A stretch of 54,742 nt of DNA, taken from Clostridia bacterium (GTDB taxonomy: Bacteria > Bacillota > Clostridia > Oscillospirales > Acutalibacteraceae). This document shows, one piece after another, positions 1-54,742 of this stretch. Below the pieces are notes generated by a model that was given only the letters and a program-made list of their open reading frames with translations, was not told the DNA's origin and did not search any database. The translations under genes and the position numbers were made by a program. Position 1 is the stretch's first letter, and each line of letters begins with the position of its first letter. The stretch is from positions 1 to 54,742 of the forward strand of contig JAFYVE010000050.1 of assembly GCA_017549285.1 (NCBI GenBank). Direction: 5' to 3'.

Positions 1-204
1 CAGGTCTGTGCCTGATTCAATAACATCAATGATATACTTGAGAAGAACAACGTTTGAAAGTACCCATGGAAGCTCTGTCATTGCGTCAAAAACGATTGTG
101 CATATCATCAGCAACGGCGCACTTTTCATGACAAACTTAAGCATGAAAATATAGTTGCGCAGATTTACAAAGCTGTCTTTTATCTTGCTTTTATCAATCT
201 TCAT
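1..204 (-). CDS. ABC transporter permease/ATP-binding protein, N-terminal part (cut by window edge)
   Basis: Only the first 68 residues are in the window. They begin with ATG at 204, which lies inside the end of the preceding ABC gene (11-bp overlap), so the two are translationally coupled. The visible part has a basic, charged N-terminus followed by a hydrophobic segment (about residues 25-60), as expected for the first transmembrane helix of an ABC exporter half-transporter. Paired overlapping half-transporters usually form a heterodimeric exporter (BmrCD or LmrCD type). That assignment is inferred from the neighbour because the ATPase domain lies outside the window. Expression should depend on the same attenuator-like leader at 2041-2224. 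Confidence 0.75.
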   Translation of the reverse strand, partial: MKIDKSKIKDSFVNLRNYIFMLKFVMKSAPLLMICTIVFDAMTELPWVLSNVVLLKYIIDVIESGTDL

Positions 205-2020
205 CGTTGTTTTCCTCCTCTTCCTGATATCCTGAAGCCTGAAGAGTAAACATCTCGCAGTATTCTCCGCCTTTTTCCATCAGATGCTCATGTGTGCCCT
301 GTTCAATAAGCTGACCTTCACGGAAGACAATGATTTTGTCTGAGTCAGCCGCACTGGAAAGACGGTGGGAAATATAAAGAACGGTTTTGTCCTTAGTACC
401 CTGTACAAGAGCGTCGTACATTTTTGATTCTGCAACAGGGTCAAGGGCAGAAGACGGCTCATCAAGGACTGCAATGTCAAACTTCTTTGCAAACAGTCTT
501 GCAATAGCAAGCTTCTGTGTTTCACCGCCTGAAAGGGAAGCGCCGCTGTCATCAAATTCCTTCGTAAGAAGAGTGTCAATGCCTGCGGGAAGCTTGTCGA
601 TTTTACTTTTGACACCGCTTTGTGCGATTGCTTTTTCAACTACAGGTATGTTGGTTTCGTTAACCTCCTGCATAAGTACATTTTCTGCAACTGTCATTGC
701 AAAAATTCTGTAATCCTGAAAAACGCTTGCGAAACGGTTTCTGTAATCACCGATATTATACTCACTGATATTTCTGCCGTTATAAAGAATTTCACCCTCG
801 GTTACATCATAAAGACGCATTATAAGCTTTGAAAGTGTGGTTTTGCCTGCACCGTTGTGACCTACAACAGCAACAGTTTCCCCCTTATTGATTCTGAATG
901 ATACATTTCTGAGAGTCGGCTCATCTTTACCGGGATAGGTGAATGATACATTTCTGAATTCAAGACTTTCGAATTCTTCTGTATCAATGCCTCCGTCCTT
1001 GAGCTGAGGCTCGTAGTCAAGGAATTCTCTTAAGCTCTGCACCCAAAGGCAGTGCTTCTGCTGCATTGTGAAATAACGTGCAAAGTTATTGATTTTGTAA
1101 CGGCACTGAAGAATAGCCGAAACGAGCACAGAGAAATCTGAGATAGCAAGATTATCAAGTGCAACAAGGCGGTAACAGCCGTAACCGAAGCCGCCTGCTA
1201 CGGGGATAACATCACCGAAGAAATCACTGAGCACTTCCAGCACTGCAACACGGATACCGTATTTTTTAATCAGTACGATATTCTTTTCAACAGCATCCTT
1301 GAATCTGCGTCTGAGTACAGTGAAAATATCAGTTGTCTTTATTTCTTTTGCAAAATCCTTCAGAAGAACAGTTCTTCTTACATAATCCTTCTGTCTTTCG
1401 TAGGGAGTTGTTTCTTTTTCTCTCTTGAATTCTTCCTTGTGCTTGAGTGTACGGAAAAATGTAACAAATACGGGGCAGATGACAAAGATTATCATAACAG
1501 GGTCTATGGAAACAAGATATGAAACCATGACGATAAGGCTTATAAGTGAGCCGATAACCCATGATGTGCCCATAACTATACGCTTGAAACCGTTTTTCTC
1601 TACTACCCATGTGGCACGGTTGTATTTGTCAAAGAAATCGGGATTTTCATAGCATGCAAGCTCGACCTGCTGTGCTTTTTTGAATATCATTTCGTTTATG
1701 TAGCTTTCGCATTTGATTTCAAAACGTATTTTGCAATAAAAGTTAGTGAAATAGCCAAGCATATCGATAACTATTTTGCCTATAACCATAAGCACTATTT
1801 TGATTGCAAGCTCTTTGAATGTGCCGTTGCCTTCAATGACAGACAATGCTGTCTTCAGGAAGAATACGCTGAAAACAAGTGAATAGTAAACATTTTCGGC
1901 AATATTTGAAATGTACAGACTCAGCATATAAAACGGCGCACTCTTCATTCCGCAGCCGAGAATGAAAAGCGTATTTTTTAATACATGTGCCTTTTCTTTT
2001 TGTGTTTTTTCTCTCTTCAT
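194..2020 (-). CDS. ABC exporter half-transporter (fused permease and ATPase)
   Basis: A 608-residue half-size ABC exporter, a normal length for the family. The N-terminal ~340 residues carry the hydrophobic membrane segments. The C-terminal ATPase domain has Walker A GHNGAGKT (about 385-393), signature LSGGE (about 495), Walker B IAVLDEP (about 513) and an H-loop SHR (about 550). The start at 2020 follows an AGAGG ribosome site. It overlaps the next exporter gene by 11 bp, so the partners probably form a heterodimer in the membrane. Substrate is unknown: multidrug, peptide or lipid export are all possible. An upstream short ORF plus terminator (2041-2152) suggests induction by translation inhibition, as known for the bmrCD exporter of Bacillus subtilis; that link is inference. 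Confidence 0.9.
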   Translation of the reverse strand: MKREKTQKEKAHVLKNTLFILGCGMKSAPFYMLSLYISNIAENVYYSLVFSVFFLKTALSVIEGNGTFKELAIKIVLMVIGKIVIDMLGYFTNFYCKIRFEIKCESYINEMIFKKAQQVELACYENPDFFDKYNRATWVVEKNGFKRIVMGTSWVIGSLISLIVMVSYLVSIDPVMIIFVICPVFVTFFRTLKHKEEFKREKETTPYERQKDYVRRTVLLKDFAKEIKTTDIFTVLRRRFKDAVEKNIVLIKKYGIRVAVLEVLSDFFGDVIPVAGGFGYGCYRLVALDNLAISDFSVLVSAILQCRYKINNFARYFTMQQKHCLWVQSLREFLDYEPQLKDGGIDTEEFESLEFRNVSFTYPGKDEPTLRNVSFRINKGETVAVVGHNGAGKTTLSKLIMRLYDVTEGEILYNGRNISEYNIGDYRNRFASVFQDYRIFAMTVAENVLMQEVNETNIPVVEKAIAQSGVKSKIDKLPAGIDTLLTKEFDDSGASLSGGETQKLAIARLFAKKFDIAVLDEPSSALDPVAESKMYDALVQGTKDKTVLYISHRLSSAADSDKIIVFREGQLIEQGTHEHLMEKGGEYCEMFTLQASGYQEEEENNDED

Positions 2021-2040
2021 AGCTTAACCTCTTGATTTAC

Positions 2041-2068
2041 AATAAAAAAGCCCGACTGAAAAGCCGGG
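2041..2068 (-). terminator. Rho-independent terminator inside exporter leader (candidate attenuator)
   Basis: Stem 2051-2057 with 2062-2068 (7 bp, one pair being U-G only in minus-strand RNA), loop of 4, followed on the minus strand by six T (2049-2044). It lies between the leader peptide stop codon (2084) and the exporter start (2020). Part of its 5' arm and loop (2059-2066) is perfectly complementary over 8 bp to leader positions 2119-2126, which would give an alternative antiterminator pairing. Confidence 0.8.
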
Positions 2069-2083
2069 GGAAAATAATATCCG

Positions 2084-2152
2084 TCAGAATTTCTGTGCGG
2101 AAACGGACACGATTTTATCGGCTTTTTCTGTATAAACGTAAGTACTCATCAT
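2084..2152 (-). CDS. Candidate 22-residue leader peptide for the ABC exporter operon
   Basis: A short ORF begins MMSTYVYTEK and ends SVSAQKF before TGA at 2086-2084. It has the best ribosome site in the neighbourhood (AAAGGAGG, about 7-11 bases before the two ATG codons) and lies directly behind a consensus promoter (2196-2224). A terminator follows 15 bp after the stop, and then the exporter gene. This arrangement matches leader-peptide attenuation. The codons for E-K-A-D (2119-2126) overlap the RNA segment that could pair with the terminator 5' arm. I recognise no known stalling motif. It could be a chance ORF, but the ribosome site and position argue against that. Confidence 0.65.
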   Translation of the reverse strand: MMSTYVYTEKADKIVSVSAQKF

Positions 2153-2195
2153 CTTGTCCGCCTCCTTTTATTTTATATTTATTACAACGCAACCG

Positions 2196-2224
2196 AGTGT
2201 ATCACGAAAATGTTTTGTTGTCAA
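2196..2224 (-). promoter_or_regulatory. Sigma-A-type promoter of the exporter leader
   Basis: Minus-strand -35 TTGACA (2224-2219), 17-bp spacer and -10 TACACT (2201-2196). Transcription would begin near 2189, about 37 bases before the leader peptide ATG. Confidence 0.8.
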
Positions 2225-2291
2225 GGAATTTTATTCAAATTTACACATTGTTTAAACTTATATATAAAGTTGTTTATTTTAAAGGTTTAAC

Positions 2292-2320
2292 TTGACTTTT
2301 TACAACATTTGTTTTAAAAT
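2292..2320 (+). promoter_or_regulatory. Promoter of glyS
   Basis: TTGACT (2292-2297), 17-bp spacer, TAAAAT (2315-2320). The leader before the glyS start is only about 27 bases, too short for a T-box. Confidence 0.6.
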
Positions 2321-2353
2321 ATGTTTTTAGAATGTTATATCGGAGGTTATACC

Positions 2354-3733
2354 ATGAACAATACCGAAAAAACCATGGAAAAAATTGTTGCACTTTGCAA
2401 AGGCAGAGGCTTTATTTTTGCAGGCAGTGATATTTACGGCGGACTTGCAAACACATGGGACTACGGCCCTCTCGGCGCAAGACTTAAGAATAATGTTAAG
2501 GATACATGGAGAAAGAGATTTATTCAGGAAAGAAAGAACAGCTACGAAGTTGATGCTGATATCCTGATGCATCCCAGAGTATGGGAAGCAAGCGGACATG
2601 TTGCTTCTTTCTCAGACCCTCTTCTTGACTGTAAAGAATGTAAGATGCGTCACAGAGCTGACAATCTTATCGATGATTTTGATGAGAATGCACATGCAGA
2701 CGGCATGACAAAGGAAGAAATGTTCCAGTACATCAAGGATCATTCAATTCCCTGTCCCAACTGCGGTAAGCATAATTTCACAGACATCAGAGAATTCAAC
2801 CTTATGTTCCAGACATTCAGAGGCGTTACAAATAACAGCAAGAGTGTTATTTATCTCCGTCCCGAGAATGCTCAGGGTGAATATGTAAACTATCTCAACG
2901 TTCAGAGATCAATGAGAGCTAAGCTTCCTTTCAGCATCGGTCAGATCGGTAAGGCTTTCAGAAATGAAATCACACCCGGTAACTTCACTTTCAGAACAAT
3001 CGAGTTCGAACAGATGGAGTTCCAGACTTTCTGTAAAGAAGGCACAGACGTTGAGCTTTACGATTACTTCAAGAATTACGGTATGAAGTATTATCAGGAT
3101 CTCGGTATTCCTGCTGATCATCTTCGTTTCCACGATCACGAGAAGCTTGCTCACTATGCTAAGGCTGCATGTGACATCGAATTCCTCTTCCCCTTCGGCT
3201 GGGGTGAAATCAACGGCACTCACAACAGAACTAACTTTGACCTTACAAGACATCAGGAATACAGCGGAACAAAGATGGATTATCTTGACCCCGAAACAAA
3301 CGAAAGATACATCCCCTTCATCATTGAATCAACATACGGTCTTGACAGAACTGTTCTTGCACTTCTCTGTGAAGCTTATGACGAAGAAGTTATTGATGCA
3401 GAAAAGAATGACACAAGAGTTGTTCTTCACTTAAGCCCTGCAATTGCTCCCTATAAGGCTGCAGTGCTTCCTCTTTCAAAGAAACTTTCAGACAAGGCTC
3501 TTGAAGTTTATGAAAAGCTTTCAAAGAGCTTTATGGTTGATTTTGACGAAACAGGCTCAATCGGTAAGAGATACCGCCGTGAAGATGAAATCGGTACTCC
3601 CTTCTGTATTACATACGACTTCGACAGCGAAACAGACGGTTGCGTAACAGTACGTGACAGAGATTCAATGGAACAGGTAAGACTTCCTATTGAAGAACTC
3701 GAAGCATATATTGCTGAAAAAATCAAATTCTGA
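2354..3733 (+). CDS. glyS: Glycyl-tRNA synthetase, class II dimeric type
   Basis: Charges tRNA-Gly with glycine in the cytoplasm. The 459-residue product has the eukaryote/Gram-positive single-chain (alpha2) architecture. It shows an N-terminal [11 protein letters not shown] stretch, cysteine pairs CKEC (about 92) and CPNC (about 134), RPENAQG (about 168), class II motif 2 [11 protein letters not shown] (about 212) and motif 3 [10 protein letters not shown] (about 329), then an anticodon-binding domain. I chose the ATG at 2354, 8-12 bases after GGAGG (2342-2346), over an in-frame upstream start at 2321, which would sit right at the -10 element. No T-box leader is present, which is unusual for Firmicute synthetases but common for glyS in some clades. 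A strong terminator follows. Confidence 0.97.
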
Positions 3734-3740
3734 TAACCTT

Positions 3741-3775
3741 ACAGTGTTGCAGTTGTTTCTGCAACACTGTTTTTA
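3741..3775 (+). terminator. Terminator of glyS
   Basis: Perfect 12-bp stem (3741-3752 with 3759-3770), 6-base loop and T-run. Confidence 0.95.
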
Positions 3776-3790
3776 TTTAAAAAATTTTTA

Positions 3791-3819
3791 TAGACTTTTT
3801 AGAAAATTTATAGTATAAT
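3791..3819 (+). promoter_or_regulatory. Promoter of the GH5 gene
   Basis: TAGACT (3791-3796), 17-bp spacer, TATAAT (3814-3819), ahead of an ACGGAGG ribosome site. Confidence 0.65.
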
Positions 3820-3852
3820 AATATAGATAAAATTAACGGAGGTTGATTTACA

Positions 3853-5313
3853 ATGAAAAAAACACTTTGCGCACTCCTTTCATTGATTATTGTTCTGCTT
3901 TCTGTGACACCCGTTCTCGGTGTTTCCGTATTTGCAGAAGACAATGTTGTAATTCACGATGAAGATGCACTTCACGCAGACAGCTACAAGATTGTTAACA
4001 CAAAAGGCGAAGAAGTATTCTTAAGAGGTCTTAACCTTGGTGGTTGGCTTATTATGGAAGACTGGTTCTGCCCCGTAAACAACAATGCAACAGGTGATGT
4101 TCTTACATACGAAGTTCTTGAAAGCCGTTTCGGCACAGAAAAGACTTATGAGCTTATGAACATCTATCAGGACAACTGGATTGTTGAATCTGACTTCCTC
4201 AATATCGCAGAAATGGGATTCAACTGTGTCAGAATTCCCTTCTGGTACAGAAACTTCCAGTCAGATAACAACGGAACATGGATTCTTGACGAAAACGGTG
4301 AAATTGACCTTTCAAGACTTGAATGGGCAGTTGAAATGTGCCGTAAATACGGTCTTTATGCAATTCTTGACCTTCACGCAGCAAACGGTGTTCAGGGTTA
4401 TGCAGACCACGCAGGTCACGTAAATAACTATCACTTCTTTGATCAGGATGAAAAGGGTGAATGGTACAGAGCACAGGCAGTTGAACTCTGGAGAGTTATT
4501 GCAGAACGTTTTGCAGGCGATCCTGCTATTGCAATGTTTGACCTTCTCAACGAACCAATGTGTAACGTTCCTATGACAAACAGAATTCATTCAAGAATCT
4601 GGGATTTCTATGATGACTGCTACAAAGCTATCAGAGCAGAAGACCCCACAAGAATGATCACAATGATAGGCACCTGGTCAGTTGACAAACTCCCCGATCC
4701 CAAAGAATACGGTTGGGAAAATGTTGTTTATCAGTATCATCAGTATGACAAAAAAGAATCTGATTACACAACAAGAATTGCAAACGGCTGGGCTTGTTAC
4801 TACGATGTTCCTCAGTATGCAGGTGAATTCCATCCCGTAGGTGATAAGGTTACACTTGAATATGCTATCAGCGCTTATGATGCAAATGACGTTGTATGGA
4901 CTCTGTGGACTTACAAAGGCTATAACAGCTGGGCTGCCTGGGCAGACTGGTTCTGCTACGGAAGCACAGATGATGAATTCATTGTTGACATCTACAACGA
5001 TGATTACGATACAATCGCCCGTAAATGGGGCGAAGTAATGCAGACCAACAGCGGTTATTTCTATGAAGGTCAGCTTTACAAGGTTGCTCACAAGTTCCTT
5101 CCCAACAGAAAGGTTGATGTTGTTCCTTTCAGAAATCAGTGGGATATCGACCGTTATGTTGCAGGTGAAGTTATCAAAGGTAACTTCTCAGGCAACAATG
5201 AATGTTCAATGTGCGATATGTTTATGAGTGTCAAAGATGTTCCCCTTATCGGAGCAATTATGAGATTCTTCCATTCACTTATTCACTCAATTTCAACAGG
5301 TAAGAATATATAA
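3853..5313 (+). CDS. Secreted glycoside hydrolase family 5 (beta-glucanase-like)
   Basis: A 486-residue secreted enzyme with a Sec signal peptide (residues 1-28, ending near VFAED). The catalytic TIM barrel begins with RGLNLGGWLIMEDW, a form typical of the GH5 branch that includes exo-1,3-beta-glucanases. The acid/base glutamate is in LLNEP (about residue 234) and the nucleophile glutamate in AGEFHP (about 325). After the barrel there is a cysteine-containing tail (about 445-486) of unknown role. No dockerin or carbohydrate-binding module is visible, so it is probably free rather than cellulosomal. The exact substrate cannot be assigned. It is monocistronic, with its own promoter and terminator. 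Confidence 0.9.
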   Translation: MKKTLCALLSLIIVLLSVTPVLGVSVFAEDNVVIHDEDALHADSYKIVNTKGEEVFLRGLNLGGWLIMEDWFCPVNNNATGDVLTYEVLESRFGTEKTYELMNIYQDNWIVESDFLNIAEMGFNCVRIPFWYRNFQSDNNGTWILDENGEIDLSRLEWAVEMCRKYGLYAILDLHAANGVQGYADHAGHVNNYHFFDQDEKGEWYRAQAVELWRVIAERFAGDPAIAMFDLLNEPMCNVPMTNRIHSRIWDFYDDCYKAIRAEDPTRMITMIGTWSVDKLPDPKEYGWENVVYQYHQYDKKESDYTTRIANGWACYYDVPQYAGEFHPVGDKVTLEYAISAYDANDVVWTLWTYKGYNSWAAWADWFCYGSTDDEFIVDIYNDDYDTIARKWGEVMQTNSGYFYEGQLYKVAHKFLPNRKVDVVPFRNQWDIDRYVAGEVIKGNFSGNNECSMCDMFMSVKDVPLIGAIMRFFHSLIHSISTGKNI

Positions 5314-5320
5314 AAAAATT

Positions 5321-5355
5321 AAGTGGCTGTAAATTTTACAGCCACTTTTGTTTTT
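5321..5355. terminator. Bidirectional terminator between convergent genes
   Basis: Stem 5321-5333 with 5335-5347 (inner bases form the loop), with A-run upstream and T-run downstream. It serves the GH5 gene on the plus strand and the transporter on the minus strand. Confidence 0.9.
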
Positions 5356-5359
5356 GCTT

Positions 5360-6631
5360 TTACACTCCATAAAAGATCCATATATAAATATATGCAGGAA
5401 TGATTGCCGCAAATGTGAAAGGAATGCCGATTTTAAAGAAATCGCTGTTCTTTACGGTGTAGCCCTCTTTACGAAGAATTCCGATACCCGCAATGTTTGC
5501 AGATGCACCGATGGGAGTACAGTTACCGCCGAGTGTTGCACCTGAAAGCAGACCGAAGTAAAGCACCGTAGGGTCAATATTGAGCGTTGTTGCAATACCT
5601 GCAATAACGGGAAGCATTGTTGCAACATAGGGAATATTATCAATGAATGCAGAAATGAGAACAGATGCCCATACTATAACGGTATAAAGAACGAAGATAT
5701 TTCCGCCGCCGAACTGAGCAAGAAGATTTGCTGCAGCATCAATTACCCCCTGTGCAGAGATACCGCCGATCATAAGGAAAAGGCCGAGAAGAAGTCCGAT
5801 TGTTTCAAAATCAATATCCTTTATAGGAGCAAGAACAGCTGACAATTTTTTCTTCCTTAACACACTATAAACAAGACCAATCGCCATTATCGAACAACAG
5901 ATAACACCGTTTGTGATTTCAGGCTTATCGGGAATAAACGATGCAATAATAAGGACGACGATTGTTCCGAGCAAAAGAACTGAAGGAACATAATCTGTAA
6001 CCTTTGTCATTTCTGTTGACTTGGGAATCGCACCCTTTTCTTTCCTGAATATGACTGCAAGGATAATGGCAGAAATCAAAGCACCAAGTTCAACAGCAAA
6101 GAAAATACCGGGTTTACCTTTGAACCACAAAAAGTCCATAAAGCTCATATCAAGTGCAGAACCGAGCATAATTGCGGTTGTATCACCGACAAGTGTTGCT
6201 GCACCCTGAAGATTTGATGAAACTGCAACACCTATAATAAACGGAACGGGGTTGGTATTGAGCTTTCTGCAGATTTCAAGCGCAACGGGAGCAACCATAA
6301 GAACAGTTGCAACATTGTCAACAAAAGCTGAAATAACACCTGCAAAAAGTGACATCGCAACTGCTGCCCACATAACATTGGGAACCTTTTTCATTATAAG
6401 GTCTGCAAGAAGCGACGGCATCTTGCTTTCAATAAACAAAGAAACCGTACCCATTGTACCTGCAATCATAAGAAGAACATTAAAATCAATTGAAGGCAGG
6501 ATTTCATTCAGAGGTAACATACCTGAAACAATAAAAACCAGACCCGATGCAATTGCAATAATGGGACGGTATTTGCTGAAAACAAGCATTAGCACATAAG
6601 TAACAGCGAAAAGAATAATAGCAGGAATCAA
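5360..6631 (-). CDS. ArsB/NhaD-superfamily ion transporter (CitM/SLC13-like)
   Basis: A 423-residue integral membrane protein with about 11 hydrophobic helices, matching the ion-transporter superfamily that includes arsenite (ArsB), Na+/H+ (NhaD) and citrate carriers. The two halves each carry a similar loop: SAFVDNVATV in the first and SAFIDNIPYVATM in the second, the inverted-repeat signature of this fold. GATLGGNCTPIGASAN near the C-terminus is also characteristic. The start is TTG at 6631, chosen because AAAGGA lies 7 bases upstream and no better in-frame ATG exists. The substrate cannot be read from sequence; a carboxylate, arsenite or proton/sodium are candidates. It has its own promoter and is monocistronic. 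Confidence 0.85.
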   Translation of the reverse strand: MIPAIILFAVTYVLMLVFSKYRPIIAIASGLVFIVSGMLPLNEILPSIDFNVLLMIAGTMGTVSLFIESKMPSLLADLIMKKVPNVMWAAVAMSLFAGVISAFVDNVATVLMVAPVALEICRKLNTNPVPFIIGVAVSSNLQGAATLVGDTTAIMLGSALDMSFMDFLWFKGKPGIFFAVELGALISAIILAVIFRKEKGAIPKSTEMTKVTDYVPSVLLLGTIVVLIIASFIPDKPEITNGVICCSIMAIGLVYSVLRKKKLSAVLAPIKDIDFETIGLLLGLFLMIGGISAQGVIDAAANLLAQFGGGNIFVLYTVIVWASVLISAFIDNIPYVATMLPVIAGIATTLNIDPTVLYFGLLSGATLGGNCTPIGASANIAGIGILRKEGYTVKNSDFFKIGIPFTFAAIIPAYIYIWIFYGV

Positions 6632-6660
6632 GATAATCGTCCTTTCAGTTTGATATGTCT

Positions 6661-6689
6661 ATTATATATGCTGTTATATATAAAATCAA
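6661..6689 (-). promoter_or_regulatory. Promoter of the ion transporter gene
   Basis: Minus strand TTGATT (6689-6684), 17-bp spacer, TATAAT (6666-6661). Confidence 0.7.
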
Positions 6690-6708
6690 GAATAGTTATT
6701 TTATTAAC

Positions 6709-6740
6709 AAAAAAAAGAAGACTGCCGTAAGACAGCCTTC
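6709..6740 (-). terminator. Terminator of purC
   Basis: Ten-base-pair stem (6717-6726 with 6731-6740; mismatches on the plus strand become G-U in minus-strand RNA) followed by eight T on the minus strand. Confidence 0.9.
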
Positions 6741-6753
6741 TGTATAAACATAA

Positions 6754-7437
6754 TTATCTGTTAAGGATAAGCTTTGTGAGTTCAACGGGATCAACAATCT
6801 TGCCGTCCTTGTAAACTCTCATGTTACCTGATGCGATTTCATCGATAAGGATAACTTCGTCGTTGTTGTAACCGAACTCAAACTTGATATCCCAGAGGTC
6901 AAGACCGATTGACTTGAGGTCATCAGCAACGATCTTTGTAATCTTGAGTGTCTGTTCCTTCATGCTTTCGAACATAGCAGGTGACATAACACCGAGAGCT
7001 GCAAGACCTTCACCTGTAACAAGGGGATCGCCGAGAGCATCGTTCTTGAATGTGCATTCAACATAACCGCCTTCAAGAACTGTACCGTCTTCAATATATT
7101 CACCGTATCTTCTGATGAAGCTGCCTGTTGCAACAAGACGGCAGATAACTTCAAGACCGTGACCGAAAACTTTACCGGGGAGAACTTCCATTGTAGCATC
7201 TTCAAGATTTGCACTTACATAGTGAGTCTTGATGCCTGCTTTTTTGAGAAGCTCGAAGTAGAGAATTGATGTTTCAAGGTTAGCTCTGCCGATACCTTCG
7301 ATTGTAAGACCAACGCTGTTTTCACCGGGATCGAAAACGCCGTCTTTACCTGTGCAGTCATCCTTGAACTTGAGCATTACATTGCCGTTGTCAAGAGAAT
7401 ATACGTCTTTTGTTTTACCTTCATAAACTTTTACCAT
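6754..7437 (-). CDS. purC: SAICAR synthetase (purine biosynthesis)
   Basis: Phosphoribosylaminoimidazole-succinocarboxamide synthase joins CAIR and aspartate using ATP in de novo purine synthesis. The 227-residue protein is a typical length. It begins [11 protein letters not shown] (the nucleotide-binding hairpin) and contains [21 protein letters not shown] and [11 protein letters not shown], all conserved in PurC. An AAAGGAG site precedes the ATG. It stands alone, not in a pur operon, and no PurR box or purine riboswitch was recognised upstream. Confidence 0.97.
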
Positions 7438-7583
7438 TTCAAAAGCACTCCTTTTGTATGCTTAATTAACATTATATATTTTAGCACCATTTTTTTGATT
7501 TGTACACCCCCTTTTTTTTATTTTTTTTACATTTGTTTATTTATACATTTTTTGATAAAAGAATAGCCTTCTATATAAAATTA

Positions 7584-7612
7584 TTGACGAAAAAGAAAAA
7601 GAGTATTATAAT
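7584..7612 (+). promoter_or_regulatory. Promoter of the histidine phosphatase gene
   Basis: TTGACG (7584-7589), 17-bp spacer, TATAAT (7607-7612). The start point would be near 7619, only about 10 bases before the ATG, which rules out upstream in-frame starts. Confidence 0.8.
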
Positions 7613-7628
7613 TTATACGGTGATTAAA

Positions 7629-8153
7629 ATGATGATTTACATAGCAAGACACGGCGAATCGCTCGGAAATACGGGCGAAGATACTGGACCCGACCCGAAA
7701 CTTTCAGAAAAAGGCAGAATTCAGGCTTCCCTTCTCGGCGAAAGAATGAAAAATATAAAGCTTGATGCCGTTTTTTCAAGTCCTCTGATAAGAGCTGTTG
7801 AAACAGCAGAAGCTACTGCAATTCATCATAATCTGATTGTGAATGTACTCCCCGATTGTTACGAAGTTGACGACGGTGAAACAACAGAAGAAGCATATAC
7901 AAGAGCTATAAACATTATAAACCGTCTGAAAGCACAATTTACCGAAGATGAAAGAATAATCATATTCGCTCACGGCACTTTCAATAATTATCTCACAAAT
8001 GCCGCAATCGGCTTCCCTGTCCGTGATGATTTCAACTTCTGTCAGGAAAATACAGGGCTTACATGCATCAAATTTATGCCTGATAAAAAAATTAAAATCG
8101 AATTCGCAAACGACTATTGCCACCTTGCAACACTTGATGAACCTGAATATTAA
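7629..8153 (+). CDS. Histidine phosphatase superfamily protein (phosphoglycerate mutase-like)
   Basis: A 174-residue cytoplasmic protein with the RHGES motif at residues 7-11 (H8 being the phospho-accepting histidine), a second histidine in FAHGTFNN (about 115) and the SSPLIRAVETAE segment (about 50) typical of broad-specificity histidine phosphatases. It is shorter than true phosphoglycerate mutases, so a CobC/PhoE-like phosphatase is more likely. The substrate is unknown. The start at 7629 (two adjacent ATG codons) is fixed by the promoter just upstream; the ribosome site is weak (GGTG) and the 5' leader very short. Confidence 0.85.
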   Translation: MMIYIARHGESLGNTGEDTGPDPKLSEKGRIQASLLGERMKNIKLDAVFSSPLIRAVETAEATAIHHNLIVNVLPDCYEVDDGETTEEAYTRAINIINRLKAQFTEDERIIIFAHGTFNNYLTNAAIGFPVRDDFNFCQENTGLTCIKFMPDKKIKIEFANDYCHLATLDEPEY

Positions 8154-8157
8154 AAAT

Positions 8158-8197
8158 AAAGCTGTAAGACCGCAAAAACGGAATTACAGCTTTTTTT
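8158..8197 (+). terminator. Terminator of the histidine phosphatase gene
   Basis: Outer stem AAAGCTGTAA/TTACAGCTTT with inner CCG/CGG pairing, followed by T7. Confidence 0.85.
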
Positions 8198-8204
8198 ATA
8201 CTCA

Positions 8205-8645
8205 TTATTCAATTTCTTTTTCCCAATATTTATCAAGCAACCATTTTGTTCTGAAACTGATAACTATAATTCCGTTCATATAGAAACGCTGTTTACCTTC
8301 AACTTTTCCGTTTATTTCATACACACGTGAAAAAATAAAATCAACAATTGCCGAACGTGAATAACCGTCACGTGCTTTCTTTATTTTACGGATGTTTTTC
8401 CATAGATAACATTCTTTTGGAACAAAAAGATAATGCAGAGTGATACATTCTGTATCAAAGCTGTAAAACAAAGGCTCTTTTATCGGTCCACCGATAACAA
8501 AAAGTAATCCGAAAATAAAGAAAAACACACTCCATACAGTTATTTCTTCACTTATTGCAATATATCCGAGAGTCAGCGTAAGAATCCCCAGAATAACAAA
8601 CAGAAAAAACGATTTATTGAGTGCAATCTCCTTTTTGATTTTCAT
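8205..8645 (-). CDS. Small membrane protein of unknown function
   Basis: A 146-residue protein with two close hydrophobic helices near the N-terminus (about residues 10-50) followed by a mostly hydrophilic, aromatic-rich C-terminal half that looks like a PH-like or DUF-type cytoplasmic domain. I do not recognise a family. The ATG at 8645 was chosen because AAGGA lies 8-12 bases upstream; a longer form from 8678 has no ribosome site. It follows araB with only a hairpin (8667-8691) between them and may be the last gene of that operon. Confidence 0.6.
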   Translation of the reverse strand: MKIKKEIALNKSFFLFVILGILTLTLGYIAISEEITVWSVFFFIFGLLFVIGGPIKEPLFYSFDTECITLHYLFVPKECYLWKNIRKIKKARDGYSRSAIVDFIFSRVYEINGKVEGKQRFYMNGIIVISFRTKWLLDKYWEKEIE

Positions 8646-8666
8646 TATGTACATTTCCTTATACAT

Positions 8667-8691
8667 AACGGGTGCCACGAAGACACCCGTT
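8667..8691 (-). other. Hairpin between araB and the small membrane protein gene
   Basis: Eight-base-pair stem AACGGGTG/CACCCGTT with a 9-base loop. On the minus strand no T-run follows, so it is a weak terminator at best; it may stabilise the 3' end of araB mRNA. Confidence 0.45.
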
Positions 8692-8699
8692 TATTGTTT

Positions 8700-10370
8700 T
8701 TATTTACTTCTCTGTTCAATCTTGATTTTCTTAAGGCGTTTCATAACGTCATTTTCGCCCTTACCGAAGTAATCATGAAGAATCTTGTACTCTGCGAAGA
8801 GTTTATCATAAACTTCAGTATTTTCCTTGATGGGGTTATAAACAACATTCTTGACCTGACCCATAGCTCTTGCGGCATCAAAAACATTATCCCAGCCGCC
8901 CTTTTCAGCACCTGCAGCAACTGCACCGAAGATAGCACTACCGAGTGCGGGACCCTGCATTGAGCCTGCGATTTTAACAGGAATACCGAGAACGTCTGCA
9001 TAAATCTGCATTGTCATGGGGTCTTTCTGACTGATACCGCCTGATGCATAGAATTCATCAACGGGAACACCATTTCTGCGGTAGTTTTCAATAATCTCTC
9101 TTGTACCGTATGCTGTAGCTTCAATAAGTGCTCTGTAAATTTCTTCGGGCTTTGTAAGAAGTGTCATACCGACAATCATACCTGTGAGGTCAACGTCAAC
9201 GAGAACACTTCTGTTGCCGTTCCACCAGTCAAGGGCAACAAGTCCGCTTTCACCGGGCTTCTGAACCTCTGCCTTTGAACGGAGATATTTATGAATATTC
9301 ATACCTGCTTTTTCAGCAGCGTCATAATATTCTTTGGGAAGACAGTTATCAATAAACCATGCAAAATGGTCACCGACACAGCTCTGACCTGCTTCATAGC
9401 CGTAGAATCCGGGCATAATGCCGTCTGCAACAACACCGCACATACCGGGAACCTGAAGTTCTTCTTCACCCATAAGCATATGACAGGTTGAAGTACCCAT
9501 AATTGCAAGAACCTTTCCGGGACCGTCGATACCGACTGCGGGAACACAAACGTGAGCGTCAACGTTACCTACTGCGACTGCTGTTCCCACTTTAAGACCT
9601 GTGAGAGCTGCAGCCTTTTCGTTGATTTCGCCTGCTTTTGAGCCGAGGGGCATAATTTCAGTTCCGAGCTTGTCCTCAACAACATTTTCGAGTCTTTCAT
9701 CAAGAGCCTTGAAGAAATCCTTTGAAGGATAACCTGTTGTCTTGTTCCAGAGTTCTTTATAACCTGCTGTGCAAGAGTTTCTTGTTACGTTTCCGCAAAG
9801 TTGCCATACAATCCAGTCTGCAGCTTCGATGAACATATCAGCGGCATTGTAGATTTCTTCTTTTTCATCAAGAACCTGCCAGATTTTAGGAATTGCCCAT
9901 TCTGATGAAATCTTTCCGCCGTAGTTATTGAGCCACTTTTCGTTTCTTGCTTCAGCGATTTCATTAAGTTTGTTTGCCTTATCCTGAGCAGCGTGATGCT
10001 TCCAGAGCTTTACGTAAGCGTGAGGCTCGTGTTCATATTCGGGAAGGAAGCAGAGAGGTGTGCCGTCTGCCTTAACGGGGATAAGTGTACACGCTGTAAA
10101 ATCTGTACCCACACCGATAACATCGTCAGCGCTTATTCCGCTTTCTTTAAGAACAGCAGGAATCGTGTTTGCAAGGACATCAAGATAGTCCTGAGGGTGC
10201 TGCAAAGCCCAGTCTGTACCGAGCTTTGTACCGTCAGGCAATGTTTCATCCATTACTGCGTGGGGATATTCATAAACGGCACTTGCCTTTTCTTCACCTG
10301 TTTTTGCGTCTGCAATAACAGCTCTGCCTGAAAGGGTGCCGTAGTCAACACCGATAACATATTTACTCAT
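8700..10370 (-). CDS. araB: Ribulokinase
   Basis: A 556-residue FGGY-family sugar kinase that phosphorylates L-ribulose at O5 in arabinose use. The N-terminus [14 protein letters not shown] and the central GTSTCHML and C-terminal YASGGIS segments fit AraB rather than xylulokinase or glycerol kinase. Length is normal for the family. The ATG at 10370 follows GAGGTG with 6-base spacing; an upstream in-frame start has no site. araA and araD are not nearby; instead araB sits 15 bp after a CPBP protease gene at the end of a mixed operon that also contains two isomerase-like TIM barrels, so it may serve a wider pentose or sugar-alcohol role. Confidence 0.93.
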
Positions 10371-10385
10371 TTTAAACACCTCAGA

Positions 10386-11516
10386 TTATTGTAATAAGAT
10401 TATAGCCATTATAGTTTCATAAACAACTGCCCCGAATGCAACAATCATAGGCAGAGTAAGAAAATATGACTTAAGAAGAGTACCGATTGAAATTTTTGCA
10501 GAGAAAGGAGGAACATTTCCGAAAAAGCCGTTTCCTGAATTCACAAGCGGTGACTTATAAAAAGTTTTTTTATTTTTAAAACGGTAGAAATTGACTGCAC
10601 ATATGCATCCCGCAATAACAACCGCATAAAAAATGATATTGAGTATCACGGACTGAACGGAAGTTTCTCCGTAAAAGTCAGTTATTATTGAAACTGTGAC
10701 AGAAAAAGCATTATTGAGAAAATGAATAATCACACCAGTCCATACAGATTCGGTCACAATAACAGCATAACCTATAACGATGCCGGCCGTAAAAGCAAAA
10801 GGTATCTGCATAAGGTTACAATGCATAATGCCGAAAACCATCGCTGATGCTATGATTGCAAACCAGTCACCGTAACGTCTGAGAGGTTGCATAATAACGC
10901 CTCTTATCGCCATTTCTTCAATAAGTGCCGGCACAACTGCCGTGCTCAGAAAGAAAAGAAGTATTCCGCCAACGCTGTGAGGAGTTTCGGGCATTTCGGG
11001 CATACCGAGTTCAATTCCGCTGACTGATGAAAAAACAAGAGTCAGATATGACGTTATAAGATTACTTGCAAGACAGACTCCGAAACAGCCGAAGATAATC
11101 AACGGAAAATTCTTTGAATTTAACGGCCTGCCCATAGGGATATCAGCAACAACACCTTTTTTTCTGAACAAGAATCCGAGAAGAAAGAACGGTCCACCGA
11201 CAATCAGAACCGAATACAGCGCACTGTAAAGATACTGAAACTCTGCCGAATTGAATTTACTATAAAAAGCTGCATAATCAAAGCCTTCAAGTTCTGATAG
11301 TAATGAAGCCGCAGTCTGAATAATGGAAACAAACACACCTGATCCAATTATATAAACAAGAATTGAAATTGCAGCAAAAATACTCAGCTTTTTAATGTTA
11401 TTCTTTTCAGCAAGCCATACTTCCACGGGAACAAAATGGGGCATCTTCGGACCGAAATTAACATACGGATTATTGTTTTCAGGCGGCTGATTATAACCGC
11501 CCGGTGAGTAATTCAT
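10386..11516 (-). CDS. CPBP-family intramembrane metalloprotease
   Basis: A 376-residue polytopic membrane protein (about eight helices) with the glutamate pair motif EEMAIRG (about residue 200), the histidine motif FGIMHCN (about 240) and a late NNAF asparagine motif, matching the CAAX protease/bacteriocin-processing (CPBP, Abi) family. The N-terminal ~30 residues are Pro/Asn/Gly-rich and cytoplasmic. Such proteins process peptides or act in bacteriocin self-protection; no bacteriocin gene is evident here. It lies 12 bp after the upstream TIM-barrel gene and 15 bp before araB, so it is probably co-transcribed. Confidence 0.88.
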   Translation of the reverse strand: MNYSPGGYNQPPENNNPYVNFGPKMPHFVPVEVWLAEKNNIKKLSIFAAISILVYIIGSGVFVSIIQTAASLLSELEGFDYAAFYSKFNSAEFQYLYSALYSVLIVGGPFFLLGFLFRKKGVVADIPMGRPLNSKNFPLIIFGCFGVCLASNLITSYLTLVFSSVSGIELGMPEMPETPHSVGGILLFFLSTAVVPALIEEMAIRGVIMQPLRRYGDWFAIIASAMVFGIMHCNLMQIPFAFTAGIVIGYAVIVTESVWTGVIIHFLNNAFSVTVSIITDFYGETSVQSVILNIIFYAVVIAGCICAVNFYRFKNKKTFYKSPLVNSGNGFFGNVPPFSAKISIGTLLKSYFLTLPMIVAFGAVVYETIMAIILLQ

Positions 11517-11528
11517 TAAATCACACCT

Positions 11529-12395
11529 TTAAATTGCCGAAAGTATTGAATGAAGTGCGTTTGCAGCTGCAGCAAATGCTTCTTCATTTGTTTTGTAAGT
11601 ATATATTTCCTTGATCTGGTCAGCTGTACCGCCCTCTTTTTCAAGAGATGCAAGACCGTCAAAAACTCTCAGATGAGGCTCGAGAGTAAGGAAACGCTTG
11701 CCGTCTTTCTGTTTGAAACGTGCAAGAAGCTCCTTGAGACAGCCGTCACCCGTACCGGGAGGCACAACAAAACCGTCAGAAAATCTTGCATCTTTGATAT
11801 GCATATATTCTGTGTAGGGTGCAAGTTTATCGTAAGCTTTAAGGATATCAACACCGCACTGAATGAAGTTTGCAGGATCGAATACTCCCTTGATTTTATC
11901 TTTGAAAGTTGTGAGAATATCAAGGCAACGGTCATCATTGTCACCGTAAATACCTTTTTCATTCTCGTGACAACACCAGATATCACTCTTCAATGAGTAA
12001 TCACAGAATTTTTCAAGTCTTTCCATAACTTCATCACGGTAAGGAGTGTAATCTGTTTCACCGTCGGGCATAAAGAAGCTGAACATTCTGATATTTTCAG
12101 TACCGAGAATACATGCGAGTTCAACATTCTTTTTGAAAAGTTCAAAATGCGCCTCAAAATCAGCTGTAATATCGATTTTGCCGAAAGGTGAACCGAGAGC
12201 CGATACACCTATTCCGTTATCATCAAGAATCTTTCTGAGCTCTTTTGCTTCTTCAACGGAATATGTCGAAAAGTTTACACCATTAATACCTCTGGGTTCA
12301 ATATGTGTCAGCCCGTTGGTTTTGAGTGCTTTTATCTGTTCTTCTATAGTTTTGCCGCCTTCATCTGCGAAGGCTGAAAGTACAAATTCTGCCAT
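11529..12395 (-). CDS. Sugar phosphate isomerase/epimerase-like TIM barrel
   Basis: A 288-residue AP-endonuclease-2-like TIM barrel (Pfam AP_endonuc_2 type). Metal-ligand-like residues appear in CHENEKG (about 140), DPANF (about 178), EYMHIKDARF (about 200) and LEPHLR (about 245). These families include xylose isomerase-like epimerases acting on sugars and inositols. Substrate is unknown. It follows glgA by 5 bp and precedes the CPBP gene by 12 bp. A second related barrel starts the same gene series (16010-16861), which suggests they work on one pathway. Confidence 0.85.
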   Translation of the reverse strand: MAEFVLSAFADEGGKTIEEQIKALKTNGLTHIEPRGINGVNFSTYSVEEAKELRKILDDNGIGVSALGSPFGKIDITADFEAHFELFKKNVELACILGTENIRMFSFFMPDGETDYTPYRDEVMERLEKFCDYSLKSDIWCCHENEKGIYGDNDDRCLDILTTFKDKIKGVFDPANFIQCGVDILKAYDKLAPYTEYMHIKDARFSDGFVVPPGTGDGCLKELLARFKQKDGKRFLTLEPHLRVFDGLASLEKEGGTADQIKEIYTYKTNEEAFAAAANALHSILSAI

Positions 12396-12400
12396 AATAA

Positions 12401-13825
12401 TTATCCTTTGAGAATTTCTTTATACATCTTGATATATTCGCCTGCTGAACGACCCCAGCTGTAATCGCATTCCATTGCACGCTTAACGAGAACCTGCCAG
12501 CCTTCTTTGTCGCTGTAGCCTTCAACAGCTCTTCTCATTGCGTGAAGCATATCGTGTGCGTTGTATGAAGCGAATGTGAAGCCGTTGCCCTTACCGTCGC
12601 CTGAGTCAAAGATAGAGTCACGAAGACCGCCTGTTTCTCTGATGATGGGAATTGAGCCGTATCTGAGGGCAATCATCTGTGAAAGACCGCAGGGCTCACT
12701 CTTTGAGGGCATAAGGAAAATATCTGAACCTGCATAAATTTTCTGAGCAAGGTCAACGAAGAAACCGAGCTTGAGACCGACTCTGTCGGGGTATTTTGCG
12801 GCAAGTTCAGAGAAGAAACTCTCATACTGCCATTCACCTGAGCCGAGGATAACAACCTGAGCATCAGATGTGCAGATAAATTCTTCAATAACAGCCTTTA
12901 CAAGGTCAAAGCCCTTGTGACCGACCATTCTTGAAACCATAGCAACAATGGGAGCATCGGAATTTTCGGGAAGACCGAAGTATTTCTGAAGCTCTTTCTT
13001 ATTCTTTGCTTTTGCAGAGAAATCTTCAGCATTATAGTTAAACCATATATCCTTATCGGTTTCGGGATTATACATATCATAACCGATACCGTTGAGAATA
13101 CCCTGTAATTTCCACGCTCTCTGATTGAGAATTGGGTCAAGACCGTGTGAGAACCAGGGGTCAAGAATTTCATTTGCATATGTGGGGCTTACAGTTGTAA
13201 TCTTGTTTGCTGTTTCAATAGCGCCCTTCATAAAGTTTACACAACCGTCATACTCAAGCACATGTGCATCCTGCTCGGGAAGACCGACAACTTCTGTATT
13301 GAGGTCAAGACCGTATTTGCCCTGATACTGGATGTTATGAATTGTGAAAACAGTTTTTATGTTTTCGTAGCCTTCTCTCTGAGCATACATCTTGCTGTAG
13401 TATGCAGGGATAAGAGCTGACTGCCAGTCGTGACAATGAATGATGTCAGGCTTGAAGTCAATTACGGGGATAATTTCAAGAACAGCTCTTGAGAAGAAAG
13501 CAAATCTTTCAGCGTCATCGTAATGACCGTAGATTGTATCACGCTTGAAATAGTATTCGTTATCAAGGAAATAGTAAATAACACCGTCTTTACGGAGTTC
13601 AAAAATACCGCAGTACTGTCTTCTCCACGCAACGGGAACAACAATATTTGTGAGGTATTTCATCTGGTCTTTGTATTCCTGCTTGATGCCTGAATAGAGA
13701 GGGGCTACAACTCGGCAACCTACCATTCTCTTACGAAGAGCCTGAGGAAGTGAACCTGCAACGTCACCAAGACCTCCGCTTGCAATAAAGGGTTTAACTT
13801 CGCTGACTGTGAATAAAACTTTCAT
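12401..13825 (-). CDS. glgA: Glycogen synthase (ADP-glucose type)
   Basis: A 474-residue GT5 glycogen/starch synthase that extends alpha-1,4-glucan from ADP-glucose. Recognisable parts are the N-terminal SEVKPF followed by SGGLGDVAGSLP, HCHDWQSAL (about 130), FTIHNIQYQGKYG (about 162), and the C-terminal SEPCGLSQMIALRYGS with RETGGL. The usual lysine of the KxGGL motif is replaced here (ASGGL), which I note but cannot interpret. The start at 13825 follows AAAGGAG with good spacing; parA ends 14 bp before it. No glgB, glgC or glgD is in the window, so glgA is separated from other glycogen genes. Confidence 0.93.
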   Translation of the reverse strand: MKVLFTVSEVKPFIASGGLGDVAGSLPQALRKRMVGCRVVAPLYSGIKQEYKDQMKYLTNIVVPVAWRRQYCGIFELRKDGVIYYFLDNEYYFKRDTIYGHYDDAERFAFFSRAVLEIIPVIDFKPDIIHCHDWQSALIPAYYSKMYAQREGYENIKTVFTIHNIQYQGKYGLDLNTEVVGLPEQDAHVLEYDGCVNFMKGAIETANKITTVSPTYANEILDPWFSHGLDPILNQRAWKLQGILNGIGYDMYNPETDKDIWFNYNAEDFSAKAKNKKELQKYFGLPENSDAPIVAMVSRMVGHKGFDLVKAVIEEFICTSDAQVVILGSGEWQYESFFSELAAKYPDRVGLKLGFFVDLAQKIYAGSDIFLMPSKSEPCGLSQMIALRYGSIPIIRETGGLRDSIFDSGDGKGNGFTFASYNAHDMLHAMRRAVEGYSDKEGWQVLVKRAMECDYSWGRSAGEYIKMYKEILKG

Positions 13826-13839
13826 TATTGTTTCTCCTT

Positions 13840-14604
13840 TCACTTCTGCTGTGACAGAAATTCATCGCACAATGCCGTATATGCAAGAGAGCCTTTTGAA
13901 TTTTTGTCGAAATACATTATAGGCTGACCGAAACTCGGAGCTTCCGAAAGCCTTACATTTCTCGGAATGGTTGTTGAGTAAACCTTCTTGGGGAAGAACC
14001 GTTTTACTTCATTTACAACCTGCTGTGTGAGGTTGAGTCTGCCGTCATACATTGTAAGCAGAACACCTTCAATATCGAGATAAGGATTATATTTCTGCTT
14101 GATTTTCCTTGCTGTTGCCATAAGCTGAGAAAGACCTTCAAGTGCGTAATATTCACACTGAATGGGAACAAGGAATGTGTCCGAAGCCGTAAGGGCATTG
14201 AGTGTGATAAGTCCCAGTGACGGTGGACAATCAAGGAATATGTAATCATACTTATCCCAGATTTCAGCGAGAGCATTTTTAAGGATACTCTCTCTGTTTT
14301 TCATATCAATTATTTCAAGTTCGGCACCTGCGAGATTCATATTTGCGGGAATCACATCAACACCCTCAAATTCTGTTGTGATAATGGCTTCACTTGCCTT
14401 TATCTCACCTGTGAGAACTTCATATGATGAATTTTTTATCTCTCTTTTATTTATGCCGAAGCCGCTTGTGGCATTACCCTGAGGGTCAATATCAACAAGC
14501 AAAACTTTTTTATCTTTAAGCCCTACCGCAGCGGCAAGGTTTACGGCAGATGTGGTTTTGCCCACACCGCCTTTCTGATTGAGTACAGAAACGGTTTTTG
14601 CCAT
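13840..14604 (-). CDS. ParA/Soj-family partition ATPase (orphan)
   Basis: A 254-residue deviant-Walker ATPase with KGGVGKTT at about residues 11-18, the DIDPQGN switch, and DCPPSLGLITLNAL. This is close to Soj, the chromosomal ParA that binds DNA non-specifically and acts with ParB/Spo0J. No parB and no obvious parS-like site is adjacent, and the gene sits between argH and glgA, so it may be an orphan ParA serving another cargo or simply relocated. It begins at an ATG following AAAGGA; argH ends 12 bp upstream. Confidence 0.9.
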   Translation of the reverse strand: MAKTVSVLNQKGGVGKTTSAVNLAAAVGLKDKKVLLVDIDPQGNATSGFGINKREIKNSSYEVLTGEIKASEAIITTEFEGVDVIPANMNLAGAELEIIDMKNRESILKNALAEIWDKYDYIFLDCPPSLGLITLNALTASDTFLVPIQCEYYALEGLSQLMATARKIKQKYNPYLDIEGVLLTMYDGRLNLTQQVVNEVKRFFPKKVYSTTIPRNVRLSEAPSFGQPIMYFDKNSKGSLAYTALCDEFLSQQK

Positions 14605-14616
14605 ATCAACAATCCT

Positions 14617-15984
14617 TTAAATGAGTGATTTTACTCTTTTTGCTTCTCTTCTGACGTTTTCGGGTGCGGGACCGCCCTCTGATGTTCTGAAACTTACACA
14701 TCTGTCAAGATTGACTGCCTCATAAACACCGTCATCGAAGAGTTCTGTAAAATTCTTGTATTCTTCAAGAGGTAATTCCTCAAGAGTTGTGTTTTTCTCA
14801 ATACAAAGGGCAACAAGACCGCCCGTGATTTTGTAAGCATCACGGAATGGCATACCCTTTGAAACAAGATAGTCTGCACAATCGGTTGCATTGATAAATC
14901 CGCCTGCAGCAGCCTTTCTCATATTCTCTTTTTTCACCGTCATTGTTTCAATCATAGGAATAAAAGCCGTAAGACAAGCTTTGACGGTATCAACTGCATC
15001 AAAAATGCAGTCCTTATCTTCCTGCATATCCTTGTTATATGCAAGAGGGATACCCTTCATAACGGTGAGAATTGTCATATTGTCGCCGAAGACTCTGCCC
15101 GACTTACCTCTTACAAGCTCGGCAATATCGGGATTCTTCTTCTGGGGCATAATGCTTGAGCCTGTTGAGAATGCATCGTCAAGCTCGATGTATCTGAATT
15201 CGTGTGAACACCAGAGAATGATTTCTTCTGAAAATCTTGAAAGGTGAACACTGATTATTGAAAGACAGGATGAAAGTTCAATTATAAAATCTCTGTCAGA
15301 AACACCGTCAAGTGAGTTGTGGCAGATATCCTCGAAGCCTAAAAGCTCTGCAGTTTTATATCTGTCTGTGGGGTATGTCGTACCTGCCAAAGCACAACAG
15401 CCGAGAGGTGAACGGGCTGTTCTCTTCTTGCAGTCTGCAAGTCTTTCTCTGTCACGAAGGAACATCTCTGCATAAGCGAGCATATAGTGACCGAATGTCA
15501 CGGGCTGTGCTCTCTGAAGATGTGTATAGCCTGACATAACTGCGTCTGCGTATTTTTCACCCATATCGGCAAGAACAGAAATGAGATTGCAGAGAAGTTC
15601 GTCAACAGCATCGCATTCTTTTATGAGGTTGAGTCTTATATCAACTGCAACCTGATCGTTACGGCTTCTTGCCGTATGAAGTCGTTTACCTGCATCACCG
15701 ATACGTCTTGTGAGTTCACCCTCTGTGAAGGTATGAATATCTTCACTTGTCATATCTATTTCGAGTGTGCCGTTTTCGATTTCAGCAAGAATCTGCTTTA
15801 AACCCTCAACGATTTTATCTGCATCTTCGGGAGTGATGATACCCGTCATTCCGAGCATTGTTGCGTGAGCAATGCTTCCTTCAATATCTTCACGGTACAT
15901 TCTTTTGTCTGTGCCGATTGAAGAATTGAAGTCATTTGTTATTTTATCTGCTTCTTTTGAGAAGCGTCCTGTCCAGAGTTTCAT
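14617..15984 (-). CDS. argH: Argininosuccinate lyase
   Basis: Cleaves argininosuccinate to arginine and fumarate in the last step of arginine synthesis. The 455-residue protein is full length and carries the fumarase/ASL superfamily signature GSSIMPQKKNPD at about residues 278-289, TARSRNDQVA (about 105) and YTHLQRAQPV (about 150). argG is not adjacent, which is unusual because argGH are often paired. It lies 25 bp after the TIM-barrel gene and is followed by parA. Confidence 0.96.
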   Translation of the reverse strand: MKLWTGRFSKEADKITNDFNSSIGTDKRMYREDIEGSIAHATMLGMTGIITPEDADKIVEGLKQILAEIENGTLEIDMTSEDIHTFTEGELTRRIGDAGKRLHTARSRNDQVAVDIRLNLIKECDAVDELLCNLISVLADMGEKYADAVMSGYTHLQRAQPVTFGHYMLAYAEMFLRDRERLADCKKRTARSPLGCCALAGTTYPTDRYKTAELLGFEDICHNSLDGVSDRDFIIELSSCLSIISVHLSRFSEEIILWCSHEFRYIELDDAFSTGSSIMPQKKNPDIAELVRGKSGRVFGDNMTILTVMKGIPLAYNKDMQEDKDCIFDAVDTVKACLTAFIPMIETMTVKKENMRKAAAGGFINATDCADYLVSKGMPFRDAYKITGGLVALCIEKNTTLEELPLEEYKNFTELFDDGVYEAVNLDRCVSFRTSEGGPAPENVRREAKRVKSLI

Positions 15985-16009
15985 AATTTATCCTTTTTGC
16001 CTTGTATTA

Positions 16010-16861
16010 TTAATATTTTGCAATAATATCACGAAGGAATGTTACAGCATTACCGATATCCTTTGCAGGGTCATCACCGACTTCTCTTTCGATTGTAAGG
16101 AAGCCCTTGAATCCGATGTCTTCGAGTGCCTTGAGGTAATTGGGGAAATCAACACTGCCTTCACCGAGAGGTACTTCGATGAATGAATCGTCTTCAACAA
16201 TAATATCCTTCTTTACGCCGTAAACAATTTCAGGCTCAAGATAGAAGAGCTGTTTGCCGTCTTTTGCGTGAGTATGTACAATGTAATCCTTGAGGTTGTA
16301 AACAGCCTGTACAGGGTCATCGCCTGTAACCATAACAAGGTTTGCAGGGTCAAGGTTGACACCGACACCCTTTGAACCGAGTGAGTCAAGGAATTTCTTG
16401 AGGTTAGCTGATGTTTCGGGACCTGTTTCAACTGCAAAATGAGCATCAATGCTGTCTGCAAACTCAGCAAGCTGGAAACAAGCGTCCTGCATAATCTTAT
16501 ATCTGTCGTGGTTTACATCTTCGGGAACAACACCGATGTGAGTTGTAACAACATCTGTTTCGAGTTCCTTTGCCATTTCAATGATTCTCTTTGACTTTTC
16601 AATCTTCCAGGGATTATTTTCGGGGATTGAGAATCCGCCTCCGCCGAGGTCACCGCAGAGTGCTGAAATAACAAGACCGTTACTCTTTACAACATCAAGG
16701 AATTCCTTTCTCTTCGCTGTTGTCATATTATCGGGATCCATTTCGCCTCTTGAAGCGTAAACCTGAATACCGTTTGCACCTACAGCTGCTGCCTTTTTGA
16801 CAGCTTCTTTAAGGTCGCATCTGAAAGAGTCTATAATTACACCAACGGGAAAATTATACAT
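16010..16861 (-). CDS. Sugar phosphate isomerase/epimerase-like TIM barrel
   Basis: A 283-residue AP-endonuclease-2-like barrel. Likely metal ligands lie in VETGPETSANL (about 140), NLDPANLVM (about 170) and VHTHAKDGKQ (about 200), with a late GEGSVDFPNYL segment typical of xylose isomerase-like epimerases such as tagatose/psicose epimerase or inosose-related enzymes. Substrate unknown. It is the first gene of the minus-strand series that runs to 8.2 kb and has a near-consensus promoter (16898-16926). Confidence 0.85.
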   Translation of the reverse strand: MYNFPVGVIIDSFRCDLKEAVKKAAAVGANGIQVYASRGEMDPDNMTTAKRKEFLDVVKSNGLVISALCGDLGGGGFSIPENNPWKIEKSKRIIEMAKELETDVVTTHIGVVPEDVNHDRYKIMQDACFQLAEFADSIDAHFAVETGPETSANLKKFLDSLGSKGVGVNLDPANLVMVTGDDPVQAVYNLKDYIVHTHAKDGKQLFYLEPEIVYGVKKDIIVEDDSFIEVPLGEGSVDFPNYLKALEDIGFKGFLTIEREVGDDPAKDIGNAVTFLRDIIAKY

Positions 16862-16897
16862 AATAAGTATCTCCTTTTATATATTTAATCATTATAA

Positions 16898-16926
16898 ATT
16901 ATATACCCAAATAAAAATAAAGTCAA
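16898..16926 (-). promoter_or_regulatory. Promoter of the 16.9-8.2 kb minus-strand operon
   Basis: TTGACT (16926-16921), 17-bp spacer, TATAAT (16903-16898). Confidence 0.8.
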
Positions 16927-16997
16927 CAAAAACAACCAAATTAAACACCCGATAATAATAACAAAACACAACATCTAATTTTATACAATTTGTTCAA

Positions 16998-17026
16998 TTG
17001 TAAAATAAAAATAATAATGTTATAAT
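16998..17026 (+). promoter_or_regulatory. Promoter of the phosphodiesterase gene
   Basis: TTGTAA (16998-17003), 17-bp spacer, TATAAT (17021-17026). Confidence 0.7.
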
Positions 17027-17057
17027 ATCAAAGAATTTTTAAATAAGGATGGATTCA

Positions 17058-17603
17058 ATGAAACTTATTATTGCATCTGACATACACGGTTCGGCATATT
17101 ATTGCAGATTGCTTATTGATGCTTTCGTAAAAGAAAAAGCCGACAGAATGCTTCTTCTCGGCGATATTCTTTATCACGGGCCGAGAAACGACCTCCCCCG
17201 TGCCTATGCACCAAAAGAAGTTATAGCTATGCTTAATCCCCTGAAAGACAAGCTTTTCTGCGTCAGAGGAAATTGCGACACGGAAGTTGATCAGATGGTG
17301 CTTGATTTTCCTGTACTTGCTGATTATGCAGTTATTTCTCTTGATGATAAGCTTATTTATGCAACCCACGGTCATAATTACAATGAAGAGAAACTTCCGC
17401 CGCTTGGTGACGGGGACATTCTGTTCTGCGGACATACACACGTACCCAAGGTCAATAATCACGTAAATTATACGTATATGAATACAGGTTCTGTTTCAAT
17501 TCCCAAGGAAAACAGCCCTCACAGTTATGTCGTTTATGAAAACGGAAAATTCAGTTGGAAGGACCTTGAAAACGGTGAGGTTTTCCTGAGTGCTGAATTA
17601 TAA
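17058..17603 (+). CDS. YfcE/MJ0936-family metallophosphodiesterase
   Basis: A 181-residue calcineurin-like phosphoesterase with all core metal-site motifs: SDIHG (D8, H10), LLGDIL, RGNCD, ATHGHNY and GHTHVPKV. It resembles E. coli YfcE, which hydrolyses phosphodiesters in vitro. The physiological substrate is unknown. The second of two nearby in-frame ATGs (17058) was chosen because AAGGA is 8 bases upstream of it and would be too close to the first. The next gene has its own promoter, so this is probably monocistronic. Confidence 0.9.
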   Translation: MKLIIASDIHGSAYYCRLLIDAFVKEKADRMLLLGDILYHGPRNDLPRAYAPKEVIAMLNPLKDKLFCVRGNCDTEVDQMVLDFPVLADYAVISLDDKLIYATHGHNYNEEKLPPLGDGDILFCGHTHVPKVNNHVNYTYMNTGSVSIPKENSPHSYVVYENGKFSWKDLENGEVFLSAEL

Positions 17604-17618
17604 TTTATCAAAAACTCA

Positions 17619-17647
17619 TTGAAAATTATATCGTTTGGTGTTAATAT
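17619..17647 (+). promoter_or_regulatory. Promoter of the GPH symporter gene
   Basis: TTGAAA (17619-17624), 17-bp spacer, TAATAT (17642-17647). Confidence 0.6.
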
Positions 17648-17679
17648 ATACTATATAAGAAAAATCGGGAGGAATTCCT

Positions 17680-19185
17680 ATGGACAGAAAAAAATTTGTT
17701 CAGAAAAATGAAATGACTGCATTCTGCGTTGCAGGTCTCGGTCAGGGTATGATTTATGCACTTATGTCAAGCTACATAAGTGACTATTATCTCAATGTTT
17801 TACAGCTTGCGCCTATGTTTGTTCTTCTGCTTATGCTTCTTGCGCGAGTATGGGATGCAATCAATGACCCTCTTATGGGTATGATTGTTGACAGAAGTAA
17901 GCTTAAGAGCGGAAAGATGATTCCATTTATCCGTTTTGCTCTCATTCCCATTGCAATTGTAACAATACTCATGTATTTAAGCCCCAACCTTGACAAAACA
18001 CAGCTGATGATTTATTCTGCAATCGTTTATGTCGCATGGGGTATGCTCTACACGGTCGGTGACGTTTCATTCTGGGGACTTCCCAATGTTATGACTCCCG
18101 ATTCAGAAGAGAGAAGCTCTGTTATCTCTGTCAGCAAGATTTTCAACAGTATCGGTTCTGCCGTTCCTGAGGTTCTTTTCCTTGTTGTCGGTCTTATTAT
18201 GGCTGCTATCGTTGAAAATTCAGCAGAGCCTATGGATGCTCTTACTGTTCAGAAGAGAAAATATCTCATTATGGCTATCGTAACCGTAGGAATCGGTTCA
18301 GTCCTTTATGCAGTTTCCTGCTTCGGTGTCAAGGAAAGAGTAAAGATGCCCTCCCGCACACGTCAGCCCGGTGAACCTTCACAGCTCAAGAGAATCTTTA
18401 CCTGCAAGCCTCTTATGCTTGTTCTTCTTATGGGTATTCTCTCAAGCGGACGTTATATGGTCGGTGCAGCAGCAATTCACGTTGCTCGTTATTCATTCTA
18501 CATAGGACCTGACCTTACAACACTTCTTACTGAAGCAGAAAGAATCGCAGCCGTTGAGTCAAGTATCTCAACAGTAAAAACTGTTTTCCAGATAAGCTCA
18601 ATCGTCGGTCTTTTCGGCGCAACACTCTTTATGCCCAAACTTATGAAGAAGTTTGATTACAAAAAGCTTATTATTGTTTCCTGTCTTGCAGGTTTCGTTG
18701 CAAGTATCGTTACAACGATTGTCGGCTGGTTCACAATGAATCTTTACGCTTGCATTCCCTTTATTATCATATCCTGTATTCCTTTGGGCGTTATCAACAC
18801 AGTATGCTTCGCTATGATTTGCGACTGTCTTGACTATATGGAACTTAAAACAGGCTTCCGTGACAATGCTCTCGGCGCTGCCTGTCAGGGATTCATCAAT
18901 AAAATCGGCAATGCATTCGCAACATCAGGTATCGTTATTATGTATATGGTAATCGGTCTCAAGCCCGAACAGATGCTTTCATCAACAGCTGTTGTTGCGG
19001 CAACAGAAATGCCCGAAAACCTCCGTTTTGCAATGTTCACACTCGTTTCAATTGTTCCCGGTATCAGTATGCTTCTTTGCTCAATTCCTATGTTCTTCTA
19101 CAAGATTGCAGGTAAAGAAAAAGAACGTATTGTTACAGAACTTGCAGCAAAGAGAGAAGCTGAAGGTCTTGTTGTTGAAAACTAA
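17680..19185 (+). CDS. GPH-family sugar:cation symporter (MelB-like)
   Basis: A 501-residue, roughly 12-helix major facilitator protein. The segment WDAINDPLMGMIVDRSK (about residues 65-81) is the cation/sugar-site signature of glycoside-pentoside-hexuronide symporters, and the second half has the matching FLCD-type loop near CDCLDYMELKTG (about 385). It likely imports a glycoside, pentoside or glucuronide with H+ or Na+. A strong GGGAGGA ribosome site precedes ATG. No glycosidase is directly linked, so the sugar cannot be named; araB and the GH5 gene are in the same region. Confidence 0.9.
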   Translation: MDRKKFVQKNEMTAFCVAGLGQGMIYALMSSYISDYYLNVLQLAPMFVLLLMLLARVWDAINDPLMGMIVDRSKLKSGKMIPFIRFALIPIAIVTILMYLSPNLDKTQLMIYSAIVYVAWGMLYTVGDVSFWGLPNVMTPDSEERSSVISVSKIFNSIGSAVPEVLFLVVGLIMAAIVENSAEPMDALTVQKRKYLIMAIVTVGIGSVLYAVSCFGVKERVKMPSRTRQPGEPSQLKRIFTCKPLMLVLLMGILSSGRYMVGAAAIHVARYSFYIGPDLTTLLTEAERIAAVESSISTVKTVFQISSIVGLFGATLFMPKLMKKFDYKKLIIVSCLAGFVASIVTTIVGWFTMNLYACIPFIIISCIPLGVINTVCFAMICDCLDYMELKTGFRDNALGAACQGFINKIGNAFATSGIVIMYMVIGLKPEQMLSSTAVVAATEMPENLRFAMFTLVSIVPGISMLLCSIPMFFYKIAGKEKERIVTELAAKREAEGLVVEN

Positions 19186-19202
19186 TTGATTGAATAACAG
19201 AA

Positions 19203-19240
19203 AAAGACGGCTTGTTATGTTATGAGTCGTCTTTTTGTTT
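19203..19240 (+). terminator. Terminator of the GPH symporter gene
   Basis: Stem AAAGACGGCT/AGTCGTCTTT (19203-19212 with 19225-19234), T-rich tail. Confidence 0.8.
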
Positions 19241-19250
19241 ATTTTACAAC

Positions 19251-19279
19251 TTGACATTAAATATGTAATAAGTTAGAAT
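19251..19279 (+). promoter_or_regulatory. Promoter of the dockerin/cysteine-peptidase gene
   Basis: TTGACA (19251-19256), 17-bp spacer, TAGAAT (19274-19279). Confidence 0.75.
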
Positions 19280-19309
19280 ATCAGCGAATAAAAAAGAGGA
19301 GAATTTTCT

Positions 19310-20371
19310 GTGAAAAAAACGATTAAAAGAGTTATTTCATTTATATTATCAGCTGTTATATTTACAACTGTATTCACATTCGGAGCTTCTGCAGAAGAAC
19401 TTGTAAGAAGCGGTGATGTAAACAGAGATTCAACCATTTCAGCTGCCGATGCAAGACTTGCGCTTCGTATTTCAGCACATCTTGAAAATGCGAACTGGTT
19501 AATGAAGAAAAGTGCCGATGCTGACGGTAATGACAAAATAACTGCAGGTGATGCAAGAACAATTCTTCGTGTTGCGGCAAATCTTGAAGATAAAAGCATA
19601 CTTGCAGAATTTGATGCATCTGATATCCCCGAAGATGCTATTCCCCTTCTCGATAAAGATGCTTACAGCCTTTTTATGTATGAAGGTGATTTCGCAAAAA
19701 TCGATATGAGCGAAATTGACGATTCTGATAAATTCAGCTGGAAATCTTCAGATCCTGATGTTGCGTCAGTTGACACTAACGGTATCATAACAGCCCACAA
19801 AAAGGGTTACACCTGTATTATTGCAAATTACAACGGAAAAATTTACTCGTGGAATATGAAGGTCAGAAATGAACTTCAGAGAAAAATATATTCATTTCAG
19901 GATAAATATCCTGCAGGATATTACTGGAACAATCACGAACCCAGTAAAGTATATCCCGCAGTAAGTGAACAGCCCTGTACAGACCATCTTGAGCCTTATC
20001 CTAATGACCACAAATTCTGTAAAGGCCAGTGTGCAGGTTTTGCGGCACTTATGTTCCAGGAAGTTCACGGTTTTTCAATGTATTCGGGCAAAAACTATGT
20101 AAGAACAGGTGTAACATGGAACGATGTCAGAATCGGTGACTACATAAGACTTACAGGTAAATCCAATCACTCTATTTTCATTATTGATGTCATTGAAAAA
20201 GGTGATCCGCTGAGCTACAATCCTTATACAGAAGAATATTATTATGCTCAGGAAAAACAGATTATCGTTGTTCATTGCAACTGGGGTGTAAACTGCGATA
20301 TCAGATGGGATGATATGTTCGTCACATCAACAAGACAGATTGCTCCCGAATACTGTTATTCACCGATATAA
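19310..20371 (+). CDS. Secreted N-terminal dockerin, Ig-like and papain/NlpC-like cysteine peptidase protein
   Basis: A 353-residue secreted protein beginning at GTG (19310) after AGAGGAG. Signal peptide about 1-28. Residues ~33-95 are a type I dockerin with two calcium-loop/F-hand repeats (GDVNRDSTISAADARLAL and ADADGNDKITAGDARTIL). Residues ~115-190 resemble a BIG2 Ig-like domain (SSDPDVASVDTNGIITA). The C-terminal ~130 residues have a plausible Cys-His-Asn triad: QCAGFAAL (C about 240), NHSIFIID (H about 286) and HCNWG (N about 324), like CHAP/NlpC-P60 or bacteriocin-type amidases. The dockerin is at the N-terminus, the reverse of the usual C-terminal position. The target may be peptidoglycan or protein; this part is inference. 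Confidence 0.8.
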   Translation: MKKTIKRVISFILSAVIFTTVFTFGASAEELVRSGDVNRDSTISAADARLALRISAHLENANWLMKKSADADGNDKITAGDARTILRVAANLEDKSILAEFDASDIPEDAIPLLDKDAYSLFMYEGDFAKIDMSEIDDSDKFSWKSSDPDVASVDTNGIITAHKKGYTCIIANYNGKIYSWNMKVRNELQRKIYSFQDKYPAGYYWNNHEPSKVYPAVSEQPCTDHLEPYPNDHKFCKGQCAGFAALMFQEVHGFSMYSGKNYVRTGVTWNDVRIGDYIRLTGKSNHSIFIIDVIEKGDPLSYNPYTEEYYYAQEKQIIVVHCNWGVNCDIRWDDMFVTSTRQIAPEYCYSPI

Positions 20372-20377
20372 AAAAAC

Positions 20378-20405
20378 AAAGGTACCTTCTCAGGTACCTT
20401 TTATT
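20378..20405. terminator. Bidirectional terminator
   Basis: Perfect 10-bp stem (20378-20387 with 20392-20401), TCTC loop, A-run before and T-run after; it lies between convergent genes. Confidence 0.9.
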
Positions 20406-20407
20406 TA

Positions 20408-21316
20408 TCACTTTAAAAAAATGGGGTTTGTCCAAGCTCTGTTGCCATCTTTATCCATAACAACAGCACGGATATAAGTCCAGTCATCATTCATATCAAA
20501 TGAAGATTCGGAAACATCACAGAACTGTTTTGAAGGATGTTTATCGGCACAGAACCATATTTTTGAGCACTCTTCGGATGCCTTCACATAAGCTTTGCCG
20601 TCTTCAATATAAAAATCGTCAATTACAGGGCCTGTTGATGAATAGAAACTGCCGTTTTTGAGTGCATCGAGAATTGAATCAACATTGTTTTCAGCATTGA
20701 CCATTACCCAGCCTTTGCAGTGATGATGTTTCTGATGCCCGTCGTCTACAGCAACGCCCCAGAGCTTATGACCGTTGCCGAGCATTTCGTCCCAATACGG
20801 AGCGTTCTTATCCATATCATTTTCAATAACACAGCCTGAATTCCAGATTTCCATCGCAAAATAGCCTTTGAGATTCTCAAAATATCTTGCAGGCGTACCG
20901 CTCCATTCAGGATGACAATAGAAAATCAGATTATTTTTAGCAACAACGGCATTAAGATATTTCTGAAAATCAACATCAGATTTTACATCTTTGCATATAA
21001 ACTCTTCATCCTGAGAGAATCCGTTTGAGTTACCGTCTGAACCGATACATACAGTGTGATATGTTCTGAAACCGTTTTCACGGTCAAATGTGCCGTCAAT
21101 TTCCATTCCGGGGATAAGTGTGATTCCTGTTTCAGGTGCATAATGAGCATAATTATATTTACGATGGTCGGTCAGAGCAAGAAAGTCATAACCATTCTCC
21201 TTATGAAGTATAAGTGTTTCTTCAGGAGTGCATTTGCCGTCAGAACGTGTTGTGTGACAATGCAGACCGCCTTTGAGCATTTTATTTTCTTTTGTAAATG
21301 CAGATTGTCTTATCAT
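20408..21316 (-). CDS. PHP-domain metal-dependent phosphoesterase
   Basis: A 302-residue PHP (polymerase and histidinol phosphatase) domain protein. Metal-site motifs are GLHCHTTRSDG (about 17-27), ALTDHRKY (about 50), PGMEIDG (about 70), FYCHPEWSG (about 140) and VAVDDGHQ (about 200). Stand-alone PHP proteins hydrolyse phosphomonoesters or diesters; the substrate here is unknown. The start ATG at 21316 follows AAGGGGA; an upstream in-frame start at 21376 would overlap the -35 element. Monocistronic. Confidence 0.88.
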   Translation of the reverse strand: MIRQSAFTKENKMLKGGLHCHTTRSDGKCTPEETLILHKENGYDFLALTDHRKYNYAHYAPETGITLIPGMEIDGTFDRENGFRTYHTVCIGSDGNSNGFSQDEEFICKDVKSDVDFQKYLNAVVAKNNLIFYCHPEWSGTPARYFENLKGYFAMEIWNSGCVIENDMDKNAPYWDEMLGNGHKLWGVAVDDGHQKHHHCKGWVMVNAENNVDSILDALKNGSFYSSTGPVIDDFYIEDGKAYVKASEECSKIWFCADKHPSKQFCDVSESSFDMNDDWTYIRAVVMDKDGNRAWTNPIFLK

Positions 21317-21347
21317 AAAAAAGTCCCCTTGCATATTTGATAATTCA

Positions 21348-21376
21348 ATAATATCATAGCAGTACACCACTTTCAA
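21348..21376 (-). promoter_or_regulatory. Promoter of the PHP-domain gene
   Basis: TTGAAA (21376-21371), 17-bp spacer, TATTAT (21353-21348). Confidence 0.65.
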
Positions 21377-21399
21377 GCATAAAAAATTTGATTATAATA

Positions 21400-21428
21400 T
21401 TGACAAACAAAAACGAAAATGATATTAT
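21400..21428 (+). promoter_or_regulatory. Promoter upstream of the tRNA-Leu locus
   Basis: TTGACA (21400-21405), 17-bp spacer, TATTAT (21423-21428). It stands about 20 bp before the truncated tRNA 5' copy (21449) rather than before the intact tRNA (21622), implying that it was the original tRNA promoter. Confidence 0.75.
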
Positions 21429-21443
21429 ATTTAGGCGTTATTA

Positions 21444-21470
21444 AATATGCGGATGTGGCGGAATTGGCAG
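21444..21470 (+). repeat. Duplicated 5' end of tRNA-Leu (27-bp direct repeat, copy 1)
   Basis: These 27 bp are identical to 21617-21643, which contain the first 22 bases of the intact tRNA-Leu. After position 21470 the sequence diverges into a 146-bp hairpin-rich stretch. The tRNA fragment has no anticodon arm and cannot be functional. Confidence 0.9.
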
Positions 21471-21616
21471 CATCAGCACCGAAGCGCTCCCTGTGGGAGA
21501 TAAAGCGAGGTGATGATGGCGCAGCGGTCAGAATTCTGCGAAGCGAACAGTGAGCAAAGAATTTTGGGCACCGCAAGAGTACCGCGGACAATTACTACTG
21601 CGGATAAAAAAAAGTT
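21471..21616 (+). other. Hairpin-rich insert between the tRNA 5' copy and the intact tRNA
   Basis: 146 bp without a credible gene, visibly more GC-rich than its surroundings. It has several short palindromes (for example CTCCC/GGGAG and GCGGT/ACCGC) and the phrase GCGAAGCGAAC, similar in style to GCGAAGCAAAG in the stretch after the tRNA (21742-21885). It looks like a small repetitive element inserted at the tRNA 5' side. Confidence 0.6.
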
Positions 21617-21621
21617 AATAT

Positions 21622-21709
21622 GCGGATGTGGCGGAATTGGCAGACGCGCTAGATTCAGGTTCTAGTGAACGCTAAGTTCATGTGGGTTCAAGTCCCGTCA
21701 TCCGCACCA
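21622..21709 (+). tRNA. tRNA-Leu (anticodon CAG), CCA encoded
   Basis: An 88-nt class II tRNA. Acceptor GCGGATG pairs with CATCCGC, followed by A-CCA. The anticodon stem CTAGA/TCTAG encloses the loop TTCAGGT, giving anticodon CAG. A long variable arm (GAACGCTAAGTTC) is typical of leucine tRNAs, and the T-arm GGGTTCAAGTCCC is intact. The D-arm contains GGCGGAATTGGCAGACGC. It is followed by a terminator at 21714. Confidence 0.95.
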
Positions 21710-21741
21710 AGATTCCCGATGCCTTGTGCATCGGGAGTTTT
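21703..21741 (+). repeat. 39-bp direct repeat, left copy (tRNA 3' end plus terminator)
   Basis: Identical to 23132-23170. It spans the last bases of tRNA-Leu and the whole terminator hairpin (stem 21714-21722 with 21728-21736, T-run after). The pair encloses about 1.4 kb and behaves like an attachment-site or recombination duplication. Confidence 0.9.
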
Positions 21742-21742
21742 T
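21714..21742 (+). terminator. Terminator of tRNA-Leu
   Basis: Nine-base-pair stem TCCCGATGC/GCATCGGGA, 5-base loop, T5 tail. Confidence 0.9.
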
Positions 21743-21885
21743 ATTTTCCACGGGACTTGAACCCTAAGAGGGTGAGGAACGTTAAGAAAACAGTCCGGTG
21801 GACTGTTTTTAGATCCGAAGTCCGAGGCGGGTACTGTTGCACAGCAACGGTCGCCGAGGATGCAGGATTTGCGAAGCAAAGCCGT
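21742..21885 (+). other. Hairpin-rich stretch after tRNA-Leu
   Basis: No gene is visible. It starts with an inverted copy of the tRNA T-arm (GGGACTTGAACCC at about 21753-21765), then a palindrome AAACAGTCC/GGACTGTTT, then GC-rich repeats such as GCGAAGCAAAGCC, and runs into a duplicate of the tRNA 3' end. Confidence 0.6.
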
Positions 21886-21903
21886 GTCCCGTCATCCGCA
21901 CCA
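21886..21903 (+). repeat. Duplicated 3' end of tRNA-Leu (18 bp)
   Basis: GTCCCGTCATCCGCACCA, identical to the last 18 bases of the intact tRNA (21692-21709). A second terminator follows directly. Confidence 0.9.
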
Positions 21904-21906
21904 TAT

Positions 21907-21947
21907 TGAGTATTCATAAGGGATTCTCTTGTGAATACTCATTTTTT
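21907..21947 (+). terminator. Terminator after the tRNA 3' duplicate
   Basis: Perfect 10-bp stem TGAGTATTCA/TGAATACTCA (21907-21916 with 21932-21941), then T6. Confidence 0.9.
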
Positions 21948-21998
21948 GCATTTAAAAATCTGCATGATGAAACACAAGCATGAAGATATGTATTCAGG

Positions 21999-22028
21999 TT
22001 GATTTGTCTGCTAGGATTGTGGTATAAT
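21999..22028 (+). promoter_or_regulatory. Promoter of the nuclease-like gene
   Basis: TTGATT (21999-22004), 18-bp spacer, TATAAT (22023-22028). Confidence 0.7.
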
Positions 22029-22060
22029 TATAAATATAAATTTTTGTGAGGTAGATACTA

Positions 22061-23017
22061 ATGCAAAAACATAAAATACTTACTGACCACATAAAAGAAT
22101 TGACAAACATAGAATATGGAAAATGGAACTCTGGTGAAACCGATTCGGATGATACTATGGTTATGCCATCAGTTTCATATAATAGTGCAGTATATAGATT
22201 TCTTTTTGATTTTGAACTGTTTATAGCAAAAAAAACTGACATAATTCATCATAATTACGAAGATGTTTTGAAGCAAGCTAAAATAAAAAATAACATACAA
22301 GATTTTTATAATACTGATATTAATATTTTATCTTCGGATGTAATTCTTGCCATGATAATAGGGATACTTCGGAAAGATCGTTTTTGTGAGGGTATTCTTT
22401 TAGAAGCTTTTGATAACGGAATTATATTAAAATGGCTAAAAAGAATCAAAGAAATAGATAAAAAGGAAGAAATCACAGATAAAATAGATAAAGCAATTAA
22501 ATCCATCTGGAAAAAAGATATTCCTGCTGATTATGAGAATGGTTGGCTTCTCAAGGAAGACACTTTGAAAAATACTTTCTATTTTCATTTAAGAAAACGC
22601 TTAGGTAAGTTTTTTGCTGAGAACAATATCAGAATTTTTACTGAATTTTCAGATGGCATTTTCTATGATACCAAATGCAGACCTGATATGGTAATTGCAA
22701 AAGTAAATCTGGAAGCAGAAGAAGATTGCTTATGTAATTGTATTACTGACTATTTGGCTGTAATAGAATTCAAGTTTAAAAATGGTTACATAGCATCAAA
22801 TGATATATACAAGGATTATGCAAAGCTTCGAAAATATGCCAACAGATTTAAAATAAACAGCAAGCTTTATATGGCAACGATATGGGAATACGAAGATAAT
22901 GAAACTTGTTGGGAATCCGAAAAGAATAAATGGGCAAAGGGAAAATTAACTGAGTTAAATGCTTCATACACCCCCGGAACATACGACATGCATTTTTACA
23001 TAAAAGAACACAAATAG
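22061..23017 (+). CDS. PD-(D/E)XK nuclease-like protein on a tRNA-linked insert
   Basis: A 318-residue soluble protein. The C-terminal half has an apparent restriction-endonuclease-fold core: CRPDMVIAK (acidic residue about 209), then LAVIEFKFK with an E-x-K triad end (E about 236, K about 238), followed by a helix rich in Tyr/Lys, and ATIWEYED. The N-terminal half is helical with no motif I know. The coding sequence is richer in A, ATA and AAA codons than its neighbours. It lies alone between two copies of a 39-bp direct repeat beside tRNA-Leu, with its own promoter, GAGGT ribosome site and terminator. A stand-alone defence or DNA-processing nuclease is plausible but unproven; no methylase or toxin partner is present. 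Confidence 0.6.
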   Translation: MQKHKILTDHIKELTNIEYGKWNSGETDSDDTMVMPSVSYNSAVYRFLFDFELFIAKKTDIIHHNYEDVLKQAKIKNNIQDFYNTDINILSSDVILAMIIGILRKDRFCEGILLEAFDNGIILKWLKRIKEIDKKEEITDKIDKAIKSIWKKDIPADYENGWLLKEDTLKNTFYFHLRKRLGKFFAENNIRIFTEFSDGIFYDTKCRPDMVIAKVNLEAEEDCLCNCITDYLAVIEFKFKNGYIASNDIYKDYAKLRKYANRFKINSKLYMATIWEYEDNETCWESEKNKWAKGKLTELNASYTPGTYDMHFYIKEHK

Positions 23018-23031
23018 ATTTTTTAGTCTTT

Positions 23032-23066
23032 AACTGCTCTCACATTAGTGGGGGCAGTTTATATAT
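23032..23066 (+). terminator. Terminator of the nuclease-like gene
   Basis: Twelve-base-pair stem with two wobble pairs (23032-23043 with 23048-23059), ATTA loop, weak TATATAT tail. Confidence 0.6.
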
Positions 23067-23131
23067 ATCAAAACCATTCCTAATAGTAATTGGAATAAGC
23101 AATAAAATCAGGTAAACCCCTTATGAACACT

Positions 23132-23170
23132 CGCACCAAGATTCCCGATGCCTTGTGCATCGGGAGTTTT
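23132..23170 (+). repeat. 39-bp direct repeat, right copy
   Basis: Identical to 21703-21741, including the tRNA terminator hairpin but only the last bases of the tRNA. It marks the right end of the micro-island. Confidence 0.9.
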
Positions 23171-23200
23171 ATTTTTACTCCTAAAGGAGCAAAGAAAACA

Positions 23201-23229
23201 CCATCCTGAAACTTATTGTTTCAGGATGG
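23201..23229 (-). terminator. Terminator of the secreted EEP-family gene
   Basis: Perfect 12-bp stem CCATCCTGAAAC/GTTTCAGGATGG; on the minus strand it is followed by a T-rich TGTTTTCTTT. Confidence 0.8.
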
Positions 23230-23251
23230 CAAAAGTATAATTTTATTATGT

Positions 23252-24838
23252 TTATGCTAATTCTTTGAGCAATTCAGGAAGATTGCCGAGATCTGAAAGA
23301 ACCATGGCAAGAGCTTTAAAAATCCACTTAATACGATTAATAAACTCATTTACTGCAGGTTTTGCAATCTCAAGCTCCTGTGTATTTTCAACGAAATCTG
23401 AAGTCTTTATGAATGTAAAATCACATTCTGCTGAAGAATGGTCTGAAATGACATCGCCGTTTTCATTGCAGACTTCAACATATCTGAAATCATTTACAAC
23501 AATATCTACACCGCCGCCGGCTTTATACATAAATCTTTCAACTGAATCCCAGTTGCCCCATGCAGGAAGACCTGATATATGCCAGTTGTACAAATTAAAA
23601 TAATCACCGTTGTTGTGGTGTTCTATCCATGCATCTTTAAGTCCGCATTCAAGATAAAGAGTTTTATAAAGTGCTCCGTCATCTTCATGAACATGCATAT
23701 GATTATTAAAATCGCCTGTTACAATTACAGGTCTGTCATTCTCAGCAGAGCGTGCCTTTATAAATTCTGCAAGCTGTTTATACTGACTTGATCTTGCCTT
23801 GATTGAACCTTCACCGCCGTAAGCATCTGCATGAAGATTGTAGAAATCAACATAAATACCGTTGCCGATATCAATAACAGAATATACAAAGCCTTTAGGT
23901 GTAAGTTCATCTGAACCGTCTGAAAGAATTCCGCAGGCATCGTTCCATGTTACACGTGTTTCGTTATAAACGGGCATATTCTTTGTGAAGACGTTAAGTC
24001 CGTCACCGCCAGGAACAGCTCCGGTATGATTTGTCATATAGTTAAAACCGTTCATGCTGTCAACAAGGTTGTTATGATAACCGAAATCTTCCTGAACAGC
24101 AACAATATCAAAGCCGTTTTCTGAAAGATATTTACCTGCTGTCTGCTGATTAGCGGCAACATTTACACCTTTGAAAGTTTCAAAAGGAAGACCTGCAACA
24201 TTGAAATTTACTGTTCTGACAGTATATTTTTCAGAAGCATCATAATCGTAAAGCTTTACATCGAAATAATCTGTAAATGTTTCACCGTTGCATTTGTAGA
24301 CAAGCTTCCAGTAAATCTTGTCATAATCCCTGAAACCTTTAACATCTTTATCTTTAAGGAAGTCTCTGTATAAAACACCGTATTCATCATTTTCAGCAAT
24401 TTCTTCAATACGATTGAATGTCATAGGCTGTGTATAGTCAATGTTTCCGTTTTCATCTTTTACCCAGTAAAACGGATTATCTACAGCATTAAGAGAAAAA
24501 CCTCTCCAATCTGTTTCACCGTTGAGTGATACACGGCATTCTATTTCTGTAGTGCCTGCAGGGAACACGAACTTATATGCAAGATCGTTGATTTCACGTG
24601 ATATTGTATAATCACCTGCAACACTTTTTTCTTTGATTTCATATGACTGTATGCTCGGGAATTCCATCTGATAAAGAGTTGATTTGTAAAGGAAAGGAGA
24701 CATTTCAACTTTAACACCGTTTTCGGTTTCAAAACTTTCAGCAGATGCAATCACACCCGAAGACAGCGGTGAACCGACTAAGCAGAAACAACTCATAGTG
24801 ATTACAAGAGTCAGAATCAGACATAAAACTTTTTTCAC
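23252..24838 (-). CDS. Secreted endonuclease/exonuclease/phosphatase (EEP) family protein
   Basis: A 528-residue secreted protein. It starts at GTG (24838), has a signal peptide (about 1-34) and an N-terminal beta-rich domain of about 170 residues of unknown type. The EEP domain (about 230-480) shows VRTVNFNVAGL, DIVAVQED (catalytic Glu), VTGDFNNHMH and ISDHSSAECDF, the set shared by DNase I-like nucleases, inositol phosphatases and sphingomyelinases. A membrane-lipid or nucleic-acid target cannot be distinguished. The C-terminal ~40 residues form a hydrophobic, amphipathic helix that could associate with the membrane. It is monocistronic. Confidence 0.85.
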   Translation of the reverse strand: MKKVLCLILTLVITMSCFCLVGSPLSSGVIASAESFETENGVKVEMSPFLYKSTLYQMEFPSIQSYEIKEKSVAGDYTISREINDLAYKFVFPAGTTEIECRVSLNGETDWRGFSLNAVDNPFYWVKDENGNIDYTQPMTFNRIEEIAENDEYGVLYRDFLKDKDVKGFRDYDKIYWKLVYKCNGETFTDYFDVKLYDYDASEKYTVRTVNFNVAGLPFETFKGVNVAANQQTAGKYLSENGFDIVAVQEDFGYHNNLVDSMNGFNYMTNHTGAVPGGDGLNVFTKNMPVYNETRVTWNDACGILSDGSDELTPKGFVYSVIDIGNGIYVDFYNLHADAYGGEGSIKARSSQYKQLAEFIKARSAENDRPVIVTGDFNNHMHVHEDDGALYKTLYLECGLKDAWIEHHNNGDYFNLYNWHISGLPAWGNWDSVERFMYKAGGGVDIVVNDFRYVEVCNENGDVISDHSSAECDFTFIKTSDFVENTQELEIAKPAVNEFINRIKWIFKALAMVLSDLGNLPELLKELA

Positions 24839-24865
24839 AAAAATCCCACCTGTTAATTTTTTTCT

Positions 24866-24874
24866 ATTATATCA
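24866..24874 (-). promoter_or_regulatory. Extended -10 promoter of the EEP-family gene
   Basis: Minus strand TGATATAAT, an extended -10 with no convincing -35. Confidence 0.5.
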
Positions 24875-24936
24875 TATTTTCAATAAACAATGTTAACAAG
24901 CTGTGAACTCAACCATTTTTATATTACATCAGATTT

Positions 24937-25764
24937 TTAATAATTCTCTTTTATCATCGCAATTTCTTTTGCATAGCCATCGAGTTCATTGGGAGTTTCG
25001 AGATTTATAGGAAGCCCTTCGAGCTGCGGCATTTTTATAAACTTCATAAGTGCTTCAAATCCGATATGACCGTCACCTATTTTCTCGTGTCTGTCCTTAT
25101 GAGCCCCCATAGGATTCATACTGTCATTAAGATGAATTGCCTTGAGTCTGTCAATGCCGATTATTCTGTCAAACTCTTCAAGCACATGCTCGGGATTGTT
25201 GATTATGTCATATCCCGCATCAGAAATATGGCATGTATCAAGACAGACACCAAGTTTATCCCCAAGTTCTGTTCTGTCAATAATCGCTCTGATTTCCTCA
25301 AAACTTCTGCCTACTTCACTTCCCTTTCCCGCCATTGTTTCAAGAAGAACTGTTGTTGTCATTTCAGGGAAAAGCACCTTATTGAGAACATCTGCAATCA
25401 GCTCAATTCCCTTTTCTGCCCCCTGTCCTACGTGGCTGCCGGGATGGAAATTATAGTAATTATCGGGGATATATTCCATTCTTTTAAGGTCATCGGCAAA
25501 AGTCATAAGTGCAAAATCCCTTACTCTCTCTTCGGCACCTGCCGCATTGAGAGTATAGGGTGCATGAGCCACAATTCTGCCGAAATTGTGCTCTTTTGCA
25601 AACTCAAGATAAGCTTTTACATCGTTTTCATCAATATCTTTTGCCGCACCGCCACGGGGATTTCGTGTAAAAAACTGAAACGTATTAGCCCCTATTGAAT
25701 GAGCCTGTTTACCCATCGCAAGGAATCCCTTTGAAGCCGACAAGTGGCAACCTATATATAACAT
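24937..25764 (-). CDS. nfo: Endonuclease IV (AP endonuclease)
   Basis: A 275-residue TIM-barrel zinc enzyme that cuts DNA 5' of abasic sites in base excision repair. Family motifs are [10 protein letters not shown] at the N-terminus, [24 protein letters not shown] (about 104), [10 protein letters not shown] (about 143), [13 protein letters not shown] (about 175) and [20 protein letters not shown] (about 210). The ATG directly follows the stop of the metal ATPase gene, and its GGAGG site lies inside that gene's end, so it is the last gene of the metal-resistance operon. Linking DNA repair with metal export would be sensible because heavy metals cause DNA damage; that reason is inference. Confidence 0.96.
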
Positions 25765-27597
25765 TTATTTTTCCTCCTTTAATGCTCTGAATGAGTTAAG
25801 CACAGCAAGAACCATAACACCAACATCACCGAAAACGGCAACACCCATTCCGACAATATTGAATGAACAGAGAATGAGAATTCCGATTTTTATAAGCAGA
25901 GAAAATGCTATATTCTGCTTTGCTATATTCATAGTTTTCTTTGCAATTTTCATAGCTGTGCCGATTTTTGAAATTTCATCGGTCATAATAACAATATCAG
26001 CCGCTTCAACAGCTGCATCTGAGCCGAGAGCCCCCATTGCGATACCTGCATCGGCAAGAGCCAGTACGGGAGCATCGTTTATGCCGTCACCCACATAAAC
26101 CGTCTTACCCTTTGCATTTTTCATTATTTTTTCGAGCTCATTAACCTTATCATCGGGCAGAAGTTCAGAAAAAACACGGTCAATGCCGAGCTCACGGGCA
26201 ATTGTTTCTGCTGTGTTTTTCACGTCACCCGTAAGCATTGAAACGGACTTTATACCCGATTTTCTGATAGCAGAAATACCCTCTTTTGCATCGTCTCTTA
26301 CTTCATCAGATATAATTATACTGCCCGTAAATTTTTTGTCAACGGCAACATAAATTACAGCCGTACCGTCACTTTTTTTATAAGTGATATTTTCACTTTC
26401 CATAAGTTTCGAGTTGCCTGCCAGCACTATTTTACCGTCAACAACTGCTTTAACTCCGAAACCTGCAATCTCTTCGGCTGAAGTGATTTTATTCATATCA
26501 ATATCTTTACCGTATGCATCACGTACAGCCCTTGCGACAGGATGTGATGATACACTTTCGGAATAAGCCGTAAGACGAAGAAATTCTTCTTCCGGAATAT
26601 CTACAGCATTGATTTCCTGCACTCTGAAAACGCCTTTTGTGAGTGTGCCCGTTTTATCAAAAACTATATTTTCAGCCTTTGAAAGCACTTCGAGATAGTT
26701 TCCGCCTTTTACAAGAATACCCTTTTTTGCCGAGCCACCGATTCCTCCGAAAAATGCGAGAGGAACTGAAATAACAAGTGCACACGGACACGACACAACA
26801 AGGAATGACAATGATCTGTAAATGAAATCCGTGAAGGTTGCCCCGTCAATAACAAGAGGCGGAACAACGGCAAGAATCAACGCACACACGAGCACCACGG
26901 GGGTATAATATTTTGCAAATTTTGTTATAAACTTCTCGGATGTTGACTTTCTCGAGGATGCTGTTTCAACAAGTTCAAGAATTCTTGAAACGGTTGAATC
27001 ATCAAAACTTTTTGTTACTCTGACAGTAAGAACTGCATTTTTATTGATGCAACCGCTGAGAATTTCGTCACCCGCTTTCACTTCACGGGGCACGGATTCG
27101 CCCGTAAGCGCCGATGTATCAAGAAACGATTTTCCCGACACGACAACACCGTCAAGGGCTACTCTCTCGCCAACTCCGACGATAATATTATCACCGATTT
27201 CAACTTCGTCGGGGTCAACCTTTTCAGCCTTTCCGTCAACAAGAAGATTAGCATAATCCGGGCAGATATTCATAACTTCACTGATTGATTTACGTGACTT
27301 CTTTACAGCATAATCCTCAAACATTTCACCGATTCGGTAAAAAAGCACAACAAACACGGCTTCGGGATATTCTTTGATGCAGAATGCACCCACAGCTGCT
27401 ACTACCATAAGCGTGTTTTCGTTAAAGATATTGCCCTTAGTTATGCCTTTTACAGCGCTAATGATGACTTTCATTCCACAAAAAATAAATGCCAGAAGAA
27501 AGCCGATAAAACGCACAACTGCAGCTTCTTCGGGTATAAAAAGCGAAACTGCAAACAGAACAGCACCGACTATCAGAAATATTTTATCCTTTTTCAT
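25765..27597 (-). CDS. Heavy-metal P1B-type ATPase (Zn/Cd/Pb class likely)
   Basis: A 610-residue membrane pump. It has the transport motif SCPCALV (about 267-273), phosphorylation site DKTGTLTKG (about 312), GDGINDAP (about 501) and a short N-terminus without a metal-binding domain. That domain is instead encoded as the separate 73-residue HMA protein immediately upstream. The CPC motif together with the CadC-like regulator suggests export of Zn2+, Cd2+ or Pb2+ rather than copper, but copper is not excluded. It starts 2 bp after the HMA gene and ends directly before nfo. Confidence 0.93.
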   Translation of the reverse strand: MKKDKIFLIVGAVLFAVSLFIPEEAAVVRFIGFLLAFIFCGMKVIISAVKGITKGNIFNENTLMVVAAVGAFCIKEYPEAVFVVLFYRIGEMFEDYAVKKSRKSISEVMNICPDYANLLVDGKAEKVDPDEVEIGDNIIVGVGERVALDGVVVSGKSFLDTSALTGESVPREVKAGDEILSGCINKNAVLTVRVTKSFDDSTVSRILELVETASSRKSTSEKFITKFAKYYTPVVLVCALILAVVPPLVIDGATFTDFIYRSLSFLVVSCPCALVISVPLAFFGGIGGSAKKGILVKGGNYLEVLSKAENIVFDKTGTLTKGVFRVQEINAVDIPEEEFLRLTAYSESVSSHPVARAVRDAYGKDIDMNKITSAEEIAGFGVKAVVDGKIVLAGNSKLMESENITYKKSDGTAVIYVAVDKKFTGSIIISDEVRDDAKEGISAIRKSGIKSVSMLTGDVKNTAETIARELGIDRVFSELLPDDKVNELEKIMKNAKGKTVYVGDGINDAPVLALADAGIAMGALGSDAAVEAADIVIMTDEISKIGTAMKIAKKTMNIAKQNIAFSLLIKIGILILCSFNIVGMGVAVFGDVGVMVLAVLNSFRALKEEK

Positions 27598-27599
27598 AA

Positions 27600-27821
27600 T
27601 CAGATATATTCTATTTCAACGTCGGGTTCAATTTTGTGAACGATTTTTTCAATCTGCTCTTTGATATCACTGAGCTTTGATTCCTCAGCATTGAGAATCA
27701 TTTTTTCTGTAAGAAAATTAACAGTAACGCTCTCTACACCGTCAAGTTTTGCAATTTTTTCCTCAATTTTTGCCGCACAATTTGCACAGCAGAGGTCGTG
27801 AAGTTTAGCTTTGATTTTCAT
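27600..27821 (-). CDS. Stand-alone heavy-metal-associated (HMA) domain protein
   Basis: A 73-residue ferredoxin-like HMA domain. The metal-binding loop is LCCANCAAKI (Cys about 12-16), followed by DGVESVTVNFLTEKM, the characteristic beta strand-turn. It probably delivers metal to, or replaces the N-terminal domain of, the adjacent P-type ATPase. The last residues EPDVEIEY are acidic and could add metal ligands, as seen in Zn-type HMA domains. It starts 1 bp after the regulator gene. Confidence 0.88.
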   Translation of the reverse strand: MKIKAKLHDLCCANCAAKIEEKIAKLDGVESVTVNFLTEKMILNAEESKLSDIKEQIEKIVHKIEPDVEIEYI

Positions 27822-27822
27822 A

Positions 27823-28191
27823 TCAGTCTTTCTCCTTTATATGTTCAATACCCATTTCGAGAATGGTCTTTACATGGTCATCTTTGAGTGTATAAAAAAC
27901 ATTTTTGCCGTCTCGTCTGAATTTGACAAGCCCCGAATCTTTCAGAACTTTAAGCTGATGCGAAATAGCCGATTTCGTCATTCTGAGAACCTCAGAAAGG
28001 TCACATACGCACATTTCCTCGTTATCAAGTGCCGCCATAATGCGCATTCTTGTGCTGTCACTCATAACTTTAAAGAAGTCTGACACAGCATAAAGCACTT
28101 CGGTGTCTTCCATAACTTCCCTTACGTGCGCCACAACATCAGTATGCACAACATCGCATTCACACATTTCGCTGTGCTGATGTATATCCAT
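27823..28191 (-). CDS. ArsR/SmtB-family metal-sensing repressor (CadC-like)
   Basis: A 122-residue winged-helix repressor. It has an N-terminal His/Cys stretch (HQHSEMCECD, residues 4-13) and the alpha-3 metalloregulatory box MCVCDL (about 60-65), the combination seen in CadC-type Cd/Pb/Zn sensors. The recognition helix is TKSAISHQLKVL. It should bind the two TTGAA-N6-TTCAA sites upstream and release DNA when metal binds. The start ATG at 28191 follows GAGGTG. It is first in the operon arsR-hma-ATPase-nfo. Confidence 0.93.
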   Translation of the reverse strand: MDIHQHSEMCECDVVHTDVVAHVREVMEDTEVLYAVSDFFKVMSDSTRMRIMAALDNEEMCVCDLSEVLRMTKSAISHQLKVLKDSGLVKFRRDGKNVFYTLKDDHVKTILEMGIEHIKEKD

Positions 28192-28216
28192 TTTATCACC
28201 TCATTTAATTGAACAG

Positions 28217-28232
28217 TTGAACAATCATTCAA
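28217..28232. promoter_or_regulatory. ArsR-type operator 2
   Basis: TTGAACAATCATTCAA: TTGAA-N6-TTCAA inverted repeat, downstream of the minus-strand -10 and before the repressor start. Confidence 0.75.
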
Positions 28233-28243
28233 CCTTCAATTAT

Positions 28244-28273
28244 ATTATAGTTGAATGGTTATTCAATTGTCAA
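28244..28273 (-). promoter_or_regulatory. Promoter of the metal-resistance operon
   Basis: TTGACA (28273-28268), 18-bp spacer, TATAAT (28249-28244). The spacer is filled by operator 1. Confidence 0.85.
28251..28266. promoter_or_regulatory. ArsR-type operator 1
   Basis: TTGAATGGTTATTCAA sits exactly between -35 and -10, the classical repressor position for SmtB/CadC regulators. Confidence 0.85.
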
Positions 28274-28280
28274 GGTTTTT

Positions 28281-28309
28281 TTGACTTTTTTCGTGATTTG
28301 AGTTATAAT
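28281..28309 (+). promoter_or_regulatory. Promoter of the DUF2284 gene
   Basis: TTGACT (28281-28286), 17-bp spacer, TATAAT (28304-28309). Its -35 begins 15 bp from operator 1, so the metal regulator could also influence it. Confidence 0.75.
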
Positions 28310-28325
28310 AATTCAGGTGAATAAT

Positions 28326-28838
28326 ATGAAAATTCTGTTTGAACACAATTTTATAGACGAATGTCGGACAATAAAAACAGAAGAAATACCGTTCGATAAA
28401 AAATCGAGGGATTACTGCAAGGCAAATCTGTGCTCAATGTTCGGCAAAACGTGGAGTTGTCCGCCGTCTGTCGCTTCTGTTGATGAATGCAAAAGACAGA
28501 TAAACGGTTTCGAAAATGCTTTTGTCTTTTCACATAAACGGAGAATTGATTTTTCGGATAATGAAGCAGTTTCAACGCTCCGTGATGAAACTATGAACAT
28601 TCTTCACACGATTACAGACCGCTTAAAAAAGAACGGTATAAAACATCTTGCACTCGGTTGCTCGGCATGTAATATCTGTAAAAATTGCAGCTACCCCGAC
28701 TCCCCCTGCCGTTTTCCCGATAAAATGACTCATCCTGTTGAATCATATGCAATTGATGTTAAAAAAATCTGCGATATGACAGCTATGACATATCTCGCTG
28801 AAAACACGGTTACATTTTTCTGTATAATTTTCTATTGA
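28326..28838 (+). CDS. DUF2284 predicted metal-binding protein
   Basis: A 170-residue cysteine-rich cytoplasmic protein. Conserved cysteines lie in YCKANLC, WSCPPS (about 45), CSACNICKNC (about 115-125) and SPCRFPDK, the pattern of the DUF2284 family, which probably binds an iron-sulfur cluster or another metal. No function is established. The ATG at 28326 follows AGGTG by 6 bases and lies very close to the promoter, giving a leader of about 10 nt. It is divergent from the metal-resistance operon, which may be meaningful. Confidence 0.85.
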   Translation: MKILFEHNFIDECRTIKTEEIPFDKKSRDYCKANLCSMFGKTWSCPPSVASVDECKRQINGFENAFVFSHKRRIDFSDNEAVSTLRDETMNILHTITDRLKKNGIKHLALGCSACNICKNCSYPDSPCRFPDKMTHPVESYAIDVKKICDMTAMTYLAENTVTFFCIIFY

Positions 28839-28871
28839 AAAAATCCGACACATTACTGTGCCGGATTTTTG
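28838..28871. terminator. Bidirectional terminator
   Basis: Stem AAATCCGACACA with TGTGCCGGATTT (one mismatch), flanked by A- and T-runs, between convergent genes. Confidence 0.8.
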
Positions 28872-28874
28872 ATT

Positions 28875-31800
28875 TTACAGAGTTTCTAATTTTGCCGATG
28901 CACGGAGAATTTTTCTCGCATCTGCGGCGGTAAGTTTGCCGTCACCCGTTACATCCAATGCCGAAAGAGGAAGATTGTAGTCTTCGATTTTTTCAAGCTT
29001 TGCAGAGATTCTAAGCGTAATTCGAGCATCAGCAGCAGTTATCTTTCCGTCACCGTTTGCGTCACCTGTCATGTATGACACATCAGGCAGTGCGGGAATG
29101 TCTCTCTCGTTCACTACAGCACCGCAGACAGTACATTTCTGCTGTTCAAGACCTTTAACACCGACCTTAGCGGGAGTTTTAACAACCCACGCACCTGCTG
29201 TATGTCCCTTTGCATTGACATAATCAAGTTTGTCGTTAAATCCGCATGCACATGAATAAATTGTGTAGCCCTTTTCTGTACATGTAGGGGCAACCACTTC
29301 TTTTGAATATGTGTGACCCGTTGCATTAACATAATCAAGTCTGTCGCTGAATCCACAAGCACATGAATAAATCGTATACCCCTTTTCTGTACAGGTGGGG
29401 GCAATTACTTCTTTTGAATATGTATGTCCGGTAGGATTGATGTAATTATCCCTGAAACTCAGTCCGCAGTCACATGTATATGTTGTAAAGCCTTTTTCCG
29501 TGCAAGTTGGAGCTGTTACAACTTTTTTATAGTCATGTCCCTTTGCGGAAATTTCTTTTTGTACTACAAGAATTTCACCGCAAACTGAACATTTCTTACC
29601 TTCTGTAAGTCCTGTTTCGGTGCAGGTTGCAGGCTTACCGAAAATAACTTCAAGTGTATGATATGTTGTCGGCATTTCATCGCCTTTACCGATAATTTCT
29701 TCGCAAAGTATGCATTGAATATCGCCTTCATAACCTATATCTTTGCAGGTCGGTTCAATTCTATTTATAATCTGAGTAATAACATGTTCGCATTCGTTTT
29801 CAACAGGTTTTACGATAATATAACAGATTTTGGCGCCTGTGATGTAGTTATCATTTTCTTCTGCAGTAATACATACTCTTGCGACTCCAGTTTCTTCATC
29901 GAACACAATGTTATTCTCAGAAACAATAGTTTGAATTAAATACGTTTCTCTCGGGCCGATTTCGGTAATTGTAGTTGATTCAATAACTTCTTCACTGTCA
30001 TTAAAAAGAGTATTTATTACGACATTTTCCACGCTTACATCAGATTCATTTGTAACCATTGCTGTGATAAGATATTTATCGTTTGTTTCAATGAGTTCTG
30101 ATTCTGTAAAAATAAGTTTTGCTTTACCTATTTCTTTTGAGTATGTGTTGTTTTCGGAATTGCTGTCGCTAATTTCATCGCAGGATGCAGTAACATTCAG
30201 TGTTGTTTTTGCATAATTTGCGGGGGCGGTATAAGGGAGATTTATAAAGCACCCATCACCTGATGCGAGATTGACAGACTTTGTAACAGTAACTTCAGAG
30301 CATAGATTGTCGCTGATTGTGAATGTTACATTATTCACTTTCTTTGTGCCGTTGTTTGTTACATAAACATTGAATTCCGTTTCTTTGCCGATTCTGATGT
30401 TCTGTTCATCAATATAAACCCCATCAACAGATATATCCTGAACCTCATCAATTTTTAATGCGCAAAGGTCAGTCTGAACAATTTCATTTTTTTCTTTTGT
30501 TTCGTTATAGCCTATTGTGCTTGATGTGCATACGCCTCTGAATTCATCATTGTAAACAACAATATCAACACTTGAAAGCTGTGTTCCTGTGTTACTTAGC
30601 CTAACGGGTTTTGTCCATTCTTCATTTTCATAAGCTGATGAATAAACAGCATTGCCTGTTTCTTCGTTTTCAGTCCAGAAAAGGGTCGGAACTCCGTTTT
30701 TGACAACATAATTGAAATTTCCGCTCAGCATACCGTTGCCATTAATTACAGATTTTGTTTCACCATCTTGAATATAGTAAACATTTCTCATGTCAGTTGT
30801 AAAAAGAGTCTGTCTGCCGTCTAATTCGCCATAAAAGGCATATGTGTAAGCGACATTATTGTGGCCCTTATCAAAAGGAGTAAGAGTATTGTCTACAAGT
30901 GTATAGATAGTTACATCATCAGTCGTTGTTGTATCGCCATCTGCATCCATTGAGAATGATATATTTTCTTTACCGTTTACAGATGAACCTGCAATTGAAA
31001 GAATATAGTTGAGTCCAGATTTTACTTCAGCAACTTTATTGCCTGATTCAAAACGATAAATTGAATTGTCTGAACTTATTATCATCTGATTGTCTTGGCA
31101 TGATGCCCAGTAGCAGACAGCTTTGCCGTTTACAATTGCAATGCTCTGTGCATAGTCATAACATGAGTTATCTGAAACGTTCTTAACTTCAACAACTCTG
31201 TTTTCGGAAGCATCATATTTCGCTGTGTAAATTTCTGTGTTTTCAACAAAATATTCAATTGTGGCAGTTTTTTCGGTGATGACCTCTTTCATCTTCTGCC
31301 ATGCAAAATATACATTAGTTCCATCAGTTGTGATAACGGGCATTGTGTCGTTTTTGCCGTCATCAGCCACAGCTATGGGCTCGCTCCAGATGCCGTTTTC
31401 ATAGATTGAATACATAAGTCGCATTCGGTTGTATATATCTCTTGAGATATCGTCTTCAACCCAAGCCATAAGCATTTTGTCACCAAATGCCACAACCTGA
31501 GATGCAGCCTGATTAAACACAGATGTCTGAAGAGGAGTCAATGAGAGACCGTTTTGTTCGATATTTTTCAATCGATAGGTACTTGCCATACCCATCCAGG
31601 GTGATGTGTTTTCAAGATATTCTCTGTCAATGACGGATACCGAGTTTTCGTGTAGCATTGCGGATTTGATCTTTTTGACAGAGATTGCTTTTTCTGTTCT
31701 TTGTGTGTTGAAGTATTCATCAACAAGATTTAGTGTATCGTCAACGATTACATAATCTTGTTTCAGAGTAAAAAATTCAGCTTCAAGTCCAATCGATCCA

Positions 31801-34604
31801 TTTAAATCGATATTAAGATGATTTTTTTTGAAATTAAAAGTAATAGGAAGCGTTGCTTCTGCCCATAATCCGGAGGAAACAATGTCATTTACACCTAAAC
31901 CTGCGCCACCCTTTATATCAGGTTTAAGTGTTATGGATAACTCTTCAAAATTAAACGGCATTGAGTTGTCAGCAACATATTTTGCACCGCGAGCAGATCC
32001 TTCCAAACCTGCTCCCGCTTCAATATAAACATATGCAGGAATAATCCAGATAGCACCTTGCTGAGTGTATTCGAATTTAAATTCACCGGCAACATTGATA
32101 CACGCATCTGTTATAACCAGTTCGCCGTTAATAAATGTTGCATCAATATAACCAAAAACATTGACATTAAAGTCTTTTGATTTCTTCGGTGGTGAGATTA
32201 TTCCGAATTCTGTATATTCAAAGTTTTCTCTGAGTTTATCAAATTCCTCCAGTGATTTTTCTATATCTGTGGTAAGTGTATTGTTGCAGTAATCTTTCCA
32301 GTTTTTGAAGGTTTCTGAACTCCATTCGCTGTATTTTCCCGGATTATCGGGACTGTTTTCCTTACTGAGGTCAAATAAATTTAAGCCGATTGAAATTTTT
32401 ATTCTGTCATCACTGATCTGAAACCCTGCAGGAAATTTATAAGCTTCCAGATTAAGTTCTGCACTACCGAGAATTGGTGACTCTGAATTGAATGAAGTGC
32501 CGACAATACCATCACCCAAAAGATTGAATGTTTTTCCTTCGGAAAGATTTTCTAATGCTTCAAGATTGGTTGCAGGCTGTTTTTCAAATTTTACAGGGAA
32601 ATAATCACTATTCCCTCCATCACTTGTTATTATAAAAGCATAACAATCTTTATTCATATCAAGAACGCTATATAATTCTTCATTTGTAAAAATACCGGTC
32701 TGGTTTGAAATCTTATGATTTTCGTCCTGTATAATAAAATATGTACAGTCGATTCCTTCGGTATTTACTGCACTGATAATTATATCATAATAATAGTTTC
32801 GGTATACTTTAAGTTCTTCCTGAATTATATTTTTAAATTCGTCATTTTCCTTCCTCGCAAAAACAGTTGAAATAAAAGGCTGTCCGCCATTATTGTTTTC
32901 GTTAAGCATTGCAGTATGTATATATGAAGGTTTGCTGTTTTTTGTTTCAAAATTTTCCGTTGATTTCCATGATGCAATAACTTCTTCAGGAATAATATAA
33001 TCATAATAATCTTCACATGAAATAACCACCTGTTGTGCATTGTCTTCATGCGATATGATAAAATCCTTATTTTCAGAAGAGTTTACTGTTTCATTTGAGC
33101 CGAATGTGCATTTTGCATTTTCAAGAAAATTATTACTATGCGGCGTCTTTGCGGCATCTCTTACGCTGATTACAATATCATTTTTTTCAGCCGGAATAAA
33201 ATAATTATCAACAATCGCACTGTCACCAAAGTGAATACGAACATAGGATAGTGGTGAGTTGTAGTCACAAATAGAAATTTTTTTCCATTGTTCTCTGTTT
33301 CCTAAATAATACACATCGGTAAGATTGCTACAGTTATAGAATGCCCATGCTTCAATTGTTGTTATACTATCTGATAATGTGACATTTGAAAGCTTATTAC
33401 ATTTATAGAAAGTATAATTATTAATTTCTTTAACCCCGTTACCTATTGTTACACTTTCAAGATTATCACAAGATCTAAACGCCGCAAAACCAATATTTGT
33501 TACATTATCAGGAATTGATATTTTTTCAAGACTATTACATTCATCAAAAGCATAATCATCAATCGCAGTCACAGATTCAGGAACTATAACATTTTTTAGG
33601 TTATAACAACCTTGAAATGTTGCATAATTAATCCATTTTACACCATTAGGAATTCTAATATATTCAAGTTTTTGACAGCTGTTAAAAGCATTATCCCCTA
33701 TATATGTTATGTTATCGGGAATATCAATACTTACAAGATTCAAACATCCGCTAAAAACAGATGAATTGATACGTGTTACACCATCAGGAATTGTTATATT
33801 TATAAGATTTGTACAGCCTCCGAATGCACCGCTTCCAATTGATGTTACATTATCAGGAATTGTTATATTTGTAAGACTTTTACATCCATTAAAAGCATTA
33901 TCACCAATAGATAGCACATCATCTGAAATTGTTATATTTGTAAGATTTTTACAACTATAAAATGCTGAATCTCCAATCGATGTTACACCATCAGGAATTG
34001 TTATATTTGTAAGGCTATAACAGTATTCAAATGCTCTTGCAGATATTGTTTTTATACTTTTGGGAATTGTTATATCTGTAATATTTTTACAACCTGAAAA
34101 TGCAGTTTTGCCGATTGATGTTACACCATCAGGAAGATTGATATATGCAAGACTCGAACAAGCTTCGAATGCACCTGCAGATATATTTTTAATACTATAA
34201 GGAAGTGTTATATTTATAAGTCTATAGCAATAATAAAATGCTGATTCACCAATGGATTCTACACCATCAGGAATTGAAACACTTTCAAGCCAAACACATG
34301 AATTGAATGCATTATTCCCGATTGATGAAACACCATCTGCAATTATCACATTTTTGATTGATGCACGCTGAACGCTCCATGGACTATTTTCTTTATAATT
34401 AGAAATAGATGCGTTATAATCATTCATTTTTCCGTTCCCTGAAATAAACAATTCACCGTCGGAATATAAAGTATACGTCAGATTAGCACCATCGGCACCA
34501 CAGTTTCCACTACTTATTATTTCTCTGTCTTCCGCAAACGCTGAAAGCGGAAACATTGTAATCGCCATAAGCATTGCAAGAAAAACAGAAACAAATTTTT
34601 TCAC
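28875..34604 (-). CDS. Giant secreted BspA-like LRR, CARDB and dockerin surface protein
   Basis: A 1909-residue secreted protein. The GTG start at 34604 has GGAG 8 bases upstream; signal peptide about 1-24. Residues ~85-465 hold 15 BspA-like leucine-rich repeats of 23 residues (pattern IPDGVTSIGDSAFYSCKNLT). A large middle region follows: about 480-930 of unknown fold, then WVEDD/WQKMKE-type repeats (about 1030-1350) reminiscent of a beta-propeller. Residues ~1395-1600 look like two CARDB/APHP Ig-like domains. Residues ~1640-1835 contain repeated CTEKGYT..YSCACGF and GHTYSKEV units. Residues ~1846-1909 are a C-terminal type I dockerin (GDANGDGKITAADARITL and VTGDGKLTAADARKIL). Adhesion or substrate capture is likely, but undetermined. 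Confidence 0.88.
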   Translation of the reverse strand: MKKFVSVFLAMLMAITMFPLSAFAEDREIISSGNCGADGANLTYTLYSDGELFISGNGKMNDYNASISNYKENSPWSVQRASIKNVIIADGVSSIGNNAFNSCVWLESVSIPDGVESIGESAFYYCYRLINITLPYSIKNISAGAFEACSSLAYINLPDGVTSIGKTAFSGCKNITDITIPKSIKTISARAFEYCYSLTNITIPDGVTSIGDSAFYSCKNLTNITISDDVLSIGDNAFNGCKSLTNITIPDNVTSIGSGAFGGCTNLINITIPDGVTRINSSVFSGCLNLVSIDIPDNITYIGDNAFNSCQKLEYIRIPNGVKWINYATFQGCYNLKNVIVPESVTAIDDYAFDECNSLEKISIPDNVTNIGFAAFRSCDNLESVTIGNGVKEINNYTFYKCNKLSNVTLSDSITTIEAWAFYNCSNLTDVYYLGNREQWKKISICDYNSPLSYVRIHFGDSAIVDNYFIPAEKNDIVISVRDAAKTPHSNNFLENAKCTFGSNETVNSSENKDFIISHEDNAQQVVISCEDYYDYIIPEEVIASWKSTENFETKNSKPSYIHTAMLNENNNGGQPFISTVFARKENDEFKNIIQEELKVYRNYYYDIIISAVNTEGIDCTYFIIQDENHKISNQTGIFTNEELYSVLDMNKDCYAFIITSDGGNSDYFPVKFEKQPATNLEALENLSEGKTFNLLGDGIVGTSFNSESPILGSAELNLEAYKFPAGFQISDDRIKISIGLNLFDLSKENSPDNPGKYSEWSSETFKNWKDYCNNTLTTDIEKSLEEFDKLRENFEYTEFGIISPPKKSKDFNVNVFGYIDATFINGELVITDACINVAGEFKFEYTQQGAIWIIPAYVYIEAGAGLEGSARGAKYVADNSMPFNFEELSITLKPDIKGGAGLGVNDIVSSGLWAEATLPITFNFKKNHLNIDLNGSIGLEAEFFTLKQDYVIVDDTLNLVDEYFNTQRTEKAISVKKIKSAMLHENSVSVIDREYLENTSPWMGMASTYRLKNIEQNGLSLTPLQTSVFNQAASQVVAFGDKMLMAWVEDDISRDIYNRMRLMYSIYENGIWSEPIAVADDGKNDTMPVITTDGTNVYFAWQKMKEVITEKTATIEYFVENTEIYTAKYDASENRVVEVKNVSDNSCYDYAQSIAIVNGKAVCYWASCQDNQMIISSDNSIYRFESGNKVAEVKSGLNYILSIAGSSVNGKENISFSMDADGDTTTTDDVTIYTLVDNTLTPFDKGHNNVAYTYAFYGELDGRQTLFTTDMRNVYYIQDGETKSVINGNGMLSGNFNYVVKNGVPTLFWTENEETGNAVYSSAYENEEWTKPVRLSNTGTQLSSVDIVVYNDEFRGVCTSSTIGYNETKEKNEIVQTDLCALKIDEVQDISVDGVYIDEQNIRIGKETEFNVYVTNNGTKKVNNVTFTISDNLCSEVTVTKSVNLASGDGCFINLPYTAPANYAKTTLNVTASCDEISDSNSENNTYSKEIGKAKLIFTESELIETNDKYLITAMVTNESDVSVENVVINTLFNDSEEVIESTTITEIGPRETYLIQTIVSENNIVFDEETGVARVCITAEENDNYITGAKICYIIVKPVENECEHVITQIINRIEPTCKDIGYEGDIQCILCEEIIGKGDEMPTTYHTLEVIFGKPATCTETGLTEGKKCSVCGEILVVQKEISAKGHDYKKVVTAPTCTEKGFTTYTCDCGLSFRDNYINPTGHTYSKEVIAPTCTEKGYTIYSCACGFSDRLDYVNATGHTYSKEVVAPTCTEKGYTIYSCACGFNDKLDYVNAKGHTAGAWVVKTPAKVGVKGLEQQKCTVCGAVVNERDIPALPDVSYMTGDANGDGKITAADARITLRISAKLEKIEDYNLPLSALDVTGDGKLTAADARKILRASAKLETL
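29110..29480 (-). repeat. Near-identical tandem ~111-bp coding repeats
   Basis: Three copies of a 37-residue unit (CTEKG..CxCG..GHTYSKEV) in the giant surface protein. The two central copies are almost identical at DNA level, so copy number may vary by slippage or recombination. Confidence 0.75.
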
Positions 34605-34636
34605 ATCAATCACTCCGAATGAATAAGGATACCTTT

Positions 34637-34665
34637 ATTTTACATCATATTTCCTTTTATTTCAA
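34637..34665 (-). promoter_or_regulatory. Promoter of the giant surface protein gene
   Basis: TTGAAA (34665-34660), 17-bp spacer, TAAAAT (34642-34637). Confidence 0.65.
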
Positions 34666-34680
34666 TACAACATTTCGTAC

Positions 34681-34707
34681 AAAAAACCTTGTCCGATTTG
34701 GACAAGG
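34681..34707 (-). terminator. Terminator of the glycan operon
   Basis: Perfect 8-bp stem CCTTGTCC/GGACAAGG (34687-34694 with 34700-34707), then six T on the minus strand. Confidence 0.9.
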
Positions 34708-34714
34708 CTTTGAT

Positions 34715-35680
34715 TTATACATTGACTTCTTCTTTTTGTTTTTCCGTATCGAAATTAAGTCTTTCGGCTTCGATAACGAGGGGGCGTTTCATTATTCGCT
34801 TATTGATATTAAGGATATATTCACCGATAAAGCCTATGAAGAACAGCTGAACTGCGCCGAGGAAAAGCATACCTAAAAGAATGGGAGCTGTGCCTGCAGG
34901 GAATCTTTCCCAGTACATAAGCTTAAGGATGAAATAGATTACACCGAGAATACCACTCATTGCACCGATACCAAGACCGCAGAATGTTGCGAGTCTGAGG
35001 CCTATCTTTGTGTATGAAGTGATACTGAGCATTGCTGCATCATAAAGAGAATAGAAGTTATTATGTGTCTTTCCTGCTCTTCTCTTGGGCTGTTCGTAAG
35101 GAATTTCCTTTCTTTCAAAACCAAGCTCGGCAACGATACCACGCATAAAAGGAATGGGGTCATCAAGCTCACGAAGAACTTCAATGAACGCTCTGTCATA
35201 AAGTCCTGAGCCTGTGAAATGCTCAATCTGTTCAACGTCAGACATCTTTTTGATTATCTTGTAATAGCAGGTACGGAGAGCACGCATAATCTTGCTTTCC
35301 TTACTGCTTGTCTTGATGCCTATAACAATTTTATAGCCGTTTTCCCACTCTCTTACATACTGAGGGATAAGTTCAACGGGGTCCTGAAAGTCACAGCACA
35401 TCTGAATAACACAGTCGCCTGTAACCTGAAGCACTCCGTAGTAAGGAGAATTGAACTGACCGAAATTCTTTGCATTGAAAATTGCCTTTATTTTCGGATT
35501 ACTTGCACAGATACCTCTGAGGATATCTCTTGTGCCGTCCTTTGAATCATTATCGATAAAAACAAGTTCATAGTCATACTGAGGAAGTTCTGTTGTCATA
35601 ATATTGACAATAGCTTCACTCATAGGCCCTACATTTTCTTTTTCATTATAACAAGGAATGAGAATACTTATTTTTTTCAT
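34715..35680 (-). CDS. Polyprenol-phosphate glycosyltransferase, GT2 (GtrB/CsbB-like)
   Basis: A 321-residue GT2 enzyme. The GT-A domain has ISILIPCYNEKENV (about 4-17), DNDSKDGT (about 50) and the acidic DFQDP (about 95); the C-terminus has two long hydrophobic helices (about 230-300). This architecture is that of undecaprenyl-phosphate sugar transferases such as GtrB and CsbB, which load one sugar onto the lipid carrier on the cytoplasmic face. Its ATG overlaps the SDR stop codon (ATGA), so it is coupled to it. As last gene of an operon that begins with a YfhO-family protein, it likely provides the lipid-linked sugar donor for YfhO. Confidence 0.9.
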   Translation of the reverse strand: MKKISILIPCYNEKENVGPMSEAIVNIMTTELPQYDYELVFIDNDSKDGTRDILRGICASNPKIKAIFNAKNFGQFNSPYYGVLQVTGDCVIQMCCDFQDPVELIPQYVREWENGYKIVIGIKTSSKESKIMRALRTCYYKIIKKMSDVEQIEHFTGSGLYDRAFIEVLRELDDPIPFMRGIVAELGFERKEIPYEQPKRRAGKTHNNFYSLYDAAMLSITSYTKIGLRLATFCGLGIGAMSGILGVIYFILKLMYWERFPAGTAPILLGMLFLGAVQLFFIGFIGEYILNINKRIMKRPLVIEAERLNFDTEKQKEEVNV

Positions 35681-36597
35681 TTTCGCACCTCTTTCATCCA
35701 TTCGGCTGTACGCATTATTGATTCCTCAAATGTAAGTTCGGGAACAAAGCCTGTATCCTCTGTAAGCTGACTGATATCTGCACAAAGATACATAACCTGA
35801 CCTTCATTATAAGGTAAATCCCCTAAACCAACCTTTAAATCGGGATTTATGCAGTCACGCATAGCCGTGATATACTCGGCAAGAAGTCTTGTTTTTCCGC
35901 TGCCGAGGGGGTATACCGCACCGTGCTTACCATTTTCACCGATAAGGTAAAATGCTGTTGCGGCATCGTCACAATGGAGGAAGTCCCACTGCTGTTCACC
36001 CTTCGTGAAAGAAGTATACTCTCCTTTGAGCATTTTGTCAAGGCTCGACATAATAATTGAATTCGGATTGCCTTTCTGCCCGAAAACACTTAAAATACGC
36101 ACCCAACAATGCCTTAAACCTAACTGTTCGGCATACATACGGCTGAATTTACCTGCGGTATATTTTGCAATTCCGTAGCCTGTTTCCGGATTACACGGAG
36201 TAACTGCTGTGAGCTTTTCGGTTGTTCTGCCGTATTCAGCCTGTGAACCTGCACTTACAAAACATTCACAACCTGTGTCTGCGGCAAGCTTTACCGCATC
36301 AAGAGTGTATTTTATATTATCTGTCTGAGTATAAGTGTCATTTCTGACATTTCCGAATGTTCCGAGCCACGCAAAATGATAAAGAACATCGCATTTTTTG
36401 TCAATTTTTGCTGACAATTCGGCATATTCCGAAATATCGGCATCAATTGCCGTCACAAGAGGACTTTTAAAAAAATCATCATCCTTGTTATCTTCTTTTC
36501 TGCAGAGTGCAATAACTTCAACATTTTCTTTAACAAGTTTTCTGATAAGCGCTGACGCAATCATACCCGTTGCGCCTGTTACAATGGCTCTTTTCAT
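35677..36597 (-). CDS. NAD(P)-dependent nucleotide-sugar reductase/epimerase (extended SDR)
   Basis: A 306-residue extended short-chain dehydrogenase. It has the Rossmann motif TGATGMIASAL (about 7-17), HFAWLG, SAGSQAEYG with the active-site serine (about 115) and YGIAK (Tyr/Lys about 142-146). It resembles the abequose/paratose synthase branch of sugar SDRs. By position, directly after the YerE-like gene, it is a candidate for the reductase that turns the acetyl branch into a hydroxyethyl group (the YerF role in yersiniose synthesis); that role is inference. It follows the TPP-enzyme gene by 15 bp and overlaps the GT2 start by 4 bp. Confidence 0.82.
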   Translation of the reverse strand: MKRAIVTGATGMIASALIRKLVKENVEVIALCRKEDNKDDDFFKSPLVTAIDADISEYAELSAKIDKKCDVLYHFAWLGTFGNVRNDTYTQTDNIKYTLDAVKLAADTGCECFVSAGSQAEYGRTTEKLTAVTPCNPETGYGIAKYTAGKFSRMYAEQLGLRHCWVRILSVFGQKGNPNSIIMSSLDKMLKGEYTSFTKGEQQWDFLHCDDAATAFYLIGENGKHGAVYPLGSGKTRLLAEYITAMRDCINPDLKVGLGDLPYNEGQVMYLCADISQLTEDTGFVPELTFEESIMRTAEWMKEVRK

Positions 36598-36612
36598 CTG
36601 AATTACTCCGTT

Positions 36613-38424
36613 TTACTCAGTTATAAGGGGGATAAACATAATTTTTTCAAGCTCTTCACGGGGAAGGAAGGGTGCAAGGTCCTCAAGAGGAGCTGAAACG
36701 AGAGAACCGTCGGGAAGCTTCTTTGTTGCCGACTTGGGTTCAAACTTCTGTTCGGGGTCAACCATAATTTCGCAGAATGCATAACCGGGAATTGCAAGTG
36801 TTTCTTCTATTTTTGCGCCCAGGTCTGCATTTTTCTCAATTCTTACATAAGGAATGCCGTATGCGGGAATGAGCTTTGACATATCGGGGAAACTCAGGTC
36901 GTGGCTGTCCTGACCGACACCTACAAGAGGTTCACCGAAGAAATTCATCTGCGACTGTCTGATTGAATGATAGCCGCCGTTGTTTATCATAAAGATTTTG
37001 ATGGGTAATTTATTCTGAACGATAGTCTGAAGCTCCTGAAGATTCATCTGAATACTTCCGTCACCTGTAATATTGATTATATCCTGACTGTGGTCGCATA
37101 CACAAGCACCGATTGCGGCAGGTAAATCATAACCCATTGAAGCGATAGCTGAATTTATGATAAAACGCTGATCTTTTTTGATAACATAACCGTGAGAGCC
37201 GACAACACAGGCTGAGCCGTTACCTACAACAGCAATCTGACCTTCGTTAAGACGAGAGCTGAGCTCCTTGATAAATGCATAAACATTTACGGGCTCTGTC
37301 TGTTCATAGTGTTTAGGAAGAACAACGGGATAGTCTTTCTTCCAGCCTCTGCAGGTTTCGTTCCAGTTTTCCTTTGTGAAAACCTTTTCGTCTGAGAGAA
37401 GCTCATCCATTCTCTTAAGGAATGCCTTTGCATCTGCACATATGGGCATATCGGGGTTGACTGTGGGCTTTTTGAGCTCTTCGGGGTCAACATCAACAAC
37501 GATCTTCTTTGCAGCTCTTGCCCAGGATTTATAGTTGTAGCCTACCTGACGGATACTAAGTCTGCTTCCGACAGAGAAAAAGATATCTGAATTCTGAACG
37601 GCAAAGTTACCGGGTCTGTCACCCATAATACCTGCTCTACCCACATAGAGAGGATGCTCGTCTTCGATAAGATCGATACTGTCCCAACCCGTTACAACAG
37701 GGATATTGAGCTTTTCGATAACACTTCTGAATTCATCAAAAGCTCCTGCAATTCTGATGCCGTTACCTGCATTAAAAACAGGTCTTTCAGCATTCTTTAT
37801 CATATTGATAATCTCAAGAATAACATCATCAGAAGGCACTTCAGGAAGTGTTTCGTCACCCTCACCGTCATAGGGATACAGGTCGTCTGTTTCAACATAA
37901 GACCCCTGAATATCAAGGGGAATATCAAGCCAACAAGGGCCGGGTCTGCCCTGCTGAGAAAGTTTAAGAGCTTTCTCAAGGCAGTATCTGATTCTGTTTT
38001 TATCTGTCACCATTTCACAGTATTTTGTCATACAGTCAATGGCTTTTGTGATTTCAAATTCCTGATCACCCATAGCACGGATGCCGAGTCCTGACCAGCG
38101 TGCAGTTGTGTCATAACGCACCTGACCTGAAATAACAAGCATCGGGATAGAATCAAGCCAACCTCCTACAACACCTGTTATGGCATTTGTACCACCGGGG
38201 CCTGTTGTGACAACACAAGCGGCAATTTTATTGTGGATTCTCGCATAACTTTCAGCCGCAATTGCACAAGCCTGTTCGTGATGATTATAGATACAATGCA
38301 TACCTTCCTGATGACCGAAAGCATCGTTAAGATGCATCGCACCGCCACCCGTTACGGTGAAAGCGGTGTCGATACCGTGATCAACAAGAAACTGAGAAAT
38401 ATAATTGGAAACTTTTATTTTCAT
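36613..38424 (-). CDS. Thiamine-diphosphate enzyme, acetolactate synthase-like (YerE-like)
   Basis: A 603-residue ThDP enzyme of the acetohydroxyacid synthase fold. The catalytic glutamate is in HHEQACAIA (about 49), TTGPGGTN (about 73) follows, and the ThDP/Mg motif is TGDGSIQMNLQEL...NNGGYHS (about 448-480). It is not a housekeeping IlvB: it lies in a CDP-dideoxysugar operon, immediately after and overlapping rfbH by 4 bp. In Yersinia pseudotuberculosis O:VI, YerE has this gene context and transfers an acetyl unit from pyruvate to C4 of CDP-4-keto-3,6-dideoxyglucose. I infer the same type of reaction here, making a branched sugar. No ilvC/ilvN partner is present. Confidence 0.8.
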   Translation of the reverse strand: MKIKVSNYISQFLVDHGIDTAFTVTGGGAMHLNDAFGHQEGMHCIYNHHEQACAIAAESYARIHNKIAACVVTTGPGGTNAITGVVGGWLDSIPMLVISGQVRYDTTARWSGLGIRAMGDQEFEITKAIDCMTKYCEMVTDKNRIRYCLEKALKLSQQGRPGPCWLDIPLDIQGSYVETDDLYPYDGEGDETLPEVPSDDVILEIINMIKNAERPVFNAGNGIRIAGAFDEFRSVIEKLNIPVVTGWDSIDLIEDEHPLYVGRAGIMGDRPGNFAVQNSDIFFSVGSRLSIRQVGYNYKSWARAAKKIVVDVDPEELKKPTVNPDMPICADAKAFLKRMDELLSDEKVFTKENWNETCRGWKKDYPVVLPKHYEQTEPVNVYAFIKELSSRLNEGQIAVVGNGSACVVGSHGYVIKKDQRFIINSAIASMGYDLPAAIGACVCDHSQDIINITGDGSIQMNLQELQTIVQNKLPIKIFMINNGGYHSIRQSQMNFFGEPLVGVGQDSHDLSFPDMSKLIPAYGIPYVRIEKNADLGAKIEETLAIPGYAFCEIMVDPEQKFEPKSATKKLPDGSLVSAPLEDLAPFLPREELEKIMFIPLITE

Positions 38425-39755
38425 TTAGCTTCAACTGCCTCAATAATTGTTTTTGCCATATAGTCAATCATTTCGTCTGTCATTCCGGGATAAACGCCAA
38501 CCCAGAATGTATCATTCATAATTCTGTCTGTATTGTTGAGCTCGCCTACAACTCTGTAACCCTTGCCTGAAGCTCTCATTTCATCAAAACAGGGATGCTT
38601 TGTAAGGTTACCTGCAAAGAGCATTCTTGTCTGTACGCCCTTTGATTCAACATACTTTACTACTTCTGTTCTGCTGATGCCTTCATTACAGGTGATAAGG
38701 AAACCGAACCATGAGGGATCACCGTTTTCAACTGCTTCGGGAAGAATAACTTTGTCTGCAATGGGAGCAAGAGCTGCCTTGAGACGTGCAAAATTGTGTT
38801 TTCTTCTTTCAACGAATGAGGGGAATTTTTCAAGCTGAGCACAGCCTACTGCTGCCTGAAGGTCTGTTGCCTTGAGGTTGTAACCGAAGTGTGAATATAC
38901 ATATTTATGGTCGTAGCCGAAAGGAAGTTCACCATACTGACCGTCAAAACGATGACCGCAGAGATTGTCCTGACCTGAGTTACATACACAGTCACGGCCC
39001 CAGTCACGGATTGAACGGCTGATTCTTGCAAGAAGCGGATTATCAGTATAAACAGCACCGCCCTCACCCATTGTCATATGATGGGGAGGATAGAATGATG
39101 ATGTACCGATATCACCGATTGTGCCTGTGAATTTCTTTTCACCGTCGATTGTATACTGTGAGCCGAGAGCGTCACAGTTATCTTCGATAAGCCAGATATC
39201 GTGCTTTGTGCAGAATTCCTTTACAGCCTTGAGGTCAAAAGGATTGCCGAGTGTGTGAGCAATCATAACAGCCTTTGTCTTTTCTGTGTAAGCCTCTTCG
39301 AGCTTTGTAACATCAATATTGTACTGAGGAATTGTAACATCAACAAACACGGGGATTGCACCGTACTGAATGATGGGAGTTACTGTTGTGGGGAAACCAG
39401 CGGCAACCGTGATAACTTCGTCACCGGGAAAAACTCTCTTGTCACCGAGAAGAGGTGATGTGAGAGTCATAAATGCAAGAAGATTTGCGCTTGAGCCTGA
39501 GTTTACAAGTGCACAGGAGCGAACACCGAGGTATTTTGCAAGTTTCTTTTCAAACTCGTCTGTGTATCTGCCTGCTGTAAGCCAGAATTCGAGAGCGCTG
39601 TCAACAAGATTAACTGCTTCGTTGCTGTCATATACTCTTGATGCGTAAGGAATTCTCTGCCCCTCAACGAAATCTTTCTTTACATTATGATATTTTTCAA
39701 AATACTCTGCAACAGCAGAGAGTATGGCTTGTTTATCGAGTTCCTGATTGCTCAT
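38421..39755 (-). CDS. rfbH: CDP-4-keto-6-deoxyglucose 3-dehydrase (E1, PMP and iron-sulfur)
   Basis: A 444-residue B6 enzyme of the DegT/DnrJ fold that removes the C3 hydroxyl of CDP-4-keto-6-deoxyglucose. The usual lysine is replaced by histidine in FYPPHHMTMGEGG (about 221-231), and cysteines in DCVCNSGQDNLCGHRF (about 252-263) match the [2Fe-2S] ligands of E1 (RfbH/AscC/DdhC). GYNLKATDLQAA follows. E1 normally needs an NADH-dependent reductase E3 (DdhD/AscD), which is not in this window, so an unlinked or different electron donor is required. It is between rfbG (23 bp upstream) and the YerE-like gene. Confidence 0.95.
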   Translation of the reverse strand: MSNQELDKQAILSAVAEYFEKYHNVKKDFVEGQRIPYASRVYDSNEAVNLVDSALEFWLTAGRYTDEFEKKLAKYLGVRSCALVNSGSSANLLAFMTLTSPLLGDKRVFPGDEVITVAAGFPTTVTPIIQYGAIPVFVDVTIPQYNIDVTKLEEAYTEKTKAVMIAHTLGNPFDLKAVKEFCTKHDIWLIEDNCDALGSQYTIDGEKKFTGTIGDIGTSSFYPPHHMTMGEGGAVYTDNPLLARISRSIRDWGRDCVCNSGQDNLCGHRFDGQYGELPFGYDHKYVYSHFGYNLKATDLQAAVGCAQLEKFPSFVERRKHNFARLKAALAPIADKVILPEAVENGDPSWFGFLITCNEGISRTEVVKYVESKGVQTRMLFAGNLTKHPCFDEMRASGKGYRVVGELNNTDRIMNDTFWVGVYPGMTDEMIDYMAKTIIEAVEAK

Positions 39756-39778
39756 AATTACATTCCTTTCAGATTTGA

Positions 39779-40828
39779 TTATATATTGAAGAATTCTTTT
39801 ATCTGTTTTTCTGTGATTGCAGGCACATCGCCGTCAGAAGCGAACACTTTTGTCCATTCAACAGTCTTTTCAACAGCTTCGGTTGCAGACCAGGTGGGTT
39901 TCCAGCCGAATGTTGTTTTGAGAAGTGAACAGTCAAGTTTCAGGAAGTTTGCTTCGTGAGGTCCGTCCTTTTTAAGGCATTCGAAGGTCTGTCCTTCACC
40001 CCATGAATTGCAGAAAATTGTTGCAAGCTGACCTGTTGTAAGGCAGTCTCTTTCATCGGGTCCTACATTATAATAGCCCTGATATTTTATATCTTCATAC
40101 TGAGCCTCGGCAATCATAAGATATGCATTCAGAGGCTCAAGCACATGCTGATAAGGTCTTGTTGAGTTGGGATTTCTGACTATAACGGGCTTTTTATCCA
40201 TAGCGGCACGTACACAGTCGGGAATTATACGGTTATCAGCAAAGTCACCGCCGCCGATAACATTACCTGCTCTTGCAGTTGAAACAGCAACACCTGTATT
40301 GTCAAAGAATGATGCTTTATAGCTGTGTGTTACAAGCTCTGAGCAGGATTTTGAGTTTGAATAAGGGTCAAAACCATCAAGAGGTTCGTTTTCACGGTAA
40401 CCCCAGCACCATTCGTTATTCTTATAAACCTTGTCTGTAGTGACATTAAGAACAGACTTTACGGAGGGTGTAAGTCTTACACATTCAAGAATGTTGACCG
40501 TCCCCATTACATTTGTTTCATATGTGTACTTGGGCTGTTCATAAGAAGTGATAACGATAGGCTGTGCCGCAAGATGGAACACGATTTCAGGCTGAACTTC
40601 ATCAAAAACAGCCTTGAGGTGGTCGTAATCTCTTATATCACCGATAACGGATTTCATTTTACCCTCAAGCCCTGCAACTGAGAAAAGATTGGGATTTGTG
40701 GGAGGCTCAAGTGAATAGCCGGTCACATCTGCACCTGCCATAACAAGAATCTTTGAAAGCCACGAGCCTTTAAAGCCTGTATGACCTGTCAGAAGGACTT
40801 TTTTACCTTTATAAAAATCAAGATTCAT
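39779..40828 (-). CDS. rfbG: CDP-glucose 4,6-dehydratase
   Basis: A 349-residue NAD-dependent extended SDR converting CDP-glucose to CDP-4-keto-6-deoxyglucose. Features: LLTGHTGFKGSWLSK (about 11-25), HLAAQPIV, NVTTDKVYKN (about 127) and DPYSNSKSCSELV with the catalytic Tyr/Lys (about 153). These are specific to the CDP-glucose branch rather than dTDP-glucose dehydratase. AAAGGA precedes ATG. Between it and rfbF lie two palindromic elements (40845-41090) but no clear promoter. Confidence 0.95.
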   Translation of the reverse strand: MNLDFYKGKKVLLTGHTGFKGSWLSKILVMAGADVTGYSLEPPTNPNLFSVAGLEGKMKSVIGDIRDYDHLKAVFDEVQPEIVFHLAAQPIVITSYEQPKYTYETNVMGTVNILECVRLTPSVKSVLNVTTDKVYKNNEWCWGYRENEPLDGFDPYSNSKSCSELVTHSYKASFFDNTGVAVSTARAGNVIGGGDFADNRIIPDCVRAAMDKKPVIVRNPNSTRPYQHVLEPLNAYLMIAEAQYEDIKYQGYYNVGPDERDCLTTGQLATIFCNSWGEGQTFECLKKDGPHEANFLKLDCSLLKTTFGWKPTWSATEAVEKTVEWTKVFASDGDVPAITEKQIKEFFNI

Positions 40829-40844
40829 AAGATAATCCTTTCAT

Positions 40845-40962
40845 AAAATGAGTAATTAGTAATGAGTAGTGAGTAATGAAGGAAGGGGCATACCCCTTAC
40901 CCCATTTTTAATTCCAAGTCCGAAGGACTTCCGACATTGCTAATTGCTCATTACTCATTTTT
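40845..40962. repeat. Palindromic intergenic element 1
   Basis: Imperfect inverted repeat: AAAATGAGTAAT...AATGAG on the left and CTCATTACTCATTTTT on the right, around an inner hairpin AAGTCC/GGACTT (40916-40930). There is no ORF. It looks like a small non-coding mobile-type repeat lying between rfbG and rfbF. Confidence 0.6.
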
Positions 40963-40986
40963 CATTGCAAACACATTGCGAACAAT

Positions 40987-41090
40987 AATTTTGTGCAGAT
41001 TATGTGCAGAGGGCATTTTCTTTGAGTTGCCGCGTATGAAAATACGCAAGACGAGAAAAAATGTTCTCTGTGCGTAAGCTGTGCAAAATT
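40987..41090. repeat. Palindromic intergenic element 2
   Basis: Imperfect ~25-bp inverted repeat AATTTTGTGCAG.../...CTGTGCAAAATT around GCGTAT/ATACGC. Its right end reaches into the rfbF stop codon (41089-41091). Confidence 0.55.
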
Positions 41091-41862
41091 ACCAGACTTT
41101 CCAGGGAGCAGTGCCGTCTGCCCAGAGTTTCTCAAGGTAGTTTTTATCTCTTAATGTATCCATACACTGCCAGAAGCCGTCGTGAGGATATGCCATAAGC
41201 TCTCCTCTTCTTGCAGCCTCTTCAAGAGGATATTTTTCAAATACTGTTGAGTCACCTTCGATAAGGTCAAGGATTGAAGGTTCAAGCACCATAAATCCGC
41301 CGTTGATAACACCGCCGTCCTGCTGTGTCTTTTCACGGAACTGCTGGATGCAGCCTTCTTCATTTATATCAAGCACGCCGAAACGGGCTGTGATTTTAAT
41401 TGCTGTGAGAGTTGCCATTTTACCGTGTGCCTTATGGAACTCAAGAAGCTTGTTGATATCAACGTCTGACACACCGTCACCGTAAGTAAGGAAGAAAGGC
41501 TCGTCACCAATATAGTCCTTAACTCTCTTTACTCTGCCGCCTGTCATTGTGTTAAGGCCTGTATCAACGATTGTAACCTTCCAGGGCTCTGAAAAGTTTG
41601 TGTGAACAGTCATTTCGCCGTTGTTTGAGAAGTCAAATGTAATGTCACTTCTGTGAAGATAATAATCAGCAAAGAATTCTTTGATTACGTGCTGTTTATA
41701 TCCGCCGCAGATGACGAATTCATTGAAGCCGTAATATGAATACTGCTTCATGATGTGCCAGAGAATGGGCATATCGCCGATCTGTATCATAGGTTTGGGA
41801 ATAAGATGGCTTTCTTCACTGATTCTTGTACCGAATCCGCCTGCAAGAATTACAACTTTCAT
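41089..41862 (-). CDS. rfbF: Glucose-1-phosphate cytidylyltransferase
   Basis: A 257-residue nucleotidyltransferase that makes CDP-glucose from CTP and glucose 1-phosphate, the first committed step of CDP-dideoxysugar synthesis. The N-terminal LAGGFGTRISEES..PKPMIQIG is the family signature. TYGDGVSDVD (about 127) is the metal-binding region, and WQCMDTLRDKNYL at the C-terminus is typical of RfbF/DdhA. AAAGGA precedes ATG. It begins 16 bp after the YfhO gene. Confidence 0.96.
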   Translation of the reverse strand: MKVVILAGGFGTRISEESHLIPKPMIQIGDMPILWHIMKQYSYYGFNEFVICGGYKQHVIKEFFADYYLHRSDITFDFSNNGEMTVHTNFSEPWKVTIVDTGLNTMTGGRVKRVKDYIGDEPFFLTYGDGVSDVDINKLLEFHKAHGKMATLTAIKITARFGVLDINEEGCIQQFREKTQQDGGVINGGFMVLEPSILDLIEGDSTVFEKYPLEEAARRGELMAYPHDGFWQCMDTLRDKNYLEKLWADGTAPWKVW

Positions 41863-41878
41863 TTTTATTATCCTTTCG

Positions 41879-44596
41879 TTATCTGATATAATAGTAGTAG
41901 ATATTGAACGCTATCGGGAGAAGATATACTGTTGCAAGTGATAAAAGCATACCTGCATAATAAACTTTTTCAAAAACTTTAAGGAATCCGTTTGAAGCTT
42001 CCTGACTGAACGGTTTTTTCTTTTCGATAATGATTATTGCAAGAACTGAGAGTGCAACAATCACAGTAATGAGAATACCGAGCTTCATACCGTAAGGCAG
42101 GTAATTCATTTCGATTACGTTTTCGCCCTTCTGAAGCTTCACTGCCATAAATGAACTCATCGCAATGCTGATATCCTGCTTTTCACCGTTGACTTTACAG
42201 CTCCAACCTTCATCGTAAGTGACAGGAATAAACACATATGTATCATCATTATCACTTGTATATACGGCTTTCAGGCTCTTGGGACCTGTTGTTACTTCTG
42301 CGTGATTATCCTTATTGATTTCGCAGAGTGAACCAAGTTTTGAATAATCAAAATAGCCTACTGTAATATTTACATCTTTACCGATGTTCTTTACTGCAAA
42401 AATATCAATCCGGACATCTTCATTTTCATATACACCGAGATCAATAAGCTCATTATGGAAATTGTTCGGGTAATTATAATTCACATCAGCACCGAAATAA
42501 CGGAGATCTGCTTTTCTGCCGTTTATCAGGATTGTGACCGACCCTCTGTATACTGATGAGTTCTCAATATCAACGTGAAGATAAACGTGCTTTTTGCCGT
42601 CCACGTGAACTGTCTGACTGAAATCGCTGTCGATATCAAATGTAAATTCATCTGTTGTGCACAGGGGTGATTTGTCACCCGTAAGAGCTGTATAAAGCTG
42701 ATTGTTAGAAGTGAATACGTCATTATTTTCAACAATATCAATATTCATAAAGTCTTCGTTCACAACAAGACCGACAGGAAGAGTGTAGTTATTGCTGTAA
42801 AGCTTTGTGTTACCGATATCGTACATATAAGTATATTCAGATCCATCGGTATCCTTCTGAGTAAATGTGTATTTCATATTCAGAAGAGCATCCGAAAGAA
42901 GTGTACCTACGCTGTCGATAACACGTGTATAAATCTGTGAATATCCGAGAGCTTCCATTGTTGAAGTCATATCGGATGATACGAGATGTGTGAAGTTTGC
43001 AAGAGCCGGATATTCGAAAAACATCGGGAAGTTACTGTTGAGTCTTACATCTGCATCCTTGATTCGTGAAAGATTGTCATTTTCAAGTTTCAGCTGTTCA
43101 GCCATTTCAAGTGAGTCGTCAATGAAATCAAGACTGTACATTGCAGTTCTTTTTGTGTTATCGGAGTTTGTTCCGAATGATACGTTTGCAAGAAGCCCGA
43201 TTTCTGCAATAAGGACACCTGCCATAAGAACATATGAAAGCTTTTTGATACCAACAAAAAGACAGAGAACATAGAATAATGCAAAACAGAAGAATGAAAG
43301 CATTATCCATTTTTCGCAATCATCGAAAAGAAGCTTGTTGTATTTGAGTCCGCTGACTGTTGAAACTTCTTTATAGACATATGAAACGAGAAGAAAAAAG
43401 CCGCCTGCAGCACTTGCGATTGCAGGGATAAGAACGGGAATGTTCTTTACGCCCTTTATTGAAAATGCCGTATTCTTTGTATTCTGAAGTACATATGCTG
43501 CCATACACACAAGAATGAATGAGAGCATATACATATATCTCAGCGGGAAACCGACATATGAACCGAGATGCCATATGAGGTTAATATTCTCGAAGAAAAC
43601 AGGCATTATGAGAATTGCGATTGAAGCTGCAAAGAACAGACACGCTTTTTTATGCTGTCTGAAATTTACGAAGAGTATCAGAAGGAATGCAAGGAATACT
43701 GCCGAACAAAGAAATACGACAGAAAACTTTACTTCTGAATAAGACTGTGGATTCTTGAGAATTTTCAGGATTGTATCAAACGCCGTTTCTTCTGATTTGA
43801 TTGAATAACGGGTTGAACGGAACATATAGTAAACTGACGGAACATTAATGACTGCCGATGCAGCAATTGAGAGAACTGATGTTACTCCGAAACGGATGAT
43901 AGTCATTTTTCTTGTTTCTTTGGGCTGAACGATTGCAAGATAAAGGAAGCCGATAAAGAACAGAAACAGGAACACCATATATGAAATATAAATTGAGAGC
44001 AACAATGTGTACGTGAGCATAAGGAAATAAGGAAGCCACTTGCCCGTTCTGAACATTCTGAGAAGGAAGTAAATCAGCACGGGGAACATAAATGCTGCGT
44101 CTATCCACCCCATATTGGTATAATAGATAATAATAAATGCGCTGCAGCTGTAAGCTACCGAAAGGAAAACCTGCCAATAGGGTTCAATTTTGAATTCTTT
44201 TCTTAAAAAGAACATCATTGAAAGTGCAGCCATTGTCATTTTGAAAATAATGAGGAACGGTATACCGTTTACTATTCCGTCACGGGGACATAACAATGTA
44301 AAAACAATTTCCCAGGGTTTCAGAATATAGAAACCTGTTGTGAGAACCTGAGTTCCTGCGGCAGTCTGCCAGTTGAACAACAGCGACTTATCACCGCCTG
44401 AGTGAAGATAATCCCAGAAGTATGTATAGTTTGATATAGTCTGCTGAACCATATCATCACATACAACGCTGCCGGCTCCGAAAGGATAAATTCCGTTTAC
44501 GGCATAAATAACAAGAACTACGGCAATTGTGACAAGCCCTGCGAATGCATAGGGCAGAAAATTCACAACGTTGATTTTTGAATTTTTCAATTTCAA
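41879..44596 (-). CDS. YfhO-family GT-C membrane glycosyltransferase-like protein
   Basis: A 905-residue polytopic protein with about 12-14 helices plus a large extracytoplasmic beta-rich domain (about 480-830) and a final helix. The first external loop has GSVVCDDMVQQ with paired acidic residues, the expected catalytic position in GT-C enzymes, and the layout matches the YfhO family. In Bacillus subtilis YfhO works with the GT2 CsbB to add a sugar to lipoteichoic acid. Here the operon also ends with a CsbB/GtrB-like GT2. The start is TTG (44596) 9 bases after GGAG; an ATG at 44605 is blocked by a stop. It is first gene of the glycan operon. Confidence 0.85.
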   Translation of the reverse strand: MKLKNSKINVVNFLPYAFAGLVTIAVVLVIYAVNGIYPFGAGSVVCDDMVQQTISNYTYFWDYLHSGGDKSLLFNWQTAAGTQVLTTGFYILKPWEIVFTLLCPRDGIVNGIPFLIIFKMTMAALSMMFFLRKEFKIEPYWQVFLSVAYSCSAFIIIYYTNMGWIDAAFMFPVLIYFLLRMFRTGKWLPYFLMLTYTLLLSIYISYMVFLFLFFIGFLYLAIVQPKETRKMTIIRFGVTSVLSIAASAVINVPSVYYMFRSTRYSIKSEETAFDTILKILKNPQSYSEVKFSVVFLCSAVFLAFLLILFVNFRQHKKACLFFAASIAILIMPVFFENINLIWHLGSYVGFPLRYMYMLSFILVCMAAYVLQNTKNTAFSIKGVKNIPVLIPAIASAAGGFFLLVSYVYKEVSTVSGLKYNKLLFDDCEKWIMLSFFCFALFYVLCLFVGIKKLSYVLMAGVLIAEIGLLANVSFGTNSDNTKRTAMYSLDFIDDSLEMAEQLKLENDNLSRIKDADVRLNSNFPMFFEYPALANFTHLVSSDMTSTMEALGYSQIYTRVIDSVGTLLSDALLNMKYTFTQKDTDGSEYTYMYDIGNTKLYSNNYTLPVGLVVNEDFMNIDIVENNDVFTSNNQLYTALTGDKSPLCTTDEFTFDIDSDFSQTVHVDGKKHVYLHVDIENSSVYRGSVTILINGRKADLRYFGADVNYNYPNNFHNELIDLGVYENEDVRIDIFAVKNIGKDVNITVGYFDYSKLGSLCEINKDNHAEVTTGPKSLKAVYTSDNDDTYVFIPVTYDEGWSCKVNGEKQDISIAMSSFMAVKLQKGENVIEMNYLPYGMKLGILITVIVALSVLAIIIIEKKKPFSQEASNGFLKVFEKVYYAGMLLSLATVYLLPIAFNIYYYYIR

Positions 44597-44632
44597 TCAA
44601 TTCATCTCCGATGGACAAAAATATACATATAA

Positions 44633-44661
44633 ATCATACCACAGATGCTCTATATAGTCAA
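44633..44661 (-). promoter_or_regulatory. Promoter of the glycan operon
   Basis: TTGACT (44661-44656), 17-bp spacer, TATGAT (44638-44633). Confidence 0.75.
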
Positions 44662-44695
44662 TAATATTATTTTTAATTATTATATATTTTTTCTA

Positions 44696-44724
44696 TTGAT
44701 TTTATTATCAATTTGTGATAGATT
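44696..44724 (+). promoter_or_regulatory. Promoter of the divergent GT-C-like gene
   Basis: TTGATT (44696-44701), 17-bp spacer, TAGATT (44719-44724). Confidence 0.55.
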
Positions 44725-44753
44725 AAAGAATAGAAAAATATAAGGAGTCTGAA

Positions 44754-46265
44754 ATGAAAAAGAAAATTTTATCAATAACCACAATATTTTCTCTGTTTTT
44801 ACTCTCAGCCGTTCCTTGCAGTGCGGCAGGCATTTCCGCAAATAATGACCCGATTGATTTTGCGGCAGCATGGGAATGCTTCAGAGTCCTCACTTCGGCA
44901 CAGATTGCACTTGCATTCACAGTTGTTGTGTTGATACTGTTTTTTGTTTTCCGCAAAAAACTCAGCAAAAAACTTGACAATTCATCATCAGCATCAATGA
45001 TGAATGCATTTCTCGGCTTTTTCTCGATTTTCGGAATCGGCTGTTTCATAATGGCTGTTATATCAGACGGTGACACCTGGTCACATCTTATGTATTACAA
45101 TCCGAATTCCGAATATGCAATAACCCAGTTTTCTGATTACATTCTGGGTGTTCAGCACGCAGGAAAACAGGATTTTGCGGGAATTGCCGACAGGTTCTCA
45201 CCTCTTGGAATCATTATTTACTATATAATTGCACAGTTCCTTCCTCCTAACCTTGTTTTTAGTGAAACAATACTGCATTATATCAAGATTCTCAGAAACC
45301 AGACATTTATGTATCTGTATCTGATTCTTGTTATGATGTGCCTTCTTCTCATTTACAAGATGAACAGAGCTGTTCTCAGAAGAAACGGACTCAAGGTAAG
45401 AGATGAGCTTGTTGCTTTCCTTGCTATTGTTTCATACCCGACAATGTACTGCGTTGAACAGGGCAACGTTGCAGGTATAGGTGTTACTCTCACATTGCTT
45501 TTCGCACTTTTCTATGATTCAAAGAATCAGATTCTCAGGGAGTTATCACACCTTGCACTTGCATTCTCTGCAGCACTCAATCCCGTTATGATTCTTTTTA
45601 TTGCATTACTCTTCATCAACAAAAAGAAGAGAACAAAGAAAGATATCGTTAAAATCATCTTATACACCGTGATTTCATACATCATTCCATCTTTTGTAGT
45701 CGGTTTTGACTCTCTTTCAATCTATATGCAGAGCCTGTTCACGGTTTCAAAAGACATTTTTGCAGCATCAAATATGAGCATAGCGAACCTGCTTGTTTTC
45801 TTCGGTGTAAACAACATTATTGTGCTTAATATTGTTACGATTGCTATGAATATAATTGCAGTTGCGTGTGCATTTATTCTTCCCTCTGCCTGGCAGAAAA
45901 TGACTGCATTAATCTATGTTGTTCTCAACATTTATTCATTCTCTAATCCCGTAAATCTTATATTCATTTTCATTCCCCTTGTATTCCTTCTTTCGGAAAA
46001 GACTCACAAGGCATCCGATTGGTTATATCTGCTTGCATTTGCACTTCTTGTTACTCCGTTCCCTGAATGGTTCTGGTTTGAACTTTCCGAATTCAATCAC
46101 TTTATGATTATGTTCAACATAAAGAACATCAGAAATGCAAATAACCTGATTTCTCTCGCATCAGTACAGACACTTTTCTTCCTGACTGTAAGCTCTGCTA
46201 TAAAAGTTCTCAGAAACAGAAAAGCTTCTGTAAAAGAAGTTGCAGAAAGCACAAAGACTGCATAA
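44754..46265 (+). CDS. Polytopic membrane protein resembling GT-C (GT87-like) glycosyltransferase
   Basis: A 503-residue membrane protein with a signal-like first helix (about 1-27), a further helix at ~52-68, and about ten more helices. After the second helix is a loop SDGDTWSHLMYYNP (about 103) with acidic residues, and later PTMYCVEQGNVAGI (about 225), similar to the RGQ/NxGN-type segment of polyprenol-dependent GT87 enzymes. The assignment is by architecture rather than a certain family match; a polymerase or flippase is an alternative. It faces away from the CDP-sugar operon across a shared 157-bp intergenic region, so it may belong to the same glycan system. Short terminator follows. 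Confidence 0.6.
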   Translation: MKKKILSITTIFSLFLLSAVPCSAAGISANNDPIDFAAAWECFRVLTSAQIALAFTVVVLILFFVFRKKLSKKLDNSSSASMMNAFLGFFSIFGIGCFIMAVISDGDTWSHLMYYNPNSEYAITQFSDYILGVQHAGKQDFAGIADRFSPLGIIIYYIIAQFLPPNLVFSETILHYIKILRNQTFMYLYLILVMMCLLLIYKMNRAVLRRNGLKVRDELVAFLAIVSYPTMYCVEQGNVAGIGVTLTLLFALFYDSKNQILRELSHLALAFSAALNPVMILFIALLFINKKKRTKKDIVKIILYTVISYIIPSFVVGFDSLSIYMQSLFTVSKDIFAASNMSIANLLVFFGVNNIIVLNIVTIAMNIIAVACAFILPSAWQKMTALIYVVLNIYSFSNPVNLIFIFIPLVFLLSEKTHKASDWLYLLAFALLVTPFPEWFWFELSEFNHFMIMFNIKNIRNANNLISLASVQTLFFLTVSSAIKVLRNRKASVKEVAESTKTA

Positions 46266-46273
46266 AGCAACAC

Positions 46274-46312
46274 ACAGACACCGTTCAAAACGGTGTCTGT
46301 TCTGATTTTACA
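46274..46312 (+). terminator. Terminator of the GT-C-like gene
   Basis: Perfect 12-bp stem (46274-46285 with 46289-46300), 3-base loop, T-rich tail. Confidence 0.85.
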
Positions 46313-46334
46313 GGTAATTTTATGCAATTTTTAT

Positions 46335-46363
46335 TTGACAATAATATCAGGATATAGTATTAT
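46335..46363 (+). promoter_or_regulatory. Promoter of the exonuclease-amidase operon
   Basis: TTGACA (46335-46340), 17-bp spacer, TATTAT (46358-46363). Confidence 0.75.
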
Positions 46364-46392
46364 TAGATTAATTATAATTAAGGAGCTTTTTT

Positions 46393-47274
46393 ATGTATTA
46401 TGTTATAATGGACCTTGAATGGAATAATTCATATAACAAAAAACTCAAAAGCTTTTTCAATGAAATTATTGAAATAGGTGCAGTTATGGTTGATGACGAA
46501 CTTGAAGTTATCGACACTTTTTCCGTACTCATAAAATCACAGTTGTCTACAAAGCTCAGCGGCAGAGTGAAAAACCTTACTCATATTTCAAATGAAGATA
46601 TGTATGGCGGAATCAGCATAAACAAGGCAATTTCCGATTTTTCAAAATGGGTTGACGGCAAGGACTGCATTTTTATGTCATGGGGAAACGGCGACCTGCG
46701 TGTAATGATAGATAATCTGAAATACTTTATGGATATTGACGGAATTCCTTTCATACCCAGATATGTTGACCTGCAAAAATACTGTCAGCAGCAGCTTAAA
46801 CTCTCAAATGCACAACAGATAGGTCTTTCGGCGGCGGCATCGCTTTTCGGAATTGATATAAGTGAATTTTCAACTCACAGAGCACTTGATGACTCACTTC
46901 TGAGCCTGAGATGTTTCAAAAAGTGTTACGATACTGATGAACTTGCAGAGCACGTTCTTATCTGTGACAACGATTTCTGGAAAAAACTGCTCTTTAAAGC
47001 AAAATTCATCACAAACATAAACGATGAGCGTATAGACAGAAGCAAAATGGTCTGTTTCTGCGACACCTGTCACAAAAGAATGCGTAAGGTTTCCGAATGG
47101 AAAATGGTGAATCAGTCTTTCAGGGCGTTATTCTACTGCAAAAATTGTGATGAACATATGATGTTCACAATCAAATTCAAAGAATATTACGATCACATTG
47201 ATATAAAATCAAAAAAATCAAAAGTTGAAGAGAACAAAACAAAAGAAAAGGGAGAAAACAAAGAAAAGGAATGA
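46393..47274 (+). CDS. DEDDh 3'-5' exonuclease with C-terminal zinc-ribbon-like domain
   Basis: A 293-residue protein. The exonuclease fold starts at once with MDLEW (D7 and E9), continues with NEIIEIGAVMV, and ends with FSTHRALDDS (His and Asp about 158-163), giving a DEDDh set as in ERI1/KapD-like RNA or DNA exonucleases. Residues ~216-255 contain paired cysteines, CFCDTCHKR and YCKNCDEHM, likely a zinc ribbon for nucleic-acid binding. The last ~25 residues are almost all Lys and Glu. It overlaps the amidase start by 4 bp (ATGA), which suggests translational coupling with a cell-wall enzyme, an odd pairing. Confidence 0.87.
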   Translation: MYYVIMDLEWNNSYNKKLKSFFNEIIEIGAVMVDDELEVIDTFSVLIKSQLSTKLSGRVKNLTHISNEDMYGGISINKAISDFSKWVDGKDCIFMSWGNGDLRVMIDNLKYFMDIDGIPFIPRYVDLQKYCQQQLKLSNAQQIGLSAAASLFGIDISEFSTHRALDDSLLSLRCFKKCYDTDELAEHVLICDNDFWKKLLFKAKFITNINDERIDRSKMVCFCDTCHKRMRKVSEWKMVNQSFRALFYCKNCDEHMMFTIKFKEYYDHIDIKSKKSKVEENKTKEKGENKEKE

Positions 47275-49946
47275 AAAAGAACGTTCTGATTTCAATTACC
47301 GCATTGCTTCTGCTTATTGCAGGAGCTTTGGGTGTTTTTTTTATTCTTAAGGACAACAACAATGAAGTTCCGCCCGAAACAGGTCTGGCTGACATCGAAG
47401 CTCTTATCAGGATGAATGAAGATACTGTTTTTTCATATCTTACAGAAGAAAAAAAACAGTTACCCGAAAATATGAAGGGATATGTTGTTGATACAGTAAC
47501 GGATATTGATTTTTCGGTTAAAACTTCGGAAGCCTTAAGAAAAAGCGTTGCAGAGTCTTTCGAAAAAGTGAATGCAATCAATCCTGACACAATCGTTATA
47601 AAATATGACACATCATCCGACTGCACGGCAGAGAATACCGATGCTGTTGAATGCATTATAAAATCGGCAGAAGAAAAGAATCTGTTCACTGTTCTCTTTA
47701 TTGATACGGAAAAATATACAGCATCTTACATTTCTGAACTTGCAGAAAAATATTCTCCCGATGCAGTAATGGTAAATGCACGTGATTTTTCACAGTCAGC
47801 CGTAAAAAATGTGACTGAAACAAAAAAAGCCCTTAATGAAAAGGACATTTTCTTCGGTACGGTAATTAATGGCAATCCAACAAAATCAAACACGGAATTT
47901 ATAAACGGTACTGCTGTTGATTTCTGTTTTATCAGCATTGATACAACTATTGCCCAGGGCGCAGAAAACACTATAAAAACGTGGGCAAAAACTGCAATTT
48001 CGGGCAATTGCCGTTTTTACGCCTTACTCAAAAACGATCTGCTTTTAACAGATGAAAACTGGAACAGAGCTGATGAAATATACAAGCAGTTACGTGCCGT
48101 CAACAACCACGGCGGTTTTTCGGGATGCATCTTCAATTCCCACAAAAATCTTAAAAACAACTTCAACAAAACAACTTCCGATTTCTATTTTTACAACGAA
48201 TATTTCAACGATTCAACATACACTTCACTTACAATCAGTTCTTTTTCAGTTGAGAACAACTCAGTTATAAGAATCACAGGTACAGCTGACAGAAACTTCC
48301 CTGTTCTGACGTGGTGTACGGCTGACGGAAAGTGGAAAAACATTGAAACACAGGGTGATGAAGGAAATTTTACAGCTGAAATAAAACTTCGTGACGGCAA
48401 AAACAAAATAACTCTCAGGCACAAGAATGCACTTTACACTTATCACATCAATAAAGCTGTTGATGTAATGAAAGAACAATCTGCGACAATCAATGAAGGA
48501 ATTCTCACACTCAGCGTAAAAGCCGTAAAAGGCGCTTCCGTAACGGCAGCTGTTGCAAACACAGACCTTATAGAACTCACAGAACAACCATCAGAAGAAA
48601 AATATGCAACATTCACAGCAACATATGAAATCCCCGCAAGTTACGGAACCCTTGCAACAGATCAGATTTCATATGCGGCGACATATAACGGACTAAATGA
48701 CATTGTGATGTGCGGTAAAGAAAAACCGTTGTCTCCTTATGATGACCATTCACTCGGAAATGCCGATATGTGTTTTGTTACAACTGATTATGCAGAAACC
48801 ACCGTTGCAGACTCCCCCGATGATTCTTCTGACCCCTTATGCACACCTCAGATAAAAGGTGCCTATGCATATGTAACGGGTTACTCAGTCAATTCAAACA
48901 ATTTTATTTATTCAACAGATACGGGTATGAAAATTCACGGTGATTGTGCAACACTCATTCTCGGAGCATACGTGATGCCCGAAAACAGAATAAAGATTGA
49001 CTCCGTTAAAACAGATAACGACACAACACTCACGTTCTCTGCCTCATACATTCCATTTATAAAAACTGCTACCGGCCCTCAGGAATACAAAAAAGGAATG
49101 CTTGACCGTGAATACAATGTTGATGCATTCACAGGTGAATATATTGATATCACATTTATGCACACAAACGAAATCAGCTACATAAATGAACCTGATTTTT
49201 CTCAGAGTGATGTCATAGAGAAAGCTGAATGGCATTCGGATTCTGAAAACAGCTCAATGACATTAAGACTTTATTTCAGGACAAAAGCTGATTTTGCAGG
49301 TTATTCACTCAGAGGTAACGGAAACGGTATTTTCTCATTGAAACTCAAAAAGACAGCCGATAATCTTTCGGGTACCGTAATAATGCTTGACCCCGGTCAC
49401 GGCGGATACGGTGCTCCCGGTACATATTCAACAAGTTCGGTTTATGAACACGAAGTGGTTTACTCAATTGCTCAGAAAGCCGCTGATATCCTCAGGGAAA
49501 AAGGTGCAACGGTAATTTTAACAAGAGGAAACGACGAGCCTCTTTTCCTTGATGAACGTGTTGATATGATAAGAGAATACGACCCCGATGTTTTTGCCAG
49601 TATACATTGTGACGGCTCTGACAACACATCGTGGTTCGGCACACACACATTCTATTACAGGAATTATTCAATGCCTCTTGCAGATGCAATCCATAAACAG
49701 ATGGTTTCTTCTTACAGAAATTATGTCTATACGGACCCCACAAGCAAGGAATACGAAAATGTTGATATGGAGTGCAAATTCTTCCCTTATATGGTCACAA
49801 GAGTTGAAGAATGCCCATCTGTCCTGATAGAATGCGGATATCTCACAAATGAAACGGACGCCGCATTCCTTACATCCGAAAACGGTCAGCTCATCACAGC
49901 AACGGCAATTGCTCAGGGAATTGTTGATTATATCGCAGGTTCCTGA
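47271..49946 (+). CDS. Membrane-anchored N-acetylmuramoyl-L-alanine amidase, multidomain
   Basis: An 891-residue extracytoplasmic protein anchored or secreted by an N-terminal helix (about 5-26). Residues ~45-310 look like an alpha/beta barrel of the GHL10/DUF187 glycosidase-like type (assignment tentative). Residues ~320-690 are beta-rich and may bind cell wall. The C-terminus is Amidase_3: MLDPGHGG (zinc His, about 706), YEHEVVY (Glu), ASIHCDG (His) and LIECGYLTN (catalytic Glu). It cleaves the amide between MurNAc and L-alanine in peptidoglycan. It overlaps the exonuclease gene by 4 bp, and its 3' end overlaps the convergent SDR gene by 53 bp. Confidence 0.87.
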   Translation: MKKNVLISITALLLLIAGALGVFFILKDNNNEVPPETGLADIEALIRMNEDTVFSYLTEEKKQLPENMKGYVVDTVTDIDFSVKTSEALRKSVAESFEKVNAINPDTIVIKYDTSSDCTAENTDAVECIIKSAEEKNLFTVLFIDTEKYTASYISELAEKYSPDAVMVNARDFSQSAVKNVTETKKALNEKDIFFGTVINGNPTKSNTEFINGTAVDFCFISIDTTIAQGAENTIKTWAKTAISGNCRFYALLKNDLLLTDENWNRADEIYKQLRAVNNHGGFSGCIFNSHKNLKNNFNKTTSDFYFYNEYFNDSTYTSLTISSFSVENNSVIRITGTADRNFPVLTWCTADGKWKNIETQGDEGNFTAEIKLRDGKNKITLRHKNALYTYHINKAVDVMKEQSATINEGILTLSVKAVKGASVTAAVANTDLIELTEQPSEEKYATFTATYEIPASYGTLATDQISYAATYNGLNDIVMCGKEKPLSPYDDHSLGNADMCFVTTDYAETTVADSPDDSSDPLCTPQIKGAYAYVTGYSVNSNNFIYSTDTGMKIHGDCATLILGAYVMPENRIKIDSVKTDNDTTLTFSASYIPFIKTATGPQEYKKGMLDREYNVDAFTGEYIDITFMHTNEISYINEPDFSQSDVIEKAEWHSDSENSSMTLRLYFRTKADFAGYSLRGNGNGIFSLKLKKTADNLSGTVIMLDPGHGGYGAPGTYSTSSVYEHEVVYSIAQKAADILREKGATVILTRGNDEPLFLDERVDMIREYDPDVFASIHCDGSDNTSWFGTHTFYYRNYSMPLADAIHKQMVSSYRNYVYTDPTSKEYENVDMECKFFPYMVTRVEECPSVLIECGYLTNETDAAFLTSENGQLITATAIAQGIVDYIAGS

Positions 49947-50709
49947 TATGCCTGATTTTATTCCATATACCTATCTGCATTGACTCGGGCAAAACAAGTG
50001 AAAGTATCTTTATTGCCAACGGCACAACATTCGGATATGAATAAAGAAAATCGTTTTCATTATCCTCGAGTGCTTTTTTCACTACATTGAACGGATAGGT
50101 TATAAAAAGAAAATTATTTATTGAATCTCCCTGTGGCGAATCTTTTGCCACGGGGATAAATTCTGTATTGACCCAATAAGGACACACGGCGGTGACACTC
50201 ACACCGCTGTTTTTTATTTCGTCTGCAAGAGCTCTTGTAAAATCAAGCACATATGATTTTGTTGCAGAATAAACATTCATAAAAGGTAGAGGAAGAAACG
50301 CACTTGCCGAAGCCATATTGATAATGGCTCCGTTGGGAGCAATAAACGGAAGGCACATTCTTGTTATGAGTGTCAGAGCCTTGATATTGACATCAATCAT
50401 ATCAGCGATATCTTCTGTATTCTGCGATTCCACGCTACCGAATTTCCCGAATCCTGCAGCATTCACAAGCAGACCGATAACAGGCTTTTCTTCAATGAGT
50501 TTTGAATTCAATTCATGTAAAGATTCTTCATCTGAAAGGTCTGCAGGAATTATTTCTGCAGGGGTTGTCATAAGACCGGCCGTTTCATAAAGCCGATCTT
50601 CCCTTCTTGCAATAAGCCATATCCTGTCATATTTATATTTTTCCGAAATAACGAGTGCAAATTCACGCCCGATACCTGACGAAGCACCTGTAACGATTGC
50701 AATTCTCAT
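49894..50709 (-). CDS. Short-chain dehydrogenase/reductase
   Basis: A 271-residue classical SDR. NAD(P) motif TGASSGIG (about 7-14), NAAGFGKFG (about 85), catalytic serine in NMASASAFLP (about 131) and YSATKSY (Tyr/Lys about 144-148). The C-terminus from ~225 is hydrophobic and may associate with membrane, as in YqjQ/DltE-like SDRs. The substrate is unknown. ATG at 50709 follows GAGGTG with 6-base spacing. The last 17 codons run antisense through the end of the amidase gene. Its 5' region carries a large hairpin and other structure (50740-50945). Confidence 0.88.
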   Translation of the reverse strand: MRIAIVTGASSGIGREFALVISEKYKYDRIWLIARREDRLYETAGLMTTPAEIIPADLSDEESLHELNSKLIEEKPVIGLLVNAAGFGKFGSVESQNTEDIADMIDVNIKALTLITRMCLPFIAPNGAIINMASASAFLPLPFMNVYSATKSYVLDFTRALADEIKNSGVSVTAVCPYWVNTEFIPVAKDSPQGDSINNFLFITYPFNVVKKALEDNENDFLYSYPNVVPLAIKILSLVLPESMQIGIWNKIRHIRNLRYNQQFPEQLPLL

Positions 50710-50756
50710 AAATATCACCTCAACCTTATTATTTACACAAAAAGTATAAATAAACG

Positions 50757-50792
50757 CCGCAACGCAGCCTTCCTGAGAAGACTGCGTTACGG
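50757..50792 (-). terminator. Large hairpin upstream of the SDR gene (candidate attenuator)
   Basis: Sixteen-base-pair stem (50757-50772 with 50777-50792), 4-base loop. Two plus-strand C-A mismatches become G-U pairs in minus-strand RNA, so the functional RNA is minus strand. It is followed by CGTTTATTTAT, a weak T tract, about 48 bp before the SDR start. Confidence 0.6.
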
Positions 50793-50945
50793 ATTTTAAG
50801 AGGTAGTGTACTGTATGTTATCGTCCGAAGACGGGAGATGGTTGTCTGTCCTATTTATGCTTAGTATAATTCGCAACGGTCAGGACAGCTGACCTTTTGT
50901 GATGCATCTTATGACCATAATATACAGTCAATTGCTTAAAACAAT
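50793..50945 (-). other. Structured leader region of unknown class
   Basis: Minus-strand RNA would contain GGTCAG/CTGACC (around 50880-50896), a CGTC-TTCG-GACG tetraloop hairpin (about 50822-50833), and CGTTGCG (50878-50872), which repeats the 3' arm of the 50757 hairpin and could therefore pair with its 5' arm. An 18-codon ORF (MHHKRSAVLTVANYTKHK, 50907-50851) has no clear ribosome site. I recognise no known riboswitch class. Confidence 0.4.
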
Positions 50946-50974
50946 ATTGAAAGAATACAGAAAAATTTAATTTT

Positions 50975-51226
50975 TTAATTTCCCGGTCTCTGTGGTCTTT
51001 TACTGTCCTCTTTTTTCCATCTTTCGGCTTCTTTGCTGAGTCTGTTCATTGTTTCCTTATCAAGCCCCTGACCGATTGCAGGATAAGTATTTTCCTGCAC
51101 CTGAGTGGGCTGAATGTTATAAGTGCCATAAAAATTGACGTATTCAAAAGAGTTTTTCGGCTGACCGTCATTATCAAGCATAGACGGTGTTTTTATTGTG
51201 TCTTTTTCATTCTTCTTTTTATCCAT
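50975..51226 (-). CDS. Small hydrophilic protein of unknown function
   Basis: An 83-residue, highly charged, probably disordered protein without signal peptide or membrane helix. It begins MDKKKNEKDTIK and ends with Lys/Arg/Pro-rich SKRPQRPGN; no cysteines. GGGGTG lies 7 bases before ATG. A minus-strand TATAAT is found about 25 bp upstream, so it may be transcribed alone with a very short leader. I recognise no family. Codon use looks ordinary, which supports a real gene, but a conserved homologue would be needed to be sure. Confidence 0.5.
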   Translation of the reverse strand: MDKKKNEKDTIKTPSMLDNDGQPKNSFEYVNFYGTYNIQPTQVQENTYPAIGQGLDKETMNRLSKEAERWKKEDSKRPQRPGN

Positions 51227-51316
51227 AAAAAATCACCCCGATATATTATAACCGGGATGATTTGAATTATTTATTCTACAAATCAGAATTTGTCGGGATG
51301 ATTGAACAAACCAATC

Positions 51317-51486
51317 GTAGGGACCGATGCCCACATCGGTCCGCATTTGTCGAAGACAAATCGGAAATCTCTGATTTCCGTTAACAAAACAAATTAATTT
51401 ATTTTGTTTATTGTAATTGAACGATTTGCAATCGTTATTGCTCCGTTACACTCCGCAATCGGACCGATGTAGGCATCGGTCCCTAC
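51317..51486. repeat. 170-bp MITE-like palindromic element with 27-bp terminal inverted repeats
   Basis: Left end 51317-51343 and right end 51460-51486 are inverted copies (26 of 27 match). Each end is itself a hairpin (GGACCGATG/CATCGGTCC). Between them is a chain of small palindromes (ATTTGTC/GACAAAT, CGGAAATC/GATTTCCG, AACGATT/AATCGTT) and no gene. The left-end sequence occurs again at the window edge (54717-54742). Confidence 0.8.
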
Positions 51487-51532
51487 AAAGATTGTTTTTA
51501 TTACGAAATGTTTATCTGAAGACCTCGACAAA

Positions 51533-52384
51533 TTATTGTTTATCAAGAAAATTTCCCAACTCTTCCACCGCTGTTTTATCGGGCAGGCAGGCAAGAGATA
51601 TCACAGGGACATTAAGAGCAATTTTTTCAATAAGGTCTGCCGTATTTTTCTCATACTGAGCGTTCCATTTTGAGTGATAACAGCCCTCGTGAAGCACTTT
51701 ATAAGCATTGAATCCCCTGAGACGTTCAATGGTGTTCTGCTTTGCCTGAGAAAGCCTTACAACAGCCTTCACCGGCAGTATTTTATTGTGGCAGATATCT
51801 GATGACCCGGAAAAAGGAACGCCTGAAACAAGGCACACACCGTCTTTTTCATAAATCATTGATTTATCACCATTGACAACAAATGCATTCCTGTATTTCT
51901 CCCATAAAGCCGCCTGAGTTGATTTGCCCGTACCGCACGGAGCCGTAAAAAGAACAGCTTTGCCACCGATATCAATAACCGACGAATGAAAAATCGATGC
52001 ATTGAAACGACAAGCCAGATCTTCAATATTTATAAGCGAAAAAACAAGTCTTGTCCATATTTTTCCCGTATATTTTTCGGGAATTAAAATTTCATAAAAA
52101 TCCGGATTGTCTTTTTTTACAATTCTTTCGGCGTAAAATTCATTACCGCCCGAAACACGGTAATAAAAATGCTGTTTTTCTTCATCTTCCGTCAGCACAT
52201 AAGTATCAGTTTCTGTTACTTCACTGCCTGAAACAAAAATGTCAGAGGTATAACCGAATCTTACAAGCACATTTTCTTTTTCATTTACCGTAAGAAAGAG
52301 ACTGTAAGGCTCTTTTATGTCGAGCTTTTCGGGAGTTTCAACACCAATAACAATCTCCCCTGTCCTGAACTGACAATAATGCAT
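51533..52384 (-). CDS. HPr kinase-like P-loop protein
   Basis: A 283-residue cytoplasmic protein. The C-terminal half carries an HprK/PEPCK-type P-loop, TAPCGTGKSTQAALW (about 143-157), and a following VNGDKSMI acidic motif (about 168), as in the kinase domain of HprK. The N-terminal ~100 residues are beta-rich and unlike the HprK N-domain. It lacks the full HPr kinase signature, so its target is unlikely to be HPr; related proteins occur with peptide-modification or PqqD-like genes, but none is adjacent here. ATG at 52384 has GAGGTG 6 bases upstream. Confidence 0.75.
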   Translation of the reverse strand: MHYCQFRTGEIVIGVETPEKLDIKEPYSLFLTVNEKENVLVRFGYTSDIFVSGSEVTETDTYVLTEDEEKQHFYYRVSGGNEFYAERIVKKDNPDFYEILIPEKYTGKIWTRLVFSLINIEDLACRFNASIFHSSVIDIGGKAVLFTAPCGTGKSTQAALWEKYRNAFVVNGDKSMIYEKDGVCLVSGVPFSGSSDICHNKILPVKAVVRLSQAKQNTIERLRGFNAYKVLHEGCYHSKWNAQYEKNTADLIEKIALNVPVISLACLPDKTAVEELGNFLDKQ

Positions 52385-52404
52385 TTTCATCACCTCGCTT
52401 AAAA

Positions 52405-52433
52405 ATATTAGCATATTTAAAAAGAAAAATCAA
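52405..52433 (-). promoter_or_regulatory. Promoter of the HprK-like gene
   Basis: TTGATT (52433-52428), 17-bp spacer, TAATAT (52410-52405). It overlaps the T-run of the upstream gene's terminator. Confidence 0.6.
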
Positions 52434-52457
52434 CAGGACCTGCCGAAGCAAGTCCTG
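52416..52457 (-). terminator. Terminator of the OYE-like reductase gene
   Basis: Ten-base-pair stem (52434-52443 with 52448-52457) closed by a TTCG tetraloop, T-rich tail on the minus strand. Confidence 0.85.
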
Positions 52458-52471
52458 AAAATTTCAACTTA

Positions 52472-54535
52472 TTAAAGTTTCATTGCAACGTCCCAAGCCT
52501 GCCAGATAACAGTTCTGAGGTTACCGACTTTGAATGCATCACCGATAACGTGAACGTGCTTTGCCTTGGGAGCAACGGGAGCGGGTTTGTAACCTACTGA
52601 AAGGATAACATTGTCACAAGCGATATCTTTCTTGTTACCGTCCTTATCAACGATTGTAACACCGTCTGCACGGATTTCTGTTGTCTTTGATTCAAGGTAA
52701 ACGGGAACATTGTTTGCCTTGAAGCAGTCACGAAGGAAGCTTGTGTTTGCAAGAGCAACACCGGGAGTTGTGATAAGGTCATCCTGCATTTCAACAACAA
52801 CAGGCTTCTTGCCCTGAAGGAAGAGGTCATAAGCGATTTCACAACCTGTAAGACCGCCGCCGACAACAACAACATTGTCGCCTACTGTCTTGTTACCGAG
52901 AAGGTAATCAACAGCTTCAATGCCGTATTCCTTAGCACCCTTTACGGGGATTGAATTTGCAACTGAACCTGTAGCGATGATAACTTCATCAGCCTTGAGA
53001 GATTCAATGCTCTTGATTTCTGTATTGAAGTGGATATTGATATCATACTTCTGAACTTCACGTTCATACCATTTAATAAGGTCACGGTCTTTTTCCTTGA
53101 ATGAGGGAGCTGCTGCTGCGATGAATACACCGCCGAGCTTGTCACTCTTTTCATAGAGATCAACCTTATGGCCACGCTTTGCACAGACGATAGCAGCTTC
53201 CATACCACCGATACCGCCGCCTACGATTGCGATTCTCTTTGCCTTCTTAGCGGGCTTGATTGAGTATTTCTTTGACTGCATTGTCTGAGGATTAAGAGCA
53301 CAACGTGAAAGACCCATTGTATCCATAAGATCCTGAGTATTTGCATGACCCTTTGATGATGAGAAATTGAAACAAGCACTATGACAGCAGATACAGGGCT
53401 TGATATCTTCAATTCTGTCTTCAATGATCTTTGTAATCCATTCGGGGTCTGTAAGGAACTGACGTGCAACACCGACACCGTCAATCTTACCTGCCGCAAC
53501 AGCTTCTGCACCTGTGTCGGGTTCCATACGGCCTGCACAGACAACAGGGATATCAACAAAGTTCTTGATGTGTGCAACATCTTCGAGATTACAGTTCTGA
53601 GGCATATACATGGGGGGATGTGCCCAGTACCATGAGTCATATGTACCGTTATCGGCATTGAGCATATCATAACCTGCATCCTGAAGGTACTTTGCAGCCT
53701 TCTCTGATTCAGTCATATTTCTGCCGACTTCTGTATATTCTTCACCGGGCATTGCACCTTCGCAGAAGCCCTTCATCTTTGATTCAACTGAATAACGGAG
53801 TGATACGGGGAAATCTTCACCGCATGATTCCTTGATTGCTTTTACTACTTCAGCAGCAAAACGGTATCTGTTTTCAAAGTTACCGCCGTACTGGTCAGTA
53901 CGCTTATTGAAGAATTCAATAGCAAACTGGTCAAGAAGATAACCTTCGTGAACAGCGTGAACTTCAACACCGTCAACACCTGCATCACGGCAGAGCTTTG
54001 CTGTTTTTGCAAATGCTTCAATGATTTCGTGAATCTGTTCAACTGTCATTTCGGGACAGATGATGTCATGTGCCCAACGTGAAGGCTGGGGAGAGGGAGA
54101 AGCAAGTTCATGTGATGTATCAAGAATAGGCTTGACAAGTGCACGAGTGAACTTATTTCTGTGAAGAGGTGCTACAAGCTCTGTGATAGCCCATGAACGT
54201 CCCATACCAGCTGTAAGCTGAACAAAAAGCTTTGCACCTGTCTTATGGATTTCATCCATGAATTCTTTGAGTTCATCGAACATCTTGGGATTCTGCCAGA
54301 GCCATTTGCCCCAGAATGTATCACGCAGAGGTGCGATACCGGGGATGATAAGACCTACGTTATTATTTGCTCTTTCGAGGAAAAGTTTTGCTGCTTCCTT
54401 GTCAAAATGGCAACCGCCGAGTTCAAACCAACCGAAAAGAGATGTACCGCCCATGGGACACATAACGATTCTGTTCTTGATTTCAACATTACCTATTTTC
54501 CAAGGGGTAAATAATGCTTCATATTTCTGATCCAT
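52472..54535 (-). CDS. Old Yellow Enzyme-type FMN/4Fe-4S/FAD reductase
   Basis: A 687-residue flavoenzyme of the 2,4-dienoyl-CoA reductase/enoate reductase/BaiCD-BaiH family. The FMN barrel (1-~375) has KNRIVMCPMG, EVHAVHEGYLLDQF (active-site region about 185) and NKRTDQYGG. Cysteines in CICCHSAC (about 380-387) plus a later SRCALNP should bind a 4Fe-4S cluster. The FAD/NAD domains follow with IVGGGIGGMEAA (about 433) and VVVGGGLTGCEIA (about 555). It reduces activated double bonds of an unknown substrate (fatty, cinnamic-type or steroid acids are typical in gut anaerobes). The distance between the third and fourth cysteine is about twice the usual. It is monocistronic with its own promoter. 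Confidence 0.92.
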   Translation of the reverse strand: MDQKYEALFTPWKIGNVEIKNRIVMCPMGGTSLFGWFELGGCHFDKEAAKLFLERANNNVGLIIPGIAPLRDTFWGKWLWQNPKMFDELKEFMDEIHKTGAKLFVQLTAGMGRSWAITELVAPLHRNKFTRALVKPILDTSHELASPSPQPSRWAHDIICPEMTVEQIHEIIEAFAKTAKLCRDAGVDGVEVHAVHEGYLLDQFAIEFFNKRTDQYGGNFENRYRFAAEVVKAIKESCGEDFPVSLRYSVESKMKGFCEGAMPGEEYTEVGRNMTESEKAAKYLQDAGYDMLNADNGTYDSWYWAHPPMYMPQNCNLEDVAHIKNFVDIPVVCAGRMEPDTGAEAVAAGKIDGVGVARQFLTDPEWITKIIEDRIEDIKPCICCHSACFNFSSSKGHANTQDLMDTMGLSRCALNPQTMQSKKYSIKPAKKAKRIAIVGGGIGGMEAAIVCAKRGHKVDLYEKSDKLGGVFIAAAAPSFKEKDRDLIKWYEREVQKYDINIHFNTEIKSIESLKADEVIIATGSVANSIPVKGAKEYGIEAVDYLLGNKTVGDNVVVVGGGLTGCEIAYDLFLQGKKPVVVEMQDDLITTPGVALANTSFLRDCFKANNVPVYLESKTTEIRADGVTIVDKDGNKKDIACDNVILSVGYKPAPVAPKAKHVHVIGDAFKVGNLRTVIWQAWDVAMKL

Positions 54536-54588
54536 ATCAACACTACACTTTCATCAGATATTTCGGAACATATATTCCATTCTTATTA

Positions 54589-54617
54589 ATTATATATTAA
54601 CGGCAATATTATGTCAA
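54589..54617 (-). promoter_or_regulatory. Promoter of the OYE-like reductase gene
   Basis: TTGACA (54617-54612), 17-bp spacer, TATAAT (54594-54589): a perfect consensus. Confidence 0.9.
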
Positions 54618-54716
54618 GAAGAATGTTAAGAATTTATCAAACAATAATTTGTCGGGCTGATTCAATGAACAATTTACAATTTACAATGTACAATGATTTC
54701 AGGAAAAACAAATTAT

Positions 54717-54742
54717 GTAGGGACCGATGCCCACATCGGTCC
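54717..54742. repeat. Left end of a second palindromic element (cut by window edge)
   Basis: Identical to 51317-51342 (26 bp). The preceding sequence also shares ATTTGTCGGG-TGATT with the flank at 51290, so the shared unit may be longer than the terminal repeat. Confidence 0.75.

Follow-up and report, generated by a model that had tools for sequence, protein, structure and literature searches.

A seven-gene Clostridia operon that probably makes a branched 3,6-dideoxyhexose and displays it through a lipid-linked donor

The DNA studied here, hereafter the window, is a stretch of 54,742 nucleotides from a Clostridia bacterium of the Acutalibacteraceae (assembly GCA_017549285.1, contig JAFYVE010000050.1, positions 1 to 54,742), in which seven minus-strand genes occupy 34715..44596. 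The host bacterium is a relative of gut Ruminococcus. All seven open reading frames (ORFs) were found at the coordinates and in the order given by the initial annotation, which confirms the operon and its placement, and since the arrangement recurs in relatives it is not due to chance. Read in the direction of transcription, the genes encode a YfhO-family GT-C, RfbF, RfbG, RfbH, a ThDP-dependent enzyme, an SDR and a GtrB/CsbB-like GT2. By ORF coordinates the spacing is mostly tight, with 16 bp between the YfhO and rfbF genes, 23 bp between rfbG and rfbH, 15 bp between the ThDP and SDR genes, and overlaps of 4 bp (rfbH/ThDP) and 25 bp (SDR/GT2). The exception is a gap of 260 bp between rfbF and rfbG, within which lies an imperfect inverted-repeat element (40845..40966, no strand), possibly a small mobile repeat; in two loci of the same genus, the corresponding gap measures 39 bp (L041) and 289 bp (L040).

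A promoter-like site upstream of YfhO, TTGACT-17-TATGAT with an extended -10 (44633..44661, minus strand), is a consensus match only; the scan called 40 sites of this kind in the region and 30.5 in shuffled sequence, which makes it weak evidence. At the opposite end, 7 bases past the GT2 stop codon, an intrinsic terminator can be read from the sequence as CCTTGTCCAAATCGGACAAGG followed by TTTTTT (34681..34707, minus strand); the automated scan gives the stem on the plus strand only. The gene directly downstream encodes a dockerin and leucine-rich-repeat protein. Given the inverted repeat and six T right after GT2, it is probably a separate unit, and we rejected it as an operon member because the terminator intervenes and the gene is not conserved at that place in relatives. 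Rfam yields one tRNA in the window and no match within the operon.

Three of the genes surpass the NCBIfam cut-offs for ddhA, ddhB and ddhC of the yersiniose-type set: rfbF/ddhA, glucose-1-phosphate cytidylyltransferase (41089..41862, minus strand; TIGR02623, 399.8 bits against a cut-off of 300.25); rfbG/ddhB, CDP-glucose 4,6-dehydratase (39779..40828, minus strand; TIGR02622, 447.6 against 278.45); and rfbH/ddhC, the PMP- and [2Fe-2S]-dependent 3-dehydrase E1 (38421..39755, minus strand; NF011936, 716.4 against 423). The closest solved chain to RfbH is 3bcx (524.7 bits), and the hallmarks of E1, a catalytic His replacing Lys and four [2Fe-2S] Cys, are kept in 28 of 28 aligned family sequences (H225/H226, C194, C256, C258 and C266 in the window protein). 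Published sets consist of ddhDABC, joined by yerE and yerF for yersiniose (PMC3715488, PMC4509608). The initial annotation recognized the yersiniose order here, and the run rfbF-rfbG-rfbH-YerE-like-reductase is indeed seen, but the order as it was claimed omits ddhD, which is absent from this locus.

No candidate for a DdhD/E3 reductase lies inside the operon, and when 120 related loci were scanned for a plant-type ferredoxin motif, using the C54 protein as positive control, no E3 turned up in the vicinity of the ThDP gene, the three matches all being judged false by sequence and one by Pfam too. The window genome is 88% complete, making absences soft. It holds one NAD_binding_1 protein, outside the operon, and the association of such proteins with RfbH is unconvincing (12 of 46 RfbH genomes versus 36 of 254 others, p 0.050). 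Because no dedicated E3 was found, we propose that a general ferredoxin/flavodoxin system would supply the electrons for RfbH. SpnQ is described as an E1-like Fe-S dehydrase without a dedicated reductase, served by general ferredoxin/flavodoxin reductases (PMC8987622), and resembles the window RfbH, for which no dedicated E3 was found, in its E1-type Fe-S chemistry; it works, however, on a dTDP-sugar in an antibiotic pathway, whereas the window protein is RfbH/E1 by sequence.

The next gene (36613..38424, minus strand) encodes a ThDP-dependent carboligase, presumed to add the C4 branch, whose assignment as YerE-like rests on its JanthE match, a tree, an AU test and its C-terminal tail. It has three ThDP domains (PF02776, PF00205 and PF02775), with E50 and G454-D455-G456 invariant in 13 aligned sequences. 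Among solved relatives JanthE (8rph) scores 415 bits and the best acetolactate synthase 235; identity to JanthE is 36%, and in the alignment the C-terminal tail is as in JanthE. Clustering with acetolactate synthases, which the initial annotation named as a ground for refuting its assignment, was looked for by phylogeny and did not appear. In a 23-row tree, with JanthE as the only characterised YerE-like enzyme, the window enzyme and JanthE fall on one side of a 100/100 split and three acetolactate synthases on the other; the AU test rejects a grouping with the latter (p 2.59e-55). This tree was rebuilt without an IolD-like enzyme, which was present in an earlier 38-row tree with a weak backbone and one extremely long branch; in neither is JanthE the immediate neighbour of the window enzyme.

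Could the enzyme instead be an acetolactate synthase that was recruited for a metabolic role and has no connection to the sugar genes? Its ten best NCBIfam models are indeed acetolactate synthases, though none reaches its cut-off (the equivalog TIGR00118 scores 349.8 bits, below 538.35). Of eight JanthE active-site positions compared, the window enzyme is the same at three (the Y297, F564 and K567 equivalents) and differs at five (121, 268, 293, 494 and 498), two of which, 293 and 494, carry the acetolactate-synthase residue. Against this stand the AU result, the JanthE-type tail, a separate IlvB encoded elsewhere in the genome and the presence of RfbH in nearly every genome with the ThDP gene; we regard such an origin as extremely improbable and rejected the identity on the tree, the AU test and the separate IlvB. 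The enzyme is YerE-like, with ketone carboligation as its predicted activity. JanthE and the window enzyme share a sequence family and a tail, but JanthE is reported to act on broad substrates and to have the cofactor motif CDG (PMC12247030), whereas the window enzyme has GDG. More widely, JanthE outscores acetolactate synthases for 121 of 122 compared ThDP sequences, the exception being L176, with L166 nearly even; the ThDP genes of these two rfb clusters fall on the acetolactate-synthase side of the 23-row tree.

An extended SDR (35677..36597, minus strand; PF01370, 134.6 bits) occupies the yerF place of the yersiniose-type set, with intact catalytic residues (Y141, K145 and S118 invariant in 21 of 21 aligned), and is presumed to act as a 4-C-acetyl reductase in a YerF-like role. 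Clues to the branch donor come from neighbouring aldolase genes, which lie near none of the 20 closest family ThDP genes versus 14 of 20 distant ones, where they are HMGL-like or HpcH-type (by Pfam on one of each). Their absence from the closest loci favours pyruvate. Alternatively, the branch might not be two carbons if the ThDP enzyme takes a 2-oxo acid of greater length; the sugar would then be erwiniose- or caryophyllose-like, as the aldolases of the distant relatives and the reported preference of YerE-like enzymes such as ErwE for longer hydroxylated donors (PMC12247030) would suggest. We consider this unlikely for the window enzyme: in addition to the closest family loci, the eight named loci with at least 64% identity lack nearby aldolase genes, some contigs being short, and a genome-wide search for the HMGL-like type found none in its own genome or in two of the same genus (G080 and G190). 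The copy in a third (G263) is 38% identical and lies on another contig.

The first and last genes of the operon supply a putative lipid-loading and transfer module. The GT2 (34715..35701, minus strand), presumed to load undecaprenyl phosphate, has GtrB sll0501 as its best solved relative (147 bits), is ~33% identical to an annotated phage GtrB and has two membrane segments by hydropathy count; it is a GtrB-like polyprenyl-phosphate enzyme in its predicted activity. The YfhO-family GT-C (41879..44596, minus strand; PF09586, 338 bits), a protein of 905 aa in which a simple hydropathy count gives 13 membrane segments, retains D48, H343 and R353, invariant in all 14 aligned YfhO-like proteins, and presumably transfers the sugar outside the membrane. 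No GtrA flippase gene is present in the window operon; three GtrA-family matches, two of them weak, occur elsewhere in the genome. Of 40 family loci, 10 have GtrA close to the ThDP gene; it stands between the RfbH and ThDP genes in six family loci (by clustering) as well as in L166; the L053 GtrA scores 90.5 bits with PF04138.

Co-occurrence was surveyed in 300 family genomes, drawn from a larger group and uncorrected for relatedness, under E-value limits of our own choice on which the counts depend (1e-100, 1e-100 and, for GT2, 1e-95). RfbH accompanies the ThDP enzyme in 38 of 39 ThDP-positive genomes versus 8 of 261 others, and GT2 in 36 of 39 versus 2 of 261, being missing from three ThDP-positive genomes at the threshold used. 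The ThDP-positive genomes spread over 25 of 135 genera. Two of the eight RfbH-positive genomes counted as lacking the ThDP enzyme (G029 and G217) carry a divergent ThDP gene in the cluster; G152, G213 and G296 were outside this coverage.

Synteny agrees in part and loosens with distance. YfhO adjoins GT2 in L046, L051, L052, L055, L086 and L087, the two also pair up in L181-L183, and elsewhere the GT-C partner is PMT_2, GtrII or GT87. L166 holds in a row YfhO, RfbF, RfbG, RfbH, GtrA, a divergent ThDP gene, SDR, GT2 and a PMT_2-like protein, while the L064 and L066 clusters also hold GtrII- and GtrA-family genes (by clustering, with Pfam on one member of each). Three loci (L047-L049) have lone ThDP genes, with rfbFGH-SDR-GT2 on another contig of the same genomes, and 12 named Lachnospiraceae-type loci have ThDP, SDR and GT2 but no rfbFGH in the fetched stretch (L090, L093, L095-L099, L105, L119, L162, L164 and L165). 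Where 6 kb is available on both sides, GT2 is absent from 10 of 26 family and 19 of 51 named loci; of those with GT2, 4 of 16 and 8 of 32, respectively, have no same-strand large polytopic protein, a count that cannot tell GT-C from flippases or polymerases. The HMMs behind the locus counts were built from family loci, which partly predetermines the family counts, and several of the contigs are short; the scan of genome contigs kept the best 80 matches. Plasmids gave no close ThDP match at 1e-80.

Co-occurrence and synteny thus support a tie between the sugar genes, the YerE-like enzyme, GT2 and GT-C, and the earlier proposal that a dideoxysugar module and a lipid-loading and transfer module share one operon agrees with these data and with the gene identities. 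As to its remark that no description of this combination is known, we found none published among the matches listed, but the combination is not unique, being widespread in the family and beyond.

Another interpretation is that the cargo of GT2 and YfhO is an ordinary sugar (glucose or GlcNAc), the branched sugar being used by other glycosyltransferases and the operon merely shared. GlcNAc is the reported cargo of known CsbB/YfhO systems, and Gal or Glc that of related pairs (PMC8035078); in L093 and L095 GT2 is 75-76% conserved against 61-62% for ThDP and 25-31% for SDR; and the GT2-YfhO pair may stand apart from the sugar genes, as in L181-L183, whose genomes also hold RfbH and ThDP. Yet orthologous GT2 rarely occurs outside ThDP-positive genomes (E up to 1e-95) and in most cases keeps its place next to the sugar genes even as its GT-C partner changes, so that we judge a separate, ordinary cargo quite improbable.

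We favour, with reasonable though incomplete confidence, an operon for the synthesis and display of one branched 3,6-dideoxyhexose, probably of yersiniose type, via a lipid-linked donor onto a surface polymer. What the sequences establish is the gene identities, the key residues, the co-occurrence and the modular synteny; the route that we infer, in its products, branch donor, reductase role, electron source, flippase and acceptor, would run as follows. RfbF would form CDP-glucose, RfbG would convert it to CDP-4-keto-6-deoxyglucose, and RfbH would remove the C3 hydroxyl with electrons from the general system proposed above. The ThDP enzyme would then attach a two-carbon unit, derived from pyruvate, at the C4 ketone and the SDR would reduce the resulting acetyl group. 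The GtrB-like GT2 would load the branched sugar on undecaprenyl phosphate, a GtrA-type flippase encoded outside the operon would turn it outward, and YfhO would transfer it to the polymer.

The same lipid-linked sugar could instead be destined for a surface protein, with GT2 and YfhO acting like PgfS and PgfM of Streptococcus mutans. These are the families of their top NCBIfam matches (PgfS and PgfM2), the Pgf operon is reported to modify the surface proteins Cnm and WapA (PMC5856776), and the dockerin/leucine-rich-repeat gene lies directly downstream. The scores are nevertheless far under the cut-offs (167 of 500 bits for PgfS, 139 of 1500 for PgfM2), the dockerin gene lies beyond the terminator, and relatives have a different gene next in line. 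In L095, moreover, the neighbours of the module are two glycosyltransferases and a PF02397 bacterial sugar transferase, pointing to a polysaccharide in that lineage. A protein acceptor is somewhat unlikely, and a surface polymer remains our preferred target. The window genome encodes one LCP ligase and two Glyphos_transf proteins, as well as two proteins that combine a sulfatase domain with membrane segments, one of them MdoB-like below cut-off; this teichoic-acid-type gene context would allow a phosphoglycerol-type acceptor. Lipoteichoic acid, to which the initial annotation pointed, would be one candidate, and the single placement of the sugar is likewise a prediction.

Several known systems share parts of this design. 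The yersiniose A set of Yersinia pseudotuberculosis, with homologues in Pseudomonas WCS417, likewise runs from CDP-glucose via E1 to a YerE-type carboligase and a reductase, but has ddhD and an O-antigen assembly line where the window operon has no detected ddhD/E3 and a lipid-carrier GT2 plus GT-C. CsbB-GtcA-YfhO also pairs a GT-A loading enzyme with a YfhO GT-C and uses a GtrA-family flippase (PMC8035078); its described targets are lipoteichoic acid (Bacillus subtilis, Staphylococcus aureus) and wall teichoic acid (Listeria), and the characterised versions reported in that paper carry Glc, Gal or GlcNAc, whereas the window operon would make its own rare sugar and leave the flippase outside. 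GtrABC glucosylation of O-antigen (Salmonella, Shigella phages) has the GtrB-like GT2 in common but differs in sugar, hosts and acceptor. The three-component system of Citrobacter youngae O1/O2, as reported, likewise places a locus-encoded rare sugar on polyprenyl phosphate and includes a flippase and a GT-C, but with a pentofuranose from PRPP, a MATE flippase and GT136 (PMC11127046). PgfS-PgfM shares a GT2 and large membrane proteins (PMC5856776), with equivalog scores far below cut-offs and different sugars.

C4-branched sugars of this kind are described from Gram-negative polysaccharides and from antibiotics of Gram-positives (PMC4753412). Branched-sugar synthesis wired to GT-C decoration in Firmicutes related to gut Ruminococcus would predict a new kind of surface epitope, and the operon suggests a cargo for one subset of unassigned GT2/YfhO pairs. 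A broader reading, whose chances we take to be about even, is that many Clostridia possess a modular, E3-free core (rfbFGH, YerE-like enzyme, SDR and GtrB-like GT2) yielding an undecaprenyl-phosphate-linked branched 3,6-dideoxyhexose. Swappable add-ons would set the branch (none, an HMGL or HpcH aldolase, a C-methyltransferase or a B12 radical SAM protein) and the target (YfhO, PMT_2, GtrII or GT87 transferases), forming an undescribed class of variable antigens on gut Gram-positives. The operon family is also a natural collection of ThDP enzymes with possibly different donors, together with E1 enzymes that apparently work in the absence of E3. The gene set occurs in named strains, for example Oliverpabstia intestinalis (L125), which makes the prediction testable.

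The combination of a YerE-type sugar pathway with decoration by a GT-C protein (a presumed extracytoplasmic sugar transferase) is widespread among relatives of the window and amenable to experimental test, with Oliverpabstia intestinalis among the cultured carriers of the gene set. Yersiniose has reportedly been obtained from a polysaccharide of Eubacterium saburreum; if so, the presence of such a sugar in a Gram-positive organism has precedent. As the initial annotation had supposed, no publication linking a YerE-type sugar to GT-C decoration was found among the matches listed, in a literature searched mostly without subscription papers. The nearest idea is a three-component pentofuranose pathway (excerpts of PMC11127046).

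The seven genes occupy the minus strand from 44596 to 34715, matching exactly the coordinates and order first assigned to them, and the identities proposed for rfbF, rfbG and rfbH likewise hold, all three products scoring above the cut-offs curated by NCBIfam, as glucose-1-phosphate cytidylyltransferase, CDP-glucose 4,6-dehydratase and RfbH, respectively. The first gene, also on the minus strand, encodes a full-length YfhO protein (PF09586, 338 bits). The best solved relative of the minus-strand GT2 that closes the operon (the GtrB/CsbB-like enzyme presumed to load the lipid carrier) is Synechocystis GtrB (sll0501, 147 bits), and annotated phage GtrB proteins match it at about 33% identity. 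Spacing is tight except between rfbF and rfbG, where a gap of 260 bp holds an imperfect inverted repeat of TAATGAG-type units with 39-nt arms (window 40845-40966) that may be a small mobile repeat; in two same-genus loci the gap measures 289 bp (L040) and 39 bp (L041). Weak evidence places a promoter-like site 5' of YfhO, the GT2 stop codon is immediately followed by an inverted repeat and a run of six T and, on this sequence evidence, the seven genes are best read as one transcription unit.

One further gene lies on either side. A divergently oriented gene (44754-46265, plus strand) shares its intergenic region with the operon and encodes a 503-residue membrane protein without a match in Pfam or NCBIfam, possibly another GT-C; in L040 and L041 proteins of 508 and 522 residues, forming one cluster, occupy its position. 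Directly downstream of the operon, but separated from it by the terminator, is a gene (28875-34613, minus strand) whose 1912-residue product, a leucine-rich-repeat protein of the BspA type, carries a type I dockerin at its C terminus. A small dockerin-like protein, read from sequence, is encoded upstream of rfbF in L051 and has relatives in L052 and L055.

The initial annotation would have been undone had the ThDP enzyme grouped with the acetolactate synthases, an arrangement that the AU test rejects for the window enzyme and its L040 relative (p 2.59e-55). The closest solved relative of the window enzyme is JanthE (8rph, 415 bits), which has been characterised as a ketone carboligase of the YerE-like kind (PMC12247030 and PMC12188165, both in excerpt), against 235 bits for the best acetolactate synthase. 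The window enzyme and JanthE have in common a C-terminal tail that the aligned acetolactate synthases lack, and a 100/100 split in a tree of 23 rows sets the two apart from three acetolactate synthases, with JanthE itself sitting in an unresolved fork. JanthE residues Y297, F564 and K567 are kept; five other checked positions differ, and at positions 293 and 494 the window enzyme carries the acetolactate-synthase residue. The window's own genome also encodes a distinct IlvB, for which E. coli IlvB is the best solved match (478.7 bits) and the neighbours of which we read as ilvD and leuA, and a further enzyme read as IolD.

A separate ThDP lineage, nearer the acetolactate synthases, is found in the rfb clusters of L166 and L176, one of which is the fullest decoration cluster seen; this lineage is possibly a second origin of the branching step.

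For the dideoxy step, the catalytic His and four [2Fe-2S] Cys of RfbH (Yersinia E1 numbering) are conserved in 28/28 family sequences, their roles being taken in part from excerpts of PMC8987622. Because these residues are kept, RfbH should be an electron-requiring E1 rather than a ColD-type enzyme. The proposed yersiniose gene order stands in part: rfbF-rfbG-rfbH-ThDP-SDR is in place, but the published sets include ddhD, as in ddhDABC (PMC3715488, in part) and the yersiniose homologues of Pseudomonas WCS417 (PMC4509608, in part), and no E3 was found here. The plant-type ferredoxin motif gave three matches in the 40 family and 80 named loci scanned (the latter being the best 80 matches listed), all of which we judge false from sequence. 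The one NAD_binding_1 protein of the window's own genome has relatives in 12 of 46 RfbH-positive and 36 of 254 RfbH-negative genomes, that genome included. General ferredoxin/flavodoxin systems are able to serve such a 3-dehydrase, as described for SpnQ (PMC8987622, in part), and since the genome is 88% complete, the absence of an E3 is no proof.

The donor of the branch was approached through aldolase genes, typed by Pfam on one protein of each type. Of the 20 more distant family ThDP genes (at most 61% identity), 14 have an HMGL-like or HpcH-type aldolase gene nearby; none of the 20 closest (at least 66%) has one, nor do any of the eight named loci of at least 64% identity among the matches listed. 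A search for the HMGL-like protein in the window's own genome and in same-genus genomes G080 and G190 found none; same-genus G263 has one, 38% identical, on another contig. ErwE uses 4-hydroxy-2-oxo acids as donors (excerpts of PMC12247030). From this donor use and the aldolase distribution we infer that the window enzyme would most likely use pyruvate, leading to a yersiniose-type sugar.

Among 300 Acutalibacteraceae genomes, relatives of the ThDP enzyme (E <= 1e-100), RfbH (E <= 1e-100) and GT2 (E <= 1e-95) occur in 39, 46 and 38, respectively. As raw counts that ignore kinship, RfbH is present in 38/39 ThDP-positive versus 8/261 ThDP-negative genomes, and GT2 in 36/39 versus 2/261. Two genomes scored as ThDP-negative, G029 and G217, carry inside the cluster a divergent ThDP gene that the tree places on the side of the acetolactate synthases, and the genomes of three lone ThDP genes (L047-L049) hold rfbFGH-SDR-GT2 on another contig. 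Within the fetched stretches, several of them on short contigs, the 40 family loci contain RfbF in 26, RfbG in 26, RfbH in 28, SDR in 26 and GT2 in 26; for the 80 named loci (best 80 matches listed) the corresponding numbers are 30, 30, 37, 44 and 46.

The transferase that partners the sugar core differs between loci. YfhO lies upstream of the sugar genes in the window and in L040-L044 (truncated in L042, where the contig stops). In L046, L051, L052 and L055, YfhO-like proteins with identities of 27-31% are encoded downstream. Other loci carry a PMT_2 protein (L053 by Pfam, L054 by clustering), a GtrII protein (L064 by Pfam, L066 by clustering) or a GT87 protein (L074, with the GT2 of that genome on another contig), and in L181-L183 a GT2-YfhO pair stands apart from sugar genes. 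The 13 YfhO proteins of these clusters and of the GT2 pairs match one another at 272-1704 bits and the second YfhO of the window's own genome at only 62-133 bits. GtrA, a flippase family, is encoded within the stretch in 10/40 family loci and 4/80 named loci (best 80 matches listed), lying between the RfbH and ThDP genes in six family loci; the L053 protein scores 90.5 bits to PF04138, and L166 reads YfhO-RfbF-RfbG-RfbH-GtrA-ThDP-SDR-GT2-PMT_2-like. The window's own genome has three GtrA-family matches, all outside the operon.

The pattern also loosens. When only loci flanked by 6 kb or more on each side are counted, GT2 is present in 16 of 26 family loci and 32 of 51 named loci (from the best 80 listed), and a large polytopic protein, not necessarily a GT-C, is encoded on the same strand in 12 of these 16 and 24 of these 32. 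Twelve named, mostly Lachnospiraceae-type loci (L090, L093, L095-L099, L105, L119, L162, L164 and L165) carry ThDP, SDR and GT2 genes followed by a protein of 728-759 residues, which in L095 is a double GT2; rfbFGH was not found in their fetched stretches.

L095, with neither rfbFGH nor a clear GT-C in its fetched stretch, bears on the acceptor. Downstream of its module come genes for two glycosyltransferases and a bacterial sugar transferase, suggesting a cell-surface polysaccharide in that lineage. Lipoteichoic or wall teichoic acid is the target of the known CsbB/YfhO systems (PMC8035078, in part), and proteins are the target of the Pgf system (PMC5856776, in part). The window's own genome encodes an LCP ligase, two Glyphos_transf proteins and, below cut-off, an MdoB-like phosphoglycerol transferase.

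Five proteobacterial YerE-like loci (L136, L143, L152, L154 and L157; Bradyrhizobium, Sphingomonas and kin) have a lower-scoring GT2 match (243-398 bits) near the ThDP gene, and four of the five an HpcH-type aldolase match. A close GT2 homologue of 68.5% identity occurs in L194 (MT838861.1, 1-4803), labelled as an unverified bacteriophage from human faeces; with C-methyltransferase-like, dehydrogenase-like, LicD-like and flippase-like neighbours, as read from sequence, the record seems to be a polysaccharide locus of a bacterium, not a phage. A C-methyltransferase is encoded in L095 (Pfam), with similar proteins, by reading, in L054 and L093. Finally, a B12-binding radical SAM protein beside rfb and YerE-like genes (L061:3848-5791, by Pfam; L065:2963-4945, by clustering) suggests a further unusual sugar modification.
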